Source of the DNA: Lachnospiraceae bacterium
Lineage (GTDB): Bacteria; Bacillota; Clostridia; Lachnospirales; Lachnospiraceae
DNA: 64,000 bases
Direction: 5' to 3'
NCBI GenBank assembly: GCA_910574865.1
Contig: CAJTDN010000012.1
Coordinates: 1 to 64,000, forward strand
The position numbers and the translations under genes were made by a program. Shown here in pieces: positions 1 through 64,000 of this stretch (positions are counted from its first letter, which is position 1; every line of letters begins with the position of its first letter). The notes under the pieces are model-generated. The model was not told the origin of the DNA, did not search any database, and saw only the letters and a program-made list of their open reading frames with translations.

Positions 1-100
1 AATTCAATTATACCAAAAACAGAGTGTTTCATGCTATTTTATTGCCAGTTTTTATTGGATTTTCAAGGTGCATAGGCGCTTATTCAAGTGCGAAGTTTGA

Positions 101-965
101 GTTAATAACCATTGGTACTTGTTTGATTCTCATACGGGAGCGGTACAATATGGCTTTCAATATATCGAAAAAGATCATAAATGGGTATTTTACGACCGTG
201 TGATGGGATGGATGTTATATGGGGAACAGTATATTGACGCTGGCTGGTACTATCTTGATTCGATAACCGGCGCGGTAAGTTATCGATGGACGTGGATTCC
301 GCAATCTGAAAAATGGGTATACTATGATGCGACTAGTGGACGGATGTGCTATGAGTGGCATAATGTCGATGGCAAGATGCACTACTTTGACAAGTATACT
401 GGAGAGTTGCGGTTTGCGTCGAATGAAATGTACGATGCGTGGTCGATGGCGCAGAACATGAGCAGCCAGACACAATATTTGATGATGATTAATAATTCGG
501 CGTGCCGCTTGTTCATTTTCCAGGGGAGCAAGGGCAATTGGACTCCGCTTTTTGACTGGGTTTGTTCTCCAGGGAAGGATTCAACGCCTACGGTCAGGGG
601 AAACTATACGGTGGCGGCCAGGGGGCTTCATTTTGGTGAAGACAAAGGATACACATGTTATTACTGGACACAATTTTATGGGGATTATTTGTTCCATTCC
701 ATCTTGTATTATCCGGGAAGCATGAATCCGATGGAACCATGGTTGGGACAAAGGTTGTCGCATGGATGCGTACGTCTGTCCATTGAAAACGCACGTTGGA
801 TTTATGACAGGATACCAAGGGGAACGAAAGTTTATAGTTACTAGGCGGGAAAATGGTCTTATTATGACGAAAACGGAAGGGGGGGGCATGGGTTGGATGT
901 TGAACGGGGGTATTGATTTGATTAATAGGAAAGGGTTGGACGTATCAAGTCATGTGAGGAGGTAA
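101..965 (+). pseudogene. decayed L,D-transpeptidase with wall-binding repeats
   Basis: The longest open stretch (119-844, TTG start, 241 codons) begins inside a cell-wall-binding repeat, just after an in-frame TGA at 98-100. It has no signal peptide and no ribosome binding site, so the 5' end is lost or broken. Residues 1-100 are choline-binding-like repeats (GWYYLDSITGAV type). Residues 110-241 are a YkuD domain with the SHGCVRL catalytic motif, Cys about 217, which crosslinks peptidoglycan by 3-3 bonds in this family. After the TAG at 842-844 the same frame continues as another repeat (GKWSYYDENGR). It is then thrown out of frame at a run of eight G (879-886) and resumes as GWMLNGG in frame 3 up to 965. 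The gene therefore once had repeats on both sides of the catalytic domain. The catalytic part is still open, so a cytoplasmic remnant could be made, but export looks impossible from what is visible. Confidence 0.72.
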
Positions 966-971
966 GAAACA

Positions 972-2396
972 ATGAGAAAAGGAATGATGTTACTTTTGGC
1001 AGGCCTGGTACTCATGGTGATTCCATCGCTAAATGCCAATGCGGCAGAACCCGCGCTTTCAGAGAAACTTGGCACTGATTATACGGGGATGGTGCGTGAT
1101 GTGGACGGAGAGCGTTATTTCTTGGACAGTGGCGTTATGGCGAGGGACAAGGAAGCGTACGACCCAGTGACAAATGCATGGTATTGGTTTGACGATGACG
1201 GAACGATGGCCGTGGATAAGGATGCATTTATTCCGACCAAAGCAGATCGTTCGGAGGGAAAATGGGTACGGTACGATGCAAACGGGGCCATGGTGAAAGG
1301 CGAGGATTGGCGGTATGGCGGCTGGTACTGGTTCGATCCGACAACGGGCGAAATGATTAAGGGCTTCGTATTGGTTCCAGTAAGAGAAGGCGGTTATAAA
1401 TGGGTGTATTATGACGACATCAACGGCCAGATGCACCATGGGGAAAGTTGTATCAACGGAGGGTGGTATAGGTTCAATGACATCACCGGTGAGATGGTAC
1501 ATGGTGAGTACTGCAACTCGGTGGGAAGCTGGTATTACTATGATGAAATAACCGGAATCATGCAGAAGGGCAGGGTGACACATCACGGGAAAGAGTACTA
1601 TTATGACCCTTATAGCGGAATCATGCAGAAAGGAGCGGTGTACCACGATGGCGCGACGTACTTTTATGATGGCGTTACCGGTGTCCTGACCAGGATGTCG
1701 GGTGGTAGGCATACACACAACTATGCGGGAACCGTGACGAGAGAACCAAATTGCTTTGAGACCGGCATAAAGACATATAGTTGCTGGTGTGGAAACAGTT
1801 ATGTGGAAGAACTTGGTACAAGGCATGACTATACGCCGGGAGTCGTGACGGAATATCCGACGGCGACATCGGATGGCACACAAGTGGAGATATGTAATAA
1901 TTGTGGTGATGAGAGAACCTCCACGTTTTCACGAGGGGATAAGACAGACAGGTACTATGGTATTGATTTGGGAAATGGTGAAGTGGACATCGTGTATGGC
2001 CATTATGAAATAGAAATGGCAAACGAGATATTTAATAGGCTGAATGTATATCGAAGCCAGAACGGCCTTCCGACATTGAACCAGGCAAGCGAAATATTGC
2101 AGATGGCAGGTGACATCAGGGCGAATGAGTGCTCCTATTTGTTCGACCATACACGCCCGAATGGGGAAGGCGTGTTTGACACGTTCTCCTGGTTTGGCGC
2201 GTGTGCGGAAAATATCGCATATACTTGGCCGTCTGGATCGGCAGAACAAGTTATGGAAGGATGGAAGAATTCGCCGGGGCATAATCGGAACATGTTGTGG
2301 GATTATCCGACCAGCGTGGCTATCAGCGTGTTCGCGAGTAATGATGGAAGTGGCCGTTATGAATATAATTATGTGCAATTGTTTGGGATTGAATAA
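972..2396 (+). CDS. secreted CAP-domain protein with wall-binding repeats
   Basis: A 474-residue exported protein. It starts with a clear signal peptide (residues 1-24, charged MRKG, hydrophobic core, ANA-A cleavage). Next come about eight aromatic wall-binding repeats (residues 30-235, GGWYWFDPTTGEM type), then a short region with paired cysteines (CFETG..CWCG and CNNCG, about 255-315). The C-terminus is a CAP/SCP domain (about 345-474) with HTRPNG, CAENIAY and WKNSPGHNRNM, matching the metal-site histidines and signature of the family. CAP proteins are secreted and of mixed or unknown function in bacteria. The repeats should hold it on the wall, by analogy with choline-binding proteins, which fits the lic-type genes at 51244-55261. 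The ribosome binding site GGAGG lies at 957-962. It sits directly after the decayed relative at 101-965. Confidence 0.85.
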   Translation: MRKGMMLLLAGLVLMVIPSLNANAAEPALSEKLGTDYTGMVRDVDGERYFLDSGVMARDKEAYDPVTNAWYWFDDDGTMAVDKDAFIPTKADRSEGKWVRYDANGAMVKGEDWRYGGWYWFDPTTGEMIKGFVLVPVREGGYKWVYYDDINGQMHHGESCINGGWYRFNDITGEMVHGEYCNSVGSWYYYDEITGIMQKGRVTHHGKEYYYDPYSGIMQKGAVYHDGATYFYDGVTGVLTRMSGGRHTHNYAGTVTREPNCFETGIKTYSCWCGNSYVEELGTRHDYTPGVVTEYPTATSDGTQVEICNNCGDERTSTFSRGDKTDRYYGIDLGNGEVDIVYGHYEIEMANEIFNRLNVYRSQNGLPTLNQASEILQMAGDIRANECSYLFDHTRPNGEGVFDTFSWFGACAENIAYTWPSGSAEQVMEGWKNSPGHNRNMLWDYPTSVAISVFASNDGSGRYEYNYVQLFGIE

Positions 2397-2573
2397 ATGA
2401 TTCATGATACGCGAAGAATTCGTGGACATTGATACAATAGCAGATTTTGAATATGCGGAGTATCTGATGCAGCATATTGAAAAAACTTCCTATAAAGTAT
2501 GCATATCCTGCTTTACGTGACGTCAAGCTAAATAGTATGTGGTAAAGACGCGATAACAATTTTGTTTACATGT

Positions 2574-2625
2574 AAAAAAGAAACGTGCCGGAACATGTAT
2601 AGGCTATTCTTGTCCGGCACGTTTT
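2574..2625 (-). terminator. terminator for the XRE gene (possibly bidirectional)
   Basis: A perfect 12-bp inverted repeat lies at 2581-2592 and 2613-2624 (AAACGTGCCGGA and its complement) with a 20-nt loop. On the minus strand it is followed by six T (2579-2574), so it suits the end of the XRE gene at 2646. On the plus strand it is followed by a shorter T run and could also stop readthrough from the CAP gene. Confidence 0.8.
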
Positions 2626-2645
2626 CCAGAATATAATTGTTAACG

Positions 2646-3008
2646 CTATTTACGGCAGGCTTTCTCTTTTTCCTCGATTTCTTTTAATCTCTCAGCCAAG
2701 TCATATACTAAATTTCGATAATCCTTGTTCAGGTATTTGTAGGTTTGTAAAAGCTCATAGTTTTCATCTATCAGCTTCTCCATCAAGAGTTGCCTTTCCT
2801 GGTTATACTTTACGTCCGATACTCCCAATATGTAATCTGTGGTGACACAATAATAGGATGCCAGACGTATCAGCATGTCGATAGGAATTAAATTGATATC
2901 CGTCTCATACCTGCTTATATTTTGTTGCGAGGTGCCAATTTCGCGTCCTAATGTTTCTTGGGACAATCTTTTGCTCTCTCTTAATTCTTTTAATCTCTTA
3001 GACATCAT
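2646..3008 (-). CDS. XRE-family transcriptional regulator
   Basis: A 120-residue protein with an N-terminal Cro/CI helix-turn-helix (residues 3-62: LKELRESKRLSQETLGREIG, then TSQQNISRYE as recognition region). A charged helical tail (70-118) probably dimerises. Proteins of this type repress or activate nearby promoters. The target cannot be read from the sequence. It stands alone on the minus strand between the CAP gene and the transposon nest, with its own terminator at 2574-2625. The start follows an AAAAGGAGC site. No phage genes are adjacent. Confidence 0.85.
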   Translation of the reverse strand: MMSKRLKELRESKRLSQETLGREIGTSQQNISRYETDINLIPIDMLIRLASYYCVTTDYILGVSDVKYNQERQLLMEKLIDENYELLQTYKYLNKDYRNLVYDLAERLKEIEEKEKACRK

Positions 3009-3223
3009 AACATGCTCCTTTTCTAATGTGATACTTACATATTACAGTGTCTGGGAGCAAATTATACAATTTATAATTGTAATTATATACTTAGTGCCTG
3101 CTGATTAAGCCACTATTACCAGTTTCCCAGAAATCTCTTCGGGAAAGCCTCTTAAGAGACTCAACAAGGCGCAGAGAATCCTCCTCTGCATTTTGAAGAG
3201 ATTCGCTGTAAATACCGATAACG

Positions 3224-3406
3224 TTATTGAGGTGAGTTGGACAAGCGTTTCCGGAAAAGGACAAGGGTACTTGCATCAAATGGTGGTTCTTCCTGATAAC
3301 CGGGAAGCCCTATGAAGTATTGCAGATATGGATTCTCTGTAATCTGTTCCACAAGTTCGCTGTCTGTGAAACCGAGTTTCTTTTGGATAATTAATGAACC
3401 AAGAGT
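3224..3406 (-). pseudogene. IS5-like transposase, middle fragment
   Basis: The minus strand reads GSLIIQKKLGFTDSELVEQI, then ENPYLQYFIGLPGYQEEPPF and TLVLFRKRL, the hallmark DUF772 N-terminal domain of IS5/IS1182-type transposases. The reading frame ends at 3224 soon after FRKRL, so the catalytic DDE part is missing. The upstream part of the same gene lies beyond the IS21 element, at 6332-6524. Joining the two pieces with one copy of CCAAGAG gives a continuous KPLRTALGSLIIQKK. From 3223 down to 3093 the minus strand may hold a C-terminal remnant ending in LISRH at the IS end. Confidence 0.75.
3400..3406. repeat. IS21 target-site duplication, left copy
   Basis: CCAAGAG directly abuts the left end of the IS21-family element (TGAATATTACG...). 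The same 7 bases abut its right end at 6332-6338. This marks the insertion point inside the IS5-like transposase gene. Confidence 0.9.
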
Positions 3407-3520
3407 GAATATTACGTTTGATTTGTGCACTCTTTTCGTTGATTCGGTGCACCCCTTCCGGTAATCCGATGCGGGTTTTCCGGAAGGGAGTGCGTTCAAT
3501 CATAGTGGCACATTGATAAT

Positions 3521-3865
3521 TCAATATTGCCTGTCGTCAATGCCCTTGGCAAGTCGATTCATGAAATCGACAAAGCCCTTGAATGACATCGGGTCGCCAC
3601 CGTCATAATAGATTCTGACGTATTCCTGGTATGCCATGTTGTCATAGCGTGGCATGTCCAAGTTCGAAAGAAGGTCGACCGCCGTGAACCGTTCGTGTTC
3701 CGGGTCAAGCGCCTTGCACAGTTCATATCTTGCCCGGACGGTCTCCGCCTTGAGGTGCTGGATGTCCCTGACCATTGAATCCACCAATTCCAGGAAGGAA
3801 CAGACAAGTTCGCATTCCTCAGAATCGGGACACTCGTCCCACGCCATATGTTCGTTATCAGTCAT
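3521..3865 (-). CDS. third gene of the IS21 element, unknown function
   Basis: A 114-residue acidic protein that I do not recognise. The chosen start (ATG 3865) overlaps the istB stop as ATGA, after AAAGGCGGGTGGGA. A start at 3874 is also open. The protein is rich in Glu and Asp, has a long predicted helix (about 20-50) with several Cys early on, and ends near the left IS end. The coupled overlap suggests co-translation with istB, so it is probably a passenger or accessory transposition factor rather than a host gene. No catalytic motif is visible. Confidence 0.7.
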   Translation of the reverse strand: MTDNEHMAWDECPDSEECELVCSFLELVDSMVRDIQHLKAETVRARYELCKALDPEHERFTAVDLLSNLDMPRYDNMAYQEYVRIYYDGGDPMSFKGFVDFMNRLAKGIDDRQY

Positions 3866-4646
3866 CGTTCCCACCCGCCTTTCCGTCCTTGGGAGCCTTG
3901 AGGCCGTGCCGCTCCCTCATGGACACCGCCCCCGATGAGGATTTCATAAGCGTTTGGACGGATTCTATCAATCACGGCATCGGAAAGCGTCTCATATTCC
4001 GGCGTGCCGATGCACTCGTTCCAGCCGTCCGGTTCAAACTGAGTGCAGAAAATGATGGAACCCCGCTCCGTCCGGGGCTCGATGATTTCAAGCAGGTCGT
4101 TGGCCTGCCCGTTGCTCATCGGCGTGAGGAGGAATTCGTCAATAATCAGGAGGTCCACTTTCTGGTACGCCTTGATCAGTTTCAGGTACGTCCCCTCGCC
4201 ACGCGCGACGGCAAGCGCGTTCAGCAGGTTGGGTATCCGCACGTACCGGACGGTCATGTGGTTCCGGCACGCGGCCACGCCAAGGGCGTTGGCCAGGTAG
4301 GTCTTGCCACTCCCGGAGGCACCCATGATGATGACGTGATGGTTTTCCCGGACGTACCCGCATCCGGAAGCCGGAGCAGCTCGCCGCGGTTCAGCTTGCG
4401 GTCGGCATGGTACTCGATGTCCTCCATGCAGGCCCCGGGATAACGGAAACCGGCACTGCGGATGAGGCGTGACAGCTTGTTGTTCCTCCGCTGTTCCCAT
4501 TCCCTGTCCACCAGCATCCCGAAGCGGTCTTCGAAAGAAAGGCCGTTCCAGGTGTCGGCGTCGGTGCCGCACTGCCCCTCGAACGCGGAGGCCATGGCGG
4601 AGAGGCGCATTTCTCTCAGTTTGTCGACGGTTGATTGTGTGGTCAT
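3862..4646 (-). pseudogene. istB: IstB-like transposition ATPase, frameshifted
   Basis: IstB proteins are AAA+ ATPases that help the IS21 transposase and choose targets. The N-terminal part reads from ATG 4646 (MTTQSTVDKLREMRLSAMAS) to LNRGELLRLPDAG. The frame then shifts by one base near 4361-4363. The other frame continues with GYVRENHHVIIMGASGSGKT (Walker A) and LLIIDEFLL (Walker B) to the end at 3862. A single missing T (GATGCGGG for GATTGCGGG) would explain the break. It overlaps istA by ATGA. Either it is a true inactivating mutation or a sequencing error; no slippery sequence is obvious. Confidence 0.85.
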
Positions 4647-6184
4647 GCCGGTTCGCCCCCTTTCCTGCCGGCCGCACGGCGGGTCAGGCCATGGTTGCCC
4701 GTTGTCGTGGGGACTGTCGCCGTCTTCACCTTGTCCTGCCCGTTCTGGAGAATCGTCGTGACGTTCTTCAGGCTGGGGTTCGGCGTGTAGGAGAGTGCCT
4801 TGGCGCAGGCGGCTTCCACACGGCCGGGGGTGAAACGGTCCGCAAGTTTCATCATGGACGCGCAGCCCTTATATCCCTGCTGGGGCATCTTGTGGGCATG
4901 GAGGAACGCGCTGACGACCGTCCTGGTCACCGGGCCGACATCCTCCGCCCACTGGAGGAAGCTTTCCTTATTGTGGTTACGGTAACGGCGGCGCGCTTCC
5001 GGCATGTGTTCCGGCACGTAGACCGGTTCTCGTGCATGGGTGACACGTACGTGGGACGCGACACGCTGGTTGTGGTAGAAAACTTCCACGCATTTCTCCG
5101 TGGCACGGATGTCGACCTTGCGGCCGATGTATTCATACGGCACGGAGTACCGGCAGCCTCCCACGGTGACCAGGTAGTCGGGCTGGACCGTCTCTGACGA
5201 CCACACGGCCGTTTCATACGGGGTGGGCGGAAGTGGCATCAGGAACGACTTTTCCTCTTCCTCAAAAGCCGAGCGTCGGCATCCCTTCCTTTTCTGGAAG
5301 GGACGGCCGTTAAACTCGTCCAGTTTCATGCGGATTGCCTCATTCAGCTCCCGGAAGGAAAAGAACTTCTCGTTCCTCAGGGACGCGATGATCCAGGTTG
5401 ACAGGACACCGACAGTCCCCTCGACGGAGGCCTTGTCCTTTGGCGAGACCGGACGGGCGGGGATGACCGCCGCGCCGTAGTGTTTCGCCATTTCCTGGTA
5501 GGAACGGTTCAGGACGGTTTCCGTCCGTGTGTTTTTGATGACCGCGACCTTCGCGTTGTCCGGCGTGAGTATGCGCGCCACGCCACCAAAGTAATTGTAG
5601 GCGTTCATATGCGCCTGGAGCCAGCTGGCAATCTTCATGTTCGGTGTCGCCTCCGCGTAGCTGTACATGCTGCACGGGAGGCACGCGACGAACACGTAGG
5701 CCATCAGCGGCTCGCCCGTGACGTTGTCCGTGATGGCGAGGGTGCCGCCCGCCCAGTCGACCTCCATGATTTCGCCGGGTTTTCGGCTGATTCGTAACGT
5801 CGCCTTCTTGGACGCGGCGTACGCATGGTATTTTTCGTTGAACTGGGTGTGCTGGTATGGAATCGCGCCTGCCGCCTCGCATTTGGCACAGTATTCCGAC
5901 CATAGGAGCGTGAGGGTGACGCCCGGCTTTGCGAGCTCGTTGTAAACGTGTTCATAGTCGGGCATCATGCGCCCCTCCCCTTGTGCCCTTTCGGGATATA
6001 GGATGCGTTCCAGGTCACGGTTGGTAAGCCCTTCCGGGATTGGCCATGACAGGTTCCTCTCCTGGACGCGCTTCCATACTTCGGCGACGGTGTTCCTGGA
6101 ACTGCCGACGCTGGAAGCGACCAACGTGTTGCTAAGATGCGGCCTCATGCTCTTGAGCCGAATGATTTCTCGATAATCAACCAT
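4643..6184 (-). CDS. istA: IS21-family transposase IstA
   Basis: A 513-residue DDE transposase. The start MVDYREIIRLKSM at 6184 is preceded by AGGAGGTCG. A longer frame to 6319 only runs into the terminal repeat. Residues 1-60 form a helix-turn-helix for end binding. The rve integrase core has the expected acidic residues in EVDWAGG, LTPDNAK and DKASVEG. The C-terminal part (about 320-400) is the beta-barrel region common in IstA. The gene appears intact and is followed by istB with an ATGA overlap. The codons are GC-rich compared with the flanks. Confidence 0.93.
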   Translation of the reverse strand: MVDYREIIRLKSMRPHLSNTLVASSVGSSRNTVAEVWKRVQERNLSWPIPEGLTNRDLERILYPERAQGEGRMMPDYEHVYNELAKPGVTLTLLWSEYCAKCEAAGAIPYQHTQFNEKYHAYAASKKATLRISRKPGEIMEVDWAGGTLAITDNVTGEPLMAYVFVACLPCSMYSYAEATPNMKIASWLQAHMNAYNYFGGVARILTPDNAKVAVIKNTRTETVLNRSYQEMAKHYGAAVIPARPVSPKDKASVEGTVGVLSTWIIASLRNEKFFSFRELNEAIRMKLDEFNGRPFQKRKGCRRSAFEEEEKSFLMPLPPTPYETAVWSSETVQPDYLVTVGGCRYSVPYEYIGRKVDIRATEKCVEVFYHNQRVASHVRVTHAREPVYVPEHMPEARRRYRNHNKESFLQWAEDVGPVTRTVVSAFLHAHKMPQQGYKGCASMMKLADRFTPGRVEAACAKALSYTPNPSLKNVTTILQNGQDKVKTATVPTTTGNHGLTRRAAGRKGGEPA

Positions 6185-6331
6185 AATTATCGACCTCCTG
6201 TATTTGCACGATGTGTCCGTGCATGTACCTATTATAGAGGATTGCACTGGCTGCCGGAAAGCCCGCACTGAATTTCCGGATGGGCCGCACTTAAACGGCG
6301 AAAAGGGTGCACAAATCAAACGTAATATTCA

Positions 6332-6338
6332 CCAAGAG
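6332..6338. repeat. IS21 target-site duplication, right copy
   Basis: CCAAGAG immediately follows the right IS21 end (GTAATATTCA at 6322-6331). It is identical to 3400-3406. Confidence 0.9.
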
Positions 6339-6524
6339 CCGTTCGCAAAGGCTTGCGACATTTCACGTATCATTTGGAAACAAATCTGCATATTTTGATT
6401 AAAAAACATCCCATGGGATTTGTTCTGCCAAACGCACCCATCTGTTTTCAGGATTCATATGCATTCCTAATGGCTGATTGAAATCGAGGAATGAATGTTG
6501 TAATTTATCAAGATATTTATACAT
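6332..6524 (-). pseudogene. IS5-like transposase, 5' fragment
   Basis: From ATG 6524 (after AGGGAG) the minus strand reads MYKYLDKLQHSFLDFNQPLG, then NPENRWVRLAEQIPWDVF, typical of the start of this transposase family. The frame then meets TAA. The same frame goes on as SKYADLFPNDT, TGA, NVA. A one-base shift then gives KPLRT, which joins the fragment at 3224-3406 across the IS21 insertion. So two stop codons, one frameshift and one insertion have killed the gene. The decay within the frame suggests the IS5-like copy was already dead when IS21 entered. Confidence 0.8.
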
Positions 6525-6612
6525 ATATTAGGCTCCCTGCTTGTATATTTTTAAGGTTATCTGCACGAAAAATGAACGATTCATTTCTATTATCTTGCAA
6601 GTATTATATGAT

Positions 6613-8476
6613 GTTGTTGGGGTCGAATAAGAATCACCCCTGATAGTACCTTGAAAATTTCACACACAACTATAAATCTGATTCCTTTTCTGGTATAATT
6701 AGGACATCAGAAAGGTGGTTAAAACATGGCATTTCGAACAAATACATCACAACAGTTATCATTGATCGATAGTGCTTGCGGGCTAACTGCAAGGGAACAA
6801 AAGGCTCTTGATAATTCCTGGGCAAAAATATTTGCTGATGACATCTTCCCGGCAATCGATGAGGAACGTTTCCGTGTACTATATTCCACACGGAGCCAGT
6901 CCAAATTCAATACGCCGGTCAACATTCGTGTCGGTGCCCTCATTATAAAAGAGATGTTCCAACTTTCTGATGATGACATCGTAGAAAGCCTGATGCTTGA
7001 TGTCCGTTATCAGTATGCCCTTCATACTACAAGTTACGAAGAGCAGCCTTTGAGTGACAAATCCCTTTCCCGTTTTCGGAAACGCTGCTATGCTTATGAA
7101 GCAACGCATAATGTTGACCTCCTCCATGACTGCGTTACAGACCTGGGAAGTAAGATTGCAAAAATGATGAAGGTCAGCCCCAAAATACGCCGCATGGATT
7201 CCATGATGATTGAAGCCAATATCAAAAAACTGAGCCGGACGGAGCTGCTTTATGCCTGCATTTCCAAGTTTGCCATATTCCTTCATAAAAATGGACGGGA
7301 TGCCCTGCTTGTGGGAATGGAGCATTACTATGATCCCAATGATTTCAACCGGACCTTCTATATATAGTGACAGCAGCAAAACCGATGACCACCTGGCTGA
7401 TATCCTGAAAGATGCTGATAAACTGTTGGAGATGTGCGGTCAGGACTTCGACGAGGTTACAGAATATCAGCTTTTGGTGCGATGCCTTTCCGAGCAGACC
7501 GTTGTCCAGGATGCGGTGCGCCGTCTCAAAGAAAAAGGAGAAGGCGGAATGGATTCATCCATGATGCAGAATCCTTCCGACCCAGACGCAACCTTCCGCA
7601 AAAAAGCCGGAAAAGAATATCGGGGATACGCAGCAAATGTCGAAGAATCCGTAGGTAAAAACGGTTCTATAGTTACCGACTATCAATTTGAGCAAAACAC
7701 CTATTCCGACAGCCAGTTTCTTCAGGACAGTCTTGCAAGGAATGGTTACATGGAAGAGCCCTCCACCCTTGTTACTGACGGTGCCTATTTTGGGGAAGAG
7801 AACCAAAAGCAGGCAAAAGAGCAGGATGTCAAGCTGGTTCCAACAGCTATCACCGGTACAGAGGCGCCGGATATTTATGCGGATTTCAAACTGAATGCTG
7901 CCGGTAACCGGGTTGTGGAATGTCCCGCAGGCCATACCCCCAAAAGCAGTAGTTGTTCTACCAATGGGAATGGACATATCTATGCGTCTTTCCAAAGAGA
8001 GCAATGTTTAAATTGTCCACATAAAACCGAATGCCGGGTAAAGGTACATGTAAAAGTATGTTCCATAACGATATCCGCAAAGGGTCAGTTCCGTGCGCGG
8101 GCCAAACGGGAAATGAAAACAGAAGAATACAAACAGCTCTCCCGGATACGGAATGGGGTGGAAACAGTTCCTTCGATATTGAGACATATTTACCATGCAG
8201 ACCGAATGCAGGTCAGAGGCTGCATTCCAAGCCGTTTTTTCTTCGGGTGTAAAGTAGCCGCGTTAAATGTCCGTAAATTAATTACTTTTCGGAAGGAAAG
8301 GGGACACTATGCCCAAAATCGAATTTTAGTAATCTGATTTGGCGGAAGAGCATCCCTATTTCTTCAAAAAAGGTAAAACGAAGCGATCAGAGCAAAAATA
8401 TTCAGAGATTGTGTGAAATTTTCAAGGTACTATCAATGACGGGACGATTAAAAAATTTTTATTTGACCCCAACAAC
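6613..8476 (+). mobile_element. IS1182-family insertion sequence, about 1.86 kb
   Basis: The ends match as imperfect inverted repeats. The left begins GTTGTTGGGGTC (6613-6624) and the right ends GACCCCAACAAC (8465-8476). A second matching block, TACCTTGAAAATTTCACACA, lies inside the left end (from 6646), with its complement inside the right end. The transposase gene lies between them. I could not fix a target duplication with certainty (ATGAT occurs at 6608-6612 and 8479-8483, two bases out on the right). An extended -10 TGGTATAAT at 6691-6699 precedes the gene. Confidence 0.85.
6726..8337 (+). pseudogene. IS1182-family transposase, frameshifted
   Basis: The first frame (6726-7367, MAFRTNTSQQLSLIDSACGL, after AGAAAGGTGG) carries the DUF772 domain with RVGALIIKEMFQL, RYQYALHTTSYEEQPLSDKS and RFRKRCY. 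Near 7355-7368 (CTTCTATATATAG) it stops. The +1 frame carries on from YSDSSKTDDHL to 8337 with the remainder of the transposase: VTDGAYFGEENQ, a CPH/CPAG zinc-type region, and a C-terminal FFFGCKVAALN block. Together the parts cover a full-length protein of about 530 residues. The break is at a TATATATA dinucleotide run, suggesting slippage. IS1182 elements do not need programmed frameshifting, so I call it inactivated. Confidence 0.85.
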
Positions 8477-8478
8477 TT

Positions 8479-8676
8479 ATGATTAGAGCGTCAAAAGGTA
8501 TTTTGACGCTCATGATACACGGATTACTCCGTGTTAACGCACTCCCGTAATCCTAAAACACCTCAAATCCGCTCATTTTTCTGCGAAAAATGGCTACTTT
8601 TCGGTGTTTTACGCGTCCCAAAGTCATTCTTTTTCATGCAAGCATGAAATGCATGACCTTTTGACGCTTGTATCAT
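8479..8676. repeat. palindrome-rich element, MITE-like
   Basis: A 536-bp gap (8338-8873) without a gene holds this element. Its outer arms ATGATnnnAGCGTCAAAAGGT (8479-8499) and complement (8656-8676) form an imperfect terminal inverted repeat with a perfect 13-bp core. Inside are further dyads: AGCGTCAAAA with TTTTGACGCT (8487-8510), ACACGGA/TCCGTGT, AAACACC/GGTGTTT enclosing CATTTTT/AAAAATG, and TCATGCA/TGCATGA. No open reading frame is present. A related TTTTGACGCTTATG sequence occurs at 26207-26220. It may be a non-autonomous mobile element or a structured RNA source. Confidence 0.5.
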
Positions 8677-8770
8677 TATATACCAAATAGCCAGAAAAGT
8701 CAGTAAAATCAAGTATTTCAAGTTTAATCAGCAGGCACTACTTAAATTAAAGGTAAACCTTATTTCAAAG

Positions 8771-8824
8771 AAAGTAATGCTAAAATCAAAGTAATTTGAG
8801 TTCAGCATTACTTTAAGAGGGAAC
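8771..8824 (-). terminator. possible terminator of the AAA-ATPase gene
   Basis: An 11-bp perfect inverted repeat (AAAGTAATGCT at 8771-8781 and AGCATTACTTT at 8814-8824) lies 50 bases past the stop of the minus-strand gene at 8874. The stem is AT-rich and the following T run is short (CTTTCTTTG), so the terminator role is only likely. Confidence 0.4.
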
Positions 8825-8873
8825 TTTATCACACATTATCCGTCATAGAAAAAGATTTCCTGAAGAGGATTTT

Positions 8874-10577
8874 TCATGGGACTGTGCATCCCGTTTTTAC
8901 CAGGCAGCTTTTCTTACAAAAACAGATGCCATATTTCAAAATATTTTCATAGCCCTCGTCCAGCGGGGCGGCGGCATAGTCTTGTCTTTCAATTTGTTCC
9001 AAGGCTTCCGCACACCCGTTTTCCATCTGGTTGAATTTGTCCACGTGTTTTAATTCCATGATGACGACCGGCCGCGTCTCGTCCAACGGGAGCAGGAGCA
9101 GGTCGGGACGGCCGTTGCCGCTCTCCTGGTTGGAACGGATTCGGTATTCATGCAAACCACTCAGCAACCCTAGCAGAAATCCGTGGTAAAAAGTTTCGCG
9201 GTTGTCATTATAACTGATGGTCTTTCTCAATTGCTGGCGGAGCAAATCCTGTACCTTGTTCGCATCCTGGCCAAGCAGCGCACGGTACAATTCAGAAAAA
9301 TCAACACATTTTATTTGGTGGTCAAACCATTCTTGAATCTTGTTTTCGTAAACGTATTTCACTTCTATGTTTGGCAGGGTCATGGTTAAATAAATCTTGT
9401 TTCTCTCAAGTCGTTGTGACACCGCCTTGAGGTATCCGGTAAAGAATAGGAAATTCCACAAGTTTTCTTGTTTGTCATGAATCTCCCCGTACGTGATATC
9501 CTCGTGGATGGGCTTCTCAATCGTCCCACCGGCAATCAGTTCCTCCAGTTCATCCTTCGCGAGGTCATCGGCCTTCTCTACTAATTCCCTTATGATGTTG
9601 TTCGAGGACGTGTTCGACCAGTAGGGGCGGGGGAGGGCGTTCGGATTGCTGGCGGCTTCCCTCACATAGTTGATGACGCTCCACGGGTTGTAGACGTTTT
9701 TCGTGCCGAACAAGTAGCCGTCATACCAGTTCTTCGCCTCCTGGATTTTTTCGGGAAATCCATAATAACGCAACATGTCTTCCACTTCGGACTGGATGAA
9801 GCCAAAGTGCTCCGCGAAGTTGGAGCTCAAAACGGAGTAGATGTCAAGGTTGTTCAGGCCGGTGAAAATGCTTTCCCGGCTGATTCGCAGGCAGCCCGTC
9901 ACGACGGCCGTCTGCAGGCAGTCGTTCGTCTTTAGGGCAGATTCGAATAACGAGCGGATAAAATCCACCATTTCAGTATAAAAACCTTTGAAAAAGGCGT
10001 TTTCCAACGGCACGTCATATTCGTCCAAAAGGACAATCACGTTGGCCTTATGATATTTCTTCAGGCACTCGGACAAAAAGGCAAGAGCTTTCGCATAAGT
10101 GATTTGCTTCGCCTTGCGGTTCATGATGGCATAATAGCGTTCGTGATATTCTTCCGTCAGGCATCCTGAATCCAGGATATACTTGTGCCGGATATATTCT
10201 TTGATAATCTCATCAACAAGACTTTCATAGGCCATTTGGAAATTTGGTTGCCTGGCAGACTTCAGCGACATGGAAATCACCGGGTAACGTTCCATGTGCT
10301 GTAAATACTCGTCCCCGGCTTCCATGATTTTCATGCCGTCAAAATAATGGCGGTTGTCTATCACGTTCCCATCATCGTCAAGCTCCATTTCAAAAAAAGT
10401 CCTGATCATGCTGAGCGTGAGCGTCTTCCCGAACCGTCGGGGGCGGGTGAAAAGCCCCACTTTCGTACGATAATCCAACAAATCCTTTATCATCAATGTT
10501 TTATCTACGAAATAACACGACCTGTCGATGATTTCTTTGAAATTCTCAATGCCTATACCAATAGGTTTCTTCAACAT
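8874..10577 (-). CDS. AAA-ATPase with C-terminal PD-(D/E)XK domain, copy A
   Basis: A 567-residue protein of the AAA-ATPase-like/PDDEXK type common in clostridia and Bacteroidetes. The start MLKKPIGIGIENF at 10577 follows CGAGGT; a longer frame to 10646 lacks a site. Residues about 30-50 carry a Walker A variant (RPRRFGKTLTLSM). About 195-205 is Walker B (VIVLLDEYDVP). The C-terminus has GRPDLLLLP then VVIMELKHV, the D..ExK nuclease-fold signature. The cellular role is not established; defence or selfish-element roles have been suggested for such families. It is nearly the same as copy B at 57489-59180. Its own leader (10578-10736) separates it from the glycan operon upstream. Confidence 0.85.
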   Translation of the reverse strand: MLKKPIGIGIENFKEIIDRSCYFVDKTLMIKDLLDYRTKVGLFTRPRRFGKTLTLSMIRTFFEMELDDDGNVIDNRHYFDGMKIMEAGDEYLQHMERYPVISMSLKSARQPNFQMAYESLVDEIIKEYIRHKYILDSGCLTEEYHERYYAIMNRKAKQITYAKALAFLSECLKKYHKANVIVLLDEYDVPLENAFFKGFYTEMVDFIRSLFESALKTNDCLQTAVVTGCLRISRESIFTGLNNLDIYSVLSSNFAEHFGFIQSEVEDMLRYYGFPEKIQEAKNWYDGYLFGTKNVYNPWSVINYVREAASNPNALPRPYWSNTSSNNIIRELVEKADDLAKDELEELIAGGTIEKPIHEDITYGEIHDKQENLWNFLFFTGYLKAVSQRLERNKIYLTMTLPNIEVKYVYENKIQEWFDHQIKCVDFSELYRALLGQDANKVQDLLRQQLRKTISYNDNRETFYHGFLLGLLSGLHEYRIRSNQESGNGRPDLLLLPLDETRPVVIMELKHVDKFNQMENGCAEALEQIERQDYAAAPLDEGYENILKYGICFCKKSCLVKTGCTVP

Positions 10578-10736
10578 GATGAATACCTCGTTTCCAATTT
10601 TACTCAGAAAAAATGATACCAGAAGGTTTAAAACTATGTTTGTCATGCCTTAAAGGTTCGCTTCGTGTCGTGACATGAAAAGCATGGTCTTTTGCTCTGG
10701 TATCATTTTAGCACAGAGTGTGTGGTTTGGTAAACC

Positions 10737-12350
10737 TCATTTTGCAATGTATTTGAAAAAGAAATTATCCTCCACCGGTCCGGAAAAGTTGTTCGCGGAA
10801 AGTACCTCCTCGGCCGAGATGTCAATTTCATATAAGACCTGCCCCTCGTTCCCCCGCCTTGCGGATTCTGTCACGGTGCGCGTGAATTCATGCATCGGCG
10901 TGACACTGCCGATTGCAAAAGCGAGAACCAGGGCGTAATATAACCGCTTGTCCTTCGTCTCGTAAGACTTCCTTACCGCGTCCATCGTCAGGAGCATCAA
11001 GACGAACAAGAACGGAATCGAAGCCCGCATGCAGAAATCGTAACTGCTTCCTACGTGGACGGGCGGGATGACAATCAGCATGAATACCGAGAAGTAAAAT
11101 AAGGCGTTTTTCCGATTGTATTTATAAAGCAGGACGACGTACACGGCGATTTCCACGAGCAGGAAGGTGACGTAGAGCATCAGCGTGTACTTCCTGCCGA
11201 AAAGAGGCGGCTGGTTCATGATGTCCCCGCCCGACAGGTTTGCGGACAAGTATAGGAAAGAGAAAATGCCGACAATTCCGCCGCCTAGGACGTTCTGCAC
11301 GGTGAAAACGTCCGTGATGGTTGTTTTTATAAATGTCATGATAAGGGAACTTTCGTGTGGCGGGAACTTTCCATGCTCCGTTTCGCGGCTTTCATGGGCA
11401 TTCCGTTTACCATGCCATGTTTGCTCATACGCCCGTGAAAACACGAGAAAAGTGACAAGCGCGAGCAGACCGACAAACGGGAACGTGGAGGAGAGCATGC
11501 TGCAGGCCAGGATAAGTACCATGTTCCGGCCGTTTTTCTGCATGACGACCAGCATGGTGCACAGCCAGGCCGGGATGGACTGGTTGAAGACCCAGAACAG
11601 TTGCGCGGTCATACTCGTATACTGGTAAGCCGGGTTCCACCATTCCAGATGGCGGCATGTGTCCATGGTAAACACGTTTGCACCCAAAAGTTGCTCGCCG
11701 ATAATGTCTAGCCCGCTAAATAAGATAAAAATTGCCAGCGGCCAGACTTCCAGTTTCTTGTTCCTCGCGCAAATCAGGTAATAGACAAGCGCGATTCCCA
11801 GAAATGCCCACAAGGCTTGCATACAATACCCTGCGCTGAGACCGAAAAGCTTTCCAATCAGTGCCGAGGGCATCCAGAAGCCGATATAATAAATAAGTGC
11901 GGACTTGGACGTGGTTCCGGGCAAAGTGTCCGCGCTGACCACGGGCCATTCGGATTCCACCAGCAGGTTGAAAATACCGTTCCGCCATGGATGATCCGCA
12001 TTCTGGAACACGAACTTGCCGATACCGGAATAATATACCCAGAGCGCGATAACACCTAGGATAAAGAGGATTTTCATGACATTTTCAAAATGCAATTCCG
12101 GCATCCACAAGGCCGGTGATTCCTTGCAGGCTTTCCAGAAACATCCCAGTAAAATGACAACGACGGGGATGGAGAAGTAAAGCCTCATCCATCCCAGGGA
12201 AAAAATCAAAAAGGGCAGTAGCACGTAGGCATAGCCAAGGCAGAGAGGAATCTTCGAGGCGCGTCCGTCGTTTGTGTCAACGATGACATGGCTCCCCGCA
12301 GTTTCATTTTTCATGTTGTGAAATAATGTTTTTATGTTCTGATTCATCAT
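10737..12350 (-). CDS. polytopic membrane protein, probable GT-C-type or glycan-assembly protein
   Basis: A 537-residue protein with about 11-12 membrane segments. A large extracytoplasmic loop (NADHPWRNGIFNLLVESEWP, then DTLPGTTSKSALIYYIGFWM) resembles the acceptor-side loop of GT-C glycosyltransferases. I do not recognise a named family. The start ATG 12350 overlaps the flippase stop (ATGA); a longer frame to 12431 is unlikely. It is the last gene of the minus-strand glycan operon, so it should act in the membrane on the finished or growing glycan. Alternatives are a polymerase (Wzy-like) or a sugar-adding enzyme. Confidence 0.6.
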   Translation of the reverse strand: MMNQNIKTLFHNMKNETAGSHVIVDTNDGRASKIPLCLGYAYVLLPFLIFSLGWMRLYFSIPVVVILLGCFWKACKESPALWMPELHFENVMKILFILGVIALWVYYSGIGKFVFQNADHPWRNGIFNLLVESEWPVVSADTLPGTTSKSALIYYIGFWMPSALIGKLFGLSAGYCMQALWAFLGIALVYYLICARNKKLEVWPLAIFILFSGLDIIGEQLLGANVFTMDTCRHLEWWNPAYQYTSMTAQLFWVFNQSIPAWLCTMLVVMQKNGRNMVLILACSMLSSTFPFVGLLALVTFLVFSRAYEQTWHGKRNAHESRETEHGKFPPHESSLIMTFIKTTITDVFTVQNVLGGGIVGIFSFLYLSANLSGGDIMNQPPLFGRKYTLMLYVTFLLVEIAVYVVLLYKYNRKNALFYFSVFMLIVIPPVHVGSSYDFCMRASIPFLFVLMLLTMDAVRKSYETKDKRLYYALVLAFAIGSVTPMHEFTRTVTESARRGNEGQVLYEIDISAEEVLSANNFSGPVEDNFFFKYIAK

Positions 12351-13654
12351 GCCGATTCGTGACCCCCTTTTTGTACAGTTTTCCCGTTTTTGCGGATTCC
12401 AATCGCCAGAAGCACGGCGAACACGACGCACAAGCCGCCCATCAGCACCGTGTAGAGGACGGAAGCCCCCATCATTTCATAACGCTGTACAATCTTGTCG
12501 GAAAAAAGGAAAGCCAGGGCGGCGATGCCCGCGTACCCCCACATCAGGCTTTTCTGGTAGCGGATAATTGTGATGACGGTGTTTAAAAGGCCGGAGAGGC
12601 CGAGGAACCCGCCGCCCAATAGGAGGACAAGCAGTTCCGCCTTGTAAGGGCTCAAGTCCGTGTTGTACAGCCAGGAAAGCACCGGAATTCCGAGCAGCCA
12701 CGCCCCCGTGATGCACACCAGCGTAATCAGGGCGACAATGCCGGTCTGGAATAGCGTCTTCTTTAAAAACGCGCGCACATTTCCGCGCTCCCACAAGGAG
12801 GACATCTGGTAGAGCATGGGATTGAAGATGAAGTTGTTCAGCAGGCCAATCACGAAGACCGGCATGGCGATAAAGCCGTAGCAGGCCTGGAGCTCGTCCG
12901 TGAGCATGGCGTCGATGGCATATTTGGGCGCGTTGCCAATGTAATAGGAGAGGAACGAACCGGCAAACAAGGGGAAACAAAGTTTCAGCAGCAAAAGCAA
13001 GTTGCCTTTGTTGATTCGCACCTTAGAATCCCCATCATGTTCATTGTTTTGCCTGAAAGCCCCATATGTCCATTTCGTCAGCAACACAAAAAGAATCATG
13101 GTGGCAATCGTGGAAAGGATGAGCACCGACAGCAAGTCCCTGAGCACAATCAGCCCGACGGCGAAAATGACGATGGTCACGGCCATCCGCAGCGTCATCG
13201 CCTTGGAAGCCACGTCCAGGCGGTTCTCCTGCTGGTACAGGCCATGGTAGACATCTTCCACGACATCCACCACCTTGAACAGGCACATCCAGAAGATGAC
13301 CCATGCCTTTTCCATGGAGTAACCGTTGGCAGAAGCCGCATAAACCACGTAAATTGCCGACACGATGACCATGGCGGCGGACGTAATGACACGTGACGCG
13401 CGGTATTCCGAGAAAGCGAACTGCTTCTTCAAGTCTGAAACCTGGAAGTAGCGCATGCCGTATTTGCCAATCGTCAAAAAGAGGTTGGCGTTCGCGTAGG
13501 CGATGGTAAATATCCCGGACTCCACAAGCCCCAGAGTCCGGGTCAGAATCATCAGCATGATGACCGACTGGAAAGCCATCAACATGCTGCCGGCCATGTT
13601 CCAGATGAAGCTGGAACGGTCGATGTTCTTAGTTGTGAGAAGAAACTTTTTCAT
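12347..13654 (-). CDS. Wzx-type polysaccharide flippase
   Basis: A 435-residue protein with about 12 membrane segments and the layout of the MATE-like polysaccharide transporter family: an amphipathic N-terminus (SFIWNMAGSMLMAFQSVIML), the IGKYGMRYFQVSD region after helix 2, and a central loop at about 205-220. Members move lipid-linked glycans across the membrane. It overlaps the gene before it by 26 bases and the gene after it by 4 bases, so translation is coupled. Together with the polyprenyl glycosyltransferase at 17591 it indicates a lipid-linked product for the left operon. The codons are GC-rich compared with the gene just upstream. Confidence 0.82.
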   Translation of the reverse strand: MKKFLLTTKNIDRSSFIWNMAGSMLMAFQSVIMLMILTRTLGLVESGIFTIAYANANLFLTIGKYGMRYFQVSDLKKQFAFSEYRASRVITSAAMVIVSAIYVVYAASANGYSMEKAWVIFWMCLFKVVDVVEDVYHGLYQQENRLDVASKAMTLRMAVTIVIFAVGLIVLRDLLSVLILSTIATMILFVLLTKWTYGAFRQNNEHDGDSKVRINKGNLLLLLKLCFPLFAGSFLSYYIGNAPKYAIDAMLTDELQACYGFIAMPVFVIGLLNNFIFNPMLYQMSSLWERGNVRAFLKKTLFQTGIVALITLVCITGAWLLGIPVLSWLYNTDLSPYKAELLVLLLGGGFLGLSGLLNTVITIIRYQKSLMWGYAGIAALAFLFSDKIVQRYEMMGASVLYTVLMGGLCVVFAVLLAIGIRKNGKTVQKGGHESA

Positions 13655-15710
13655 TTTTCTTTAGATGACTCCCATCATTAATTATCCATACATATATAGG
13701 GTCTGCATCCGGCAAATTATAACAACCTAAAAGTTTATATTTGCCATTGCTTGTGTTTTCCCAATACCATTCTTGAAGTGCTCTTTGTCCACATAGATTT
13801 CCGTTTCTGAAAATCGCTTCATGAGTTGCCCACTCGCTTTCCGTAAAATCCTGCCATATTATAAATGATGGCTTTTCTTTATTAAGAATAGATGCATCTT
13901 CTTCGGCTCTTGTATCTGAACAGACATCAAAATAATGGACTTTTGCAAAGGCTGGAGAATCCAAATCCGACATTACGTTAAAATAATTTATATGAGGAAA
14001 GGTGTACATCGTATCGCCATCTGTTTTATAGCGTTCAATCACTTCATATATTTCATTTAATACGGTTGTTTGTTGTAAGTTTCCTTTCATTCCCTCTAAT
14101 TTCGGATCTTTGTACTCATATTCGGCAGAATAGCTATCTGGTAGCGTATTAACTCCCCACCAATTATAAGTGAAGTTATTACGTTGTACAGCTATAGTGG
14201 CAAACATAAACATGCATATTACCCATACGCTTAAATTTTTCAATTTGTTATAGATTACCTTAACCGATAATAATTCGGCAATAATCAAAGTAAACAGAAT
14301 TAGAGTGCCGTGATCTTCAACAATATAGGACATTCCATGAATATACATAAGCGAAAAACTTGCAATAAATAGTATGATTTTTGTACCAGTTATTAAATTT
14401 TGCGTTTTTTCTTGTAAGAAGATTAGATATAATACAAAAAAAATATTATAGAAAAACAATGCATATATTAAAGATGCACGATTTGTTCGTATTAATTGAT
14501 AATCAGCAAATTCATTTTTAGTTATATTTATATATAGTAATATACTGCACATCGCTATAACTAAACCAATATAATATAGATAGTTCAGGTTTATTTTTTT
14601 TAAAGTATAATTCTTGTTTAGTAATATACAAAATATTATTGCAAAGCATCCTAATACGAAAGCAAAAAAATATTTTGCTCTTACCATTGCGTTAAGTATG
14701 TCTAAAAGATAAAAAGGCTTTATAAAATACTGATAAAAGGCAAGTCCTATTATTGCCCATATCAATATATACATACTCTTTTTTAATGATAAAGTGTTAA
14801 TATCCGCATCATCCTTGAATTTCTGCTTTCCTATATTTATGCAAATCAATATACATATGCATAACAGAAATAATTTCATGGAATCCGCATTTATCATTCT
14901 CGGAATGAATGCGGTAAATATAGAAATAATATTTCCTTTTGCTGACGTGCCTCCTATGACTTGCTCAAAAAATGGCATAAGAGCGCCATTAGCCGCTAAA
15001 TATATCAACATAAGACTAATAACAGCCATTGCACTTCCGAATGCAATCGCTATATTGGTTATTGATTTTTTTATATTTTGTTTTCTTGTTAAAAAAATGT
15101 ATCCGAGTCCGATAAAAACAGCAAACAAAGCTCCTGTATTTTGTTTCATACAAAATGTAAGACCGGCAGAAACACCATACAAAACAGAATAAATATTTTT
15201 TTCGTTATTATATGTTTCGTACATTCGTACACAAAAATATAACGTAAGAACGGAAAACAGTAAGGCCGACTGATAATATCCATAAAATATATCTGTATTT
15301 GTACTTGCATAAATCACAGATGCGATTATTAAAGAGAAAGCAACTACTTTATAATTATATATCTTAGATACTATAACATAAATAATAGTCAATAATGCCA
15401 ATCTTTCGATAATTCCAAAAACACGTAATGCTAAAAAAGAATAATTTGTCAATTTACATATAAATGACGTTATCCATATGTAGCCTGGTGGAACCGGACA
15501 ATAGAAATCCCTATATATGAACTCACCCCTATTGATATATCTTGCGTAATCCTGAAACCAACCTTCGGTTATAGGGAAAAATTTGTCTATCAAAAGAACG
15601 CAGAAAAACACGGTGACAAACATTACAACAAACCAAGATATAAACTTTTCATATTTACAGTCTTTTTTTGCTTCAAAAATTGTAAAAAAAGATAAAAATT
15701 TTTTTATCAT
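13629..15710 (-). CDS. GT-C-type membrane glycosyltransferase (PMT/ArnT-like)
   Basis: A 693-residue protein with 11-13 membrane segments. The first outer loop holds ITEGWFQDYARYINRGEFIY and RDFYCPVPPGY, in the position of the acidic catalytic motif of GT-C enzymes that use polyprenyl-phosphate sugars. A soluble C-terminal part (about 540-690) is outside. It probably transfers a sugar delivered by the GT2 enzyme at 17591. The start follows AGGAAGG. Its base content is strikingly AT-rich compared with both neighbours, although it overlaps the flippase by 26 bases, so it looks like a later replacement inside an older operon. Confidence 0.7.
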   Translation of the reverse strand: MIKKFLSFFTIFEAKKDCKYEKFISWFVVMFVTVFFCVLLIDKFFPITEGWFQDYARYINRGEFIYRDFYCPVPPGYIWITSFICKLTNYSFLALRVFGIIERLALLTIIYVIVSKIYNYKVVAFSLIIASVIYASTNTDIFYGYYQSALLFSVLTLYFCVRMYETYNNEKNIYSVLYGVSAGLTFCMKQNTGALFAVFIGLGYIFLTRKQNIKKSITNIAIAFGSAMAVISLMLIYLAANGALMPFFEQVIGGTSAKGNIISIFTAFIPRMINADSMKLFLLCICILICINIGKQKFKDDADINTLSLKKSMYILIWAIIGLAFYQYFIKPFYLLDILNAMVRAKYFFAFVLGCFAIIFCILLNKNYTLKKINLNYLYYIGLVIAMCSILLYINITKNEFADYQLIRTNRASLIYALFFYNIFFVLYLIFLQEKTQNLITGTKIILFIASFSLMYIHGMSYIVEDHGTLILFTLIIAELLSVKVIYNKLKNLSVWVICMFMFATIAVQRNNFTYNWWGVNTLPDSYSAEYEYKDPKLEGMKGNLQQTTVLNEIYEVIERYKTDGDTMYTFPHINYFNVMSDLDSPAFAKVHYFDVCSDTRAEEDASILNKEKPSFIIWQDFTESEWATHEAIFRNGNLCGQRALQEWYWENTSNGKYKLLGCYNLPDADPIYVWIINDGSHLKKNEKVSSHN

Positions 15711-15742
15711 TTTTGTATTTATTCATCCTTCCTAGAATATTT

Positions 15743-16804
15743 TTAATCACATAGTTTTCCCAACACGTACCCGACCGCTTTCTCGATTTCCTCCCGTTCC
15801 ACGTCGTGCACGATTTGGAGTTCCATGTCATCTTTCATGAGCACCGCCGTCAGACTGTTTCCCACCTGCTTCTTGTCCTTGCGGATGGCAGACAGAATCC
15901 TATCCATATCCGATATCGCTTCATCCATGTCAACATGGATAATCTTCCACAAGATGCCTTCCACCCGTAACACCTTTTCCTCGGAAAGCCATCCGCGTCC
16001 AAGGGAGATCCGATTTGCAACTATTGTGCCCATGGCGACGGCAGTACCGTGGGGAATCGCGTAGCCGCTTACCGTTTCAAACGCATGTCCGAACGTATGG
16101 GCAAAATTCAAGTGAATCCGCACCCCGCGGTCAAACTCGTCTTCTTCAATGAAGTTCTTTTTAAACAAGAGGGAACTGTTCACAAATTCCATTAGTTTCG
16201 TTTCGTTCCTTTGCAACAGCGTGTCTATGTTTTGTTCCATGTTCGTGATACCAATCTCGCCGAACATCACGTTAAACTTGACGACCTCCCCAAGGCCACT
16301 TTGGAAGTCTCTTTCGGACAACGTTTGAAAAAATGGCGTACAAATATTCACTTCATCGGGAGGATAAAATGTGCCAAGCAAGTTTTTGAACTTCTTGTAG
16401 TTCAGTGATGTTTTTCCGCCGATGCAGCTGTCACAAGCGGCCAGCAAGGTGGTCGGATAAAACGTCCAATGGATTCCCCGGTATAGGATGTTTGCCACGA
16501 AACCCGTCACGTCCTGGACGATTCCACCACCGAACGAAACCAGCTTCGCGTTCCTTTTGGCGGGAATGCCCGTCATAATCTCGCATATTTCCAACGCGGT
16601 TTCTATGGTCTTGTTTTCCTCGGTGGCATCCAACAGATAAAGTTGTTCTGGTACGATGCCCGCAAAAAGCCGTTCTTTGTACAAATCGTACAAGACGTGA
16701 TCAACAACGACAAATGTTTTGCTGTCAATATTTTCCTCATGAATCTTGTCAAAGTGGTCGTATATGTTTACCTGGTACTCCTTCGTGCTGGACTTAATTT
16801 TCAT
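15743..16804 (-). CDS. 3-dehydroquinate-synthase-like sugar cyclase
   Basis: A 353-residue member of the sugar-phosphate-cyclase/dehydroquinate synthase superfamily. Visible motifs: the NAD-binding SFGGGIVQDVTGFVA (about 90-104), the substrate loop PTTLLAACDSCIGGKTSLNY, the metal-site GLGEVVKFN (Glu) and NFAHTFGHAFE (His). Family members oxidise, eliminate and cyclise C7 or C6 sugar phosphates to carbocycles. Here the neighbours are CDP-sugar and thiamine-diphosphate enzymes, not shikimate genes, so a secondary role in making a surface sugar or cyclitol is likely. The exact substrate cannot be read. It overlaps the SDR gene by four bases (ATGA). Confidence 0.8.
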   Translation of the reverse strand: MKIKSSTKEYQVNIYDHFDKIHEENIDSKTFVVVDHVLYDLYKERLFAGIVPEQLYLLDATEENKTIETALEICEIMTGIPAKRNAKLVSFGGGIVQDVTGFVANILYRGIHWTFYPTTLLAACDSCIGGKTSLNYKKFKNLLGTFYPPDEVNICTPFFQTLSERDFQSGLGEVVKFNVMFGEIGITNMEQNIDTLLQRNETKLMEFVNSSLLFKKNFIEEDEFDRGVRIHLNFAHTFGHAFETVSGYAIPHGTAVAMGTIVANRISLGRGWLSEEKVLRVEGILWKIIHVDMDEAISDMDRILSAIRKDKKQVGNSLTAVLMKDDMELQIVHDVEREEIEKAVGYVLGKLCD

Positions 16805-17469
16805 TTTTCCGTGTATCCTCCGTCAACCGTTATTTTCTGCCCCGTCAGGTAACTGTTTTGCTCGCTGCCAAGGAAATATACCACTTCGGCAATTTCCCCG
16901 GGTTCCGCCATCCGTCCAAGGGGGATGGCAGCTGAAATTTCTTCCATTTGTTTTTCCGTGTTGTTTTTCCTCGTAAGTTCCGTCAACGTGAAGCCTGGGC
17001 AGACCGTGTTTACCAGGATGTTATCCTTGGCAAGCTCGACAGCCAATGTGTTCGTGACACCGTGTATCCCGTTTTTCGTAGCACTGTACACGCACCGCCC
17101 TTCCTTGGACACGACGGCCCAGATGGAGGCGATGTTCACGATTTTTCCGTAATGCTGTTCCCGCATGGCTCCCACTAATCCACGCAATAACTTGATAGGG
17201 GCGATTAGGTTTACTTGCATCATGTTCGTCAGTTCTTCGTCCGTGACCTGCTCGATCGCATGCACGTCATTGCACCCGGCATTGTTGACGATGACATCAA
17301 AATATTCTTTTTTATGCAGACGGACAAAGCTTTCGATGGACTTGTCATTGCTAAGGTCGAGTTCTTGCCGGGATGGCGTGACGGCTTCATAACCATGTTC
17401 CTGAAACTTTGCCGCGATTGCCTTGCCTATTCCCCTCGATGCACCTGTCACCAGTACCTTCCTTGTCAT
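16801..17469 (-). CDS. SDR-family NAD(P)-dependent oxidoreductase
   Basis: A 222-residue classical short-chain dehydrogenase. TGASRGIG (cofactor site, residues 8-15), NNAG (about 67-70), the serine in IASIWAV and YSATK (Tyr and Lys of the active site) are all present. It resembles FabG-like reductases. The gene sits between the GT2 and cyclase genes and overlaps the cyclase by four bases, so it probably reduces or oxidises the cyclase product or a branched-sugar intermediate. A gap of 121 bases separates it from the GT2 gene upstream, with no clear terminator. Confidence 0.85.
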   Translation of the reverse strand: MTRKVLVTGASRGIGKAIAAKFQEHGYEAVTPSRQELDLSNDKSIESFVRLHKKEYFDVIVNNAGCNDVHAIEQVTDEELTNMMQVNLIAPIKLLRGLVGAMREQHYGKIVNIASIWAVVSKEGRCVYSATKNGIHGVTNTLAVELAKDNILVNTVCPGFTLTELTRKNNTEKQMEEISAAIPLGRMAEPGEIAEVVYFLGSEQNSYLTGQKITVDGGYTEK

Positions 17470-17590
17470 TTTCCGTCCCTTCCTTTCCGCGATTTATGGG
17501 AAACTCCCTTTACCATGTCATAAACCTTCGATTTCGGCGCAAACGCTCCGTTTGTTGCTCATTACCGCTTGAAAAGAAACGGCTTGATTA

Positions 17591-18529
17591 TCATGGCTCT
17601 TCAAAGTTAATCCGCTCTTCCTCAATGACCATCGGACGTTTCGTGATTCTCGTCAATATTGCCCCGATATATTCACCTATGACCCCTATGCATGCCAGTT
17701 GTCCCGAACCCAACAAGAACATCCCTATCAGAACGGGAGCCATGCCCATTTCAAAGCTGTCCCAGTAGATAAGCTTCATGACAAGATAGATTATGGCGAA
17801 AATGAAACTGGCAACGGACATGCTAATTCCGGCCAATGTCACGATTCGCAAAGGTTTTTTTGAAACATGTGTCAACCCCGTGATTGCGAAATCAAAATAA
17901 CTGTTGAAATTATAACTGGACTTCCCTTTTTCCCGTTTCCTTTGCGTGTATTCCACAAGGCACCATTTATAGCCGAGTTCGGTTACTAATCCACGTATGT
18001 ATGGGTCGGGATCGTCCATCCAGCGGATAGTTTTAAGCACTTCCTTGTCATATAGGCCGTATCCGGTAACATTTTCCAAATGTTCCGTTTCAGAAAGTAG
18101 CTCCATGATTTTGTAATATAGCTTTCTTACTTGGAACATCAGGAAGTTTTCCTTGCTCTTGGTTTTCTGTCCCATGACGACCTTATAGCCTTCTTCCCAT
18201 TTTTGAAGGAAGATAGGTATCATTTCCGGCGGGTCTTGTAAGTCACAAACAATACAAATCAAAGCATCGCCTGTTGCCTGTAGCATCCCGTAAGTTCCGG
18301 AACGGTTGGGACCGAAGTTCCTGGCATTCAATATGACTTTCACGTTTTTATCCTTGTTTGCCATTTCCCTTAATATTTGCCTGGACATGTCATTGGAGCA
18401 GTTATCAATGAATATGTGTTCGTAAGTATACTGGGGCAATCCGTCAAACTGCTTTTTCACCTCTTGATATATGTTTTGAATGTTACCTTCTTCATTATAG
18501 CAAGGGGTCATGACCGATATATGTTTCAT
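17591..18529 (-). CDS. GtrB/DPM1-like polyprenyl-phosphate glycosyltransferase
   Basis: A 312-residue GT2 enzyme. It has a cytoplasmic GT-A domain (residues 1-225: MTPCYNEEGN, DNCSNDMS, CDLQDPPEMI as the acid motif) and two C-terminal membrane helices (about 235-295). This is the form of the GtrB/dolichol-phosphate-mannose synthase group, which loads a sugar onto polyprenyl phosphate. It may feed the GT-C enzyme at 13629. It overlaps the epimerase gene by four bases. The donor sugar is not known, but a CDP-linked product of this operon is possible. Confidence 0.85.
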   Translation of the reverse strand: MKHISVMTPCYNEEGNIQNIYQEVKKQFDGLPQYTYEHIFIDNCSNDMSRQILREMANKDKNVKVILNARNFGPNRSGTYGMLQATGDALICIVCDLQDPPEMIPIFLQKWEEGYKVVMGQKTKSKENFLMFQVRKLYYKIMELLSETEHLENVTGYGLYDKEVLKTIRWMDDPDPYIRGLVTELGYKWCLVEYTQRKREKGKSSYNFNSYFDFAITGLTHVSKKPLRIVTLAGISMSVASFIFAIIYLVMKLIYWDSFEMGMAPVLIGMFLLGSGQLACIGVIGEYIGAILTRITKRPMVIEEERINFEEP

Positions 18530-19446
18530 TTGTTATCACTCCTGTACCATTCCATCGTCCTGCGGATTCCTTCTTCAAATTCCACTTCTGGAATGAAGCC
18601 GGTATCCTCGGTAAGTTCGCCTATGTCCGCAGTCAGTTTCATCACCTGGTTCGGATAGTATTCTCGTTCACCGAGTCCGATTTCCAGACCTGGATTGACG
18701 ATATCACGTATCGCGATGATGTAATCCCGTAACAACCGGCTTTTTCCCGAACCGATAGTATAGGCCTTCCCATGTTTCCCGTGCTTTCCTATCAAATAGA
18801 ATGCCCTGGAACAATCTCCCCCATAGAGATAGTCCCATATTTGGTCACCCTTCGTGAAACTCATGCGTTCTCCTTTCAACATGCCAATCACACTGGACAT
18901 GACCATGGTAAATTCGTTGTCCCCGGGACCATACGTGCTCACGATTCTCCCCCAGGACTGGCGCATTCCGAGCCGTTCGCACATGACGGCACTAAGCTTT
19001 CCAGCAGTATATTTGGCAATACCGTATCCCGTTACCGGGTTCTTTGGCAGCTGATCCGACAAGGCACCTTCCACAAAACCAAATTCGGCCTGAGAACCCG
19101 CCCCGACAAACACTCCGCACCCGAGCGCGTGTGCCAGATTCACCGCGTCCAACGTGTTTTTGATGTTTTGCTCTTGCAACCTGGCATCATTCCTGCTGTC
19201 ACCATAAGTGCCGTCCCAAGCAAAGTGGTAAAACGTGTCATAACCGGCCGTCAGTCGTTCTCTCAATGATGAAAGAGAATTAATGTCACATTCTTGTACG
19301 TCCAGGTTCTGATGTGTCAGCAGGTTTCTTTTTTTCTTTGAGTTTGGCCGGATTATGGCGGTTACCTTGATGTCATCCATTAACATTTGTTCTATCATGG
19401 ATGAGCCTATCATACCGGTCGCACCCGTCACAAGCACCTTATTCAT
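18526..19446 (-). CDS. NAD-dependent epimerase/reductase for a nucleotide sugar
   Basis: A 306-residue extended SDR. The start MNKVLVTGATGMIGSSM at 19446 follows AAAGGAGTC. The family motifs TGATGMIG and YGIAK (Tyr and Lys) are present, and the end SDIGELTEDTGFIPEVEFEEGI resembles RmlD/AscF-like reductases. In Yersinia the similar YerF reduces the side chain made by the thiamine-diphosphate enzyme YerE. The gene directly follows such an enzyme here (8-base overlap), so the same pairing is a fair inference. It is also similar in layout to the gene at 47141. Confidence 0.8.
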   Translation of the reverse strand: MNKVLVTGATGMIGSSMIEQMLMDDIKVTAIIRPNSKKKRNLLTHQNLDVQECDINSLSSLRERLTAGYDTFYHFAWDGTYGDSRNDARLQEQNIKNTLDAVNLAHALGCGVFVGAGSQAEFGFVEGALSDQLPKNPVTGYGIAKYTAGKLSAVMCERLGMRQSWGRIVSTYGPGDNEFTMVMSSVIGMLKGERMSFTKGDQIWDYLYGGDCSRAFYLIGKHGKHGKAYTIGSGKSRLLRDYIIAIRDIVNPGLEIGLGEREYYPNQVMKLTADIGELTEDTGFIPEVEFEEGIRRTMEWYRSDNK

Positions 19447-21244
19447 ATTTGACTCCTTTGTTTTCCAGATATTCTTCCCGTGAAAGAAACGGGGACAAAT
19501 CGTCAATTGCGGGGGAAACAATTTTTCCGTCAGGCAGTACTTTTGACGATAATTTCGGGGCGAAAAATTGTTCCTTGTCTAAGATTACCTCGCAAATCGT
19601 GGGACCTTGCGATTCGATTGCCTGGCGTACTGTCTCGTCAATCAGGTCCACATGGTTAATTCGGAGATAGGGGATGCCATAGGCATAAGCGATTTTCTCC
19701 ATGTCCGGGAAACTGACCCCGTTTTCCTTGTTCACCCCGGCCAACGCGCCTTTAAATAAGTTGCTTTGTGTTTGCCGCATGGAGTGGTAACCGTCATTGT
19801 TTAAAACAAAAATCTTGATATTCGCGTTGTTATAAACGATAGTCTGCAATTCTTGGAGATTCATCTGGATGCTTCCGTCACCGTCCAGACAAATGACTCT
19901 TCGCCCGCATTTCGCGAAACTGACTCCAAGAGCGGAGGGGACACCGTATCCCATGGTGGCACATCCTGAATTCGTGAACAGACGTGTGCCTTTTTTGATG
20001 ATTCCTGCCTGGAAGGAGACAACGCATGCTGAACCGTTTCCGGTGACGACCGTCTCGTCCTCGTCAAGGTTTTCGAACAGTTTCCTCATGAACACATATG
20101 GATTTACGGGTGATTGCTTTGAATAATATTCCGGCAATGCCGCCGGATATCTTGCATCCGTCTTCCTGCACCAGGCAACCCATTTTTTATGTTCCTCGTT
20201 CACGCCTTCGTAAGTGCTTTCAAGCAGAGAGTGTATGACATCCTTGACATCAGCGTGAATGGGCAAGTCCGGGTGAATCGTGTGTTTCTTTAATTCCTCG
20301 CCATCGATATCCACGATAATTTTATATGCGTCCTTGGCAAAATCGTTATAATTATAGCTGATTTGCCGAATGTTCAGACGGCATCCGAGACTGATTAACA
20401 AGTCACAGTTTTGAACTACGAAATTGCCTCCCCGGGTTCCAATGGTACCAGGTCTTCCGGCATATAGCGGGTGCTCGTCCCAGATTATGTCATGCGCGTT
20501 CCATGCGGTAACCACCGGGATGCCAAGTTTGTCCACAAGTTTGATAAACTCGTCCCTTGCGCCGGCCAGGCGAATCCCCGTCCCGGCCAGAATTACCGGG
20601 CGTTTTGCCTTTTTGATTTGTTCGAGGATGCGGGCGGTATTCCCCTTGTCATAAATGACATTTTCTGTCTCTTCGTCTTTTTTGAAATGAACCAGTTCAT
20701 CCGTGTCAATGACTGCGGCCTGGATGTCAAGGGGGATGTCTAACCATACGGGGCCGCCCCTTCCGATCTTGCATAAGTACAAGGCTTTTTCCAGATGATA
20801 CGCGATTTCGTTCGCGTCATCTATGAATTTTGCATATTTGGTCATGGGCGCGACGCAGTCCGTGATGTTGAATTCTTGATCCCCTATCTGGCGAACCTTC
20901 GCGTCCGTCGCATGAACGGTCGTGATTCGTTTTACTTGTCCTGAAACAACGAACATTGGTATGGAATCCAGCCATGCCCCCAACACCCCAGTAAGGGCGT
21001 TTGTCCCGCCCGGGCCGCTGGTGACACATACCAACGGAAGTTTCCCTGAATATCTCATATATCCCTCGGCGGCTATCGCGCATGCCTGCTCGTGATGATT
21101 AAAGACGCATTTTAGCCCTTCTTTATGTGTGAACGCGTCATCCAGGTGCATGGCACCACCACCGGTGATAAGAAAACAATGTTCCACGCCGTTTTTCACA
21201 AAGAAGTTAGCCATATACTCCGCAACTTTCATTTTCATTTCCAT
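19439..21244 (-). CDS. thiamine-diphosphate-dependent enzyme, acetolactate-synthase-like
   Basis: A 601-residue three-domain enzyme. FNHHEQACAIAAEGY holds the glutamate that activates the cofactor (Glu about 51). ERILEQ..ILAGTGIRL is the central domain. GDGSIQMNLQELQTIVYNNA, then FVLNNDGYHS, is the diphosphate and magnesium motif. Length and layout fit acetohydroxyacid synthases and the sugar enzyme YerE, which adds a two-carbon unit from pyruvate to a CDP-4-keto sugar. The neighbours rfbF and rfbG favour the sugar role over branched amino acids. ATG codons at 21244 and 21238 are both possible; the AAGGAG spacing favours 21238. Confidence 0.82.
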   Translation of the reverse strand: MEMKMKVAEYMANFFVKNGVEHCFLITGGGAMHLDDAFTHKEGLKCVFNHHEQACAIAAEGYMRYSGKLPLVCVTSGPGGTNALTGVLGAWLDSIPMFVVSGQVKRITTVHATDAKVRQIGDQEFNITDCVAPMTKYAKFIDDANEIAYHLEKALYLCKIGRGGPVWLDIPLDIQAAVIDTDELVHFKKDEETENVIYDKGNTARILEQIKKAKRPVILAGTGIRLAGARDEFIKLVDKLGIPVVTAWNAHDIIWDEHPLYAGRPGTIGTRGGNFVVQNCDLLISLGCRLNIRQISYNYNDFAKDAYKIIVDIDGEELKKHTIHPDLPIHADVKDVIHSLLESTYEGVNEEHKKWVAWCRKTDARYPAALPEYYSKQSPVNPYVFMRKLFENLDEDETVVTGNGSACVVSFQAGIIKKGTRLFTNSGCATMGYGVPSALGVSFAKCGRRVICLDGDGSIQMNLQELQTIVYNNANIKIFVLNNDGYHSMRQTQSNLFKGALAGVNKENGVSFPDMEKIAYAYGIPYLRINHVDLIDETVRQAIESQGPTICEVILDKEQFFAPKLSSKVLPDGKIVSPAIDDLSPFLSREEYLENKGVKYE

Positions 21245-21262
21245 ATGCTCCTTGTCTTTACC

Positions 21263-22861
21263 CTATTCGTATAACGATGTCGTTACAAATTCAATGTCCA
21301 ACGTGTTTTCCATCCCGTGCAGAACCTCTCTTGCATGCTGGTTTATTGCCGCGGTCTGTTCTTCATCAAAGTGGTATTCCATGTTGGGATTGATATAATT
21401 TTCTTTCAAGCCATTTCGATACCCGTCAAATCCAGCCAAGCCAACGTGCGGGATTTGCCAGCGGGACAGTGCCTTTAAAAGCATGAAGAGGGGATTGTCA
21501 ATGATTTCCGCCTCATCATCTATAAGGGAACTATACTTAAGTGTATATTCAAAGGCTCCGTTTGTCTTTGTCAGGTTCGAGGTCGCTATGATTTTGAAGT
21601 CATTCTGTTTCTGTGACAAAGTAGTCGCCAATTGCACGTACCGCTTTGAATTTGTTAAAAACAAGTAATCTATTTTGAAAGCATCATCAACGAAATTTAT
21701 GGAAATGACAAGCGGGTCATGTGTTTTAATGTAATGGTCGATTTTCCCTTTTTCGTGGCGAACGCTCGTCCCTGGTCCAAGCAAAAGAATATCTCGGTCG
21801 TGGAACGTGTCAGTCAGCATGTTGACAGCCTTCGTGTCATCCACGTCGATAGCCTGGTAATTCATGTAGAGCCTTTCAACATATGATTTGTCATATAATA
21901 ATTTTTTCTCACCTTCCAGCTTTCCCAAAATCTCGTTGACGGACTTTACGGACAAGGTTCGTTTGTTTACCAGATAAGACACGTAATTGGGATGACAGTC
22001 ATTCGACGCGGCAAGATAATAAAACAGGCTGTATCCCCAAGGCGTGGCCGCATGGAAATTCATGACGTTGGAGTCCACTGCTTCCAAAAACTGGCTGATT
22101 TGATAGTGCTTCCCAAAGTTGTCATTCAAGTACATGGCAATCAATTCGATGGGGGCGTTCCCGGCACTTTTCCCCATGCCATAAATCGTGCCATCGACAA
22201 GGAGAGGACGTTCCACCTTTTGGGACATCATCGTGATACAGTTCGCGTAACCCATCTGGAAATTATTATGGGCGTGATATCCCAGGCAAATTTCAGGAGA
22301 TAGGTGTGCGTTTAACAAATCGAAATAATGTTGTAAGTTATTTTGATGCATCAGCCCGTATGTGTCCACCATTGAAACCGCATATGGCTTCACGTCGTTT
22401 GCCAGACGTATCAAGTCCATCATTTCTTCGTCATCATAGCTGGTAACGGCGACCAATTGTGCAAAGACCTTATAGCCAAGTCCTTTGAGTTTTGAACAAT
22501 ATTCTAATGCTTCTTTTCGTAAATGCTTCTTGAAAATCACGCGGATGCAGTCGAGGAAGGAATCCTTGCATGGCTTTATGTTTGAAAGGGCACAAGTCCC
22601 ATAATCAATCATTCCAACGACCTGGGTGTTTTTCCTGTCCAGTCCCCCGTATATCCTCTCCACGCAGTCCGTGTCGGGCATGATGCTACGGTTGATGTCA
22701 AACTTACGTCTGTCGTCCAAAAAACCGATTTCAATAAATTCGACGTTCGCGTCCACCACCCGCTCGAAGATGCTGACCAGGTTGTCATGACCAAAATTCC
22801 AGTCATTCAAATATCCCCCATCCCTGAGCGTGCAGTCTAATAATTTAATGTCACCCATCAT
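21263..22861 (-). CDS. DRE-TIM aldolase with unknown C-terminal domain
   Basis: A 532-residue protein. Residues 1-280 are an HMG-CoA-lyase/4-hydroxy-2-oxovalerate-aldolase-like barrel with LLDCTLRDGGYLND (catalytic and metal Asp) and GYHAHNNFQMGYAN (metal His-x-His), plus a DGTIYGMGKSAGN loop. Residues about 350-532 form a second domain with DILLLGPGTSV and DYLFLTNSKRY, Rossmann-like, which I cannot assign. Such aldolases split or join 2-oxo acids and aldehydes, so it may supply or use the 2-oxo acid of the enzyme at 19439. It starts inside the end of rfbG (11-base overlap). Confidence 0.75.
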   Translation of the reverse strand: MMGDIKLLDCTLRDGGYLNDWNFGHDNLVSIFERVVDANVEFIEIGFLDDRRKFDINRSIMPDTDCVERIYGGLDRKNTQVVGMIDYGTCALSNIKPCKDSFLDCIRVIFKKHLRKEALEYCSKLKGLGYKVFAQLVAVTSYDDEEMMDLIRLANDVKPYAVSMVDTYGLMHQNNLQHYFDLLNAHLSPEICLGYHAHNNFQMGYANCITMMSQKVERPLLVDGTIYGMGKSAGNAPIELIAMYLNDNFGKHYQISQFLEAVDSNVMNFHAATPWGYSLFYYLAASNDCHPNYVSYLVNKRTLSVKSVNEILGKLEGEKKLLYDKSYVERLYMNYQAIDVDDTKAVNMLTDTFHDRDILLLGPGTSVRHEKGKIDHYIKTHDPLVISINFVDDAFKIDYLFLTNSKRYVQLATTLSQKQNDFKIIATSNLTKTNGAFEYTLKYSSLIDDEAEIIDNPLFMLLKALSRWQIPHVGLAGFDGYRNGLKENYINPNMEYHFDEEQTAAINQHAREVLHGMENTLDIEFVTTSLYE

Positions 22862-23918
22862 GACCCTCCACCTTTAAAAAAGTTTCTATTTGCCGCTTCA
22901 TGACGATGTCCATGTCATCCATGTCAAACCAGCGCTTGGTCCATTCCACTGTCTTTTCCACGGCTTCGTCCACATGCCATGTCGTTTTCCATCCGAACTT
23001 GCTTTTTAGCTTGGAACAGTCCAGTTTCAGAAGATTCGCCTCGTGTGGGCCACCGTCATGACAGTTCACCCATTTTGCCGACTCTCCCCATTGTTCGCAA
23101 AACAAGTCAACCAACGCGCCCGTTGACACGCAGTCGCGGTCATCTGGCCCCACGTTATAGAAACCGGCGAATGACTTGTCTTCATATTGTTTTTGGGCAA
23201 TCAGCAAATATGCGGCAAGGGGTTCCAACACATGCTGGTAAGGACGGGTGGAATAAGGGTTGCGGACAAGGATGTCTTCCCCCTTTTCCACGGCGCGTAT
23301 ACAGTCAGGAATAATCCTGTCGTTCGCGAAATCCCCGCCGCCAATGACGTTCCCCGCGCGGGCCGTGGATACGGCCACGTCCAACGCATAAAAAAAGGAA
23401 TTGATATAACTGTGCGTTACCAATTCTGAACAAGACTTGCTATTGGAATAAGGGTCGTGTCCGTCTAAAAAATCGGTTTCGCGATATCCCCATTCCCATT
23501 CATTGTTACGATATACTTTGTCGGTCGTCACGTTCAAAAAGGATTTTACGCAAGAATTTAACCGTACGCATTCGCAAGTGTTGACCGTGCCCATCACGTT
23601 CGTCTCATATGTGTAGACGGGATTTTTATAAGAGTCACGGACAATCGGTTGTGCCGCCAGATGGAAAACAATTTCCGGTTTCGTCCGTTTGAACGTTGTC
23701 TTCAAATGTTCCAAATCGCGGATATCGCCAATCTCCGAGTCCATTTTTTCATCCAGCCTAAGTATTTGGAACAAGCTCGGATTTGTGGGAGAGGGCAACG
23801 CGTAGCCGATAACGTTAGCTCCGGCTTCCAAAAGGAGTTTGCAAAGCCAGGCACCTTTAAATCCCGTATGTCCGGTTATGAGAACTTTTCTTCCTTTATA
23901 AAAACTCAAATTTGTCAT
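22851..23918 (-). CDS. rfbG: CDP-glucose 4,6-dehydratase, copy 1
   Basis: A 355-residue extended SDR converting CDP-glucose to CDP-4-keto-6-deoxyglucose. It shows GHTGFKGAWLC (cofactor site), TTDKVY with the Thr-Asp dyad, YSNSKSCSE (Tyr and Lys) and RAGNVIGGGDFA, all typical of RfbG. It lies 6 bases after rfbF and overlaps the aldolase gene. A second copy exists at 43485-44546 with more AT-rich codons. This product is the branch point for all CDP-deoxysugars in the window. Confidence 0.93.
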   Translation of the reverse strand: MTNLSFYKGRKVLITGHTGFKGAWLCKLLLEAGANVIGYALPSPTNPSLFQILRLDEKMDSEIGDIRDLEHLKTTFKRTKPEIVFHLAAQPIVRDSYKNPVYTYETNVMGTVNTCECVRLNSCVKSFLNVTTDKVYRNNEWEWGYRETDFLDGHDPYSNSKSCSELVTHSYINSFFYALDVAVSTARAGNVIGGGDFANDRIIPDCIRAVEKGEDILVRNPYSTRPYQHVLEPLAAYLLIAQKQYEDKSFAGFYNVGPDDRDCVSTGALVDLFCEQWGESAKWVNCHDGGPHEANLLKLDCSKLKSKFGWKTTWHVDEAVEKTVEWTKRWFDMDDMDIVMKRQIETFLKVEGHDG

Positions 23919-23924
23919 GATAAG

Positions 23925-24701
23925 TTACCACACTTTCCAAGGAGCCTTGCCTGAAGCCCAAAGCTCCTCTAGTTTTTCCTTTTCACGCTGCGTGTCCATG
24001 CACTGCCAAAAACCGTTGTGTTTGTATGCGTTGATTTGGCCGTCGGCACATAAACGTTCCAAGGGATCCTTTTCAAAAACGGTGGAATCACCTTCTATAT
24101 AATCCATGACTTCCGGTTCAAGAACCATGTAGCCGGCACTGATACGGCTACCGTCCGCATTGGATTTTTCCCTGAAGGCATGAATATCCAGGCTGTTCTT
24201 GTCAATGTCTAAAACCCCAAAACGTTGCCCGACATGGACGGCGGTCAGCGTGGCTAATTGCCCCGTTTTCTCATGGAAAGCAACCAGCTTGTTGATATCG
24301 ATGTCAGCGACACCGTCACCATAGGTCATGAGAAACGTTTCATTACCGATATATTCCTTGACCCGCTTGATTCTGCCCCCGGTCATCGTGTTCAGACCGG
24401 TATCGACCAGCGTCACCCTCCAGGGCTCGGACACATTGTTATGGACAATCATGTTGTTGTCATGTCCAAAGTCAAAGGTCACGTCGCTGTTATACAAGTA
24501 ATAGTCGGCGAAATATTCCTTTATCATGTGTTGCTTATATCCGCAACATATGATAAATTCGTTATGTCCGTAATGGCTGTATTCCTTCATGATGTGCCAT
24601 AGGATGGGGCGATCCCCGATTTCTATCATTGGCTTTGGTTTCAAATGGCTCTCCTCGCTGATGCGCGTGCCGAACCCGCCGGCCAGGATGACGACTTTCA
24701 T
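23925..24701 (-). CDS. rfbF: glucose-1-phosphate cytidylyltransferase, copy 1
   Basis: A 258-residue nucleotidyltransferase making CDP-glucose. KVVILAGGFGTRISEE (nucleotide site), KPKPMIEIGDRPILWHIM, and TYGDGVADID (metal Asp) are diagnostic of RfbF. It is the first gene of the minus-strand glycan operon; its start follows GGAAGAGGTT. The 5' leader holds the dyad at 24731-24757. It is about the same length as the second copy at 42704-43483 and clearly related. Confidence 0.93.
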   Translation of the reverse strand: MKVVILAGGFGTRISEESHLKPKPMIEIGDRPILWHIMKEYSHYGHNEFIICCGYKQHMIKEYFADYYLYNSDVTFDFGHDNNMIVHNNVSEPWRVTLVDTGLNTMTGGRIKRVKEYIGNETFLMTYGDGVADIDINKLVAFHEKTGQLATLTAVHVGQRFGVLDIDKNSLDIHAFREKSNADGSRISAGYMVLEPEVMDYIEGDSTVFEKDPLERLCADGQINAYKHNGFWQCMDTQREKEKLEELWASGKAPWKVW

Positions 24702-24730
24702 AACCTCTTCCTCTTTCGACTGTTAGTTTT

Positions 24731-24757
24731 TGCCCTTATTTGGAGCGAATAAGGGCA
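24731..24757. repeat. dyad site L: candidate recombination site or leader hairpin
   Basis: TGCCCTTATT and AATAAGGGCA are 10-bp inverted arms around the 7-base centre TGGAGCG. The stretch 24735-24754 is the exact reverse complement of 28402-28421 (site R), and the homology does not extend beyond it. The arm-spacer-arm form with an asymmetric centre is that of tyrosine-recombinase core sites. A recombinase gene lies 48 bases away. As RNA (minus strand) it would be a hairpin at the start of the rfbF leader. On the plus strand it is followed by five T and could also act as a terminator. Confidence 0.6.
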
Positions 24758-24800
24758 TTTTTATATATAATAAGGAAGATATCAATTAGAAAGGGTGGCG
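24758..24800 (-). promoter_or_regulatory. probable weak promoter of the left glycan operon
   Basis: Read on the minus strand, the AT-rich TTATTATATATAAAAA just before site L offers several -10 boxes (TATTAT, TATATA). A poor -35 (TTTCTA) lies 17 bases upstream of TATATA. Transcription would begin at or just before site L. The same bases form the leader of the divergent recombinase gene, whose site AAAGGGTGG is at 24791-24799. I am unsure of the exact boxes. Confidence 0.35.
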
Positions 24801-24804
24801 TATT

Positions 24805-25743
24805 ATGGAAAAAAACGTATTATTCAAGCAAGTCGCGAATGCCTGGCTGGAGGAAAAGAAGGAATACATCAAGGTGTCTACCTATATGTATTACCAATTC
24901 GAGATGGAAACCTATATTCTTCCCCGGCTCGGCGAAGAACCAATCAGCGAGGTCAATGAAAAAGCAGTACAGCAGACAGTATTATTTTGGCAACGGCAAG
25001 GTGGGAAGAACAAAGAGCCGCTAAAAAAGTCAACAGTCCAGAACCTGACCATGCTGGTCAAGCAATGTTTGCGCTATGCCGTCAAGGAAGGCTACATTCA
25101 AGAATGCTCCATGCGCATGCAGTACATACCAACGGATGTGGAAAAGAAGCAAAAAGTATTTTCCGAAAATGACCAGACGGATCTGATAAAGGCAATCTTG
25201 GCAGATCCGAACTCCAAAACGGTAGGGATTCTTCTTTGCTTGAGCAGCGGGTTAAGGATTGGCGAGGTATGTGCGCTTCGATGGGAAGACATTGATTTTG
25301 GCAATCGGATGCTGCATGTCACGAAAACACTGCAACGGATTTACAGAGTAGACAGCGTGCCACACACGGAAATCGTGATTTCCTCTCCAAAGACACGCAA
25401 ATCTGTCCGGGACGTGCCATTATCGGACAACATGATAGAATTGCTACAAAAAATGAGACCACATGACAAAAAGGGATACTTGTTGACAAATAAGGAACAT
25501 TATATGGAACCGAGAACATTTCGCAAATTTTATATGAAATTTCTGGAAACGCATCAAATCAAGCAGTTAAATTTTCATTGTCTGCGGCACACGTTCGCCA
25601 CGCGTTGTATTGAAAACGGTGGGGATTATAAGAGCGTGAGTGAGATTTTAGGTCATACGACGATAAATACCACTTTGAACATGTATGTACATCCGCAGGA
25701 AAAGGAAAAGAGACGATGCGTGGAACTGGTTCGATGGGAATAA
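24805..25743 (+). CDS. tyrosine-type site-specific recombinase
   Basis: A 312-residue phage-integrase-family protein. The N-terminal SAM-like domain spans residues 5-105. The catalytic domain (about 125-305) has Arg in SGLRIGEVCALRW, Lys in the KTRKSVRDVPL region, HCLRHTFATR (His-x-x-Arg), LGHTTINTT (His) and the nucleophile in MYVHP. All active-site residues appear present. The start ATG follows AAAGGGTGGCGT. It lies divergent from rfbF, between sites L and R. No prophage or integrative-element genes are nearby, so a DNA-inversion role is more likely than phage integration. Confidence 0.88.
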   Translation: MEKNVLFKQVANAWLEEKKEYIKVSTYMYYQFEMETYILPRLGEEPISEVNEKAVQQTVLFWQRQGGKNKEPLKKSTVQNLTMLVKQCLRYAVKEGYIQECSMRMQYIPTDVEKKQKVFSENDQTDLIKAILADPNSKTVGILLCLSSGLRIGEVCALRWEDIDFGNRMLHVTKTLQRIYRVDSVPHTEIVISSPKTRKSVRDVPLSDNMIELLQKMRPHDKKGYLLTNKEHYMEPRTFRKFYMKFLETHQIKQLNFHCLRHTFATRCIENGGDYKSVSEILGHTTINTTLNMYVHPQEKEKRRCVELVRWE

Positions 25744-25926
25744 AGAGATAGCGAAAATTAGACATCCGTCGGAAAATAATATCGGGGAGGGGGCAGAACG
25801 CCCCACCCCTTGCGTAGAATCGGCTTTTGACGCGATACTCACGGCAGATATCACCGACCGTAAGTATAAATTAGAAATTTCGCGGCTCTTATCGTCTCAC
25901 GATGTCTGCCTCACAAGGACGCGCTA

Positions 25927-26160
25927 TCAGTCCCCGGTCCAAAACGGCTCGCCATCGTCAATCATCACAATCAAATCTTCAATGTCACATTCAAGGTACG
26001 TGCAAAGCTTGACTATGAGATTGGCATCAATCCGCTGAAAGTCATCTCGGCAATACTTATTAAAATTCCCCCTGGGAAGATCCAAGTCCTTGCAGATACG
26101 GTTTTTACTGATTCCTTTTTCGGTTAACAATTCTTGTATTCTGATATGTAGATATGGCAT
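25927..26160 (-). CDS. small XRE-family DNA-binding protein
   Basis: A 77-residue Cro/CI-type helix-turn-helix protein that is almost only the DNA-binding domain (RIQELLTEKGISKNRICKDL, then FNKYCRD as recognition helix; CTYLECDIEDLIV tail). The start follows AAAGGAGG. It is divergent from the AAA-ATPase gene and lies inside the segment between sites L and R, so it may control the recombinase or one of the outward promoters. A dyad at 26194-26215 just upstream of its start could be its operator. Confidence 0.8.
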   Translation of the reverse strand: MPYLHIRIQELLTEKGISKNRICKDLDLPRGNFNKYCRDDFQRIDANLIVKLCTYLECDIEDLIVMIDDGEPFWTGD

Positions 26161-26193
26161 GATAAAACCTCCTTTTGCTTTTTGTTGATTAAC

Positions 26194-26215
26194 GCGTCAA
26201 GTAATATTTTGACGC
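26194..26215. promoter_or_regulatory. dyad upstream of the small regulator
   Basis: GCGTCAA (26194-26200) and TTGACGC (26209-26215) form a 7-bp inverted repeat with an 8-base centre, in the 331-bp gap between the regulator and the AAA-ATPase. The TTTTGACGCT half is shared with the palindromic element at 8479-8676. It could be an operator for the regulator or a scar of that element. The rest of the gap is AT-rich, with runs of TTCCAGAAAA, and holds the promoter at 26359. Confidence 0.35.
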
Positions 26216-26358
26216 TTATGCCATGCGATTCGATATCGGCTTCCGACCCTAGCCCTTGTTAGTAGAATAAAACGTTTTCCAGAAAATTTCCAGAAAAACT
26301 TTCCAAAATATCCAAAAATCCAGTACAACCGGAATTCTGCGCTTCCGCAAAATCCTTA

Positions 26359-26387
26359 TTGCATATGGATGACTCATGTGATATAGT
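26359..26387 (+). promoter_or_regulatory. promoter of the AAA-ATPase gene at 26492
   Basis: TTGCAT (26359-26364), a 17-base spacer and TATAGT (26382-26387) fit a housekeeping sigma promoter. It lies about 105 bases before the start codon and points at the gene. Confidence 0.55.
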
Positions 26388-26491
26388 TTGGATATAACTA
26401 CTCAAGCGTCGTTAATGCGGACGGATTATGGGAATATATGGGTACGGACATCCCTAAGCCATTATTATACAACAAAAGGAGCAAAAATGCT

Positions 26492-28096
26492 ATGAAAAGA
26501 TTTAATTCGACAGGACTTTGTGTTCCGAGCAAGCATTATATGGTGAATCTTGACGGAAAACTGGCTCAAATCCGCAAATTTGTCGACGATGGTTGCTACT
26601 TCATGATAAACCGCGCCCGCCAATATGGGAAAACGACGACATTGGCGGCACTGGCCAAGGTACTGAAGGAAGATTACCTTGTCATCAGCCTGGATTTTCA
26701 AGCCCTTGGCAACGAGTCGTTTAAAGATGAAAATCGATTTTCGGTTGCATTTGCCAAGATTTTTTTGCAAAGAATGCAACAATGTCCTTTGGAATCAAGA
26801 GAACTGGAAAACATTTTATTCAGATTTACTGATATAATCGCCCAAAAAGATGTTGATTTTGATTTAAAGGAGTTGTTTGACCACTTGACGGCAATCTGCG
26901 CGGCTTCCCCGAAGCCGCTCGTGCTGATGATTGACGAAGTGGACAGCGCGACGAACAACCAGGTGTTCCTCGACTTTCTTGCCCAGCTACGGTACTATTA
27001 CATCAAACGCGAGGCCAACGATGAACCCGCGTTCCACTCCGTCATTTTGGCCGGGGTTTATGACATTAAGAATATGAAGCGAAAGATACGTCCTGATGAG
27101 GAACACAAAGTGAACAGCCCATGGAATATTGCAATTAACTTTGATATTGACATGAGTTTCCACAAGGATGAAATCGCCGGGATGCTTGCCGAATACGAAA
27201 AAGACCGCAACACTGGGATGAACGTCGATGAAATGGCCGGTCTGCTCTACGACTATACATCGGGCTATCCGTTCTTGGTGTCCCGGTTGTGCCAGCTGAT
27301 AGACGAGCTGGTTGCGGGAAGTGAAGGATTTCCCGATAAAAGTTCTGCATGGTGCAAAGACGGCTTCCTAAAAGCCGTCAGCATGTTATTGATAGAACCA
27401 AACACCTTGTTTGATTCTTTGTTCAATAAATTGGAGGATTATCCCGAGCTAGACAGAATGCTCAGGAGACTTTTGTTCGAGGGCAAAGAAATCTTCTACA
27501 CGTTGGGCAATCGCCCAATTGAGTTGGCCTTGATGTTCGGATTCGTAAAAAAATCCGACAATTTGATAGTGGTTTCAAATCGAATACTTGAAACGTTATT
27601 GTATAATTTGTATCTTGTCTCGCCGGAGGCGCAGCAAGAAATGATGCAAAATGAAGCGTTGAGAGATAAAAACCAGTTCATTCAAAACGGCCATCTGGAC
27701 ATGAAACGGGTTTTGGAACGGTTTGTCGTGCATTTCCACGATTTATACGGAGATAGGGACGAGAAATTCCTCGAAGAAGATGGTCGGAGGTACTTTCTTC
27801 TTTATTTAAGGCCTATCATCAACGGCACGGGAAACTATTACGTCGAGGCACAGACGCGGGACATGGAGCGTACGGACGTGGTTGTGGACTACAACGGGGA
27901 GCAGTTTGTGATCGAGTTGAAAATCTGGCGTGGGGAGGCCTATCATACACGTGGGGAGGTTCAACTTTCCGAATATTTGGATTATTACCAGCTCGACAAG
28001 GGCTATATGCTCAGCTTTTGTTTTAATAAGAAGAAACACGTTGGGGTGAAAGAGATTAGATTGGGAAAGAAGGTACTTGTCGAAGCGGTAGTTTGA
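26492..28096 (+). CDS. AAA-family ATPase with C-terminal nuclease-fold domain (distant relative)
   Basis: A 534-residue protein. The start MKRFNSTGLCVPSKHYMVNL follows AAAGGAG; a longer frame to 26438 is unsupported. The ATPase part shows RARQYGKTTTLAAL (P-loop) and PLVLMIDEVDSAT (Walker B). The C-terminus has RTDVVVDYNGEQFVIELKIW, a D..ExK motif like that of PD-(D/E)XK proteins. It is related in plan, but not closely in sequence, to the copies at 8874 and 57489. It sits between sites L and R. The role is unknown; it does not resemble known recombination directionality factors. Confidence 0.8.
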   Translation: MKRFNSTGLCVPSKHYMVNLDGKLAQIRKFVDDGCYFMINRARQYGKTTTLAALAKVLKEDYLVISLDFQALGNESFKDENRFSVAFAKIFLQRMQQCPLESRELENILFRFTDIIAQKDVDFDLKELFDHLTAICAASPKPLVLMIDEVDSATNNQVFLDFLAQLRYYYIKREANDEPAFHSVILAGVYDIKNMKRKIRPDEEHKVNSPWNIAINFDIDMSFHKDEIAGMLAEYEKDRNTGMNVDEMAGLLYDYTSGYPFLVSRLCQLIDELVAGSEGFPDKSSAWCKDGFLKAVSMLLIEPNTLFDSLFNKLEDYPELDRMLRRLLFEGKEIFYTLGNRPIELALMFGFVKKSDNLIVVSNRILETLLYNLYLVSPEAQQEMMQNEALRDKNQFIQNGHLDMKRVLERFVVHFHDLYGDRDEKFLEEDGRRYFLLYLRPIINGTGNYYVEAQTRDMERTDVVVDYNGEQFVIELKIWRGEAYHTRGEVQLSEYLDYYQLDKGYMLSFCFNKKKHVGVKEIRLGKKVLVEAVV

Positions 28097-28363
28097 TAAA
28101 TTGACGAGCTGTCGGGAAATGAATGTATGCCTACAATATGTGCTTTGACACATTGAGACTCACAACCATATATTGCGGGTCGGTAGCATTTTCCGACAAT
28201 TTTCGCCTTAAATCACCGACATAATTGTCAGATAATCCGCGTAAAATTCTATTAGAAGATGAAAAATATAGTGTTTTTCAGATATTAACGAGATTTGACC
28301 CTTAAAATTCCAATATTGGAAACAAAAGATTAAGAATTCAAATAACAATATGTAAAATTACTG

Positions 28364-28392
28364 TTGACTTATGTCAAATTATGCGATAATAT
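28364..28392 (+). promoter_or_regulatory. promoter of the right glycan operon
   Basis: TTGACT (28364-28369) and TAATAT (28387-28392) are 17 bases apart, a strong match to a housekeeping promoter. The transcript would begin near 28399, so site R (28402-28421) would form a hairpin at the extreme 5' end of the mRNA. It ends the 385-bp gap 28097-28481, in which I see no other gene, only AT-rich sequence with small dyads such as CCAATATTGG. Confidence 0.65.
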
Positions 28393-28401
28393 ATCTAAAG
28401 A

Positions 28402-28421
28402 CCTTATTCGCTCCAAATAAG
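28402..28421. repeat. dyad site R: candidate recombination site or leader hairpin
   Basis: CCTTATT, the centre CGCTCCA and AATAAG repeat, in inverse orientation, the core of site L (24735-24754) with 20 of 20 bases identical. The arms here are shorter and less symmetric than at L. Each site lies just downstream of the outward promoter of its operon. The sites enclose 3.6 kb with the recombinase, the small regulator and the ATPase. Confidence 0.6.
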
Positions 28422-28481
28422 CACCATTTTTGTGATATTTAAAGAAATACCGCTGGGATAAAGCGTGAAGGGTGATGAAAA

Positions 28482-29891
28482 ATGTACATTTACGCAAAAA
28501 ATAGTCTATGGAAGCATATGGATTTCTTTTTATTGGATATTATTGTGATGGTAACGTCCTATGCCGGGGCTTTTTTTGTGCGTCATAAGAGTTTTGACAC
28601 TTTTTCGGAACTTTATTACCAGATTGGGTTCAGTCTTTTCCTCACATATGTGTGTTGGGTGATTTTGGCGGCCCCGCACCGGGGAATCCTGCGGCGCAGA
28701 CGCTGGAAGGAGCTACAAAGCGTCCTTTTGATGAATGTGGCGTTTCTGGCGGTCGTGACAGGGTATTTGTTCTTCGCCAAGCACATTGAGGATTATTCAC
28801 GAGTCACGTTGTTCCTTTTTCTCATGATGGATGTCCTGCTTACGTGGGCCAGTCGGACGCTATTGAAGGTGTACCTGACAATACGTTACCGAACGGATAA
28901 GGGACGCAAGTGGCTGGTGTTAGCTTCCAAGGAGGAAGCGGAGAGTGTTCTAAAACAGTATTATTATAAACAACAAGGCGATATCGAAATCGTTGGTTTG
29001 GCTATCCTGAATCAGTCGGTGTCCGACGTGAGCCAGTATCCGGTGCCAGTGGTGACGACCGAGGAGCAGATGTGGGAATACTTACGAATCAGCACGGTGG
29101 ACGAGGTGTTAGTGGGTTCGTTCACTTCTTCGGAAGGAAACATGCGTGATATCTTACTCATGCTGGTGGAAACGGGATTGACGGTTCATTTGGACGTGGG
29201 AGACTTGCCATTGTACCTTCCGAACCAGACCGTGCACCACATCGGTGAGATGACAGTGATTACGGGAGCGATGAAGGTGATTGATCCGCTTCAAAGCTTT
29301 TTGAAACGGGCGTTAGATATTGTCGGGGCATTGGTCGGTTTGTTGATTACTGCGTTGGTCGGAATCATCGTCATTCCGGCAATCAAGCTGGATTCGCCGG
29401 GACCAGCGTTCTTCGGGCAAGAGCGCGTGGGGAAGAACGGAAGGAAGTTCAAGATGTACAAGTTTCGTTCTATGTACATTGATGCGGAGGAACGTAAGAA
29501 GGAACTGATGGCCGAGAACAAAATGGATGGTCTCATGTTCAAGATGGATGACGATCCGCGCATTACAAAAGTGGGGGCATTCATCCGTAAGACAAGCATC
29601 GACGAACTGCCGCAGTTTTTCAACGTGTTGATGGGTGACATGAGCCTTGTCGGGACACGTCCACCGACCGTGGACGAATATGAGCGGTATGAGCTGTTAC
29701 ATAAAAGAAGACTTTCTATCAAACCTGGCATCACGGGATTGTGGCAGGTAAGCGGTAGGAGTGCGATAACGGATTTTGAAGAAGTCGTGGCTCTGGATAC
29801 GAAATATATCATGGATTGGAATATCATGATGGATATCAAGATTTTGTTGGAAACGGTACAGGTGGTGCTGAAAAGAAAGGGTGCGATGTGA
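28482..29891 (+). CDS. initiating polyprenyl-phosphate sugar phosphotransferase
   Basis: A 469-residue WbaP/CpsE-like enzyme that starts glycan assembly by moving a sugar-1-phosphate onto undecaprenyl phosphate. Four N-terminal membrane helices (about 12-135) are followed by a Rossmann-like region (145-250). The catalytic domain (about 275-465) has FKRALDIVGALVGLL, PAFFGQERVGKNGRKFKMYK, the DELPQFFNVLMGDMSLVGTR block and PGITGLWQVSGRS. It is the first gene of the right operon, with a leader of about 80 bases. A GGG-TGATG stretch precedes the ATG. Confidence 0.92.
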   Translation: MYIYAKNSLWKHMDFFLLDIIVMVTSYAGAFFVRHKSFDTFSELYYQIGFSLFLTYVCWVILAAPHRGILRRRRWKELQSVLLMNVAFLAVVTGYLFFAKHIEDYSRVTLFLFLMMDVLLTWASRTLLKVYLTIRYRTDKGRKWLVLASKEEAESVLKQYYYKQQGDIEIVGLAILNQSVSDVSQYPVPVVTTEEQMWEYLRISTVDEVLVGSFTSSEGNMRDILLMLVETGLTVHLDVGDLPLYLPNQTVHHIGEMTVITGAMKVIDPLQSFLKRALDIVGALVGLLITALVGIIVIPAIKLDSPGPAFFGQERVGKNGRKFKMYKFRSMYIDAEERKKELMAENKMDGLMFKMDDDPRITKVGAFIRKTSIDELPQFFNVLMGDMSLVGTRPPTVDEYERYELLHKRRLSIKPGITGLWQVSGRSAITDFEEVVALDTKYIMDWNIMMDIKILLETVQVVLKRKGAM

Positions 29892-31258
29892 AGCATAGGA
29901 AGACTTTCGGAAAACAGAAAGAGAAATGTGGTTTGGATTTTAGATATATAGAGAAAAAAGCATGGCGGTGCTTTCAAAAAATTGAAAATGGAATAGAGAA
30001 GATAAAACGTATGGAAGCGGAAACAATGCTGTCCTTGGTGAATGAAGGAATTTTGGTGATGTATGTGTTGTTTCTTACAAAGAGGTTTTTGGATTCGACG
30101 ATGTTTCGCATCCATTGGCCAGAGCACTTTCAAGATGCAATTATAGTTGTTACTATTATGTTGTTGGTGTTGAAATTGTTATTGACCCGTAATTATGAGT
30201 TGGGTGAATTGATAGTAATAGGTGTATTTACTGGTGTGTTTTTGATGGCTCGCACGGTTAGTGGATATGGGATTCTTGGTGAAGTACTGCTTTTCATGCT
30301 GGCATTGTGGGGGATTCCATTTGACAAGATACTTAGAATACATTTTGTGATTGTTAGCTTTTTACTTGTTGTTACGATTGTTTGTTCACAAATCGGTATG
30401 GTGGATAATCTGGTGTACCATTTTGAGGGCAGAAGAGAAAGACAATCGTTCGGTGGATGCTACCCGACGGATTTTGCGGCATACTTTGTCTGGTTAAGCC
30501 TTGCATGGGTTTATATAAGAAAGGAAAAGTTGAAATTTGCGGAAATCGGGATGATATTATTGGCGGGAGTAGGAGTGTGGTATTTTTGCGATGCCAGATT
30601 GAGTATGGCGGTTTTGTTTTTGAGCGGGCTGGTGTTTTTTGGAATAAAGTTGCGACATGTATATTTGGAACATATGATGATAGAAAGTGGTGAGATAAAA
30701 CAGAGAATAGACGATAAGAAAGTGATGTCGAATTGGTTGTTGAATCTTTTGGTTTTTGCGATGCCTCTTTGTGCGATAGTTATGATAACGCTTTCTTATT
30801 GCTTCTCGTTCGAGCAACCAGTGTTGGCGAAACTGGATTCCTTGTTAAGCGGCAGGCTGTTGTTGGGGCAGATTGCTTTTGAAAGATTTGATGTAAAATT
30901 GTTTGGTCAATTTGTTCCGATGGTGGGATTTGGAAGAAATACCGTGACATATATTGCGGGTTCAAACTACTTTTTTCTGGATAGTTCGTTTATGACTATA
31001 TTGATGTGTTATGGGTGCGTGTTGTTTTTTTTCATTATTGCCGCATTTATGAATTCTGCGTTTCGTGCAAAAAAAAGAAATGATTATTATCTTGTGTTAA
31101 TCATTGCGTTGATTGCTCTTGACTGTATGGTTGAACATCACATGATGGAGATTTGGTATAATCCGTTTTTGTTACTATTATTATCTGATGTTTTAGAATT
31201 GCGGGAGCGCAAAGCGCGTAGCGATTCGTGGGTATCATGGGGGCTAAACGGGTTTTGA
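29888..31258 (+). CDS. polytopic membrane protein, Wzy-like polymerase candidate
   Basis: A 456-residue protein with 10-12 membrane helices and an O-antigen-ligase/polymerase look: a loop with GRRERQSFGGCYPTDFAAYF and CDARLSMAVLF, then LLSGRLLLGQIAF and GFGRNTV. GTG at 29888 overlaps the stop of the previous gene. ATG 30014 is an alternative that would drop a basic N-terminal stretch. It probably polymerises repeat units on the outer face. A second polymerase candidate occurs at 35818. The last residues run into a GACCCCAAC sequence like the IS1182 end, so the C-terminus may be altered. Confidence 0.65.
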   Translation: MKHRKTFGKQKEKCGLDFRYIEKKAWRCFQKIENGIEKIKRMEAETMLSLVNEGILVMYVLFLTKRFLDSTMFRIHWPEHFQDAIIVVTIMLLVLKLLLTRNYELGELIVIGVFTGVFLMARTVSGYGILGEVLLFMLALWGIPFDKILRIHFVIVSFLLVVTIVCSQIGMVDNLVYHFEGRRERQSFGGCYPTDFAAYFVWLSLAWVYIRKEKLKFAEIGMILLAGVGVWYFCDARLSMAVLFLSGLVFFGIKLRHVYLEHMMIESGEIKQRIDDKKVMSNWLLNLLVFAMPLCAIVMITLSYCFSFEQPVLAKLDSLLSGRLLLGQIAFERFDVKLFGQFVPMVGFGRNTVTYIAGSNYFFLDSSFMTILMCYGCVLFFFIIAAFMNSAFRAKKRNDYYLVLIIALIALDCMVEHHMMEIWYNPFLLLLLSDVLELRERKARSDSWVSWGLNGF

Positions 31259-31260
31259 CC

Positions 31261-31280
31261 CCAACATCATCTGATGTTGG
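31261..31280 (+). repeat. hairpin after the polymerase gene
   Basis: CCAACATCA and TGATGTTGG form a 9-bp stem with a 2-base loop directly after the stop codon. No T run follows, so it is probably not a full terminator. The preceding GACCCCAAC matches the IS1182-type end at 8465, which suggests a scar of a related short element. Confidence 0.4.
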
Positions 31281-31331
31281 TATGAGGGGAAGAGATGAAA
31301 AATATGCAGGGGCAGTTAATGAGGTGACACA

Positions 31332-31979
31332 TTGAAAAAAATGCGAATTATAAGTCGGCGAATGCTTTTGGTTATAGGTGTTTATATTGTTGCCTCGGCA
31401 GTGCTATTAGGAACTTGTAATCGTAGAGAACAAGAAAGAGCACTTTACACAATGCAGGTTACTTGGTTTGTGGCAACAGAAAATTTGGGAGATATGCCAA
31501 CTTACCGTCAGGGGTTCTATGCACCCGGAAGTTGTAGTGGGATTCAATTGTGCATGGCGACGGATGAAACTGAAGCGCAAAGAGATTTGGTGGTAGACAT
31601 TTATGAGGCTTCTTCTGGAGAATTGATGGGAGAACATATTGTTACACATGATAGGATTGGTGACAATCAATATGTGGATGTGATGTTTGAAGATTATATC
31701 CTTGAGAATGGAAAACAATATTATTTTGAGGCATATACGATAGGTGAGGGAGAAAATCCGATACGTTTTTGGATGGGGACGGCGGGAAGTGATTTTTGCT
31801 TGGATGTAGAATACATGGGGAATATTGCACCAGACTTGTCTATTGTATTTAACTTGATTTATGATTATACAGATAAATATTTTGTGATTTGGATTTTTGT
31901 ATCTGTTGGATTTTTATTTTTAGCCTTAAAAATGAATGAAATGAGAAATGAAGATGTTAGAGGGAAAATAAGTGATTAA
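31332..31979 (+). CDS. membrane-anchored protein of unknown function
   Basis: A 215-residue protein with a membrane helix at each end (about 9-28 and 183-203) and an extracytoplasmic middle that is probably beta-rich (QVTWFVATENLGDMPTYRQG, DIYEASSGELMGEHIV). I do not recognise a family. The layout (two terminal helices, soluble outside loop) is like a small Wzz-type or accessory glycan protein. The TTG start at 31332 follows GAGGTGA; ATG 31341 is the alternative. It lies between the polymerase and Wzz-like genes. Confidence 0.7.
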   Translation: MKKMRIISRRMLLVIGVYIVASAVLLGTCNRREQERALYTMQVTWFVATENLGDMPTYRQGFYAPGSCSGIQLCMATDETEAQRDLVVDIYEASSGELMGEHIVTHDRIGDNQYVDVMFEDYILENGKQYYFEAYTIGEGENPIRFWMGTAGSDFCLDVEYMGNIAPDLSIVFNLIYDYTDKYFVIWIFVSVGFLFLALKMNEMRNEDVRGKISD

Positions 31980-32048
31980 TACAGATGTTATTAGGAATAT
32001 TGAACTGATGTTTAGAAGAAAATATTACATGGAAGGAGAGTTTATATA

Positions 32049-33560
32049 ATGGGAGAGATAGAAATTGATTTGCGAGATCTTTTTTTGCGAATTTGTATAC
32101 ATTGGAGAAAATTTTTGGTGTTCATGCTGGTAGGTGCTGTATTGTTAGGAGGATTTGCAGGTATACGTTCTTATTTGGACGTGTCTGTCATGAAGGAGAA
32201 AATTCAAATGCCTTCAGATGAATATGAACAACTACTGATAGAAAAACTGGCAAAGGTAAATTCTGAATTAGAAGAGAGAGAAATTGCGGAAGTGAGTTCT
32301 GCTTTTCAGATATACCAGGATGCTTTGTATAGTTATGATGCTGTCTTGGAATATCAGGAAAATTCAATAAAAATGCATTTGAATCCGAATGCCGTACCAA
32401 CATTGAATGTAACTTATTATGTGGATAATCACTATGAAATGAGTTATCCGATTATCGATAAAACAAATAATATCAATGCCATTTGCAATGCCCTTTCTAA
32501 TACTATAAGAAACGAGGAAACGTGTAAGAAAATTTCCAAAAGACTTGAGTGGGATAAGGATAATCGGTATGTTTCAGAATTGATTTCGTCACGGAGCGCG
32601 GATGGAATATTTTATGTTACAATTCTTGCGCCGAAACAAGAAGATTGTGAGGGTATGCGTGATATTATTGCAGAAATGATAGAGAAACAATCAGAAGAGC
32701 TGAAGGAGACGTTTGGTGATTTTGATATTGTTTTGTTAGAAGAGAGTTTTGATGTACGTGTAAACAATGATTTGCAGACAATACAAACAAACCAGATATA
32801 TTATATGGATAATGCGAAAAGTACTTATAGAAATGCGGGTTCTTCTTTGGATTCAATGCAGAAGGAAAGTTTTGATTTACTTGTAGAGCTTTTTGAGATT
32901 AAGGATAACTATTATGTGGAACAAAAGGATGATATGGATGTATTAATGGAGATGCCAGTACGTAATTATTTTCAGTTGAAATATATTATTGTAGGAGCTC
33001 TCTTAGGAATTGTTTTATTTGGGGTATGGGTGCTTATTAAATATTTGTTATCTACAAAGTTGCGTGTGGCAGACGATATGGAAAATGTATATGGTGTTGA
33101 TGTTCTTGCCGTGGCTGATGTGAAAGGAAGTACAATAGGATTTGGGAAAAGCGGAAAAAAGAAGTGGTTTAGATTTGTGGATGAGTTGCTTCTCTGGATG
33201 TTAGGATATACTCAGGTACTTGATGAGAAGGGTGCAGGCAATCTTGCAAGTGCAGAGATTGTTGCAACAGCAAAAAAGATGGGAATGAAGAAGGTGTACA
33301 TCGTAAGCACTGCTTGCACTGAGTGCTGTAAAGGCATTCAAAAATCTATACATAAATTGCTTGAAAAAGATTTGGAGATTATTTTTAATGAGGAGCGTGT
33401 TTTGGAAAGTCCTAAAGAACTAGAACGTATGGTGGAATATGATGGTCTTGTACTTGTAGAGGAATGCAATGAGACTACATATAAAGATGTGAAACAAGTG
33501 GTGGCATGTTGTAGGAGAAATAATGTACCTATTATTGGTGGAATTGTGATAGAAAGATAG
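32049..33560 (+). CDS. Wzz-like chain-length protein with degenerate kinase-like tail
   Basis: A 503-residue polysaccharide co-polymerase. The N-terminal helix (about 20-42) and second helix (about 312-335) bracket an outside coiled-coil region (45-300). The C-terminal part (about 345-503) keeps the fold order of a BY-kinase (ASAEIVATAKKMGMKKVYIV, DGLVLVEECNETTYKDVKQVV). The Walker A loop is replaced by STACTECCKG and there is no tyrosine-rich tail, so kinase activity is not expected. It should control chain length of the right-operon glycan. The start follows GGAAGGAGAG. Confidence 0.85.
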   Translation: MGEIEIDLRDLFLRICIHWRKFLVFMLVGAVLLGGFAGIRSYLDVSVMKEKIQMPSDEYEQLLIEKLAKVNSELEEREIAEVSSAFQIYQDALYSYDAVLEYQENSIKMHLNPNAVPTLNVTYYVDNHYEMSYPIIDKTNNINAICNALSNTIRNEETCKKISKRLEWDKDNRYVSELISSRSADGIFYVTILAPKQEDCEGMRDIIAEMIEKQSEELKETFGDFDIVLLEESFDVRVNNDLQTIQTNQIYYMDNAKSTYRNAGSSLDSMQKESFDLLVELFEIKDNYYVEQKDDMDVLMEMPVRNYFQLKYIIVGALLGIVLFGVWVLIKYLLSTKLRVADDMENVYGVDVLAVADVKGSTIGFGKSGKKKWFRFVDELLLWMLGYTQVLDEKGAGNLASAEIVATAKKMGMKKVYIVSTACTECCKGIQKSIHKLLEKDLEIIFNEERVLESPKELERMVEYDGLVLVEECNETTYKDVKQVVACCRRNNVPIIGGIVIER

Positions 33561-33618
33561 ATGTGATGTGAAGTAAAGGATCAGTCATGTTTAGGAAGAT
33601 AAAACAGAGAGGTGTACT

Positions 33619-34869
33619 ATGTTGCAAGAAGGGACACAACATGTTTTTCTAGTGGGCGCAAAGTCGCTGGGAGCTTATGGTGGTTATGAAACTTTCGTTA
33701 ATAAATTAACCGAGTACCATCAAGATAATCGTCAAATTAAGTATCATGTAGCTTGTAAAGCAAATAGTGATGGTTGTATGGATGAGAAAAGCTTATCGGA
33801 TGTTGTGGATAAGGTGATTGTCAATGATAAGGTTATAGAATTTACTTATCATAATGCTCGTTGCTTTAAGATTGATATTCCGGAGAAACTTGGTTCGGCA
33901 CAAGCAATTTATTATGATGTAAAGGCGTTAAAGGAATGTTGTGCTTATATTGAAGAAAATAAGATTGAGCATGCCATAATATATATTATGGCATGCCGTA
34001 TTGGACCATTCATGAGACATTTTTATAGTAAAATTCATATGTTGGGGGGGAGAGTTTATCTTAATCCAGATGGACACGAGTGGATGCGAAGTAAGTGGAG
34101 TGCTTTAGTCCGAAAGTATTGGAAAATATCTGAAAGAATGATGGTTAAATGGTCGGATGTTCAAATTTGTGATTCGATAAATATTGAAAAATATATACAT
34201 AAGTGTTATGACGGCAAAGGAATTGGTGGGAGAAATCCGATGACTACCTTTATTGCATATGGTGCTGAAGTCAGAAAGAGCAATTTGTCGGATGATGATA
34301 AAGTTGTTTTGGAATGGTACAAGAAAAAAGGAATTAGACCTCATGAATATTATCTTGTGGTCGGGAGATTTGTACCAGAAAATAATTATGAGATTATGAT
34401 TAGAGAATACATGAGAAGTAAAAGTAAAAAGGATTTTGTGATTATTACAAATGTAAATGATAGATTTTTTGCTGAATTAGAACAAAAATTGCATTTTAGA
34501 AATGATAAAAGGATTAAGTTTGTTGGAACTGTGTATGAACAAGAATTATTGATGAAGATTCGAGAAAATGCTTATGGATATCTTCATGGACACGAAGTGG
34601 GAGGGACGAATCCTAGTTTGATTGAAGCTCTTAGTTCCACAAAGCTGAATCTTCTTTTGAACGTTGGCTTTAATCGGGAAGTCGCTTTGGATGCGGCTCT
34701 TTATTGGAACAAGGACGTTGGAAGTTTAGCAAAATTACTTGATATGGCTGATGAAATGGAGGCTAATGATAGGGAAAGTCTTGGCAGAAAAGCTAGGGAG
34801 AGAGTTGGGACGGCATATAGCTGGCCATTTATTTGCGACAAATATGCAGCAGCATGGTTGAATTATTAA
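33619..34869 (+). CDS. rhamnosyltransferase-like GT4 enzyme (DUF1972 type)
   Basis: A 416-residue GT-B glycosyltransferase. The N-terminus VFLVGAKSLGAYGGYETFVN is typical of the DUF1972 group, whose known members add rhamnose. The C-terminal donor domain shows YYLVVGRFVPENNYEIMIRE and GHEVGGTNPSLIEA (the E-x7-E-like motif). It would act in the cytoplasm on the lipid-linked sugar, probably second after the initiating enzyme, using dTDP-rhamnose made by the genes at 60416-64000. The start follows AGAGAGGTG. Confidence 0.85.
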   Translation: MLQEGTQHVFLVGAKSLGAYGGYETFVNKLTEYHQDNRQIKYHVACKANSDGCMDEKSLSDVVDKVIVNDKVIEFTYHNARCFKIDIPEKLGSAQAIYYDVKALKECCAYIEENKIEHAIIYIMACRIGPFMRHFYSKIHMLGGRVYLNPDGHEWMRSKWSALVRKYWKISERMMVKWSDVQICDSINIEKYIHKCYDGKGIGGRNPMTTFIAYGAEVRKSNLSDDDKVVLEWYKKKGIRPHEYYLVVGRFVPENNYEIMIREYMRSKSKKDFVIITNVNDRFFAELEQKLHFRNDKRIKFVGTVYEQELLMKIRENAYGYLHGHEVGGTNPSLIEALSSTKLNLLLNVGFNREVALDAALYWNKDVGSLAKLLDMADEMEANDRESLGRKARERVGTAYSWPFICDKYAAAWLNY

Positions 34870-34950
34870 AGATATAGTAGAGTGGATAGGGTTTACGATA
34901 AATATGTTGGAGTGGGAACATAGGGGAGATAAATTTTACAGAGAGGAATT

Positions 34951-35799
34951 GTGTGTATGTTTTTTTATGCGGTAGTAGTTTTGTATAATAAAAAAATTAT
35001 GGATTCTTTATCTGTTAAAGGTCTTTTGGGGTTAAAGGGAATGGATGTTTGTCCTATTATTATTGATAATAGTGATAATGATTATATTGAGTTTAATGAA
35101 GAATGGGCGAAAGGTAAGGAAATTCAATATTACTCTATGGGAAGCAACATAGGACTGTCGAGAGCATATAATTTTGCTCTTAATCTAATTAGAGATGAGG
35201 ATGGTAATGATATAGTTATTTGGCTTGATGATGATACACCGATAAATGATATGTATTTTGTGGCTTTGAAAGAAAAAGCAGAAGATGATACAATCGATGT
35301 TTTTGCACCAATAATATATGGACAGGATGGAGTCATTTATTCTCCTAATAAAAAAGGGTTATTCAAAGGAAAATACATAAAATCAAAGACGGAAAACATA
35401 CCATTTAATCGATTTAATGCTATAAATAGTTGTCTAGCAGTAAGAGTACGAGTGTATGCTTCATATTCGTATGATGAAAACTTGTTTTTGGATTGCGTAG
35501 ATACTAAATTGTTTGATGATTTTCGAAAAATGAATTTAAATTTTAGTATACTTATGGTTGAGATTTATCAGAATTTTTTTCAGAGAGGTCAGGATAGAGA
35601 TTCAAAAAAATATTGGGATAGATTTCAAATTAGAATAAGAGATACAGTTACCTACGGTTCGACATCACTGAAAGGAAAGTTGATTAGTCTGATAAGAATA
35701 TATGGTTGGGCGGTGGTGTATGGGATTAAACTTAGGTCTGTTATATTTGCGGTTAAATGTATTTCACTTGGAACAAAATTGAGTATAAAAAATATGTAG
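34951..35799 (+). CDS. GT2 glycosyltransferase, rhamnosyltransferase-like
   Basis: A 282-residue GT-A fold enzyme. VVVLYNKKI replaces the usual start motif; IIDNSDND, SMGSNIGLSRAYNFAL and the acid motif IVIWLDDDTPI (Asp-Asp-Asp) follow. The N(I/L)GLS form is frequent in rhamnosyl and galactofuranosyl GT2 enzymes. The GTG start at 34951 follows AGAGAGGAATT. It is one of five GT2 genes in the AT-rich right operon. Donor and acceptor cannot be read. Confidence 0.8.
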   Translation: MCMFFYAVVVLYNKKIMDSLSVKGLLGLKGMDVCPIIIDNSDNDYIEFNEEWAKGKEIQYYSMGSNIGLSRAYNFALNLIRDEDGNDIVIWLDDDTPINDMYFVALKEKAEDDTIDVFAPIIYGQDGVIYSPNKKGLFKGKYIKSKTENIPFNRFNAINSCLAVRVRVYASYSYDENLFLDCVDTKLFDDFRKMNLNFSILMVEIYQNFFQRGQDRDSKKYWDRFQIRIRDTVTYGSTSLKGKLISLIRIYGWAVVYGIKLRSVIFAVKCISLGTKLSIKNM

Positions 35800-35817
35800 A
35801 TTGTGAGGCGGTTTGGT

Positions 35818-37011
35818 ATGAAAGTTAAAAAAAGAGAAATTTTATTTTATCTTTCATATATCTGTTTCTTTGTATCGTTGTTTTTGGGCGATGTTTATGA
35901 AACAAGCATTATTCTTGTAGTGCAAAGATTACTGAGAATTGCGGCATATGGAATAATCGTTCTCCAAATATTTGGTTCAAAACTCAAATCGAAAGAATGG
36001 ATAAAACTGCTATTGTTATTAATAATTACGCTTGTTTTTGGGATTTATACGAGAGATTTGTATTGGAGTATTTTGATAATATTTATATATGCTTCAAAAA
36101 ATATCAATTTGGAAAACATATTAAAATTAAGCATAATTATATTGTTTTCTGCAATGATATGTGTGTTATGCGCTTGCTCGGTTGGCTTGCTTCCAGATGT
36201 GCTGACAGCACGTAATTCATCGAGTTTGGATAATTTTGTCAGACACTCATTTGGGTTTTACCATAGTAATGTACTTCCTTTGATTGTGCTATATCTTGAA
36301 CTATACTATGTGCTGCTAGAAAAGGAAAAGGCAAAATCTTCTGTGATTCTTGTTGGAGTAGGAATTCATGTTGTTTTGTTTATTTTTTGTAATTCTAGAA
36401 ATGCATTTTTGTTGGCAGTATTATTTTCGGTTTTGATATTTGGTGAAAAATATATTGGAACAAATAGGAAAATAAAAAAAGTGTTTTATTTGATAACAAA
36501 ATATATGGTTCCGTTTTTAAGTATTTTTTCGTTTTCTATGTTGTTTTTGCTTTTGCGGGGGGGGATATGGGATGTCGTTGACAGTGCCTTTTCGGGTCGG
36601 TTTCGCTTAGGCATATATAAAATGCGGCGAATAGGGATACATCTGATAAATATAATGAGCAACGAGGAGTTTAAATCGGATTATGTAATGCATGCCAATG
36701 GGACAATGCTAGATACAGTGGTGTTGGATAATGGATATTTGTATATTATTTTGCGATATGGGATTTTATTAATATTATTTTATTTTCTCGTGTCATTTAT
36801 TTTGTCAAAAAAAGCAAAAGGAAATATGTATGTTTTAATAGTTCTTTTGAGCGTTTTTGCGATGAATTTTATTGACAATGACCTTGTTGATTACCTTTTT
36901 TTACCGTTTATTTTGATTGCGTTTAATAATTCACAATTATTGGAAGAAGTGGATTCGGGTAATAGAAAAAGAAGTGTTAAGTGGGGGATATCATGGAAAA
37001 AGTTAGTGTGA
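35818..37011 (+). CDS. polytopic membrane protein, O-antigen polymerase candidate
   Basis: A 397-residue very hydrophobic protein with 10-11 membrane segments, basic at the start (MKVKKREILFYLSYICFF). Outside loops include NSSSLDNFVRHSFGFYHSNV and FSGRFRLGIYKM, in the position of the catalytic loops of Wzy polymerases. It competes with the gene at 29888 for the polymerase role. The start ATG 35818 follows GAGGCGG; a GTG at 35803 is within the binding site and unlikely. Confidence 0.72.
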   Translation: MKVKKREILFYLSYICFFVSLFLGDVYETSIILVVQRLLRIAAYGIIVLQIFGSKLKSKEWIKLLLLLIITLVFGIYTRDLYWSILIIFIYASKNINLENILKLSIIILFSAMICVLCACSVGLLPDVLTARNSSSLDNFVRHSFGFYHSNVLPLIVLYLELYYVLLEKEKAKSSVILVGVGIHVVLFIFCNSRNAFLLAVLFSVLIFGEKYIGTNRKIKKVFYLITKYMVPFLSIFSFSMLFLLLRGGIWDVVDSAFSGRFRLGIYKMRRIGIHLINIMSNEEFKSDYVMHANGTMLDTVVLDNGYLYIILRYGILLILFYFLVSFILSKKAKGNMYVLIVLLSVFAMNFIDNDLVDYLFLPFILIAFNNSQLLEEVDSGNRKRSVKWGISWKKLV

Positions 37012-37904
37012 TCATATCCACTTACAATGGGGCTCGGAATATTGTAAGGCAGTTGGATTCAATATTTGGACAAGAAGACGTAGATGTTAGCGTCCATATA
37101 AGAGATGATAATAGTAAAGATGATACGATAAAAGTTATAAATCAATATGCGAGGCGGCATCCTGAATATAAAATTGCTATAACCTTCGGGCAAAATATGG
37201 GATATGCAAAAAGTTTTTGGACGGCATTAAAAGAAAGTGAAAAGGCAGATTACTATGCGTTTTCTGATCAAGACGATGTTTGGCTGCCGGAAAAATTGTT
37301 TCAGAGCATAAGTGCGATGGATAAAGATAGTATGAGTGTTCCGCAACTATCATATTGCAAAATGCTTCGTTGTGACGAAAGACTGCAGCCATTAGAGGAG
37401 CAAGTTTCTGTGATACCAGTTAATCAGCTTACCAAAAAACTTACATTAACAAAGACCTATAGTTATGGCGCGGCAATTGTGATAAATGATGCGGCGAGAG
37501 AGTTGGTTTGTAGATGCTGGCCTGAAGTATATGACTTGCCTCATGATTTGTGGGCGGGAATGCTTTGTTTTTGGTTTGGTAAAGTTCATTATGTCGATAA
37601 AAATTTATACTATTGGATTCGATATGATAGTAGTGTGACTGGAGCCGGAACAAAAAAAAGCGGTCGTATCTATCGAATTAAGCAGTCATTAAATGGAAAA
37701 TCATATGTTAATGTGACATCAGATTTGATTCGGAATTATAGTGATTTATTGACTAAGGACGATTTGAAATTTCTGTACAAGATAAGGGATTATAAAAGCA
37801 ACTTGTTTGACAGAATCTCACTGTTGTTAGATAAAGAATTTCGAAGAGATACTATTGGGGGAACAATAATGTTGAAAGCAGGTGTTGTGTTTGGATGGTA
37901 TTAA
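36993..37904 (+). CDS. GT2 glycosyltransferase
   Basis: A 303-residue GT-A enzyme with VSVIISTYNGARNIVRQLDS, HIRDDNSKD (Asp-Asp) and the acid motif YYAFSDQDDVWLPEKL. The SDQDDVW form is typical of rhamnosyltransferase-like GT2 enzymes in surface glycan loci. The ATG at 36993 follows GGGGGAT and overlaps the end of the previous gene by 19 bases. Confidence 0.85.
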   Translation: MEKVSVIISTYNGARNIVRQLDSIFGQEDVDVSVHIRDDNSKDDTIKVINQYARRHPEYKIAITFGQNMGYAKSFWTALKESEKADYYAFSDQDDVWLPEKLFQSISAMDKDSMSVPQLSYCKMLRCDERLQPLEEQVSVIPVNQLTKKLTLTKTYSYGAAIVINDAARELVCRCWPEVYDLPHDLWAGMLCFWFGKVHYVDKNLYYWIRYDSSVTGAGTKKSGRIYRIKQSLNGKSYVNVTSDLIRNYSDLLTKDDLKFLYKIRDYKSNLFDRISLLLDKEFRRDTIGGTIMLKAGVVFGWY

Positions 37905-38949
37905 AAGGAAAATAGAAGAACCATTAGTCAGTATAATTGTTCCTATATACAATGTGGAAAGATGTCTGGAGCGTTGTATTAATTCAATAAAAGGGCAATC
38001 TTATAGGAATTTAGAGATTGTTTTGGTTGATGACGGTTCTACAGATAAATCGGGTCAAATATGTGATAGAGTGAAACAAGATGATAATCGAATTCAAGTT
38101 GTTCATAAAAAAAATAGTGGCTTGGGGATGGCCAGGAATACTGGTTTAGAGCATGTTGCGGGAAAATATGTAATGTTTGTGGATTCGGATGATTACATAG
38201 ATAAAAATGCTGTTAAGAAGTTAGTTGTTTGTGCGCTGGAGCATGATGCAGAAATAGTTGCAACAAGGTTTATTTATGAGGAGCGGCAAGAGAAAACGAC
38301 TATTAAGACTGGACTATACGTAGGAACGGAAGAAATAAAAGAGTTATTTGTACATATGATGGGAGGACGTAACGGAGTAAGCGATCAACTTAATGTTTCG
38401 TCTTGTACGAAATTATATTCTACGTTGTTGTTGCGGGAAATAAATGCCAAATTCCCTTCGGAACGCAAATTGATATGGGAAGACTTTGCATTTAATTGTG
38501 ATGTGTTTGCAAATTGTCATAGGGTTTTTGTCATGGATTATGCGTATTATTATTATTGCTATAATAACTCTTCGTTGACACACAAATATAATCCAGACAA
38601 ATTTGAAAAAGTAATGATTATGTATGAATATATGACAAACAAACTTGCGACGTTGAATATGCCCCAAGAGGCATTTATACGGATTAATAATATGTTTATT
38701 GGAAATGTTAGAACATGTATGAAATTAGAAGCTTTTTATGCCAAAGTAAACGGTCGTGTAAATGCGATTAATAATATTGGAAATATGTGTATGGATAAAA
38801 GACTGCAAAAATTGGTATTGGATATTCCGAATGAAGAAATGACGAAACAGCAAGCGGTCTATAATTGGTTAATAACAAAAAAGTGGAGTATAGTATTATA
38901 TATACTTGCTGTTTTGCAGAATAAACGAAAAAGAAATTTGATTAATTAG
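37882..38949 (+). CDS. GT2 glycosyltransferase
   Basis: A 355-residue GT-A enzyme: VSIIVPIYNVERCLERCINS, LVDDGSTDKSG, KKNSGLGMARNTGLE and the acid motif VMFVDSDDYIDKN. It overlaps the previous gene by 23 bases. The start is unsure: GTG 37882 or TTG 37891, neither with a strong site. The C-terminal 140 residues carry no membrane segment. Donor unknown; it is a close relative in plan of the gene at 39021. Confidence 0.85.
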   Translation: MLCLDGIKRKIEEPLVSIIVPIYNVERCLERCINSIKGQSYRNLEIVLVDDGSTDKSGQICDRVKQDDNRIQVVHKKNSGLGMARNTGLEHVAGKYVMFVDSDDYIDKNAVKKLVVCALEHDAEIVATRFIYEERQEKTTIKTGLYVGTEEIKELFVHMMGGRNGVSDQLNVSSCTKLYSTLLLREINAKFPSERKLIWEDFAFNCDVFANCHRVFVMDYAYYYYCYNNSSLTHKYNPDKFEKVMIMYEYMTNKLATLNMPQEAFIRINNMFIGNVRTCMKLEAFYAKVNGRVNAINNIGNMCMDKRLQKLVLDIPNEEMTKQQAVYNWLITKKWSIVLYILAVLQNKRKRNLIN

Positions 38950-39020
38950 GATGTGGTATGGAATGTAATTGGAATGGATAAAGTTCAAGATATATGGTTT
39001 GATGGGAAAGGATAGTAGTT

Positions 39021-40031
39021 ATGAATGATATTCCTAAAGTAAGTGTTATAATTCCCGTTTTTAACGCGGAAAAATATATTCAAAAAACTGTAGAAAGTAT
39101 TTTGAGACAAAATTATGACAATATAGAATTGTTGATTATTGATGATGGTTCAACGGATTCTTCGTGGGAGATATGCAAGAGATTACAAGATAAGGATGAT
39201 AGAATTAAATTAGTAAGACAGTCAAATGCAGGTGTGTCAAATGCCAGGAACAAAGGAATGGAATTGGCAGAAAGTAAATTTATTGCATTCGTAGATGCAG
39301 ATGATTTAGTGTTGAATGATTATATTAGGAAATTGGTTGATGCGTATATATGTAATGATGTAGATTTCGTATGTGGCTCTTACGAAACAAAGAAGAGTAT
39401 GGGAAGAGTAAAACAAACACAATATAAGGGGAGGGTATTAAGAGGGGAAAAATTAAATAATGCTTTAGTTGATGTGATGAGAAATATAGCAGCCGCACCG
39501 TGGGGCAAGCTTTTTTCGACAGAAATTATTCGCATGTATGGGGTGAAATTTCCAGAGAATATCCCTTATGGAGAGGATGCCATTTTTTTATTTGATTATT
39601 TTAAACATATCAATGCAATGGCAATTTTTCCTGATGTTATATATAGTTACAATTATGCGGATGTGAATTCTGCTGCGCGCAAGTACCGTTCGAATGTAAA
39701 TGAATATTTGTTAAAAATATTAGAGGCGAAAATGAGTTGCTTTTTATTTAGGGGAATGGAAGAAGAACTTGCTCAAATTCGTTGTGAGGAGGAAACGTTG
39801 TTTTTTGAGCAATGTTTAACGCATTATATTACAAGAGAGCACAATGTTTGCAGTTTGATTGAAGCTATACAAAGGAGTGCTGATATGTTTAATATTACCG
39901 ATGAAAAAGGTGTATACGGAAAATATGTACAAGAAAATCAGTGGAAGCTGATTATTAAAAAATGGAAACAAAACAATTTAAAAGACTATGTCAAGTCGCA
40001 AATTCACTATATGATAACAAAGTTGAGTTGA
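39021..40031 (+). CDS. GT2 glycosyltransferase
   Basis: A 336-residue GT-A enzyme with VSVIIPVFNAEKYIQKTVES, IIDDGSTDSSW, QSNAGVSNARNKGME and FIAFVDADDLVLND. The conserved middle (APWGKLFSTEII, PYGEDAIFLFDYF) is usual for this capsule-type group. The start follows GGGAAAGG. It is followed after 13 bases by the sulfotransferase gene. Confidence 0.87.
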   Translation: MNDIPKVSVIIPVFNAEKYIQKTVESILRQNYDNIELLIIDDGSTDSSWEICKRLQDKDDRIKLVRQSNAGVSNARNKGMELAESKFIAFVDADDLVLNDYIRKLVDAYICNDVDFVCGSYETKKSMGRVKQTQYKGRVLRGEKLNNALVDVMRNIAAAPWGKLFSTEIIRMYGVKFPENIPYGEDAIFLFDYFKHINAMAIFPDVIYSYNYADVNSAARKYRSNVNEYLLKILEAKMSCFLFRGMEEELAQIRCEEETLFFEQCLTHYITREHNVCSLIEAIQRSADMFNITDEKGVYGKYVQENQWKLIIKKWKQNNLKDYVKSQIHYMITKLS

Positions 40032-40044
40032 AAGAAGGAGAAAA

Positions 40045-41106
40045 ATGCCAAATCAAATTGTTGTTCCAACAGGTTATATGGGTTCAGGTTCCTCTGCAAT
40101 TACTGACTTGTTGCGAGAAATACAAGGATACGACTGTAAAAATGAAACTTTTGAATATGTGTTAATGCATTGCCCGGATGGAGTGTTTGATTTAGAAGAT
40201 AAATTACTTTTTGGGAACAATGCCATACGGTCGGACGAAGCAATTCATCGGTTCATCGAATGTATAAATATGCTTTATGATAGAAAAAACTATTGGATAA
40301 GTTCTTATAAAAAGAAAATCTCACCTTCGTTTCAGAAATATAGTAAAGAATATATTTCTAAGATAACAACGGCTACTTTTCCTGATACATATTGGTATTT
40401 CCAGGAAAATCCAGATACCTTTTTGTTGCAATTAAAAAATTATATTTGCAGAGTTGTATGTAAAATTACAAGTGAGAAAATAAAATTGAGCAGGCCGTTA
40501 AAATACAAAAGCATGAATATTGCGTTTCCAGTTGCTGAGGATTTTTATATGGCCACCAAAAGGTATTTGCAACGCATTTTTGACGATTTGGGTTATAGAG
40601 ATTCTAATTTAGTATTGGATCAATTTCTATTACCTCATAATTTATATCGAATAGAAAATTATTTTGATGATAATTTGCGTGTTATTGTCGTGGATAGGGA
40701 TCCAAGAGATGTTTTTGTTTTAAATAAATATAAATGGACACCGGATAAAATGGGGATACCTTATCCGTTGGATGCGTTGGATTTTTCGGAGTTTTATAAA
40801 AAAATGCGACGGAATGAACGGTTTGTTGATGATAAACGGATTTTACGCATCCATTTTGAGGATTTAGTTTATAAATATGATGAAGTGATTGGTGGAATAT
40901 ATACTTTTTTAGGAATCGATGATTCTTTTCACCTAAATAAAAGGAAATATTTTAATCCCAATATTTCAATTGAAAATACACATTTATGCCATTTGAATTC
41001 GATGATTGAAATGGAATGTAATGTGATAGCAAAAGAATTAGAAGAGTATATTTATGAGTTTCCTGATAAAAGCAATAAACATAAGAATCTTAATACGGTG
41101 TTTTAA
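40045..41106 (+). CDS. sulfotransferase-family protein
   Basis: A 353-residue protein with the two nucleotide-binding motifs of PAPS-dependent sulfotransferases. The 5' loop is PTGYMGSGSSAITDLL (residues 8-23). The 3' region is RVIVVDRDPRDVFVLNKYKW, with LRIHFEDLVYKYDE further on. It may add sulfate to a sugar of the right-operon glycan in the cytoplasm. Sulfated surface glycans are not common in Firmicutes. Other substrates cannot be excluded, and no PAPS-making genes are in the window. The start follows AAGGAG. Confidence 0.75.
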   Translation: MPNQIVVPTGYMGSGSSAITDLLREIQGYDCKNETFEYVLMHCPDGVFDLEDKLLFGNNAIRSDEAIHRFIECINMLYDRKNYWISSYKKKISPSFQKYSKEYISKITTATFPDTYWYFQENPDTFLLQLKNYICRVVCKITSEKIKLSRPLKYKSMNIAFPVAEDFYMATKRYLQRIFDDLGYRDSNLVLDQFLLPHNLYRIENYFDDNLRVIVVDRDPRDVFVLNKYKWTPDKMGIPYPLDALDFSEFYKKMRRNERFVDDKRILRIHFEDLVYKYDEVIGGIYTFLGIDDSFHLNKRKYFNPNISIENTHLCHLNSMIEMECNVIAKELEEYIYEFPDKSNKHKNLNTVF

Positions 41107-41137
41107 ATTTGAAATGGCAAAATGGAGGAACTAAAAA

Positions 41138-42664
41138 ATGTCGGAATCAAGATTGAAAAACTCCATAATAAATGTATCTAGCGGATTAGTGTATCGTTTA
41201 GTTTTATTATTAATCAATTTTATTTCTAGGACAGTTTTTATACGTGTTTTGGGAGAAAATTGTTTGGGTCTTGATGGGGTGTTTACGACACTATTATCAA
41301 TGTTTTCACTCGCGGAACTTGGAATTGGACAAGCAATAACCTTTTATATGTATGGACCCATTGCTGAAAAAAATATAAGCAAATTAACCGTATTGGTGCA
41401 ATTTTATAAGCAATGCTATCGCTTGGTTGGATGTGCAATTGCCGTGTTTGGTATATTATTAATTCCATTTTTACCGAAATTGATAAATCTGGAAACAGAT
41501 ACAGGTTACAACTTAATTGTTATTTATCTGTTATATTTAGTAAACGTAGTCGTTACTTACTTGTTTTTCTCTTATCCGCAAACGGTTTTAACGGCAAATC
41601 AGAAACAATATGTAATTAATCATATTAATTCGATTTTTGCTGTGATTTCGGGCGTGGTGGAAATATCAGTATTGTGTATTTGGCGTAATTATATTAATTA
41701 TTTGATTGTGAAGATTATAATTTCAATCATTAAGAATGTAATATTGGCAGTTGTTTCTATAAAGAGATTTCCTTATATAGCAAAAAACACCAAAGAAAGA
41801 TTGTCTCCTTATGAAATAAAAAAGATGTTTAAGGACGTATATGCAATTTTTGTTGTGAAATTGTCTTCTCAGTTATTTAACTCGACGGATAATCTGTTTA
41901 TATCGGCGATGTTTGGAACCGTTTTTGCAGGATATAATAGTAATTATTTGATGATTATAAATGCAGTATATGGCGTGATTGGAACGGTAATTTATTCGTT
42001 TGGTGCCAGTGTGGGAAATCTTTATGCTTCGGAAACAAAGAAAAAAACAGAACAAGTTTTTTCGGAATTGAATTTTTTGAATTGTTGGATTTCGTGTGTG
42101 TGTACGGTATGTTTATATCAATTATTGAACCCATTTATTTCTTTGTTTTGGAGTGACAAATATGTTTTTTCAACATTTGCGGTTGCCTTAATGTGTATGA
42201 ATTTTTATATGGTTTCCTCATTATATACTTTGTTTGATTTTAGACAGAGTATGGGACTATTTAAATATTGTATATATAACCAGTTTTTTGCTGCCATTAT
42301 TAATATTGTTTTAGATGTTGTCCTTGGGAAAATGATTGGAATTAGTGGACTGTTTCTAGCAACTGTGATTGCTAATTTTACAGTTGCAGTTTTTCCGTAT
42401 GCTAAAAATTTGTATAATGTTGGGTTTGAACAACCATGCAGGAATTATATTATAAAAATTTTCAAGGGATACGTAATTTGTTTGCTGTCTTGTGTGATTA
42501 CATTTTTGGTATGCAAGAATTTTCCTACAACACTTTTGGGATTCGTTGAGATGATATGTGTGTGTTGTGTTGTTCCGAATATGATGCAGTTTATACTGTT
42601 ACGGAATACGGATGAATTTAAGAATACAGTAAATCGGGTAAAAGGATTATTAAAACACTCATGA
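41138..42664 (+). CDS. Wzx-type flippase, second copy
   Basis: A 508-residue polysaccharide transporter with 12-14 membrane segments. The N-terminus (KNSIINVSSGLVYRLVLLLI, FISRTVFIRVLGENCLGLDG, FTTLLSMFSLAELGIGQAI) is the classic start of Wzx proteins in Gram-positive capsule loci. It should export the right-operon repeat unit. It differs clearly from the flippase at 12347, supporting two separate glycan systems. The start follows AAATGGAGGAA. Confidence 0.9.
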   Translation: MSESRLKNSIINVSSGLVYRLVLLLINFISRTVFIRVLGENCLGLDGVFTTLLSMFSLAELGIGQAITFYMYGPIAEKNISKLTVLVQFYKQCYRLVGCAIAVFGILLIPFLPKLINLETDTGYNLIVIYLLYLVNVVVTYLFFSYPQTVLTANQKQYVINHINSIFAVISGVVEISVLCIWRNYINYLIVKIIISIIKNVILAVVSIKRFPYIAKNTKERLSPYEIKKMFKDVYAIFVVKLSSQLFNSTDNLFISAMFGTVFAGYNSNYLMIINAVYGVIGTVIYSFGASVGNLYASETKKKTEQVFSELNFLNCWISCVCTVCLYQLLNPFISLFWSDKYVFSTFAVALMCMNFYMVSSLYTLFDFRQSMGLFKYCIYNQFFAAIINIVLDVVLGKMIGISGLFLATVIANFTVAVFPYAKNLYNVGFEQPCRNYIIKIFKGYVICLLSCVITFLVCKNFPTTLLGFVEMICVCCVVPNMMQFILLRNTDEFKNTVNRVKGLLKHS

Positions 42665-42703
42665 TTTGTGTGGTAACACAACTATAGAAAGAGGGAATTG
42701 TCG

Positions 42704-43483
42704 ATGAAAGTTGTTATTTTAGCTGGCGGATTTGGGACACGAATTTCTGAAGAGTCTTATTTAAAACCAAAACCGATGATTGAGATAGGTGAAATGCCGA
42801 TTTTGTGGCATATTATGAAGGAGTATTCCGCTTATGGAATAAATGAATTTATTATTTGTGCCGGTTATAAACAACATATGATTAAAGAATGGTTTGCCGA
42901 TTATTTTATTCACACATCAGATATTACTTTTGATTTTACAAATGGAAATGAGATGGTGGTTCATAATAAGCGCGCAGAAGCATGGAAAGTTACAGTTGTT
43001 GATACTGGATTATGTACACAGACGGGCGGGCGAATTAAACGTATAAAAAATTATGTTGGAAATGAAACATTTATGGTTACTTATGGGGATGGAGTGGGCA
43101 ATATAGATATTCATGAACTTTTTCGATTTCATAATAAATGTGGGAAAATTGGAACGATTTCAATGTTTAACTTTGGACAGTCAAAAGGCGTGTTAGAAGT
43201 ATCAAAAGATGGGGAAATTCAAGCGTTTAGAGAAAAATCTAATTTTGATGGTAATTTGATAAATATAGGTTATATGGTTTTTGAACCTTCAATTTTTGGC
43301 TATATACAAGATGATAATACGATTTTTGAAAAAGATCCTTTGAATAAATTGGCATTAGAACGGCAATTGGCGGGATATGTGCATAAAGGGTTTTGGCAAT
43401 GTATGGATACACTTAGAGAAAAAGAAAAGTTAGAGAAACTTTGGGCAAGAGGTGATGCCCCGTGGAAAATATGGGAGGATTGA
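42704..43483 (+). CDS. rfbF: glucose-1-phosphate cytidylyltransferase, copy 2
   Basis: A 259-residue enzyme making CDP-glucose from CTP. KVVILAGGFGTRISEESYLK, KPKPMIEIGEMPILWHIMKE and TYGDGVGNIDI are conserved. The ATG at 42704 follows AGAGGGAATTG; an upstream TTG at 42698 lacks spacing. It is close in sequence to copy 1 at 23925-24701, but its codons are AT-rich, like the rest of the right operon. It begins the CDP-3,6-dideoxyhexose set. Confidence 0.93.
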   Translation: MKVVILAGGFGTRISEESYLKPKPMIEIGEMPILWHIMKEYSAYGINEFIICAGYKQHMIKEWFADYFIHTSDITFDFTNGNEMVVHNKRAEAWKVTVVDTGLCTQTGGRIKRIKNYVGNETFMVTYGDGVGNIDIHELFRFHNKCGKIGTISMFNFGQSKGVLEVSKDGEIQAFREKSNFDGNLINIGYMVFEPSIFGYIQDDNTIFEKDPLNKLALERQLAGYVHKGFWQCMDTLREKEKLEKLWARGDAPWKIWED

Positions 43484-43484
43484 A

Positions 43485-44546
43485 ATGAACTTTGATTTTT
43501 ATAAAGGGAAAAGGGTATTGGTAACTGGCCATACGGGCTTCAAAGGGGCTTGGATGTGCAAAATGCTTCTGCAAGAAGGTGCTAATGTAATAGGATATGC
43601 TTTAAAACCACCTACAACACCAAATTTGTTTCAGTGTCTTGAGTTGGATAAAGAAATAGAGTCTATAGTAGGTGATATTCGAAATCTTGATGGAGTGTTA
43701 AATACATTTCGGAAGTATCGACCGGAAATTGTGATACATATGGCAGCACAACCTATAGTGCGCGAAAGCTATCAAAATCCAGTGTATACATATGAAACAA
43801 ACGTGATTGGAACCGTGAATGTCATGGAAGCAGTCCGAATAACGGATTCGGTAAAGTCTGTGGTAAATGTTACAACAGACAAAGTATATAAAAATAATGA
43901 ATGGGAATGGGGATATCGTGAAGAGGATGTTTTAGATGGTTATGATCCATATTCGAATTCCAAATCATGTTCGGAACTCGTAACAGCTACATATCGGCGC
44001 TCTTTTTTACAGGAAAAGGGAGTTGCTATATCGACATGCCGTGCTGGAAATGTTATTGGTGGTGGAGATTTTGCGAAAGAGCGTATTATTCCGGATTGTG
44101 TGAGAGCAGCAGTAAAGGGAAAAGAAATTTTAGTGAGAAATCCACATTCTATTAGACCGTATCAGCATGTACTAGAACCAATTTGTGCATATTTGAAGTT
44201 GGCAGAACTTCAATATGGTAATAAAAAACATGCGGGAAATTATAATGTGGGTCCAGACGATTCCGATTGTATAACAACTGGAAAGTTAGTGGATTTGTTT
44301 TGTGATTTTTGGGGAGATGGCATTACATGGACGGATGTTTCAGAAAAAAATGCCCCGCATGAAGCGAATTTTTTACGATTAGATTGTTCTAGAATCAAGC
44401 ATATAATAAAGTGGACGCCAAGATGGCATATAAAGAAAGCGATTGAAAATACTGTCATATGGAATAAATTGTATCTAAATGGTGGTGACATATGTGGTGA
44501 AGTGGAGAGAGAGATTTTAGAATATATGGTTGAAGGAAAAATATAG
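43485..44546 (+). CDS. rfbG: CDP-glucose 4,6-dehydratase, copy 2
   Basis: A 353-residue extended SDR, with GHTGFKGAWMC, TTDKVYKNNEWEW, YSNSKSCSE and CRAGNVIGGGDFA. It makes CDP-4-keto-6-deoxyglucose for RfbH (45778). The ATG at 43485 follows GGGAGGATTGAA, one base after the rfbF stop. A relative at 22851 serves the left operon. Confidence 0.93.
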   Translation: MNFDFYKGKRVLVTGHTGFKGAWMCKMLLQEGANVIGYALKPPTTPNLFQCLELDKEIESIVGDIRNLDGVLNTFRKYRPEIVIHMAAQPIVRESYQNPVYTYETNVIGTVNVMEAVRITDSVKSVVNVTTDKVYKNNEWEWGYREEDVLDGYDPYSNSKSCSELVTATYRRSFLQEKGVAISTCRAGNVIGGGDFAKERIIPDCVRAAVKGKEILVRNPHSIRPYQHVLEPICAYLKLAELQYGNKKHAGNYNVGPDDSDCITTGKLVDLFCDFWGDGITWTDVSEKNAPHEANFLRLDCSRIKHIIKWTPRWHIKKAIENTVIWNKLYLNGGDICGEVEREILEYMVEGKI

Positions 44547-44611
44547 AAGGAAAAAAGGGTAGCGAAAATTATCTATAAAGTGTTTTGTGTGATTTAGAAA
44601 GGCGATTTGTA

Positions 44612-45700
44612 ATGAAAAAAGAAGAAATTGAAACTTTAAAAAGTACGGATTTCCTTAAAAAAAATAATTATATAAATAGATTTGACGATGTGAAATCCGT
44701 AAAAATTTGTGGTGAAAATGACAAAAAGGTATTTGTATCAATCGTAATGCCTATTTACGACCATCCTCTCAGATGTTTGAAAAATGCTATTGAGAGTGCA
44801 TTGACACAAGACAGTTTTGATGACTATAAAGTTGTTATAGTGGATAATGATGAAAGTGGTAAAAATGAATCAGTAGTTTTAAAATTTGATTCATCAAAAA
44901 TTGTATATTATAGAAATGAAAAAAATATAGGATTGTTTGGAAATTGGAATCGTTGTGTTCAACTTGCTAATTCAGAATGGATAACTTTCTTGCATAGTGA
45001 TGATATGCTGAGTAATGATTTTTTGAAAACTATGTGTAAAGTTGTAAAAGAACATCCAGAAATAGATCAATTAGCTTGTGATTACGAAATATATAATATA
45101 GATGATAATGTGGATGAAGTTAGCTTGAAATCGGGAACAAATCATCGATATTTAAAATGTACTGAGGTGCTAGCGGAGGAATACCATGAAGCAATGGTTA
45201 CTTCTGTAAAAGGGGCATTAATAAAAAGAGATTTAATGTTGGAAATAGGTGGCTTTAAGGATAAAGATGATGGACCTGGATTAGGTGACTATATAGCGAT
45301 GACTAAATATGCGTACTATTATCACACATATTTATTATCGGGAGTTTTTTATTATAATGGTTGGGGAAAAAATGATAGCATTAATGTTTCTATTTGGTAT
45401 CCCGAATTGGTTTCTAATTATTATATGCAGTTGTTTTTTGCAGAAAAGGCTCGTTTTTTTAGTAAGAAATGGAAACTATATCGGGCAAAGAGCTTGTTGG
45501 TAAAAAGGGCAAAAGAATATGCGGGTGGAAACAGTTTTGTTGGAAAAGTTGTTCCAATAGATTGGAATGAGCTAAAAAAAGATTGTGAACTCGAAAATTT
45601 AGATATAAATCCAATAACAGACTTTATTGTAAAAGTGCTTAATAAAATAAAAAATGTTATAAGATTAGGAAAAAAATGTGATTTTAAAGTGTGTAAGTGA
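44612..45700 (+). CDS. GT2 glycosyltransferase
   Basis: A 362-residue GT-A enzyme: VSIVMPIYDHPLRCLKNAIE, VIVDNDESG, EKNIGLFGNWNRCVQLA and the acid motif WITFLHSDDMLSNDF. An N-terminal extension of about 35 residues precedes the domain. The start ATG 44612 follows GAAAGGCG. It sits inside the CDP-dideoxyhexose genes, so it may be the enzyme that attaches that sugar; this is inference from position only. Confidence 0.82.
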   Translation: MKKEEIETLKSTDFLKKNNYINRFDDVKSVKICGENDKKVFVSIVMPIYDHPLRCLKNAIESALTQDSFDDYKVVIVDNDESGKNESVVLKFDSSKIVYYRNEKNIGLFGNWNRCVQLANSEWITFLHSDDMLSNDFLKTMCKVVKEHPEIDQLACDYEIYNIDDNVDEVSLKSGTNHRYLKCTEVLAEEYHEAMVTSVKGALIKRDLMLEIGGFKDKDDGPGLGDYIAMTKYAYYYHTYLLSGVFYYNGWGKNDSINVSIWYPELVSNYYMQLFFAEKARFFSKKWKLYRAKSLLVKRAKEYAGGNSFVGKVVPIDWNELKKDCELENLDINPITDFIVKVLNKIKNVIRLGKKCDFKVCK

Positions 45701-45777
45701 TTTGAGTATGTTAGAAAAAACAAATAGCAATTAAAGTGGAGTTGATTAGCTTTTTTTGAATAGGGAGGTTATGTATT

Positions 45778-47130
45778 ATGGCTAATTGGAGCAGTGAGAA
45801 TGAGGCTCGAGAACGGATTAGGGCACTTGTAGCGGAGTATTATCATGATTTTAAAGAATCGAAAGAACAAGGGGCGAATTTCGAACCGGGGAATCGAATA
45901 AGTTATGCATCTCGTGTGTACGATGAAAAGGAAATGCTGAGTCTGACAGATGCCGTGCTTGACTTTTGGCTGACAACGGGTCGGTTTTCAGACGAATTTG
46001 AAAACGAATTTGCTGAATGGATAGGTGTTAAATATGCACATCTTGTGAATAGTGGTTCTTCTGCAAATTTAATAGCGTTTACTGTTTTGACTGCGCCAGA
46101 GTTGGGAGAACGCCAAATTAAGCGTGGTGACGAGGTTATCACAGTGGCTTGTGGGTTCCCGACTACGGTGACACCCATCTTGCAATACGGTGCTGTCCCA
46201 GTGTTTGTTGATGTGACGATTCCACAGTATAATATAGATGTTACCAAGCTAGAGGCGGCTTTGAGCGAAAAAACGAAGGCTGTGATGATTGCACACACCC
46301 TTGGCAATCCATTTGATTTGAAAAGTGTAAAAGAGTTTTGTGACAAATATCATTTATGGCTTGTGGAAGATAATTGTGATGCCCTTGGTACGCAATATAC
46401 AATTGATGGAGAAACACGGTACACGGGAACATGGGGAGATATTGGAACGAGTTCCTTCTATCCACCTCATCACATGACGATGGGAGAGGGAGGTTGTGTG
46501 TATACTAATGATGTGAAGCTTAATCGTCTCATTTTATCTTATCGTGATTGGGGGCGAGATTGTGTTTGTCCATCTGGTCATGATAATTTTTGTGGACATA
46601 GATATGATGGGCAGTTTGGCGAACTTCCACCAGGCTATGATCATAAATATGTGTATAGCCATTTTGGATATAATCTCAAGATTACTGACATGCAGGCGGC
46701 TATAGGTGTAGAACAATTGAAGAAGTTTCCTTCTTTTATAGAGAAGAGAAGATACAATTGGGATAGGTTACATAAGGCATTAGAGAGTATTCAGGACAAA
46801 GTTATACTTCCAGAGGCAGCCGAAAACAGCAGACCTTCATGGTTTGGCTTCTTGGTTACAATCAGATCCGATGTTGAAATTGATAGGAAGGATGTGATTT
46901 GCTATATAGAGAAGCACAACATACAGACGAGGCTTTTGTTTAGTGGTAATTTGATAAAACATCCGTGTTTCGACCAGATTCGTGGCACGGATGCATATCG
47001 TGTTTCGGGAGATCTTGATACTACGGATTTTATTATGAACAATACATTTTGGGTTGGTGTTTATCCAGGAATGACGGATGAGATGATTGACTATATGGCT
47101 TGTGTGATTATTGAATCCGTTAATCAATAG
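45778..47130 (+). CDS. rfbH: CDP-4-keto-6-deoxyglucose 3-dehydrase (E1)
   Basis: A 450-residue PMP-dependent iron-sulfur enzyme that starts 3-deoxygenation of CDP-4-keto-6-deoxyglucose. SSFYPPHHMTMGEGG carries His where aminotransferases have Lys. DCVCPSGHDNFCGHR gives the cysteines of the 2Fe-2S cluster. Both features are diagnostic of RfbH/DdhC/AscC. It needs an electron-transfer partner (E3, DdhD/AscD type), which I do not find in the window. The start follows GGGAGG. Confidence 0.95.
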   Translation: MANWSSENEARERIRALVAEYYHDFKESKEQGANFEPGNRISYASRVYDEKEMLSLTDAVLDFWLTTGRFSDEFENEFAEWIGVKYAHLVNSGSSANLIAFTVLTAPELGERQIKRGDEVITVACGFPTTVTPILQYGAVPVFVDVTIPQYNIDVTKLEAALSEKTKAVMIAHTLGNPFDLKSVKEFCDKYHLWLVEDNCDALGTQYTIDGETRYTGTWGDIGTSSFYPPHHMTMGEGGCVYTNDVKLNRLILSYRDWGRDCVCPSGHDNFCGHRYDGQFGELPPGYDHKYVYSHFGYNLKITDMQAAIGVEQLKKFPSFIEKRRYNWDRLHKALESIQDKVILPEAAENSRPSWFGFLVTIRSDVEIDRKDVICYIEKHNIQTRLLFSGNLIKHPCFDQIRGTDAYRVSGDLDTTDFIMNNTFWVGVYPGMTDEMIDYMACVIIESVNQ

Positions 47131-47140
47131 AGGAGAATTT

Positions 47141-48058
47141 ATGAAAAAAGCAATAGTTACTGGAGCTAACGGTTTTATTGGGACGGCTTTATGTAAAGAA
47201 TTAGCAAATCAAGGTATAGAAGTAATTGCGATTGTCAGGAATGAGGAAGAGAATATAGAAGGCATCGCCAATCTTCCTCGATTGGGCGTTGTATATTGTG
47301 ATCTTGCAGAATTTAAAAATTTGGCAGATTATGTAAAGGAGCAAGACATTGATGTGCTTTATCATCTTGCATGGGTCGGAAGCGCAGGTGTTCTTAGGGG
47401 GGATATCAATGTACAAATACAAAATATACAATATACTTGTGATACTGTCAAGGCATGTGCTGCAATGAAATGTAAAAGGTTTGTATTTGCGTCTAGTATT
47501 ATGGAGTATGAAATAGAAGCCGTCATGTCTACGGATACAACGCCAGGAATAAATACCTTATATTCCAGCGCGAAAGTGGCGGCAGATTATATGGCCAGAA
47601 CATTGGCGGGGGTTCTTGATGTGGATTATATTAGGGCAGTTATTTCAAATATTTATGGTCCAGGAGAGAGGAGTCCGAGACTTATAAATACTAACTTGAG
47701 AAAATTATTAGAAGGTGAACATTGTTCATTTTCTTCTGGTAATCAGATGTATGATTTTATATATATTACAGATGCAGCGAAGTCGTTTGTTGCAATTGGT
47801 GAAAATGGTGTTCCTAATAGAACCTATTATATAGGAAGTCAGGAACCAAAAGCTTTAAAATTATTTCTGTGTGAGATGCGGGATCAGGTTGATCCAAATA
47901 TTAAAATTGGTTTTGGGGAAATTCCTTTTGATGGTGTTTCGCTTACGTATAATGAGTTTGATATCCATACAGTGGAGCGCGATACGGGTTTTGTACCACG
48001 GGTTTCCTTTGCTGAAGGTATCAGAAATACAATAGAGTGGATAAGGGAGATGGGGTAA
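47141..48058 (+). CDS. CDP-dideoxyhexose reductase-like NAD-dependent enzyme
   Basis: A 305-residue extended SDR, with TGANGFIGTALC (cofactor), YHLAWVGSAG, the YSSAK active site and a C-terminal DTGFVPRVSFAEGI. It follows rfbH, so it should reduce the 4-keto group of the CDP-3,6-dideoxy sugar, as abequose, paratose or ascarylose synthases do. With an epimerase next to it the ascarylose pair AscF/AscE is the best model. The ATG at 47141 follows AGAGGAG. Confidence 0.8.
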   Translation: MKKAIVTGANGFIGTALCKELANQGIEVIAIVRNEEENIEGIANLPRLGVVYCDLAEFKNLADYVKEQDIDVLYHLAWVGSAGVLRGDINVQIQNIQYTCDTVKACAAMKCKRFVFASSIMEYEIEAVMSTDTTPGINTLYSSAKVAADYMARTLAGVLDVDYIRAVISNIYGPGERSPRLINTNLRKLLEGEHCSFSSGNQMYDFIYITDAAKSFVAIGENGVPNRTYYIGSQEPKALKLFLCEMRDQVDPNIKIGFGEIPFDGVSLTYNEFDIHTVERDTGFVPRVSFAEGIRNTIEWIREMG

Positions 48059-48627
48059 TGGCGAGATTTGAGTTTAAAAAGCTGGAGTTGGAAGGAGCAT
48101 ATCTTATTAATAATTTTTTTTCGGAGGATAATAGAGGCAGTTTTACGAAATGTTTTGAAAAAGATATTTATGAAAATGCAGGTATTAAATTTGAATTAAA
48201 TGAAACATTTTTATCAGTTTCGGCGAAGGATGTTATAAGAGGTCTTCATTTTCAATTGCGTGCGCCACAAGCCAAACTGGTTTGTGTGGTTAAGGGGAGT
48301 GTGTGGGATGTTATTGTCGACTTACGTCCAAAAAGTTCTACATATAAAAAATGGGTGAGCGTAGAACTTAGTGCAGGTAATCACAATGCATTGTATGTAC
48401 CAAGAGGATTTGCACATGGGTTTGCATCATTTGAAGATGAGACTACTATGCTTTATCAATGTGATGGCTCTTATGATAAAGAAACGGATACTGGAATTAT
48501 GTTTAATGATACAGAAATTGGTATTACATGGCCAATAGATGAGAGTGCAGCTATTCATTCGAAACGAGATATGCATCTGATGAGTTTTGACGAGTATGAA
48601 AAACGAATGATAGAGATTAATAGGTAA
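48058..48627 (+). CDS. RmlC-like CDP-sugar epimerase (AscE-like candidate)
   Basis: A 189-residue cupin of the dTDP-4-dehydrorhamnose 3,5-epimerase family. RGLHFQLRAPQAKLVCVVKG holds the catalytic His; YVPRGFAHGFASFEDETTML and the following YQCDGSYDKE complete the site. A true RmlC for rhamnose is present at 63509, so this copy probably epimerises C5 of the CDP-3,6-dideoxy intermediate (AscE role). Its ATG overlaps the previous stop by one base. It is the last gene of the right operon; a hairpin CCTTGCC/GGCAAGG lies just after it, at 48662-48680. Confidence 0.8.
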   Translation: MARFEFKKLELEGAYLINNFFSEDNRGSFTKCFEKDIYENAGIKFELNETFLSVSAKDVIRGLHFQLRAPQAKLVCVVKGSVWDVIVDLRPKSSTYKKWVSVELSAGNHNALYVPRGFAHGFASFEDETTMLYQCDGSYDKETDTGIMFNDTEIGITWPIDESAAIHSKRDMHLMSFDEYEKRMIEINR

Positions 48628-48799
48628 TTGTTAAATGTTTTTTATGGCAAGATGATGAGAAGCCTTGCCCCTTAGGCAAGGAGAAAAACATGTTGTCGTT
48701 CAGATGGAAACTGAATTGGCAGAAACGTCAGATTTTTGGGCGCACTTTTAGCCCGAAATTAAAATGTACCATGAAAATCGAATATCTTTTCAGGCAACT

Positions 48800-49057
48800 A
48801 GTGGCTTCAGGCTCCGTATGTATTCATGTTGGTTCATCCGATGGGTCACGATTACCGTGAGTTGGCTGGCGATTCCGGCCAAGATTCTGGTAAAAGGCCA
48901 TTGGTAAAGACAAGTGGAATAAATTCCTGAATGTCAAAATGCTCGTCAAGGAGCTGGAAGAAGGACGGAGATTCTTCAATGAATGGGTCCTGGCAGTTTG
49001 AAAAGGTATCTTTTAAAGTGATTTGACGGTATTTAGTAGTCATAAATTTTCTTCTCC
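48800..49057 (-). mobile_element. remnant of an IS transposase gene
   Basis: The 578-bp gap 48628-49205 holds no intact gene. The minus strand from ATG 49043 (site GGAGAAG) reads MTTKYRQITLKDTFSNCQDP, then PSFFQLLDEHFDIQEFIPLVF, the recognisable start of an IS4-type transposase. The frame breaks after about 50 codons. A second frame further down gives IASQLTVIVTHRMNQHEYIR and SLKPLVA before a stop, plausibly the C-terminus. So a large internal deletion is likely. A palindrome GGCATTTG-A-CAAATGCC lies at 49157-49173, near the presumed end. Confidence 0.5.
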
Positions 49058-49205
49058 GTGAGTGGTATGGGGTTTGTCTGGTCACTTACATTATACCACG
49101 AGCGGAGAGAAAAATTATATAAAAAAGACAAAAAGCCCAGTAAAATCAAAGGGTTTTGGCATTTGACAAATGCCTAATAGAGATTAATTAAGGGAGAAAA
49201 ATGTC

Positions 49206-49511
49206 ATGCTAGAATTTATAAATTTGTTTTTTGTTCCGGTGGTGTCAGTGTATATTTGGGAAAGAAGGAACGACAATAATGGGTTTGTACCATCGATAAA
49301 GTTGCTGATTAGTTATATTATCTCGGTAGTGGTGAACGTTCCTATCACGCATTTTGTCGGAAAATTTGTGGAAGGGATATGCGGTAGGCAAATGAATCCG
49401 ACCGGGGCGGTATATACGTTGGCTGCCTTGTGCGTGGCATCATTTGTTCCGTATGTATATGAAATTGTGCGATTAAGGGTGTCAATTAGTATAGCCGAAA
49501 GGAAGAAGTAA
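49206..49511 (+). CDS. small membrane protein of unknown function
   Basis: A 101-residue protein with three likely membrane helices (about 2-18, 28-50 and 68-88), starting after AGGGAG. I do not recognise it. It is 5 bases upstream of the phosphoglycerol-transferase-like gene and so probably works with it in the membrane. Confidence 0.65.
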   Translation: MLEFINLFFVPVVSVYIWERRNDNNGFVPSIKLLISYIISVVVNVPITHFVGKFVEGICGRQMNPTGAVYTLAALCVASFVPYVYEIVRLRVSISIAERKK

Positions 49512-49516
49512 CATTC

Positions 49517-51079
49517 ATGAAGGAGAACATACATATGAAGATGCCAGGTAGTCGTAAGAGGGTAAAAAACATATTTGGATGGGCATTAAGAATCTTGTTA
49601 ATTTTTTTGATGGGACTAGTGGCATCAGTATCCTATCCGATTATAGATTGGGTGAAGGATAATTTTGGAATTACCATACAAGAGATTATATATACGGTTG
49701 CAACACCGCTAAAAGGGGCGAATACGGATTTTTTGTCTGGGGCATTTGAAATCGCATGGAAGGATGGCATGCATTTTTTGGTGTTGTTCGTGTCGGGGCT
49801 TTTGTTAGTGACAGCTCTTTTATCGAAAATTGATGCCAGGGTGAATGTTCGCCTGAAAAGACAGCATTCTTTTAGTATGTGGAAGATTGGTTATCTTTTC
49901 ATATTGTTGTATTTTGGAATATCTTGTTATCAGGCTTATGGATATTTAGACGAGGTTTTGATGATTGGCGATTATATTAAGGCGAGAAGTAGTAGGACGA
50001 CGGTATACGAAGATTATTATATTTATCCGAACGATGAGATTATAATTGCGCCAAAGGAGAAGAAAAACCTTATTTATGTTTATGTGGAAAGCATGGAAAC
50101 GACTTACGCTTCAGCCGATGAAGGTGGTATGCAGGCGGTGAACTATATTCCCAATCTTACCAGACTTGCAGAAGAAAATGTAAGCTTTTCAAATGGCGAG
50201 CGATTGGGTGGATGGCGCGTAACAAGCGGAAATACATGGACAATGGGTTCGTTATTTAGTACGACGGCGGGAATCCCATTTTCTTTTCCGATTGAGGGGA
50301 ATAGTATGAGTGAGCGCTCTTCTTTTGCGTCAGGTGTCACGTCATTAGGGGATGTTTTAGAACAACAAGGATACGTGCAGGAGTTTCTATGCGGGTCAGA
50401 TGGGGAGTTCGCAGGACGAAGCGACTATTTTCTCCAACATGGTAATTATAAAGTATTCGATTATTATACAGCCATTGAGGAAGGGTATATACCAGAAGAC
50501 TACTGGGTGTTTTGGGGATATGAAGATAAGCTTTTATATCAAATAGCGAAAGATGAACTTACAAAACTTGCAAAGTCAGACAGCCCCTTTAATTTTACGA
50601 TGCTTACTGTTGATACGCATCATACAGGTGGATACGTATGTGAGATGTGTGAGAACAAGTATGAGGAACCTTTGGCAAATGTGGTTACATGTGCGGATTC
50701 ACAAGTTTTTGAATTTGTTGCATGGTGTAGGGAACAAGATTTTTATGATGATACGGTTATCGTAATTTGCGGTGACCATCCAAGAATGGATACAATATTG
50801 GTTGGGGAGTTGAAGCCGTCTGAGCGTCCAGTTTACAACGTATTTATTAATTCGAGTGAAGAGATAGCGGAAGTAAATATGAAGAATAGGGAGTTTACGG
50901 CTATGGACATGTTTCCAACGGTATTATCGGCGTTAGGGAACGAAATAGTGGGAGATGGGCTGGGGCTGGGAACAAACCTCTTTGCTGATAAGCAAACATT
51001 GGCTGAGGAAATGGGAATGAAGGTTTTCGAAGAGGAACTTGAAAAATATTCTGTTTTTTATGTTAAGACTTTTGAATAG
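49517..51079 (+). CDS. LtaS/MdoB-like membrane phosphoglycerol transferase
   Basis: A 520-residue sulfatase-fold membrane enzyme. Three to four N-terminal helices (about 20-145) precede an outside catalytic domain (about 180-500). VYVESMETTYAS (metal Glu), SGNTWTMGSLFSTTAGIP (nucleophile Thr), DTHHTGGY and ICGDHPRMD (metal Asp-His) match the LtaS/OpgB family. Members move phosphoglycerol or phosphoethanolamine to glycans. Placement before choline genes suggests a role in decorating a surface glycan, perhaps teichoic-acid-like. Start 49517 has a modest site (AAGGAAGAAG). Confidence 0.8.
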   Translation: MKENIHMKMPGSRKRVKNIFGWALRILLIFLMGLVASVSYPIIDWVKDNFGITIQEIIYTVATPLKGANTDFLSGAFEIAWKDGMHFLVLFVSGLLLVTALLSKIDARVNVRLKRQHSFSMWKIGYLFILLYFGISCYQAYGYLDEVLMIGDYIKARSSRTTVYEDYYIYPNDEIIIAPKEKKNLIYVYVESMETTYASADEGGMQAVNYIPNLTRLAEENVSFSNGERLGGWRVTSGNTWTMGSLFSTTAGIPFSFPIEGNSMSERSSFASGVTSLGDVLEQQGYVQEFLCGSDGEFAGRSDYFLQHGNYKVFDYYTAIEEGYIPEDYWVFWGYEDKLLYQIAKDELTKLAKSDSPFNFTMLTVDTHHTGGYVCEMCENKYEEPLANVVTCADSQVFEFVAWCREQDFYDDTVIVICGDHPRMDTILVGELKPSERPVYNVFINSSEEIAEVNMKNREFTAMDMFPTVLSALGNEIVGDGLGLGTNLFADKQTLAEEMGMKVFEEELEKYSVFYVKTFE

Positions 51080-51243
51080 TGATATTTGCGGTCGATGGAA
51101 TCCGCGAGTATGGTGTCAGTTGAAGCCGCAAAATGGTTGATTGCTTTGTGGAGTGCATGGTTCATATTGTATATAGGGGAATTAGGATAGCATTGTTCAT
51201 GAAAAGAAGATAAACGCCGTTCGTGAAAGGGAGGAAGAAAGGG

Positions 51244-53007
51244 TTGAATAAACAAGAAAGAGATATATTAAATGCATTGTTTTTAGAGCCATATAGTAAT
51301 CAAAGAACGTTGTCCGAGTTATGCGGACACTCATTAGGAGTGGTAAATCGTTCAATCAAAAACTTGATTGCAGAGGGGTATTTGGACAATCAAATTAGGC
51401 TGACAGAAAGTGCAAAGCAGGAATTTGATGAAAAAGCACCAAAAAACGCGATTATCCTTGCGGCAGGTTTCGGTATGCGCATGGTTCCGATTAATATGGA
51501 ATCGCCGAAAGCGTTGGTAGAGGTTAATGGAGAGCCTCTTATTGAAAGGATTATCAGGCAGCTGCATGAGGTGGAAGTTACTAAAATTTATGTGGTTGTG
51601 GGATTTATGAAGGAGCGTTTTGAATATCTTATTGATGAATTTGGGGTTGAGTTAATCATAAACGAGGAATATGCATCGAAAAACAATCTTCATTCGATGG
51701 CGCTTGCTTTGGATTATATTTCGAACTCATATATCGTGCCGTGTGATATTTGGTGTAACCGAAATCCGTTTCATAAGCAGGAACTTTATTCATGGTATAT
51801 GGTCAGCGACCTTGTGGAGGATGAAAGTTCAACAAGGGTAAATCGAAAAATGGAGTTGGTTTCTGTTCAAGAGCATGTCGGAGGGAATGCGATGGTCGGA
51901 ATTTCATATTTAGTTGAAGAACAAGCGGCCGTTGTCAAAAAAAGGATTAAGGAATTTGATGCGGATAATAGATATAATAATGCGTTTTGGGAAGAGGCCT
52001 TATATGAACGAGATAAGATGATTGTTTATGCGAAAGTGGTTCATGCGGCGGATGTTGTGGAGATTAATACATACGAGCAGCTTAGGGAACTGGATGAGGA
52101 ATCCAACCATTTGAAATCAGATGCCATTGATATAATATCTCAAGTGTTTGGAGTTGCGGCATCTAAAATTACAGATATAGAGATATTGAAAAAAGGGATG
52201 ACAAATCGTTCGTTTCTTTTCAATTGTAAAGGGAAGAGATATATCATGCGCATTCCTGGCGAAGGGACGGAGCGGTTGATCGATAGAGAAGAGGAGGCGG
52301 AGGTTTATAGAGCGATTGATGGGGAAAAAGTGTGCGATGACATTGTATATATTAACCCAAAAAACGGATATAAAATCACAGAGTATTTAGAAACGGCTCG
52401 GGTATGTAATCCGACTGATTTGAAGGATGTCCGAGCGTGCATGAGAACATTGCGAAGATTTCATGAAAAGAAACTAAAAGTAAAGCATGAGTTTGATGTT
52501 TTTGGGCAAATAGAGTTTTATGAACAACTTTGGAATGGAACCTCATCTATATATAAAGATTATGTGGAAACAAAAGAAAATGTGTTTTTATTGAAATCAT
52601 ATATTGACAAACATGTCGAGGAGAGAGTTTTGACGCATATTGACGCTGTTCCAGACAATTTTCTTTTTGTGAAAGCGGCAGACGGAAGCGAGGTGGTAAG
52701 ACTTATTGATTGGGAGTATGCGGGCATGCAAGACCCGCATGTGGATATCGCGATGTTTTGTATATATTCTTTTTATGATAAACAAGAAGTGGATCAGCTT
52801 ATTTCTATTTATTTTGAGGACAAGTGTCCAGATGAAATAAGAGTGAAAATATATTGTTATATTGCGGCATGCGGCTTGCTTTGGAGCAACTGGTGCGAAT
52901 ATAAGAGGAATTGCGGGATTGAGTTCGGCGAGTATTCTCTTAGGCAGTATCGTTATGCAAAAGAGTATTTTAGAATAGTGGAAAAGGAATTGAAAGGGGA
53001 AGTGTGA
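51244..53007 (+). CDS. three-domain HTH, phosphocholine cytidylyltransferase and choline kinase fusion
   Basis: A 587-residue fusion. Residues 1-70 are a winged-helix DNA-binding domain (ILNALFLEPYSNQRTLSELC, GVVNRSIKNLIAEGYL). Residues 75-290 are a LicC-like nucleotidyltransferase (AIILAAGFGMRMVPINMESP, CDIW metal site). Residues 300-587 are a LicA-like choline kinase (THIDAVPDNFLF and LIDWEYAGMQDPHVDIAMF). Together they would turn choline into CDP-choline. The TTG at 51244 is chosen because GGGAGG lies 9 bases before it; a GTG at 51223 is also open. It starts the choline part of the operon. Confidence 0.85.
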   Translation: MNKQERDILNALFLEPYSNQRTLSELCGHSLGVVNRSIKNLIAEGYLDNQIRLTESAKQEFDEKAPKNAIILAAGFGMRMVPINMESPKALVEVNGEPLIERIIRQLHEVEVTKIYVVVGFMKERFEYLIDEFGVELIINEEYASKNNLHSMALALDYISNSYIVPCDIWCNRNPFHKQELYSWYMVSDLVEDESSTRVNRKMELVSVQEHVGGNAMVGISYLVEEQAAVVKKRIKEFDADNRYNNAFWEEALYERDKMIVYAKVVHAADVVEINTYEQLRELDEESNHLKSDAIDIISQVFGVAASKITDIEILKKGMTNRSFLFNCKGKRYIMRIPGEGTERLIDREEEAEVYRAIDGEKVCDDIVYINPKNGYKITEYLETARVCNPTDLKDVRACMRTLRRFHEKKLKVKHEFDVFGQIEFYEQLWNGTSSIYKDYVETKENVFLLKSYIDKHVEERVLTHIDAVPDNFLFVKAADGSEVVRLIDWEYAGMQDPHVDIAMFCIYSFYDKQEVDQLISIYFEDKCPDEIRVKIYCYIAACGLLWSNWCEYKRNCGIEFGEYSLRQYRYAKEYFRIVEKELKGEV

Positions 53008-53735
53008 TGCATACGGTAAAGAGGGCAATTATCCTGGCGGCCGGGGTTGGGAAACGTATGCGGCCTATAACCGAAACAACACCGAAGCCCATGATAAAGG
53101 TAAATGGCGTAAGGATGATGGATACGGTTATAGAAGGCCTTTATGCCAATGGTATTTATGAGATATACGTGGTGGTTGGTTATTTGAAAAAGCGGTTTCG
53201 TGAACTGACGGAAAAATATAAGAGCATACATATTATAGAAAATCCTTATTATGAATTTTGTAATAATATTTCATCACTCTATGTGGCGAGAGAGCATTTA
53301 GAAGACGCTATTGTGTTAGATGGAGATCAAATCATATATAATAATGCGATTCTTGCCAAGGAGTTTGAACGGTCAGGTTATAACACCATCTGGACGGACG
53401 AAAGAACGAATGAATGGCTGATGCAGGTGAATGAAAAAGGGATTGTAACATCTTGTAGCAGATGTGGCGGGACGGGAGGATGGCAACTTTTTTCGATTTC
53501 ACGTTGGAGCGCGGAGGATGGGAAAAAGTTAAAAAGGCATTTGGAAGAAGAGTTTGAAGAAAAGCATAATAATGGAATTTATTGGGATGATGTGGTTATG
53601 TTTTGTCATTTTGACGAGTACGAGTTAGGCGTTAGACCGATGGTGGCCGGAGATATTGTTGAAGTGGATAGCTTTGATGAATTAGTGTCATTAGATAATA
53701 GTTATCTGTTATTTGGGAAGGAGCAAATACGATGA
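53007..53735 (+). CDS. LicC-like nucleotidyltransferase
   Basis: A 242-residue sugar-nucleotidyltransferase-like enzyme: AIILAAGVGKRMRPITETTP, KPMIKVNG, EIYVVVGYLKKRFRE and IVLDGDQIIYN (metal Asp). It resembles LicC phosphocholine cytidylyltransferases, so it duplicates the middle domain of the fusion just upstream. It may act on another alcohol phosphate, or be the main enzyme. The ATG overlaps the previous stop (TGATG) and its end overlaps the transporter start (ATGA). Confidence 0.8.
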   Translation: MHTVKRAIILAAGVGKRMRPITETTPKPMIKVNGVRMMDTVIEGLYANGIYEIYVVVGYLKKRFRELTEKYKSIHIIENPYYEFCNNISSLYVAREHLEDAIVLDGDQIIYNNAILAKEFERSGYNTIWTDERTNEWLMQVNEKGIVTSCSRCGGTGGWQLFSISRWSAEDGKKLKRHLEEEFEEKHNNGIYWDDVVMFCHFDEYELGVRPMVAGDIVEVDSFDELVSLDNSYLLFGKEQIR

Positions 53736-55261
53736 ATAAAGAGAAAAAGAAGATTGATTGGATGATTACATTGGTTCCGCTTGCTATTGTTGTTGGTTTG
53801 AGCGTGTTGTTCTTTTTGATACCAGAACAATCCAACGCGGTATTAAGCCAAATAAGATTTTTTTTCGGTGATACATTTGGAATATACTATTTAATTATTG
53901 GACTTGGGGTTTTCTTGGTATCAATATTTTTGGCGATGTCAAAATATGGTGACATTGTACTTGGAGAGCCGGGTGAAAAACCAAAATATTCGTTTTTTTC
54001 TTGGGGATGCATGATGTTTACATGTGGCCTGGCAGCAGATATCTTATTCTATTCATTTTCTGAGTGGGTGATGTATGCAACGGATTCACATCTTGCGGAA
54101 TTGGGTAGTGTGCAGGATTGGGCGGGCGTGTTCCCGCTCTTTCACTGGAGTTTTATTCCATGGGGGTTTTATCTTGTACTGGCAGTGGCGTTCGGGTTTA
54201 TGCTCCATGTCAGAAAGAGAAGCAGGCAAAAGTATTCAGAGGCATGCCGTCCAATTTTGGGAAAGCATACCGATGGGCTTGCCGGTCGTGTGATTGATTT
54301 ATTGGCGGTTTTTGCGTTGCTTGCGGGTACGGCCACGACCTTTAGTGTTGCCACGCCTTTGATGGCCAGTGTGATTGGTGAAGTGCTTCATGTGGAAATT
54401 AGTCGTACAATAATTACAATCGTGATTTTGCTGGTTACTTGTTTTGTTTATACATATTCATTGCTGCATGGATTTAAAGGAATCAGTATTTTGGCAAAAG
54501 TATGTATTTACATGTTTTTTGGATTGTTGGCGTTTGTGTTACTGTTTAGTGGTGAGATAAGGTATATCATTGAAACAGGATTTTCGTCATTGGGGAAGAT
54601 GATTCAGAATTTTTTTGAACTGTCTACTTATACGGATCCGACGAGGTCAACATTATTTCCACAAAATTGGACGATTTATTATTGGGCGTATTGGATGGTA
54701 TGGTGCGTGGCAGCCCCATTTTTTATAGGAAATATTTCGAAAGGAAGAACGGTTCGTCAGACCGTTTTGGGTGGATATGTATTTGGCGTGGGAAGCACGT
54801 TGCTTAGTTTTATTATCTTGGGAAATTATTCTTTAGGATTGCAGGTAAATGGGGTAATGGACTTTGTGGCGCAGTATCAGGAGTCTGGCGACTTGTATGG
54901 CTTGATTATCAGTATTGTAAGAACCATTCCAGGCGCGCCTTTTGTTTTTGTATTGTTGTTGCTGACCATGGTTGCATTTTACGCAACGTCATTCGACTCC
55001 ATTGCGCTGACGGCCTCATGCTATAGTTACCATAGGTTGGAGGATGGGGAAAAACCACATAGGATGATTCAGCTTATGTGGTGCGTGTTACTGATTGTGC
55101 TGCCAATCGCATTGGTGTTCTCGGAGAGTTCCATGAGTAATCTGCAGTCGGTAAGCATTGTCGCGGCGTTTCCTATAGGAACGGTGATTGTGATAATTGT
55201 GGCAAGTTTTTTGAAAGATGCAAAAAGATATATGGAAGGTGCTGGATTTGATAATATGTAA
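53732..55261 (+). CDS. BCCT-family choline/betaine transporter
   Basis: A 509-residue carrier with 12 membrane segments. The family block is visible (WTIYYWAYWMVWCVAAPFFI, GNISKGRTVRQTV), as is the FSEWVMYA stretch in helix 3. BCCT carriers take up choline, betaine or carnitine. Coupled by ATGA to the LicC-like gene and following a choline kinase, its substrate is most likely choline, as with LicB/BetT-type systems. It ends the operon. Confidence 0.88.
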   Translation: MNKEKKKIDWMITLVPLAIVVGLSVLFFLIPEQSNAVLSQIRFFFGDTFGIYYLIIGLGVFLVSIFLAMSKYGDIVLGEPGEKPKYSFFSWGCMMFTCGLAADILFYSFSEWVMYATDSHLAELGSVQDWAGVFPLFHWSFIPWGFYLVLAVAFGFMLHVRKRSRQKYSEACRPILGKHTDGLAGRVIDLLAVFALLAGTATTFSVATPLMASVIGEVLHVEISRTIITIVILLVTCFVYTYSLLHGFKGISILAKVCIYMFFGLLAFVLLFSGEIRYIIETGFSSLGKMIQNFFELSTYTDPTRSTLFPQNWTIYYWAYWMVWCVAAPFFIGNISKGRTVRQTVLGGYVFGVGSTLLSFIILGNYSLGLQVNGVMDFVAQYQESGDLYGLIISIVRTIPGAPFVFVLLLLTMVAFYATSFDSIALTASCYSYHRLEDGEKPHRMIQLMWCVLLIVLPIALVFSESSMSNLQSVSIVAAFPIGTVIVIIVASFLKDAKRYMEGAGFDNM

Positions 55262-55365
55262 AACAATTAGGAGTTAACAATTGTGTGCTGACACGATTAT
55301 ATTTAGCTGAACTGACTTGTCTATTTTCGTATCGTACCGCGTTGGTCTACACTCCGTTTCGGTCC

Positions 55366-55396
55366 GCGCTAAGCGTGTGTCACAGGCACACAGCGC
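55366..55396. repeat. GC-rich dyad after the choline genes
   Basis: GCGCT..GTGTG and CACAC-AGCGC form an interrupted 10-bp stem around TCACAGG. It lies in a 246-bp non-coding stretch (55262-55507) that is more GC-rich than the flanks and has another dyad (CGATG/CATCG at 55409-55424). No T run follows, so a terminator is unlikely. Confidence 0.35.
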
Positions 55397-55507
55397 CCTC
55401 AATCGACGATGCCACCGCATCGCCTCAATCGGTCGCCTTGCCGATGCGAAAATATTCATCGTCATTTGGCTGAAAATAATGCAGTCACCACACTAGGAGG
55501 TAAGTCT

Positions 55508-56030
55508 ATGAAATCAAAAACAACCATTGGTGCCTTTCGCAGAAAGGCGGATTATAAATATGATTATTTCTATAAGCTATGGGAGTTTCATGAAAATTTG
55601 CTATGGAGTAGAGTACAATATTTTATTATAATAGTTGTGGGAATCTATATGGGATGGTTTTTACTTTTTCAGAAGTTTGATAGATGGGACGGCGTATGAT
55701 TTAGTATATTTTATTTTGGCAGAATTATTGTATTTATTTAGAACCATTATATGCAATTGTTTTTTGGAATTGGCAAAGCGGGATATAGAACATCAGGAAT
55801 ACTTTGAAAAAAATTGTTTATGTTATTTGGCGATATCAAAGGCGATAAAATTAATCCCAAAAAACGAGGACGTTATATCTTTACGCATTTATTAGAAATA
55901 TGCATTTACTCTTGCTTAATTTTGGCGATTTTTTCAGTGGGATTTTTTGCGCTGATAAAGTGTTTAGAATTACGACATCTAAATGTACAATTTTTAAAAA
56001 CCACTATTCCCAAATTTTACCTTTTGTGTT
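55508..56030 (+). pseudogene. broken small membrane protein gene
   Basis: From ATG 55508 (site TAGGAGGTAAG) the frame encodes MKSKTTIGAFRRKADYKYDY, a charged region, then a membrane helix (YFIIIVVGIYMGWFLLF), and stops at 55699. The next frame continues as GTAYDLVYFILAELLYLF and then FLELAKRDIEHQEYFEKNC, and KAIKLIPKNE. At the run CCCAAAAAACG (near 55858) it shifts again to RGRYIFTHLLEICIYSCLIL. The three parts make sense as one four-helix protein of about 170 residues, so two frameshifts have broken it. Function unknown. Confidence 0.65.
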
Positions 56031-56088
56031 AGAATATAGAAATGGGAACATGGTGCTGAACATGTTGAAGGAATTGTAAACGGCACAT

Positions 56089-57219
56089 ATGATGAAGGAT
56101 TTATTGTACGAATTGTTAGAAGTGGGAACCGGGAAGACGGTTACCACAAGAAACAAGGGGGTGCGCGTGTTGCCGAAGTTTGTCAGGGGACTTTGGAAGA
56201 GGTATGACGCGATAGACGGAAAGACGAAGGATATTATTGCGTTTGTCGGGAGTTTGGTAGGGCTGGTGAGTGTCGCGGGTGGCGTGGCGGTATCCTTGAT
56301 AAAGGTGCTTACGAATTTCTGGGGGAACGGAATTTGGGAAAGCTTTCCTTGGATTATGTGCCTGATTTTTGTCGTAATTATTATGTGGATGCGGCACCAA
56401 ATCGCGAAGTACAAGAAAAACATGTGGAGACGTCTGGAAAGTGATGCGGGAGGATATTATAGCGTTCTGGTGAAATTCGCGGATTATTATTTTGACATGC
56501 TCCATTACCGGGAGCAAGAAATGTTGAATCTTGGTTTGCTTACGCAAACGACCATTGCATATTTGCGAAACGTGTTAGACAAGGTGTGTGATATTTACAA
56601 GTCATATACGGGAAGCGAGATGAATGCCTGCATCAAAGTATTCGGTAAAAAGAACGAGGACGTGGGATTTGGTGCGATTGACGTTGAGAACGCGACGGTA
56701 TATACATTGGTGAGATCAAGCAACTTGTCGCCGTCGAGGGAGGAGGCGTGTGACGACCAGCCGGTACCTTTGAAGGGGAACACGGATTTTCGGCTTTTGG
56801 TTCAAATGCCGGCATTTTATAGGAAGCATTATCTTTACCAGCAAAACTTGCAGGAATTTGACAAATATTTGGAGTCGCATGGTGAGAAATACGAAAACAC
56901 GACGGAGAATTATTGGGAATATTACAAGGGGGCTTTGATTGTTCCGATTCGCATGTCACACGCCCACCTTCCTTTTACGAAGCGGGAAGAGCAAGAAGAG
57001 TATCATATTTTAGGTTTCTTGTGCATAGATACATTGTCAACGGAAGCGTTCATATCGGAATTCGAGGATGCGTTCGTGCAGATGGCGAGGTCTTTTGCGG
57101 CCTTGATATATGTCGTTTTAAACAAGTACCATTACTATTTGAAGAAGTGCAATGAATCAAAAGTCGGAGGGAAAAGCGATGATGCGCAAGTGGAAGAGAA
57201 GAATAAGAAGGTTTCTTAA
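56089..57219 (+). CDS. membrane protein with GAF-like cytoplasmic domain, unknown
   Basis: A 376-residue protein. Two membrane helices (about 42-70 and 84-100) are followed by a helical linker and a soluble domain (about 150-345) with the feel of a GAF sensor (GALIVPIRMSHAHLPFTKRE, EYHILGFLCIDTLS, FVQMARSFAALIYVVLN). No kinase or output domain is present. The site before ATG 56089 is weak. It overlaps the next small gene's region and may be coupled to it. It may sense a cytoplasmic ligand, but this is inference. Confidence 0.65.
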   Translation: MMKDLLYELLEVGTGKTVTTRNKGVRVLPKFVRGLWKRYDAIDGKTKDIIAFVGSLVGLVSVAGGVAVSLIKVLTNFWGNGIWESFPWIMCLIFVVIIMWMRHQIAKYKKNMWRRLESDAGGYYSVLVKFADYYFDMLHYREQEMLNLGLLTQTTIAYLRNVLDKVCDIYKSYTGSEMNACIKVFGKKNEDVGFGAIDVENATVYTLVRSSNLSPSREEACDDQPVPLKGNTDFRLLVQMPAFYRKHYLYQQNLQEFDKYLESHGEKYENTTENYWEYYKGALIVPIRMSHAHLPFTKREEQEEYHILGFLCIDTLSTEAFISEFEDAFVQMARSFAALIYVVLNKYHYYLKKCNESKVGGKSDDAQVEEKNKKVS

Positions 57220-57388
57220 GTTTTTAATCTTAGGTGATTCGCAGAGAAAAAAAAGACCGAATGCGTGCGTGCCCTTTGAACCGGTAACATATCATATTGA
57301 TACGGTGTTTCCTGACAAGGAGACAAAAGAACGAAGCATGAAGCGTATCCGGGAAATGGAGAATGAGATGGCCGTGAAGTCGGCCTAG
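57179..57388 (+). CDS. small basic protein, unknown
   Basis: A 69-residue protein, strongly basic at the start (MMRKWKRRIRRFLKFLILGD), with a conserved-looking PFEPVTYHIDTVFPD and an acidic helical end. The ATG at 57179 follows GGAGGGAAAAGCG inside the end of the previous gene (41-base overlap), so it is translated with it. Not recognised. Confidence 0.6.
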   Translation: MMRKWKRRIRRFLKFLILGDSQRKKRPNACVPFEPVTYHIDTVFPDKETKERSMKRIREMENEMAVKSA

Positions 57389-57434
57389 GTGAAAAGGTCC
57401 ATACGGAAAAGATATTGGATAACATTTTTACAAA

Positions 57435-57483
57435 GCCGACACGTGAATGGTCATATGGATGATTCGCGTGCCGGCATGTTTTT
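57435..57483 (+). terminator. intrinsic terminator
   Basis: GCCGACACGTGAA (57435-57447) pairs with TTCGCGTGCCGGC (57463-57475), allowing two G-U pairs, and is followed by ATGTTTTTA. It ends the small operon 56089-57388 just before the converging AAA-ATPase gene. Confidence 0.75.
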
Positions 57484-57488
57484 ACGTG

Positions 57489-59180
57489 TTACTGGGTTTT
57501 TATCACGCAATATTTGTCGCAGAAGCAGATGCCATAACAAATCACTTTGTCATACCCGTCATGGAGCAGTTCCGTCGCATAGCCACGCTTTTTGATTTGT
57601 CCTAAGGCCTCGTCGCAGGCCGCGTCTTGTTTCGCGAAGTTCTTTACACGTTTGATTTCGATTACGAACGCGGGGTGATGGGGATTGTTAGGCCGCACGA
57701 TGATGTCAGGCCGTCCCGTTCCTTGTTCGCGGTTGGAAAGGATTTTGTATCCGCCCATTCCGCCCAGGATTCCCAGCAGGTATCCGTGATAAAACCGTTC
57801 TCCCTCGTCATGGTAACTGATGCTGAAATTCAGCTGGTTGTTGATAAATTCCTCCATCTTCTGTGTGTCCTGCGCCCGCATCGCCTGATAGAAGGGGGTA
57901 AAATCTGCCTTGCGCACGTTTTCGTCAAACCATTCCTGAATCTTGTTTTCGTAAACGTATTTTACTTCTTCATTAGGTAATGTCATGGTCAGATAAATCT
58001 TGTTTCCTTCAAAACGTTGTGATATGGCTTTCAAGTATCCGGTGAAAAACAAGAAATTCCATAAGTTTTCTTGCTTGTCATAGATTTCCCCATATGTCAC
58101 GTCTTCGTGAATCGGTTTCTCAATCGTGCCACCGGCAATCAGATTCTCCAACTCGTCCTTCGCGAGGCCGTCCGCTTTTTCGACCAGCTCGCGGATGATG
58201 CCGTTTGAGGACGTGTTCGACCAGTAGGGGCGGGGGAACGCGTTCGGATTGCTGGCGGCTTCCCTCACGTAGTTGATGACGCTCCATGGGTTGTAGACGT
58301 TTGTCATACCGAACAGGTAGCCGTCATACCAGTCATGTGCCTCCTGGATTTTCTCGGGAAATCCGTAATAACACAGCATTTCTTCCACTTCCGGCTGGGT
58401 GAAGCCAAAGTGCTCCGCGAAGTTATTGCTCAAAATGGAGTAGATATCCAGGTTGTTTAACCCGGTAAATATACTCTCCTTGCTAATACGTAAGCACCCC
58501 GTCATGACGGCCATCTGCAGGCAGTCATTTGTCTTTAAGGCAGATTCAAACAAGGAGCGGATAAAGTCCACCATTTCCTCATAAAACCCCTTAAAAAATG
58601 CGTTTTCCAACGGTACGTCATATTCGTCCAAGAGAATGATTACATTGGTCTTGTGGTATTTTTCTAGGCACTCGGATAAAAAACGAAGTGAATCTAAATA
58701 CAATGCCTCATCCTTTTTTAAATCCAGAATGGCTTGGTAACGCTGCTTGTCCGTCTTGGATAGGGCATCACCTTGAAGCACATATTTGTGCCGGTCGTAC
58801 TCACCTGCAATCTGTCGGCACAAAAGCGTGTAAGCCAGATGGAAAGTTGGTTGTCTGGCAGATTTTAACGACATGGAAATCACTGGGTAACCTCCCATAT
58901 GCTGCAAATACTCGTCCCCGGCCTCCATGATTTTCATGCCGTCAAAATAATGACGGTTATCTACCACATTTGCATCCTCATCCAGTTCTAATTCGAAAAA
59001 TGTCTTAATCATGCTGAGCGCAAGCGTCTTGCCGAACCGGCGCGGGCGGGTGAACAGTCCCACTTTCACGCGATAATCCAGCAAATCTTTTATCATCAGC
59101 GTTTTATCCACGAAATAACAAGACTTGTCAATAAGTTCTTTGTAGTTTTCAATGCCTATGCCTATGGGCTTCTTTAACAT
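57489..59180 (-). CDS. AAA-ATPase with C-terminal PD-(D/E)XK domain, copy B
   Basis: A 563-residue protein starting MLKKPIGIGIENYKELIDKS at 59180 after GCGAGGTGTT; a longer frame to 59312 is not supported. RPRRFGKTLALSM (P-loop), VIILLDEYDVPL (Walker B), GRPDIIVRP and FVIEIKRVK (D..ExK) match copy A at 8874-10577. The DNA of the two is nearly identical in long stretches, for example 9603-9705 against 58206-58308. The first and last thirds diverge more, as after gene conversion. Both lie on the minus strand at opposite ends of the glycan region. Role unknown. Confidence 0.85.
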   Translation of the reverse strand: MLKKPIGIGIENYKELIDKSCYFVDKTLMIKDLLDYRVKVGLFTRPRRFGKTLALSMIKTFFELELDEDANVVDNRHYFDGMKIMEAGDEYLQHMGGYPVISMSLKSARQPTFHLAYTLLCRQIAGEYDRHKYVLQGDALSKTDKQRYQAILDLKKDEALYLDSLRFLSECLEKYHKTNVIILLDEYDVPLENAFFKGFYEEMVDFIRSLFESALKTNDCLQMAVMTGCLRISKESIFTGLNNLDIYSILSNNFAEHFGFTQPEVEEMLCYYGFPEKIQEAHDWYDGYLFGMTNVYNPWSVINYVREAASNPNAFPRPYWSNTSSNGIIRELVEKADGLAKDELENLIAGGTIEKPIHEDVTYGEIYDKQENLWNFLFFTGYLKAISQRFEGNKIYLTMTLPNEEVKYVYENKIQEWFDENVRKADFTPFYQAMRAQDTQKMEEFINNQLNFSISYHDEGERFYHGYLLGILGGMGGYKILSNREQGTGRPDIIVRPNNPHHPAFVIEIKRVKNFAKQDAACDEALGQIKKRGYATELLHDGYDKVICYGICFCDKYCVIKTQ

Positions 59181-59301
59181 AATGAACACCTCGCTTTTGG
59201 TTTTGGTGAAAATGATACCAGAACCTTTAAAAATGGACTCTGGTTTCATTTTAGCACAGAACGGAGGATTTGGAAACCTTGTTTGGCAAAGTGTTTGAAA
59301 A

Positions 59302-59328
59302 GAAGTTTTCATGTTTTCTGAAAACTTC
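59302..59328. repeat. hairpin in the leader of 59437
   Basis: GAAGTTTTC (59302-59310) and GAAAACTTC (59320-59328) form a 9-bp stem with a 9-base loop between the divergent genes 59180 and 59437. It may be a regulator site or terminator remnant. Confidence 0.3.
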
Positions 59329-59436
59329 CTATTCCCAAATCCCGCTTCTTATGTTAAAATAATAAGTATTGTGTGGTGAAAGGGTGCAGGCGTTAAGAAA
59401 CACGTTCATAAGCATTAATAAGGGAGGAAGGTTGCG

Positions 59437-59775
59437 ATGGGGATTTTAAAAGACATTTTTGGGGATAATCGTGTGACAACGGCAAAAAATCCAGAAATTC
59501 AAGAAATGATGGATTACATGTGTGGCACATACGGGGCTTTTATTGAGGAATTGCGTGCATACGGGTCATCCAATTATGTCATTCGTTGTACGGGAAAGAA
59601 GTATTCGGATTTGTTATTTAAAAGAGGAATGTATCATAATGCGAACGTCGTTGTTCCGGTTGGTAATGGTGAACTTTTTGATACGAAGCTGGAAGCTTAT
59701 GAAGGACTGGTCTGGCTGTACAATTTTTTTGAAGAAAAGGAAGAAAACAAGAGAAAAGACGAAGAATGGTTCTAG
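59437..59775 (+). CDS. small soluble protein, unknown
   Basis: A 112-residue acidic protein (MGILKDIFGDNRVTTAKNPE; IEELRAYGSSNYVIRCTGKK; LEAYEGLVWLYNFFEEKEEN). The start follows GGGAGGAAGG. I do not recognise it. It is 25 bases upstream of the DUF1883-like gene and is probably co-transcribed with it. Confidence 0.65.
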   Translation: MGILKDIFGDNRVTTAKNPEIQEMMDYMCGTYGAFIEELRAYGSSNYVIRCTGKKYSDLLFKRGMYHNANVVVPVGNGELFDTKLEAYEGLVWLYNFFEEKEENKRKDEEWF

Positions 59776-59800
59776 AGGACGAAGTTTAGAGGAGACCATA

Positions 59801-60289
59801 TTGGACTTTAAATATTATAAATTGGGAAATCTTGAGAAAGAAACGATTGTAGAAGTTGATATTAGTTGTGCGGCAAATGTACGTCTTATGGATGGGTGTA
59901 ATTTTAGGAGGTATAAAGCGGGTAATCGTTTTCGGTATTATGGAGGTTATATGACGTATAGCCCGTGCTCTTTTACAATACCAAATTATGATGCGTGGTA
60001 TATAGTGATTGATTTCGGCGGAGAGGGTGGCTATATCATGTCTTCGGTAGAAGTACATATTCCGGTGTACGAAAGCGATTATGAGCCTATTAACTGGCAG
60101 AAGCAAAGCGAAGATGAAGACTATATGGTAAAGGTTTCGTCAAGATATTTTGAAAAGAATCCTCAATACGGGACGCCTCGGCAGCATAGAACGGATTTCT
60201 TAGTGTTCGACAAAAAGACTGGAAAGCATAAGCATATATCTGTTGATAACGAAGGTGGGAATTTGACGGACTGGCATCCTTGGAAATAA
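59801..60289 (+). CDS. DUF1883-like protein
   Basis: A 162-residue protein. Residues 1-85 resemble the DUF1883 domain (LDFKYYKLGNLEKETIVEVD, RRYKAGNRFRYYGGYMTYSP, YIVIDFGGEGGYI). The polar tail has no visible motif. TTG 59801 is chosen because GAGGAG lies 6 bases before it; the longer upstream frame overlaps 59437-59775 and is a shadow. DUF1883 proteins have no settled function. Confidence 0.6.
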   Translation: MDFKYYKLGNLEKETIVEVDISCAANVRLMDGCNFRRYKAGNRFRYYGGYMTYSPCSFTIPNYDAWYIVIDFGGEGGYIMSSVEVHIPVYESDYEPINWQKQSEDEDYMVKVSSRYFEKNPQYGTPRQHRTDFLVFDKKTGKHKHISVDNEGGNLTDWHPWK

Positions 60290-60415
60290 AAGGGGAGGGT
60301 GATTTCGTTAGAATGAAAAGTGCGGAAGCAAAATGTCCATTATATTAATGTATAAGATTGGGATAGAGAATGATTATAAGATTTGAGAGAAATTGTAAAG
60401 AGAGGTACTTGAAAG

Positions 60416-61312
60416 ATGAAAGGGATTATCCTTGCCGGGGGGTCCGGTACTCGCTTGTACCCGCTTACGCGGGTGACTTCGAAGCAGTTGTTGCCGGTTT
60501 ATGACAAGCCGATGATTTATTATCCGATGTCGGTGCTCATGAACGCGGGTATCCGTGACATCCTGATTATTTCCACGCCGCAGGACACGCCGCGTTTCGA
60601 GGACTTGTTGGGAGACGGGCGTCCGTTCGGCGTGAACCTTACATACGCCGTGCAGCCCGCCCCGAACGGGCTGGCGCAGGCGTTCGTCATTGGGGCGGAT
60701 TTTATCGGGGAGGACACGGCGGCCATGGTGTTGGGCGATAATATTTTTGCCGGTCATGGGTTGAAAAAGCGTTTGAAGGCGGCCGTGGAAAACGCGGAGA
60801 GCGGCAGGGGCGCGACGATATTTGGTTATTACGTGGACGACCCGGAGCGGTTCGGTATCGTGGAATTTGACAAGGAGGGAAGGGCGGTTTCTATCGAGGA
60901 GAAGCCTGCCAGGCCGAAGAGTAATTATTGTGTGACGGGATTGTACTTTTATGACAACCGGGTGGTCGAGTATGCGAAGGAATTGAAGCCCTCCGCCCGG
61001 GGCGAGTATGAGATTACGGACTTGAACCGCATGTATTTGGAGCAAGGGAGGTTGAACGTGGAACTTTTGGGGCAGGGTTTTACGTGGCTGGACACGGGAA
61101 CGCACGAGTCTCTGGCGGACGCGACCAACTTTGTCAAGACGATGGAGACGCACCAGCACCGCAAGATTGCATGCCTGGAGGAGATTGCTTATTTGAACGG
61201 ATGGATTTCCAGGGAGGACGTTCTGGCGGTGTATGAGGGATTGAAGAAAAACCAGTACGGGCAATACTTGAAGGACGTGCTGGATGGAAAATATCAGGAA
61301 CATCTTTATTGA
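60416..61312 (+). CDS. rmlA: glucose-1-phosphate thymidylyltransferase
   Basis: A 298-residue enzyme for the first step of dTDP-rhamnose: dTDP-glucose from glucose-1-phosphate and d[43 protein letters not shown] and [10 protein letters not shown] are diagnostic. The start follows AGAGAGGTACTTG. It begins an rml set in the order A-B-D-C with GC-rich codons. An upstream AT-rich leader (60290-60415) probably holds the promoter, but I could not fix its boxes. Confidence 0.95.
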
Positions 61313-61328
61313 TAGGAGAGAAAATAAT

Positions 61329-62348
61329 ATGACGATTATCGTGACCGGCGGGGCCGGATTTATTGGCAGCAACTTTGTATTCCATATGTTGGAGAAGCAC
61401 CCGGATGATAGAATCATTTGTCTGGACAAGTTAACGTATGCGGGCAATCTGTCCACGTTAGAACCCGTGATGGACAATCCGAATTTTCGGTTCGTGAAGG
61501 CCGACATCTGTGACCGTGGGGCGGTGGAGCGTCTGTTCGAGGAGGAGCATCCTGACATCGTGGTCAATTTCGCGGCGGAGAGCCATGTTGACCGTTCCAT
61601 TGAAGATCCGGGCATTTTTTTACAGACGAACATCATTGGTACGGCGACGCTGATGGATGCCTGTCGGAAATATGGCATCACACGGTATCACCAGGTGTCC
61701 ACGGACGAGGTGTACGGGGATTTGCCGCTTGACCGTCCGGACTTGTTTTTCACGGAGGAGACCCCGCTTCACACGAGTTCTCCATACAGTAGTTCCAAGG
61801 CGGGAGCCGACTTGCTGGTTCTTGCCTATTATCGAACGTATGGTTTGCCGGTGACCATCAGCCGTTGCTCGAATAATTATGGGCCGTATCATTTCCCGGA
61901 AAAACTGATTCCGCTGATGATTGCCAACGCGCTGGCCGACAAGTCGCTGCCTGTGTACGGGGAAGGGTTAAATGTCCGTGACTGGCTGTATGTGGAAGAC
62001 CATTGCCGGGCCATCGACCTGATTATCCATGAGGGTAAGGTCGGGGAGGTTTATAATGTCGGCGGACATAACGAGATGAAAAATATTGACATCGTAAAAA
62101 TGATTTGCAAGGAACTGGGCAAGCCGGAGAGCCTGATTACTTATGTGACCGACCGCAAGGGGCATGACATGCGTTATGCCATCGACCCGGCCAAGATTCA
62201 CAGGAATCTGGGCTGGCTGCCGGAGACGAAGTTCGAGGATGGTATCAAGAAGACGATACGTTGGTATCTGGAAAACCGCGAGTGGTGGGAGACGATTATT
62301 TCCGGCGAGTATCAGAATTATTATGAAAAAATGTACGCGAATCGATAG
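61329..62348 (+). CDS. rmlB: dTDP-glucose 4,6-dehydratase
   Basis: A 339-residue extended [32 protein letters not shown] (Thr-Asp-Glu), [12 protein letters not shown] (Tyr-Lys) and [14 protein letters not shown]. It makes dTDP-4-keto-6-deoxyglucose. The ATG at 61329 follows AGGAGAG; an earlier in-frame ATG at 61284 lies within the rmlA end. Confidence 0.95.
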
Positions 62349-62361
62349 GTATACAAAAGAC

Positions 62362-62454
62362 GGATGCCAAGTGATTAAAACAAGGAAGTTACGCTGCACT
62401 AAGCTCGAAAGGATTTCGCTAAGTTGCAGGTAACTACATTTGCACTTGGCATCC
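62362..62454. repeat. structured dyad between rmlB and rmlD
   Basis: GGATGCCAAGTG (62362-62373) and CACTTGGCATCC (62443-62454) are a perfect 12-bp inverted repeat. An inner dyad (GTTAC-GCTGCA against TTGCAGGTAAC) and CGAAA/TTTCG lie within. GCCAAGTG recurs at 62467, and GCCAAGT before rmlC at 63452. It could be an attenuator, a processing site or a small repeat element inside the rml operon. Confidence 0.5.
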
Positions 62455-62494
62455 AAGGGATGGTTGCCAAGTGCTCATAGTAAGGAGGTTGTGT

Positions 62495-63409
62495 ATGAAA
62501 GTGTTTGTGACCGGTGTGGCTGGGCAGCTAGGACATGACGTGATGAACGAACTGGCGAAGCGGGGGTACAAGGGGGTTGGCTCAGACATCGCGGAGGAAT
62601 ATTCCGGCGTGCGGGATGGTTCGGCCGTGACCGGGATGCCGTACGTTCCCCTCGACATCACGGATGCGGAAGCGGTGGAGCGGGTGTTTGAGAAAGTTTG
62701 CCCGGATGCGGTCGTTCACTGCGCCGCATGGACCGCCGTTGATTTGGCGGAGGACGAGGACAAGGTGGAGAAAGTGCGCGCGATTAACGCTGGCGGGACG
62801 AAAAACATCGTCTGGGCTTGCCAGAAGCTGGATGCCAAGATGGTTTACCTTTCCACGGATTACGTGTTTGACGGGCAGGGAAGCGAGGCCTGGCAGCCGG
62901 ACTGCAAAGATTACAAGCCGCTCAACGTGTATGGGCAGACCAAGCTGGAGGGCGAACTGGCCGTTTCGGAAAACTTGGAGAAATATTTTATTGTCCGCAT
63001 CGCGTGGGTGTTTGGCCTGAACGGGAAAAATTTTATCAAGACGATGTTGGACATTGGCAGGAAGCACGATACGTTGCGCGTGGTCAATGACCAGGTTGGT
63101 ACGCCCACCTATACGTATGACCTTGCCCGTTTGTTGGTTGACATGGTTGAGACGGAAAAGTACGGTTATTATCATGCCACGAACGAGGGCGGTTATATCA
63201 GTTGGTACGAGTTTGCGTGTGAAATATTTAAAAAGGCTGGGTACGCGACAAAGGTCGTTCCCGTGACCACGGAGGAATACGGGCTTTCCAAGGCGGCAAG
63301 GCCGTTCAACAGCAGGCTTTCCAAGGAAAAGCTTGCTGAGGCCGGGTTTGAGCCGTTGCCGACATGGCAGGACGCGCTGGAACGATATTTGAAGGAAATC
63401 GGATATTGA
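62495..63409 (+). CDS. rmlD: dTDP-4-dehydrorhamnose reductase
   Basis: A 304-residue SDR: VTGVAGQLGHDVMNEL, DYVFDG, YGQTKLEGE (Tyr-Lys) and RIAWVFG. It reduces the last intermediate to dTDP-rhamnose. The ATG at 62495 follows TAAGGAGG. It is separated from rmlB by the 146-base dyad region. Confidence 0.94.
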   Translation: MKVFVTGVAGQLGHDVMNELAKRGYKGVGSDIAEEYSGVRDGSAVTGMPYVPLDITDAEAVERVFEKVCPDAVVHCAAWTAVDLAEDEDKVEKVRAINAGGTKNIVWACQKLDAKMVYLSTDYVFDGQGSEAWQPDCKDYKPLNVYGQTKLEGELAVSENLEKYFIVRIAWVFGLNGKNFIKTMLDIGRKHDTLRVVNDQVGTPTYTYDLARLLVDMVETEKYGYYHATNEGGYISWYEFACEIFKKAGYATKVVPVTTEEYGLSKAARPFNSRLSKEKLAEAGFEPLPTWQDALERYLKEIGY

Positions 63410-63508
63410 TGCCTCATTGCTTAGGCTGTGGAGTATCATACCGAAAGGTGTTTGCCAAGTCGGGTGGCGAATCGACAGAGATTAGATGGAAGTTGGGAGA
63501 AGTGACAG

Positions 63509-64000
63509 ATGGGACAGATTAAGGTGACAAAGGCTCCGATTGAAGGGCTTTACGTGATTGAGCCGACCGTGCATGGGGACAGCCGCGGTTATTTTGTGGA
63601 GACGTATAACCAGAAGGACATGCACGAGGCGGGGCTTGACATGGTGTTCGTGCAGGACAACCAGAGCATGAGCACGAAGGGTGTTTTGCGCGGCTTGCAT
63701 TTCCAGAAGCAGCATCCGCAGGCAAAGCTGGTGCGCGTGATACGGGGCAGGGTGTTTGACGTGGCGGTTGACTTGCGTTCGGACAGCGGGACTTATGGAA
63801 AGTGGTACGGCGTGGAACTGACGGAAGAGAACAAGAAGCAGTTTTATATTTCCGAAGGGTTCGCGCATGGATTTTTGGTGTTGTCCGACGTGGCCGAGTT
63901 CTGCTATAAGTGCACGGATTTTTATCGCCCGGGGGACGAGGGAGGACTGGCATGGAATGATCCCGAAATCGGCATCGAGTGGCCGGGGCTAGTAGGCGAG
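63509..64000 (+). CDS. rmlC: dTDP-4-dehydrorhamnose 3,5-epimerase, cut by window end
   Basis: The first 164 residues of RmlC; no stop before the window ends. VIEPTVHGDSRGYFVETYNQ, GVLRGLHFQKQHPQAKLVRV (catalytic His), FYISEGFAHGFLVL and the YKCTDFYRPGDEGG block are all present. It completes the rhamnose set and differs clearly from the CDP-linked homologue at 48058. The ATG follows GGGAGAAGTG. Confidence 0.93.
   Translation, partial: MGQIKVTKAPIEGLYVIEPTVHGDSRGYFVETYNQKDMHEAGLDMVFVQDNQSMSTKGVLRGLHFQKQHPQAKLVRVIRGRVFDVAVDLRSDSGTYGKWYGVELTEENKKQFYISEGFAHGFLVLSDVAEFCYKCTDFYRPGDEGGLAWNDPEIGIEWPGLVGE

Follow-up and report, generated by a model that had tools for sequence, protein, structure and literature searches.

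Two divergent glycan operons in the DNA studied here, a 64-kb stretch of the genome of a Lachnospiraceae bacterium (hereafter the window, meaning the whole stretch analysed), are parted by a segment that encodes a recombinase and ends in inverted copies of one short sequence, each end adjoining one of the operons. Does this segment invert and, if so, would inversion decide which surface glycan is made? The features that bear on this question are as follows.

12347-24701, minus strand: left glycan operon, with 33 bp between the left site and its first start codon
24731-24757, plus strand: terminator-like hairpin formed by the left site, as read from the sequence
24735-24754, plus strand: putative left recombination site, the dyad CTTATT-TGGAGCG-AATAAG
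24757-24785, minus strand: candidate weak outward promoter at the left inner edge, TTGATA-17-AAAAAT (9/12 consensus positions)
24805-25743, plus strand: tyrosine recombinase of 312 aa, within its own segment (Pfam Phage_integrase, E = 3.1e-30)
25927-26160, minus strand: small XRE-type regulator of 77 aa (Pfam HTH_26, E = 4.8e-15)
26438-28096, plus strand: AAA-ATPase, 552 aa as an ORF (Pfam AAA_35, above its cut-off)
28364-28392, plus strand: candidate outward promoter at the right inner edge, TTGACT-17-TAATAT (9/12 consensus positions)
28402-28421, minus strand: putative right recombination site, an inverted copy matching the left one in sequence, its core inverted to CGCTCCA
28482-48627, plus strand: right glycan operon, with 60 bp between the right site and its first start codon (genes scanned up to the last ORFs of the span)

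It is our view that the segment 24735-28421 is probably a self-encoded promoter inverton, predicted from its sequence to act as an either/or switch between the two operons. The recombinase would bind the CTTATT/AATAAG arms of both inverted dyads and exchange strands within their common 7-bp core, flipping the 3.7 kb between the sites. The promoter that points outward at the 28.36-kb edge would then serve the right operon in the present orientation and the left operon in the inverted one, and a population would be a mix of cells, each expressing one of the two glycans.

The inverted sites and the recombinase between them

The sequence-only reading that drew attention to this locus described an exact inverted 20-bp pair, both copies being dyads with the same asymmetric 7-base centre, and this was borne out by our search of the window, in which 24735-24754 pairs with 28402-28421. 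Each copy is a 6-7-6 dyad, CTTATT TGGAGCG AATAAG or its reverse complement, with a single asymmetric core. Extension gives a 25-nt pair of 92% complementarity, and there is thus little homology past the sites. In the left copy the dyad lengthens to a 9-bp stem (GCCCTTATT/AATAAGGGC), which is limited to the current orientation, since its inner arm moves with inversion. The length of the repeat is unusual but not decisive: when the window was shuffled 100 times preserving dinucleotides, and inverted repeats with copies 60-5000 bp apart were counted, the longest exact repeat was 13-18 nt in 99 shuffles and 20 nt in one, while the real window holds two longer pairs of 26 nt each (3405/6307 and 6641/8410). 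The case is strengthened by the core and by the dyad structure of the sites. The 26-nt pair at 6641/8410 surrounds a DDE transposase. An Rfam scan of 23900-29900 at gathering thresholds gave no match.

The recombinase had been described as having all active-site residues, and this description stands; the gene is complete. Its Phage_integrase match spans nearly the whole Pfam model, Pfam finds no Resolvase (serine recombinase) match in it, its reading frame is intact, and R151, K196, H258, R261, H284 and Y294, which we take to be the catalytic R-K-H-R-H-Y residues of tyrosine recombinases, are invariant in an alignment with five relatives. Its location inside the segment fits a promoter inverton. 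Among solved structures, its phage-type integrase fold is nearest to Tn1549-like Int.

The closest recombinase found, L083, is 52% identical to that of the window and its sister in the phylogeny (SH-aLRT 99). Profile searches with the window, L083 and L084 recombinases as queries returned no closer full-length protein from 391 genomes sampled at class level and 392 at order level; a partial relative (L237), which starts at a contig end, is 48% identical over 235 aa. The L083 cassette is a 1.15-kb segment with divergent glycan operons to both sides and TTGACT-18-TATACT just within one site. Its site arms are the same as those of the window, while its core is different yet internally matching.

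Operons, candidate promoters and probable passenger genes

The left operon encodes a glucose-1-phosphate cytidylyltransferase, a CDP-glucose 4,6-dehydratase, HMGL-like and TPP enzymes and an epimerase, together with GT2, SDR, DHQ-synthase-like, PMT_2 and flippase-like proteins. The right operon encodes an EPS priming glycosylphosphotransferase, a DUF1972 protein, GT2 proteins, its own cytidylyltransferase and CDP-glucose dehydratase, and RfbH; each operon thus has its own CDP-glucose module (rfbF-like copies 66%, rfbG-like copies 62%). Since the left start codon is only 33 bp from the left site, the left-operon promoter must lie inside the segment. A strong right promoter and a poor left one had been proposed, but consensus scoring gives the same value at both edges, one that 57% of shuffled edges reach by chance, and the contrast is not established. 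The right-edge -35 hexamer, TTGACT, recurs near the same edge in L083. The right operon may be ON at present, a suggestion that rests on the modest promoter match and on analogy with L083.

The XRE regulator and the AAA-ATPase, both already recognized in the sequence-only reading and confirmed by Pfam, are most likely later passengers. The XRE gene is missing from the L083 cassette. Relatives of the AAA-ATPase, whole or in fragments, give 5-22 matches in six of 12 same-genus genomes and, judged by these sequences, it is a member of a family that is dispersed and partly decayed. That the two genes form one linked mobile unit was considered and rejected, none of 11 other AAA-ATPase loci having a similar XRE gene nearby (E 0.01). 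At 3.67 kb, the segment is more than double the length of any of the other 29 cassettes surveyed below (1.05-1.70 kb). The arrival of passengers could thus have impaired switching.

Related cassettes and competing explanations

In a survey of related recombinases, inverted repeats bracketed 36 of 121 loci, as opposed to 1/121 with swapped flanks. A score of 16 or more was reached by 43 loci (2/121 in the swapped-flank control), 30 of which were used for the cassette and promoter counts. The others were dropped for long or gene-internal repeats (L127, L182, L093, L098, L090, L091, L092, L095 and L087), for repeats judged to be chance (L130, L119 and L085) or, in the case of L134, with L189 on the same contig and both within the 121. 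Methylase_S was confirmed beside the dropped loci L127, L093, L098, L090, L092 and L095, and also beside L130; L195, which was kept although it adjoins a Methylase_S gene, is probably of the HsdS type. In the 30 loci, one of them (L195) doubtful, the recombinase lies between inverted dyads. A near-consensus outward promoter (11 or more of 12 positions) is present at an edge of 17/30 cassettes (17/29 without L195), against 0/30 for inward promoters and 1% of shuffles, and in 22/30 one edge either scores at least two matches better than the other or reaches 11 or more. Four cassettes (window, L083, L168 and L200) part two divergent glycan operons, the L168 recombinase gene having an in-frame stop (flagged under G183). 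A self-encoded switch between operons had been thought unusual; these counts indicate that it is not a one-off. Similar cassettes adjoin surface genes in many related bacteria. Dyads of the TTTCGnAGA type were also among those encountered.

Evidence of a different kind comes from two Candidatus Scybalocola species, in which the cassette is flipped relative to flanks that are conserved, the breakpoints coinciding with the dyads, and one orientation points TTGACA-17-TATAAT at a CpsB/CapC gene. It counts against this evidence that the flips concern recombinases approximately 31% identical to that of the window (the value for the L185 relative) and that one of the loci involved (L137) is itself rearranged. 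Relatives of the EPS transferase occur in 7/12 same-genus genomes, own included; within approximately 1.5 kb on each side of the six other loci there is no recombinase ORF of the window's family, and different genes lie upstream where examined. Viral contigs lack the exact site, and no relative is encoded in any of 14 candidate stretches. Site anatomy, L083, the survey and the sister-species flips together support the original proposal that inversion would redirect promoters between the two glycan operons.

An inverting segment need not be an either/or switch. Both inner-edge promoters might be usable, in which case flipping would swap strength or regulation and both glycans would always be made to some extent. 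The equal scores of the two edges are in line with this possibility, which we nevertheless consider unlikely since most cassettes have one favoured edge, and L083 and Scybalocola have one clear promoter, although this is not decisive for the window. It is also conceivable, if rather improbable, that a once invertible segment is now locked, either by insertion of the AAA-ATPase and XRE genes or by lost recombinase expression. The excess length of the segment and the dispersed, partly decayed family from which the AAA-ATPase comes would agree with this, and the in-frame stop in the related L168 recombinase indicates that locking does occur. However, the recombinase frame in the window is intact, its residues are conserved and the sites are still identical over 20 bp.

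Two further explanations would do away with the switch altogether. The segment could be an integrated mobile element whose inverted-repeat ends arose by chance, as the phage-type fold, nearest to Tn1549-like Int, and the passenger genes might suggest. Integrase attachment sites are direct repeats, whereas here both sites and cores are inverted, and the cassette sits exactly between two divergent operons at their start regions, like those of L083, L168 and L200, which makes this explanation very improbable. Harder still to believe is that the two 20-bp copies represent a common leader hairpin or terminator with no role in recombination, even though the left one resembles a terminator hairpin on the plus strand. 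Occurrence before many unrelated operons, named at the outset as an argument against inversion, was not seen in the bacterium's own genome (5.33 Mb, 82 contigs), which holds no third copy of the site: the 19-mer CTTATTTGGAGCGAATAAG is found at the two segment ends alone with 0-2 mismatches and at two further places with three, and CTTATT-N7-AATAAG at four places, with the common core at the segment ends only. Moreover, L083 retains the arms but not the core, and the layout recurs at related recombinases.

Known systems and the wider class

The promoter inverton that we favour has several known counterparts. Salmonella Hin, of flagellar phase variation, is described as a recombinase located within the inverted H segment, together with an outward promoter, inversion choosing expression (PMC5903667); Hin is a serine recombinase (PMC3798978), whereas the enzyme of the window is a tyrosine recombinase and two divergent glycan operons would be its targets. 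Clostridioides difficile RecV is a tyrosine recombinase that acts on invertible regulatory DNA and surface traits, but it is presented as serving several scattered short switches (PMC5903667), unlike an enzyme lying inside its one putative segment with two sites (0-2 mismatches). Bacteroides fragilis Mpi also controls polysaccharide operons by promoter inversion; it is described as a master enzyme of the serine type by which at least thirteen scattered regions are inverted (PMC5903667), in contrast to a tyrosine enzyme carried in its segment. In Clostridia, inverton group 139 is reported to be statistically linked to a nearby tyrosine-type recombinase, invertase group 35, although two examples of this group are of approximately 230-250 bp, too short for a recombinase gene (PMC11892184). 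Invertase group 35 is possibly the same enzyme family as the window recombinase. The tyrosine recombinases that invert HsdS genes in phase variation of type I restriction are homologous and found by the same profile, and Methylase_S was present beside 8/8 loci tested from the HsdS-type part of the survey. These enzymes shuffle coding sequence, however, while the neighbours of the window recombinase are glycan genes and no type I restriction genes were found beside it.

More broadly, we lean towards the view that a tyrosine recombinase and one outward promoter between inverted dyads constitute a widespread portable module in Lachnospiraceae and their neighbours. Placed between any pair of operons, it could render them phase variable, and its promoter type would match the target, being sigma-70-like where glycans are concerned and sigma-28-like in the case of flagellin. 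In several genera it would toggle a pair of complete glycan operons. If this is true, inverton scans restricted to short segments would miss such cassettes, and the idea yields testable predictions for existing read data of many commensals. Gut Clostridia would have a counterpart to the capsule switches of Bacteroides that follows another logic, each switch having its own enzyme, which makes it portable and lets it be controlled independently of the others. Where the cassette serves two operons, a whole surface glycan would be exchanged by a single recombination event, with a bearing on phage resistance, immune recognition and the comparison of strains.

The segment, its sites and its neighbours

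The exact 20-bp inverted pair proposed by the sequence-only reading is present in the window, and each copy is a dyad (CTTATT-7-AATAAG) with an asymmetric, inverted centre, TGGAGCG on the left and CGCTCCA on the right, so that crossover within the core would invert the intervening segment rather than delete it.

24735-24754, left site
28402-28421, right site
start 50 bp inside the left site, tyrosine recombinase, 312 aa
in the segment, strand opposite to the recombinase, XRE protein, 77 aa
in the segment, AAA-ATPase ORF, 552 aa
12347-24701 (-), left operon, first start codon 33 bp from the left site
28482-48627 (+), right operon, first start codon 60 bp from the right site

A search for further copies, as a leader hairpin would have, returned the 19-mer in the same assembly (GCA_910574865.1) solely at the two segment ends (0-2 mismatches); the CTTATT/AATAAG arms occur at four places there, with the common core in just these two. 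When the whole window was dinucleotide-shuffled 100 times, one shuffle contained an exact inverted repeat of 20 nt with its copies at most 5 kb apart, so the length of the repeat is by itself unusual and not decisive. Two 26-bp exact inverted pairs lie elsewhere in the window (6641-8435 and 3405-6332), the former surrounding the DDE transposase ORFs of an IS element.

The left operon encodes a glucose-1-phosphate cytidylyltransferase and a CDP-glucose 4,6-dehydratase, together with HMGL-like and TPP enzymes, an epimerase, GT2, SDR, PMT_2, and a DHQ-synthase-like and a flippase-like protein. The right operon encodes an EPS priming transferase, DUF1972 and GT2 proteins, and has a cytidylyltransferase, a dehydratase and RfbH of its own. 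The AAA-ATPase is most simply a passenger of the segment, because its family has 5-22 matches (whole or fragments) per genome in 6 of 12 same-genus genomes, including this one. A second AAA-ATPase with a nuclease-like domain (AAA-ATPase_like and PDDEXK_9, 8874-10646) lies beyond the tail of the left operon.

Recurrence among related recombinases

The arrangement recurs. With an inverted-pair score of at least 18, the recombinase was bracketed in 36 of 121 loci (120 relatives and the window), compared with 1 of 121 when downstream flanks were swapped between loci. Some of the bracketed loci were of the HsdS type and were excluded; Methylase_S genes adjoined all eight loci examined from that part of the survey. 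At a threshold of 16, 30 cassettes, one of them (L195) doubtful, were retained. Promoters at the inner edges, scored as matches to the 12 consensus positions of -35 and -10, point outward in 17/30 cassettes and inward in none at 11/12 or better (shuffles 1%), and in 21/30 and 3/30, respectively, at 10/12 or better (shuffles 9.9%). Among short-flank loci, 20 of 49 scored at least 19 (a count without shuffled control); once six that duplicate cassettes of the count above are removed and two that coincide are merged, 13 further places remain. In 22 of the 120 relatives the available sequence preceding the recombinase is shorter than 300 bp and mostly begins at a contig end; mixed orientations or repeats at such loci may fragment assemblies.

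The closest recombinase (L083, Lachnospiraceae bacterium ABMPRH_255_1; 52% identical, sister to that of the window with an SH-aLRT of 99 in a quickly built 120-row tree) lies in a 1.15-kb segment that lacks both XRE and AAA-ATPase. Its sites, CTTATT-TAAAATA-AATAA and CCTTATT-TATTTTA-AATAAGG, match those of the window in their arms and differ in their core, which agrees between the two, the pattern that sites of a tyrosine recombinase should show. TTGACT-18-TATACT stands immediately inside the right site, past which lie a nucleotide-sugar dehydrogenase gene, whose best match is UDP-glucose 6-dehydrogenase, and a GT2 gene; on the other side, a gene fusing GHMP-kinase to nucleotidyltransferase and another GT2 gene run away from the segment.

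A switch between two whole operons had been thought unusual; the layout is not unique, since at least 4 of the 30 cassettes (the window, L083, L168 and L200) separate divergent gene sets. The nearest genes are GT2 and DUF1972 at L168, and at L200 polysialyltransferase-like then GT2/GT1 versus GT2 on the other side; more distant genes at both loci appear by eye to be glycan-related. The L168 cassette may be locked, its recombinase frame being interrupted. Further cassettes adjoin genes unconnected with glycans, or NusG-like antiterminator genes that recall UpxY adjoining Bacteroides capsule invertons, in two uncultured Lachnospiraceae:

L133:11428-12192, cassette beside a NusG-like antiterminator gene
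L154:8088-9026, cassette beside a NusG-like antiterminator gene

The segment measures 3.67 kb in the window versus 1.05-1.70 kb in other cassettes. A common inverton finder limits segment length near 750 bp, so that cassettes above 1 kb would be hidden from it. Searches of an open-licence library brought up no paper on Lachnospiraceae invertons that carry their own recombinase in this way, which does not establish their absence from print. In published accounts, a group of tyrosine-type recombinases is linked to inverton group 139 of the Clostridia, whose two examples with coordinates span about 250 bp (PMC11892184), and recombinases are said to lie occasionally inside the inverted segment, with Hin as the named case (PMC5903667).

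Reversed orientations between sister species

The comparison of orientation in related genomes, run on homologous cassettes of two Scybalocola species, revealed reversed orientations. In Candidatus Scybalocola faecavium (L137), TTGACA-17-TATAAT aims outward from the cassette into a CpsB/CapC gene, while in Ca. S. faecigallinarum (L189, identical to L134) the same gene, in a flank 82-83% identical, faces the recombinase start; the orientation junction falls in the dyad. A second cassette of this species pair (L137 versus L188, flanks 78-83%) is likewise reversed relative to its flank, with the promoter toward CpsB/CapC in L188. These inversions are between species, not within one culture. The two cassettes of L137 adjoin each other around a common middle site; since the core of this site does not match that of the second cassette's outer site, this locus is rearranged.

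Promoters and putative outputs in the genome of the window

The right inner edge of the window segment carries TTGACT-17-TAATAT (9/12). It had been ranked as strong against a poor left promoter, a distinction that consensus scoring does not establish, as the left inner edge also scores 9/12, a value attained by 57% of shuffled edges. The argument for the right edge as the main promoter is thus positional and comparative, not statistical; we infer both that it plays this role and that the segment inverts.

The same genome contains four additional cassettes:

C1:193000-212000, L223, adjoining a set of genes that includes an ABC-2 transporter permease
C2:134000-153000, L222, adjoining a cluster judged by eye to be kinase/phosphatase-like
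C2:272000-291000, L224, immediately upstream of genes for CsrA and flagellin
C11:22000-41000, L225, immediately upstream of genes for CsrA and flagellin

L223 and L222 each have an 11/12 outward promoter, aimed away from the adjoining set. Both L224 and L225 have the outward sequence TTAACTTCTGAAA...GCCGATAT, which resembles a sigma-28 promoter and is aimed away from flagellin in the assembly; a self-encoded flagellin switch is possible. As for the window, glucose-1-phosphate cytidylyltransferase and CDP-glucose 4,6-dehydratase are present in both operons (22851-24701 versus 42698-44546; 66% and 62% identical, respectively), a duplication that would fit two self-sufficient glycans, made presumably as alternatives.
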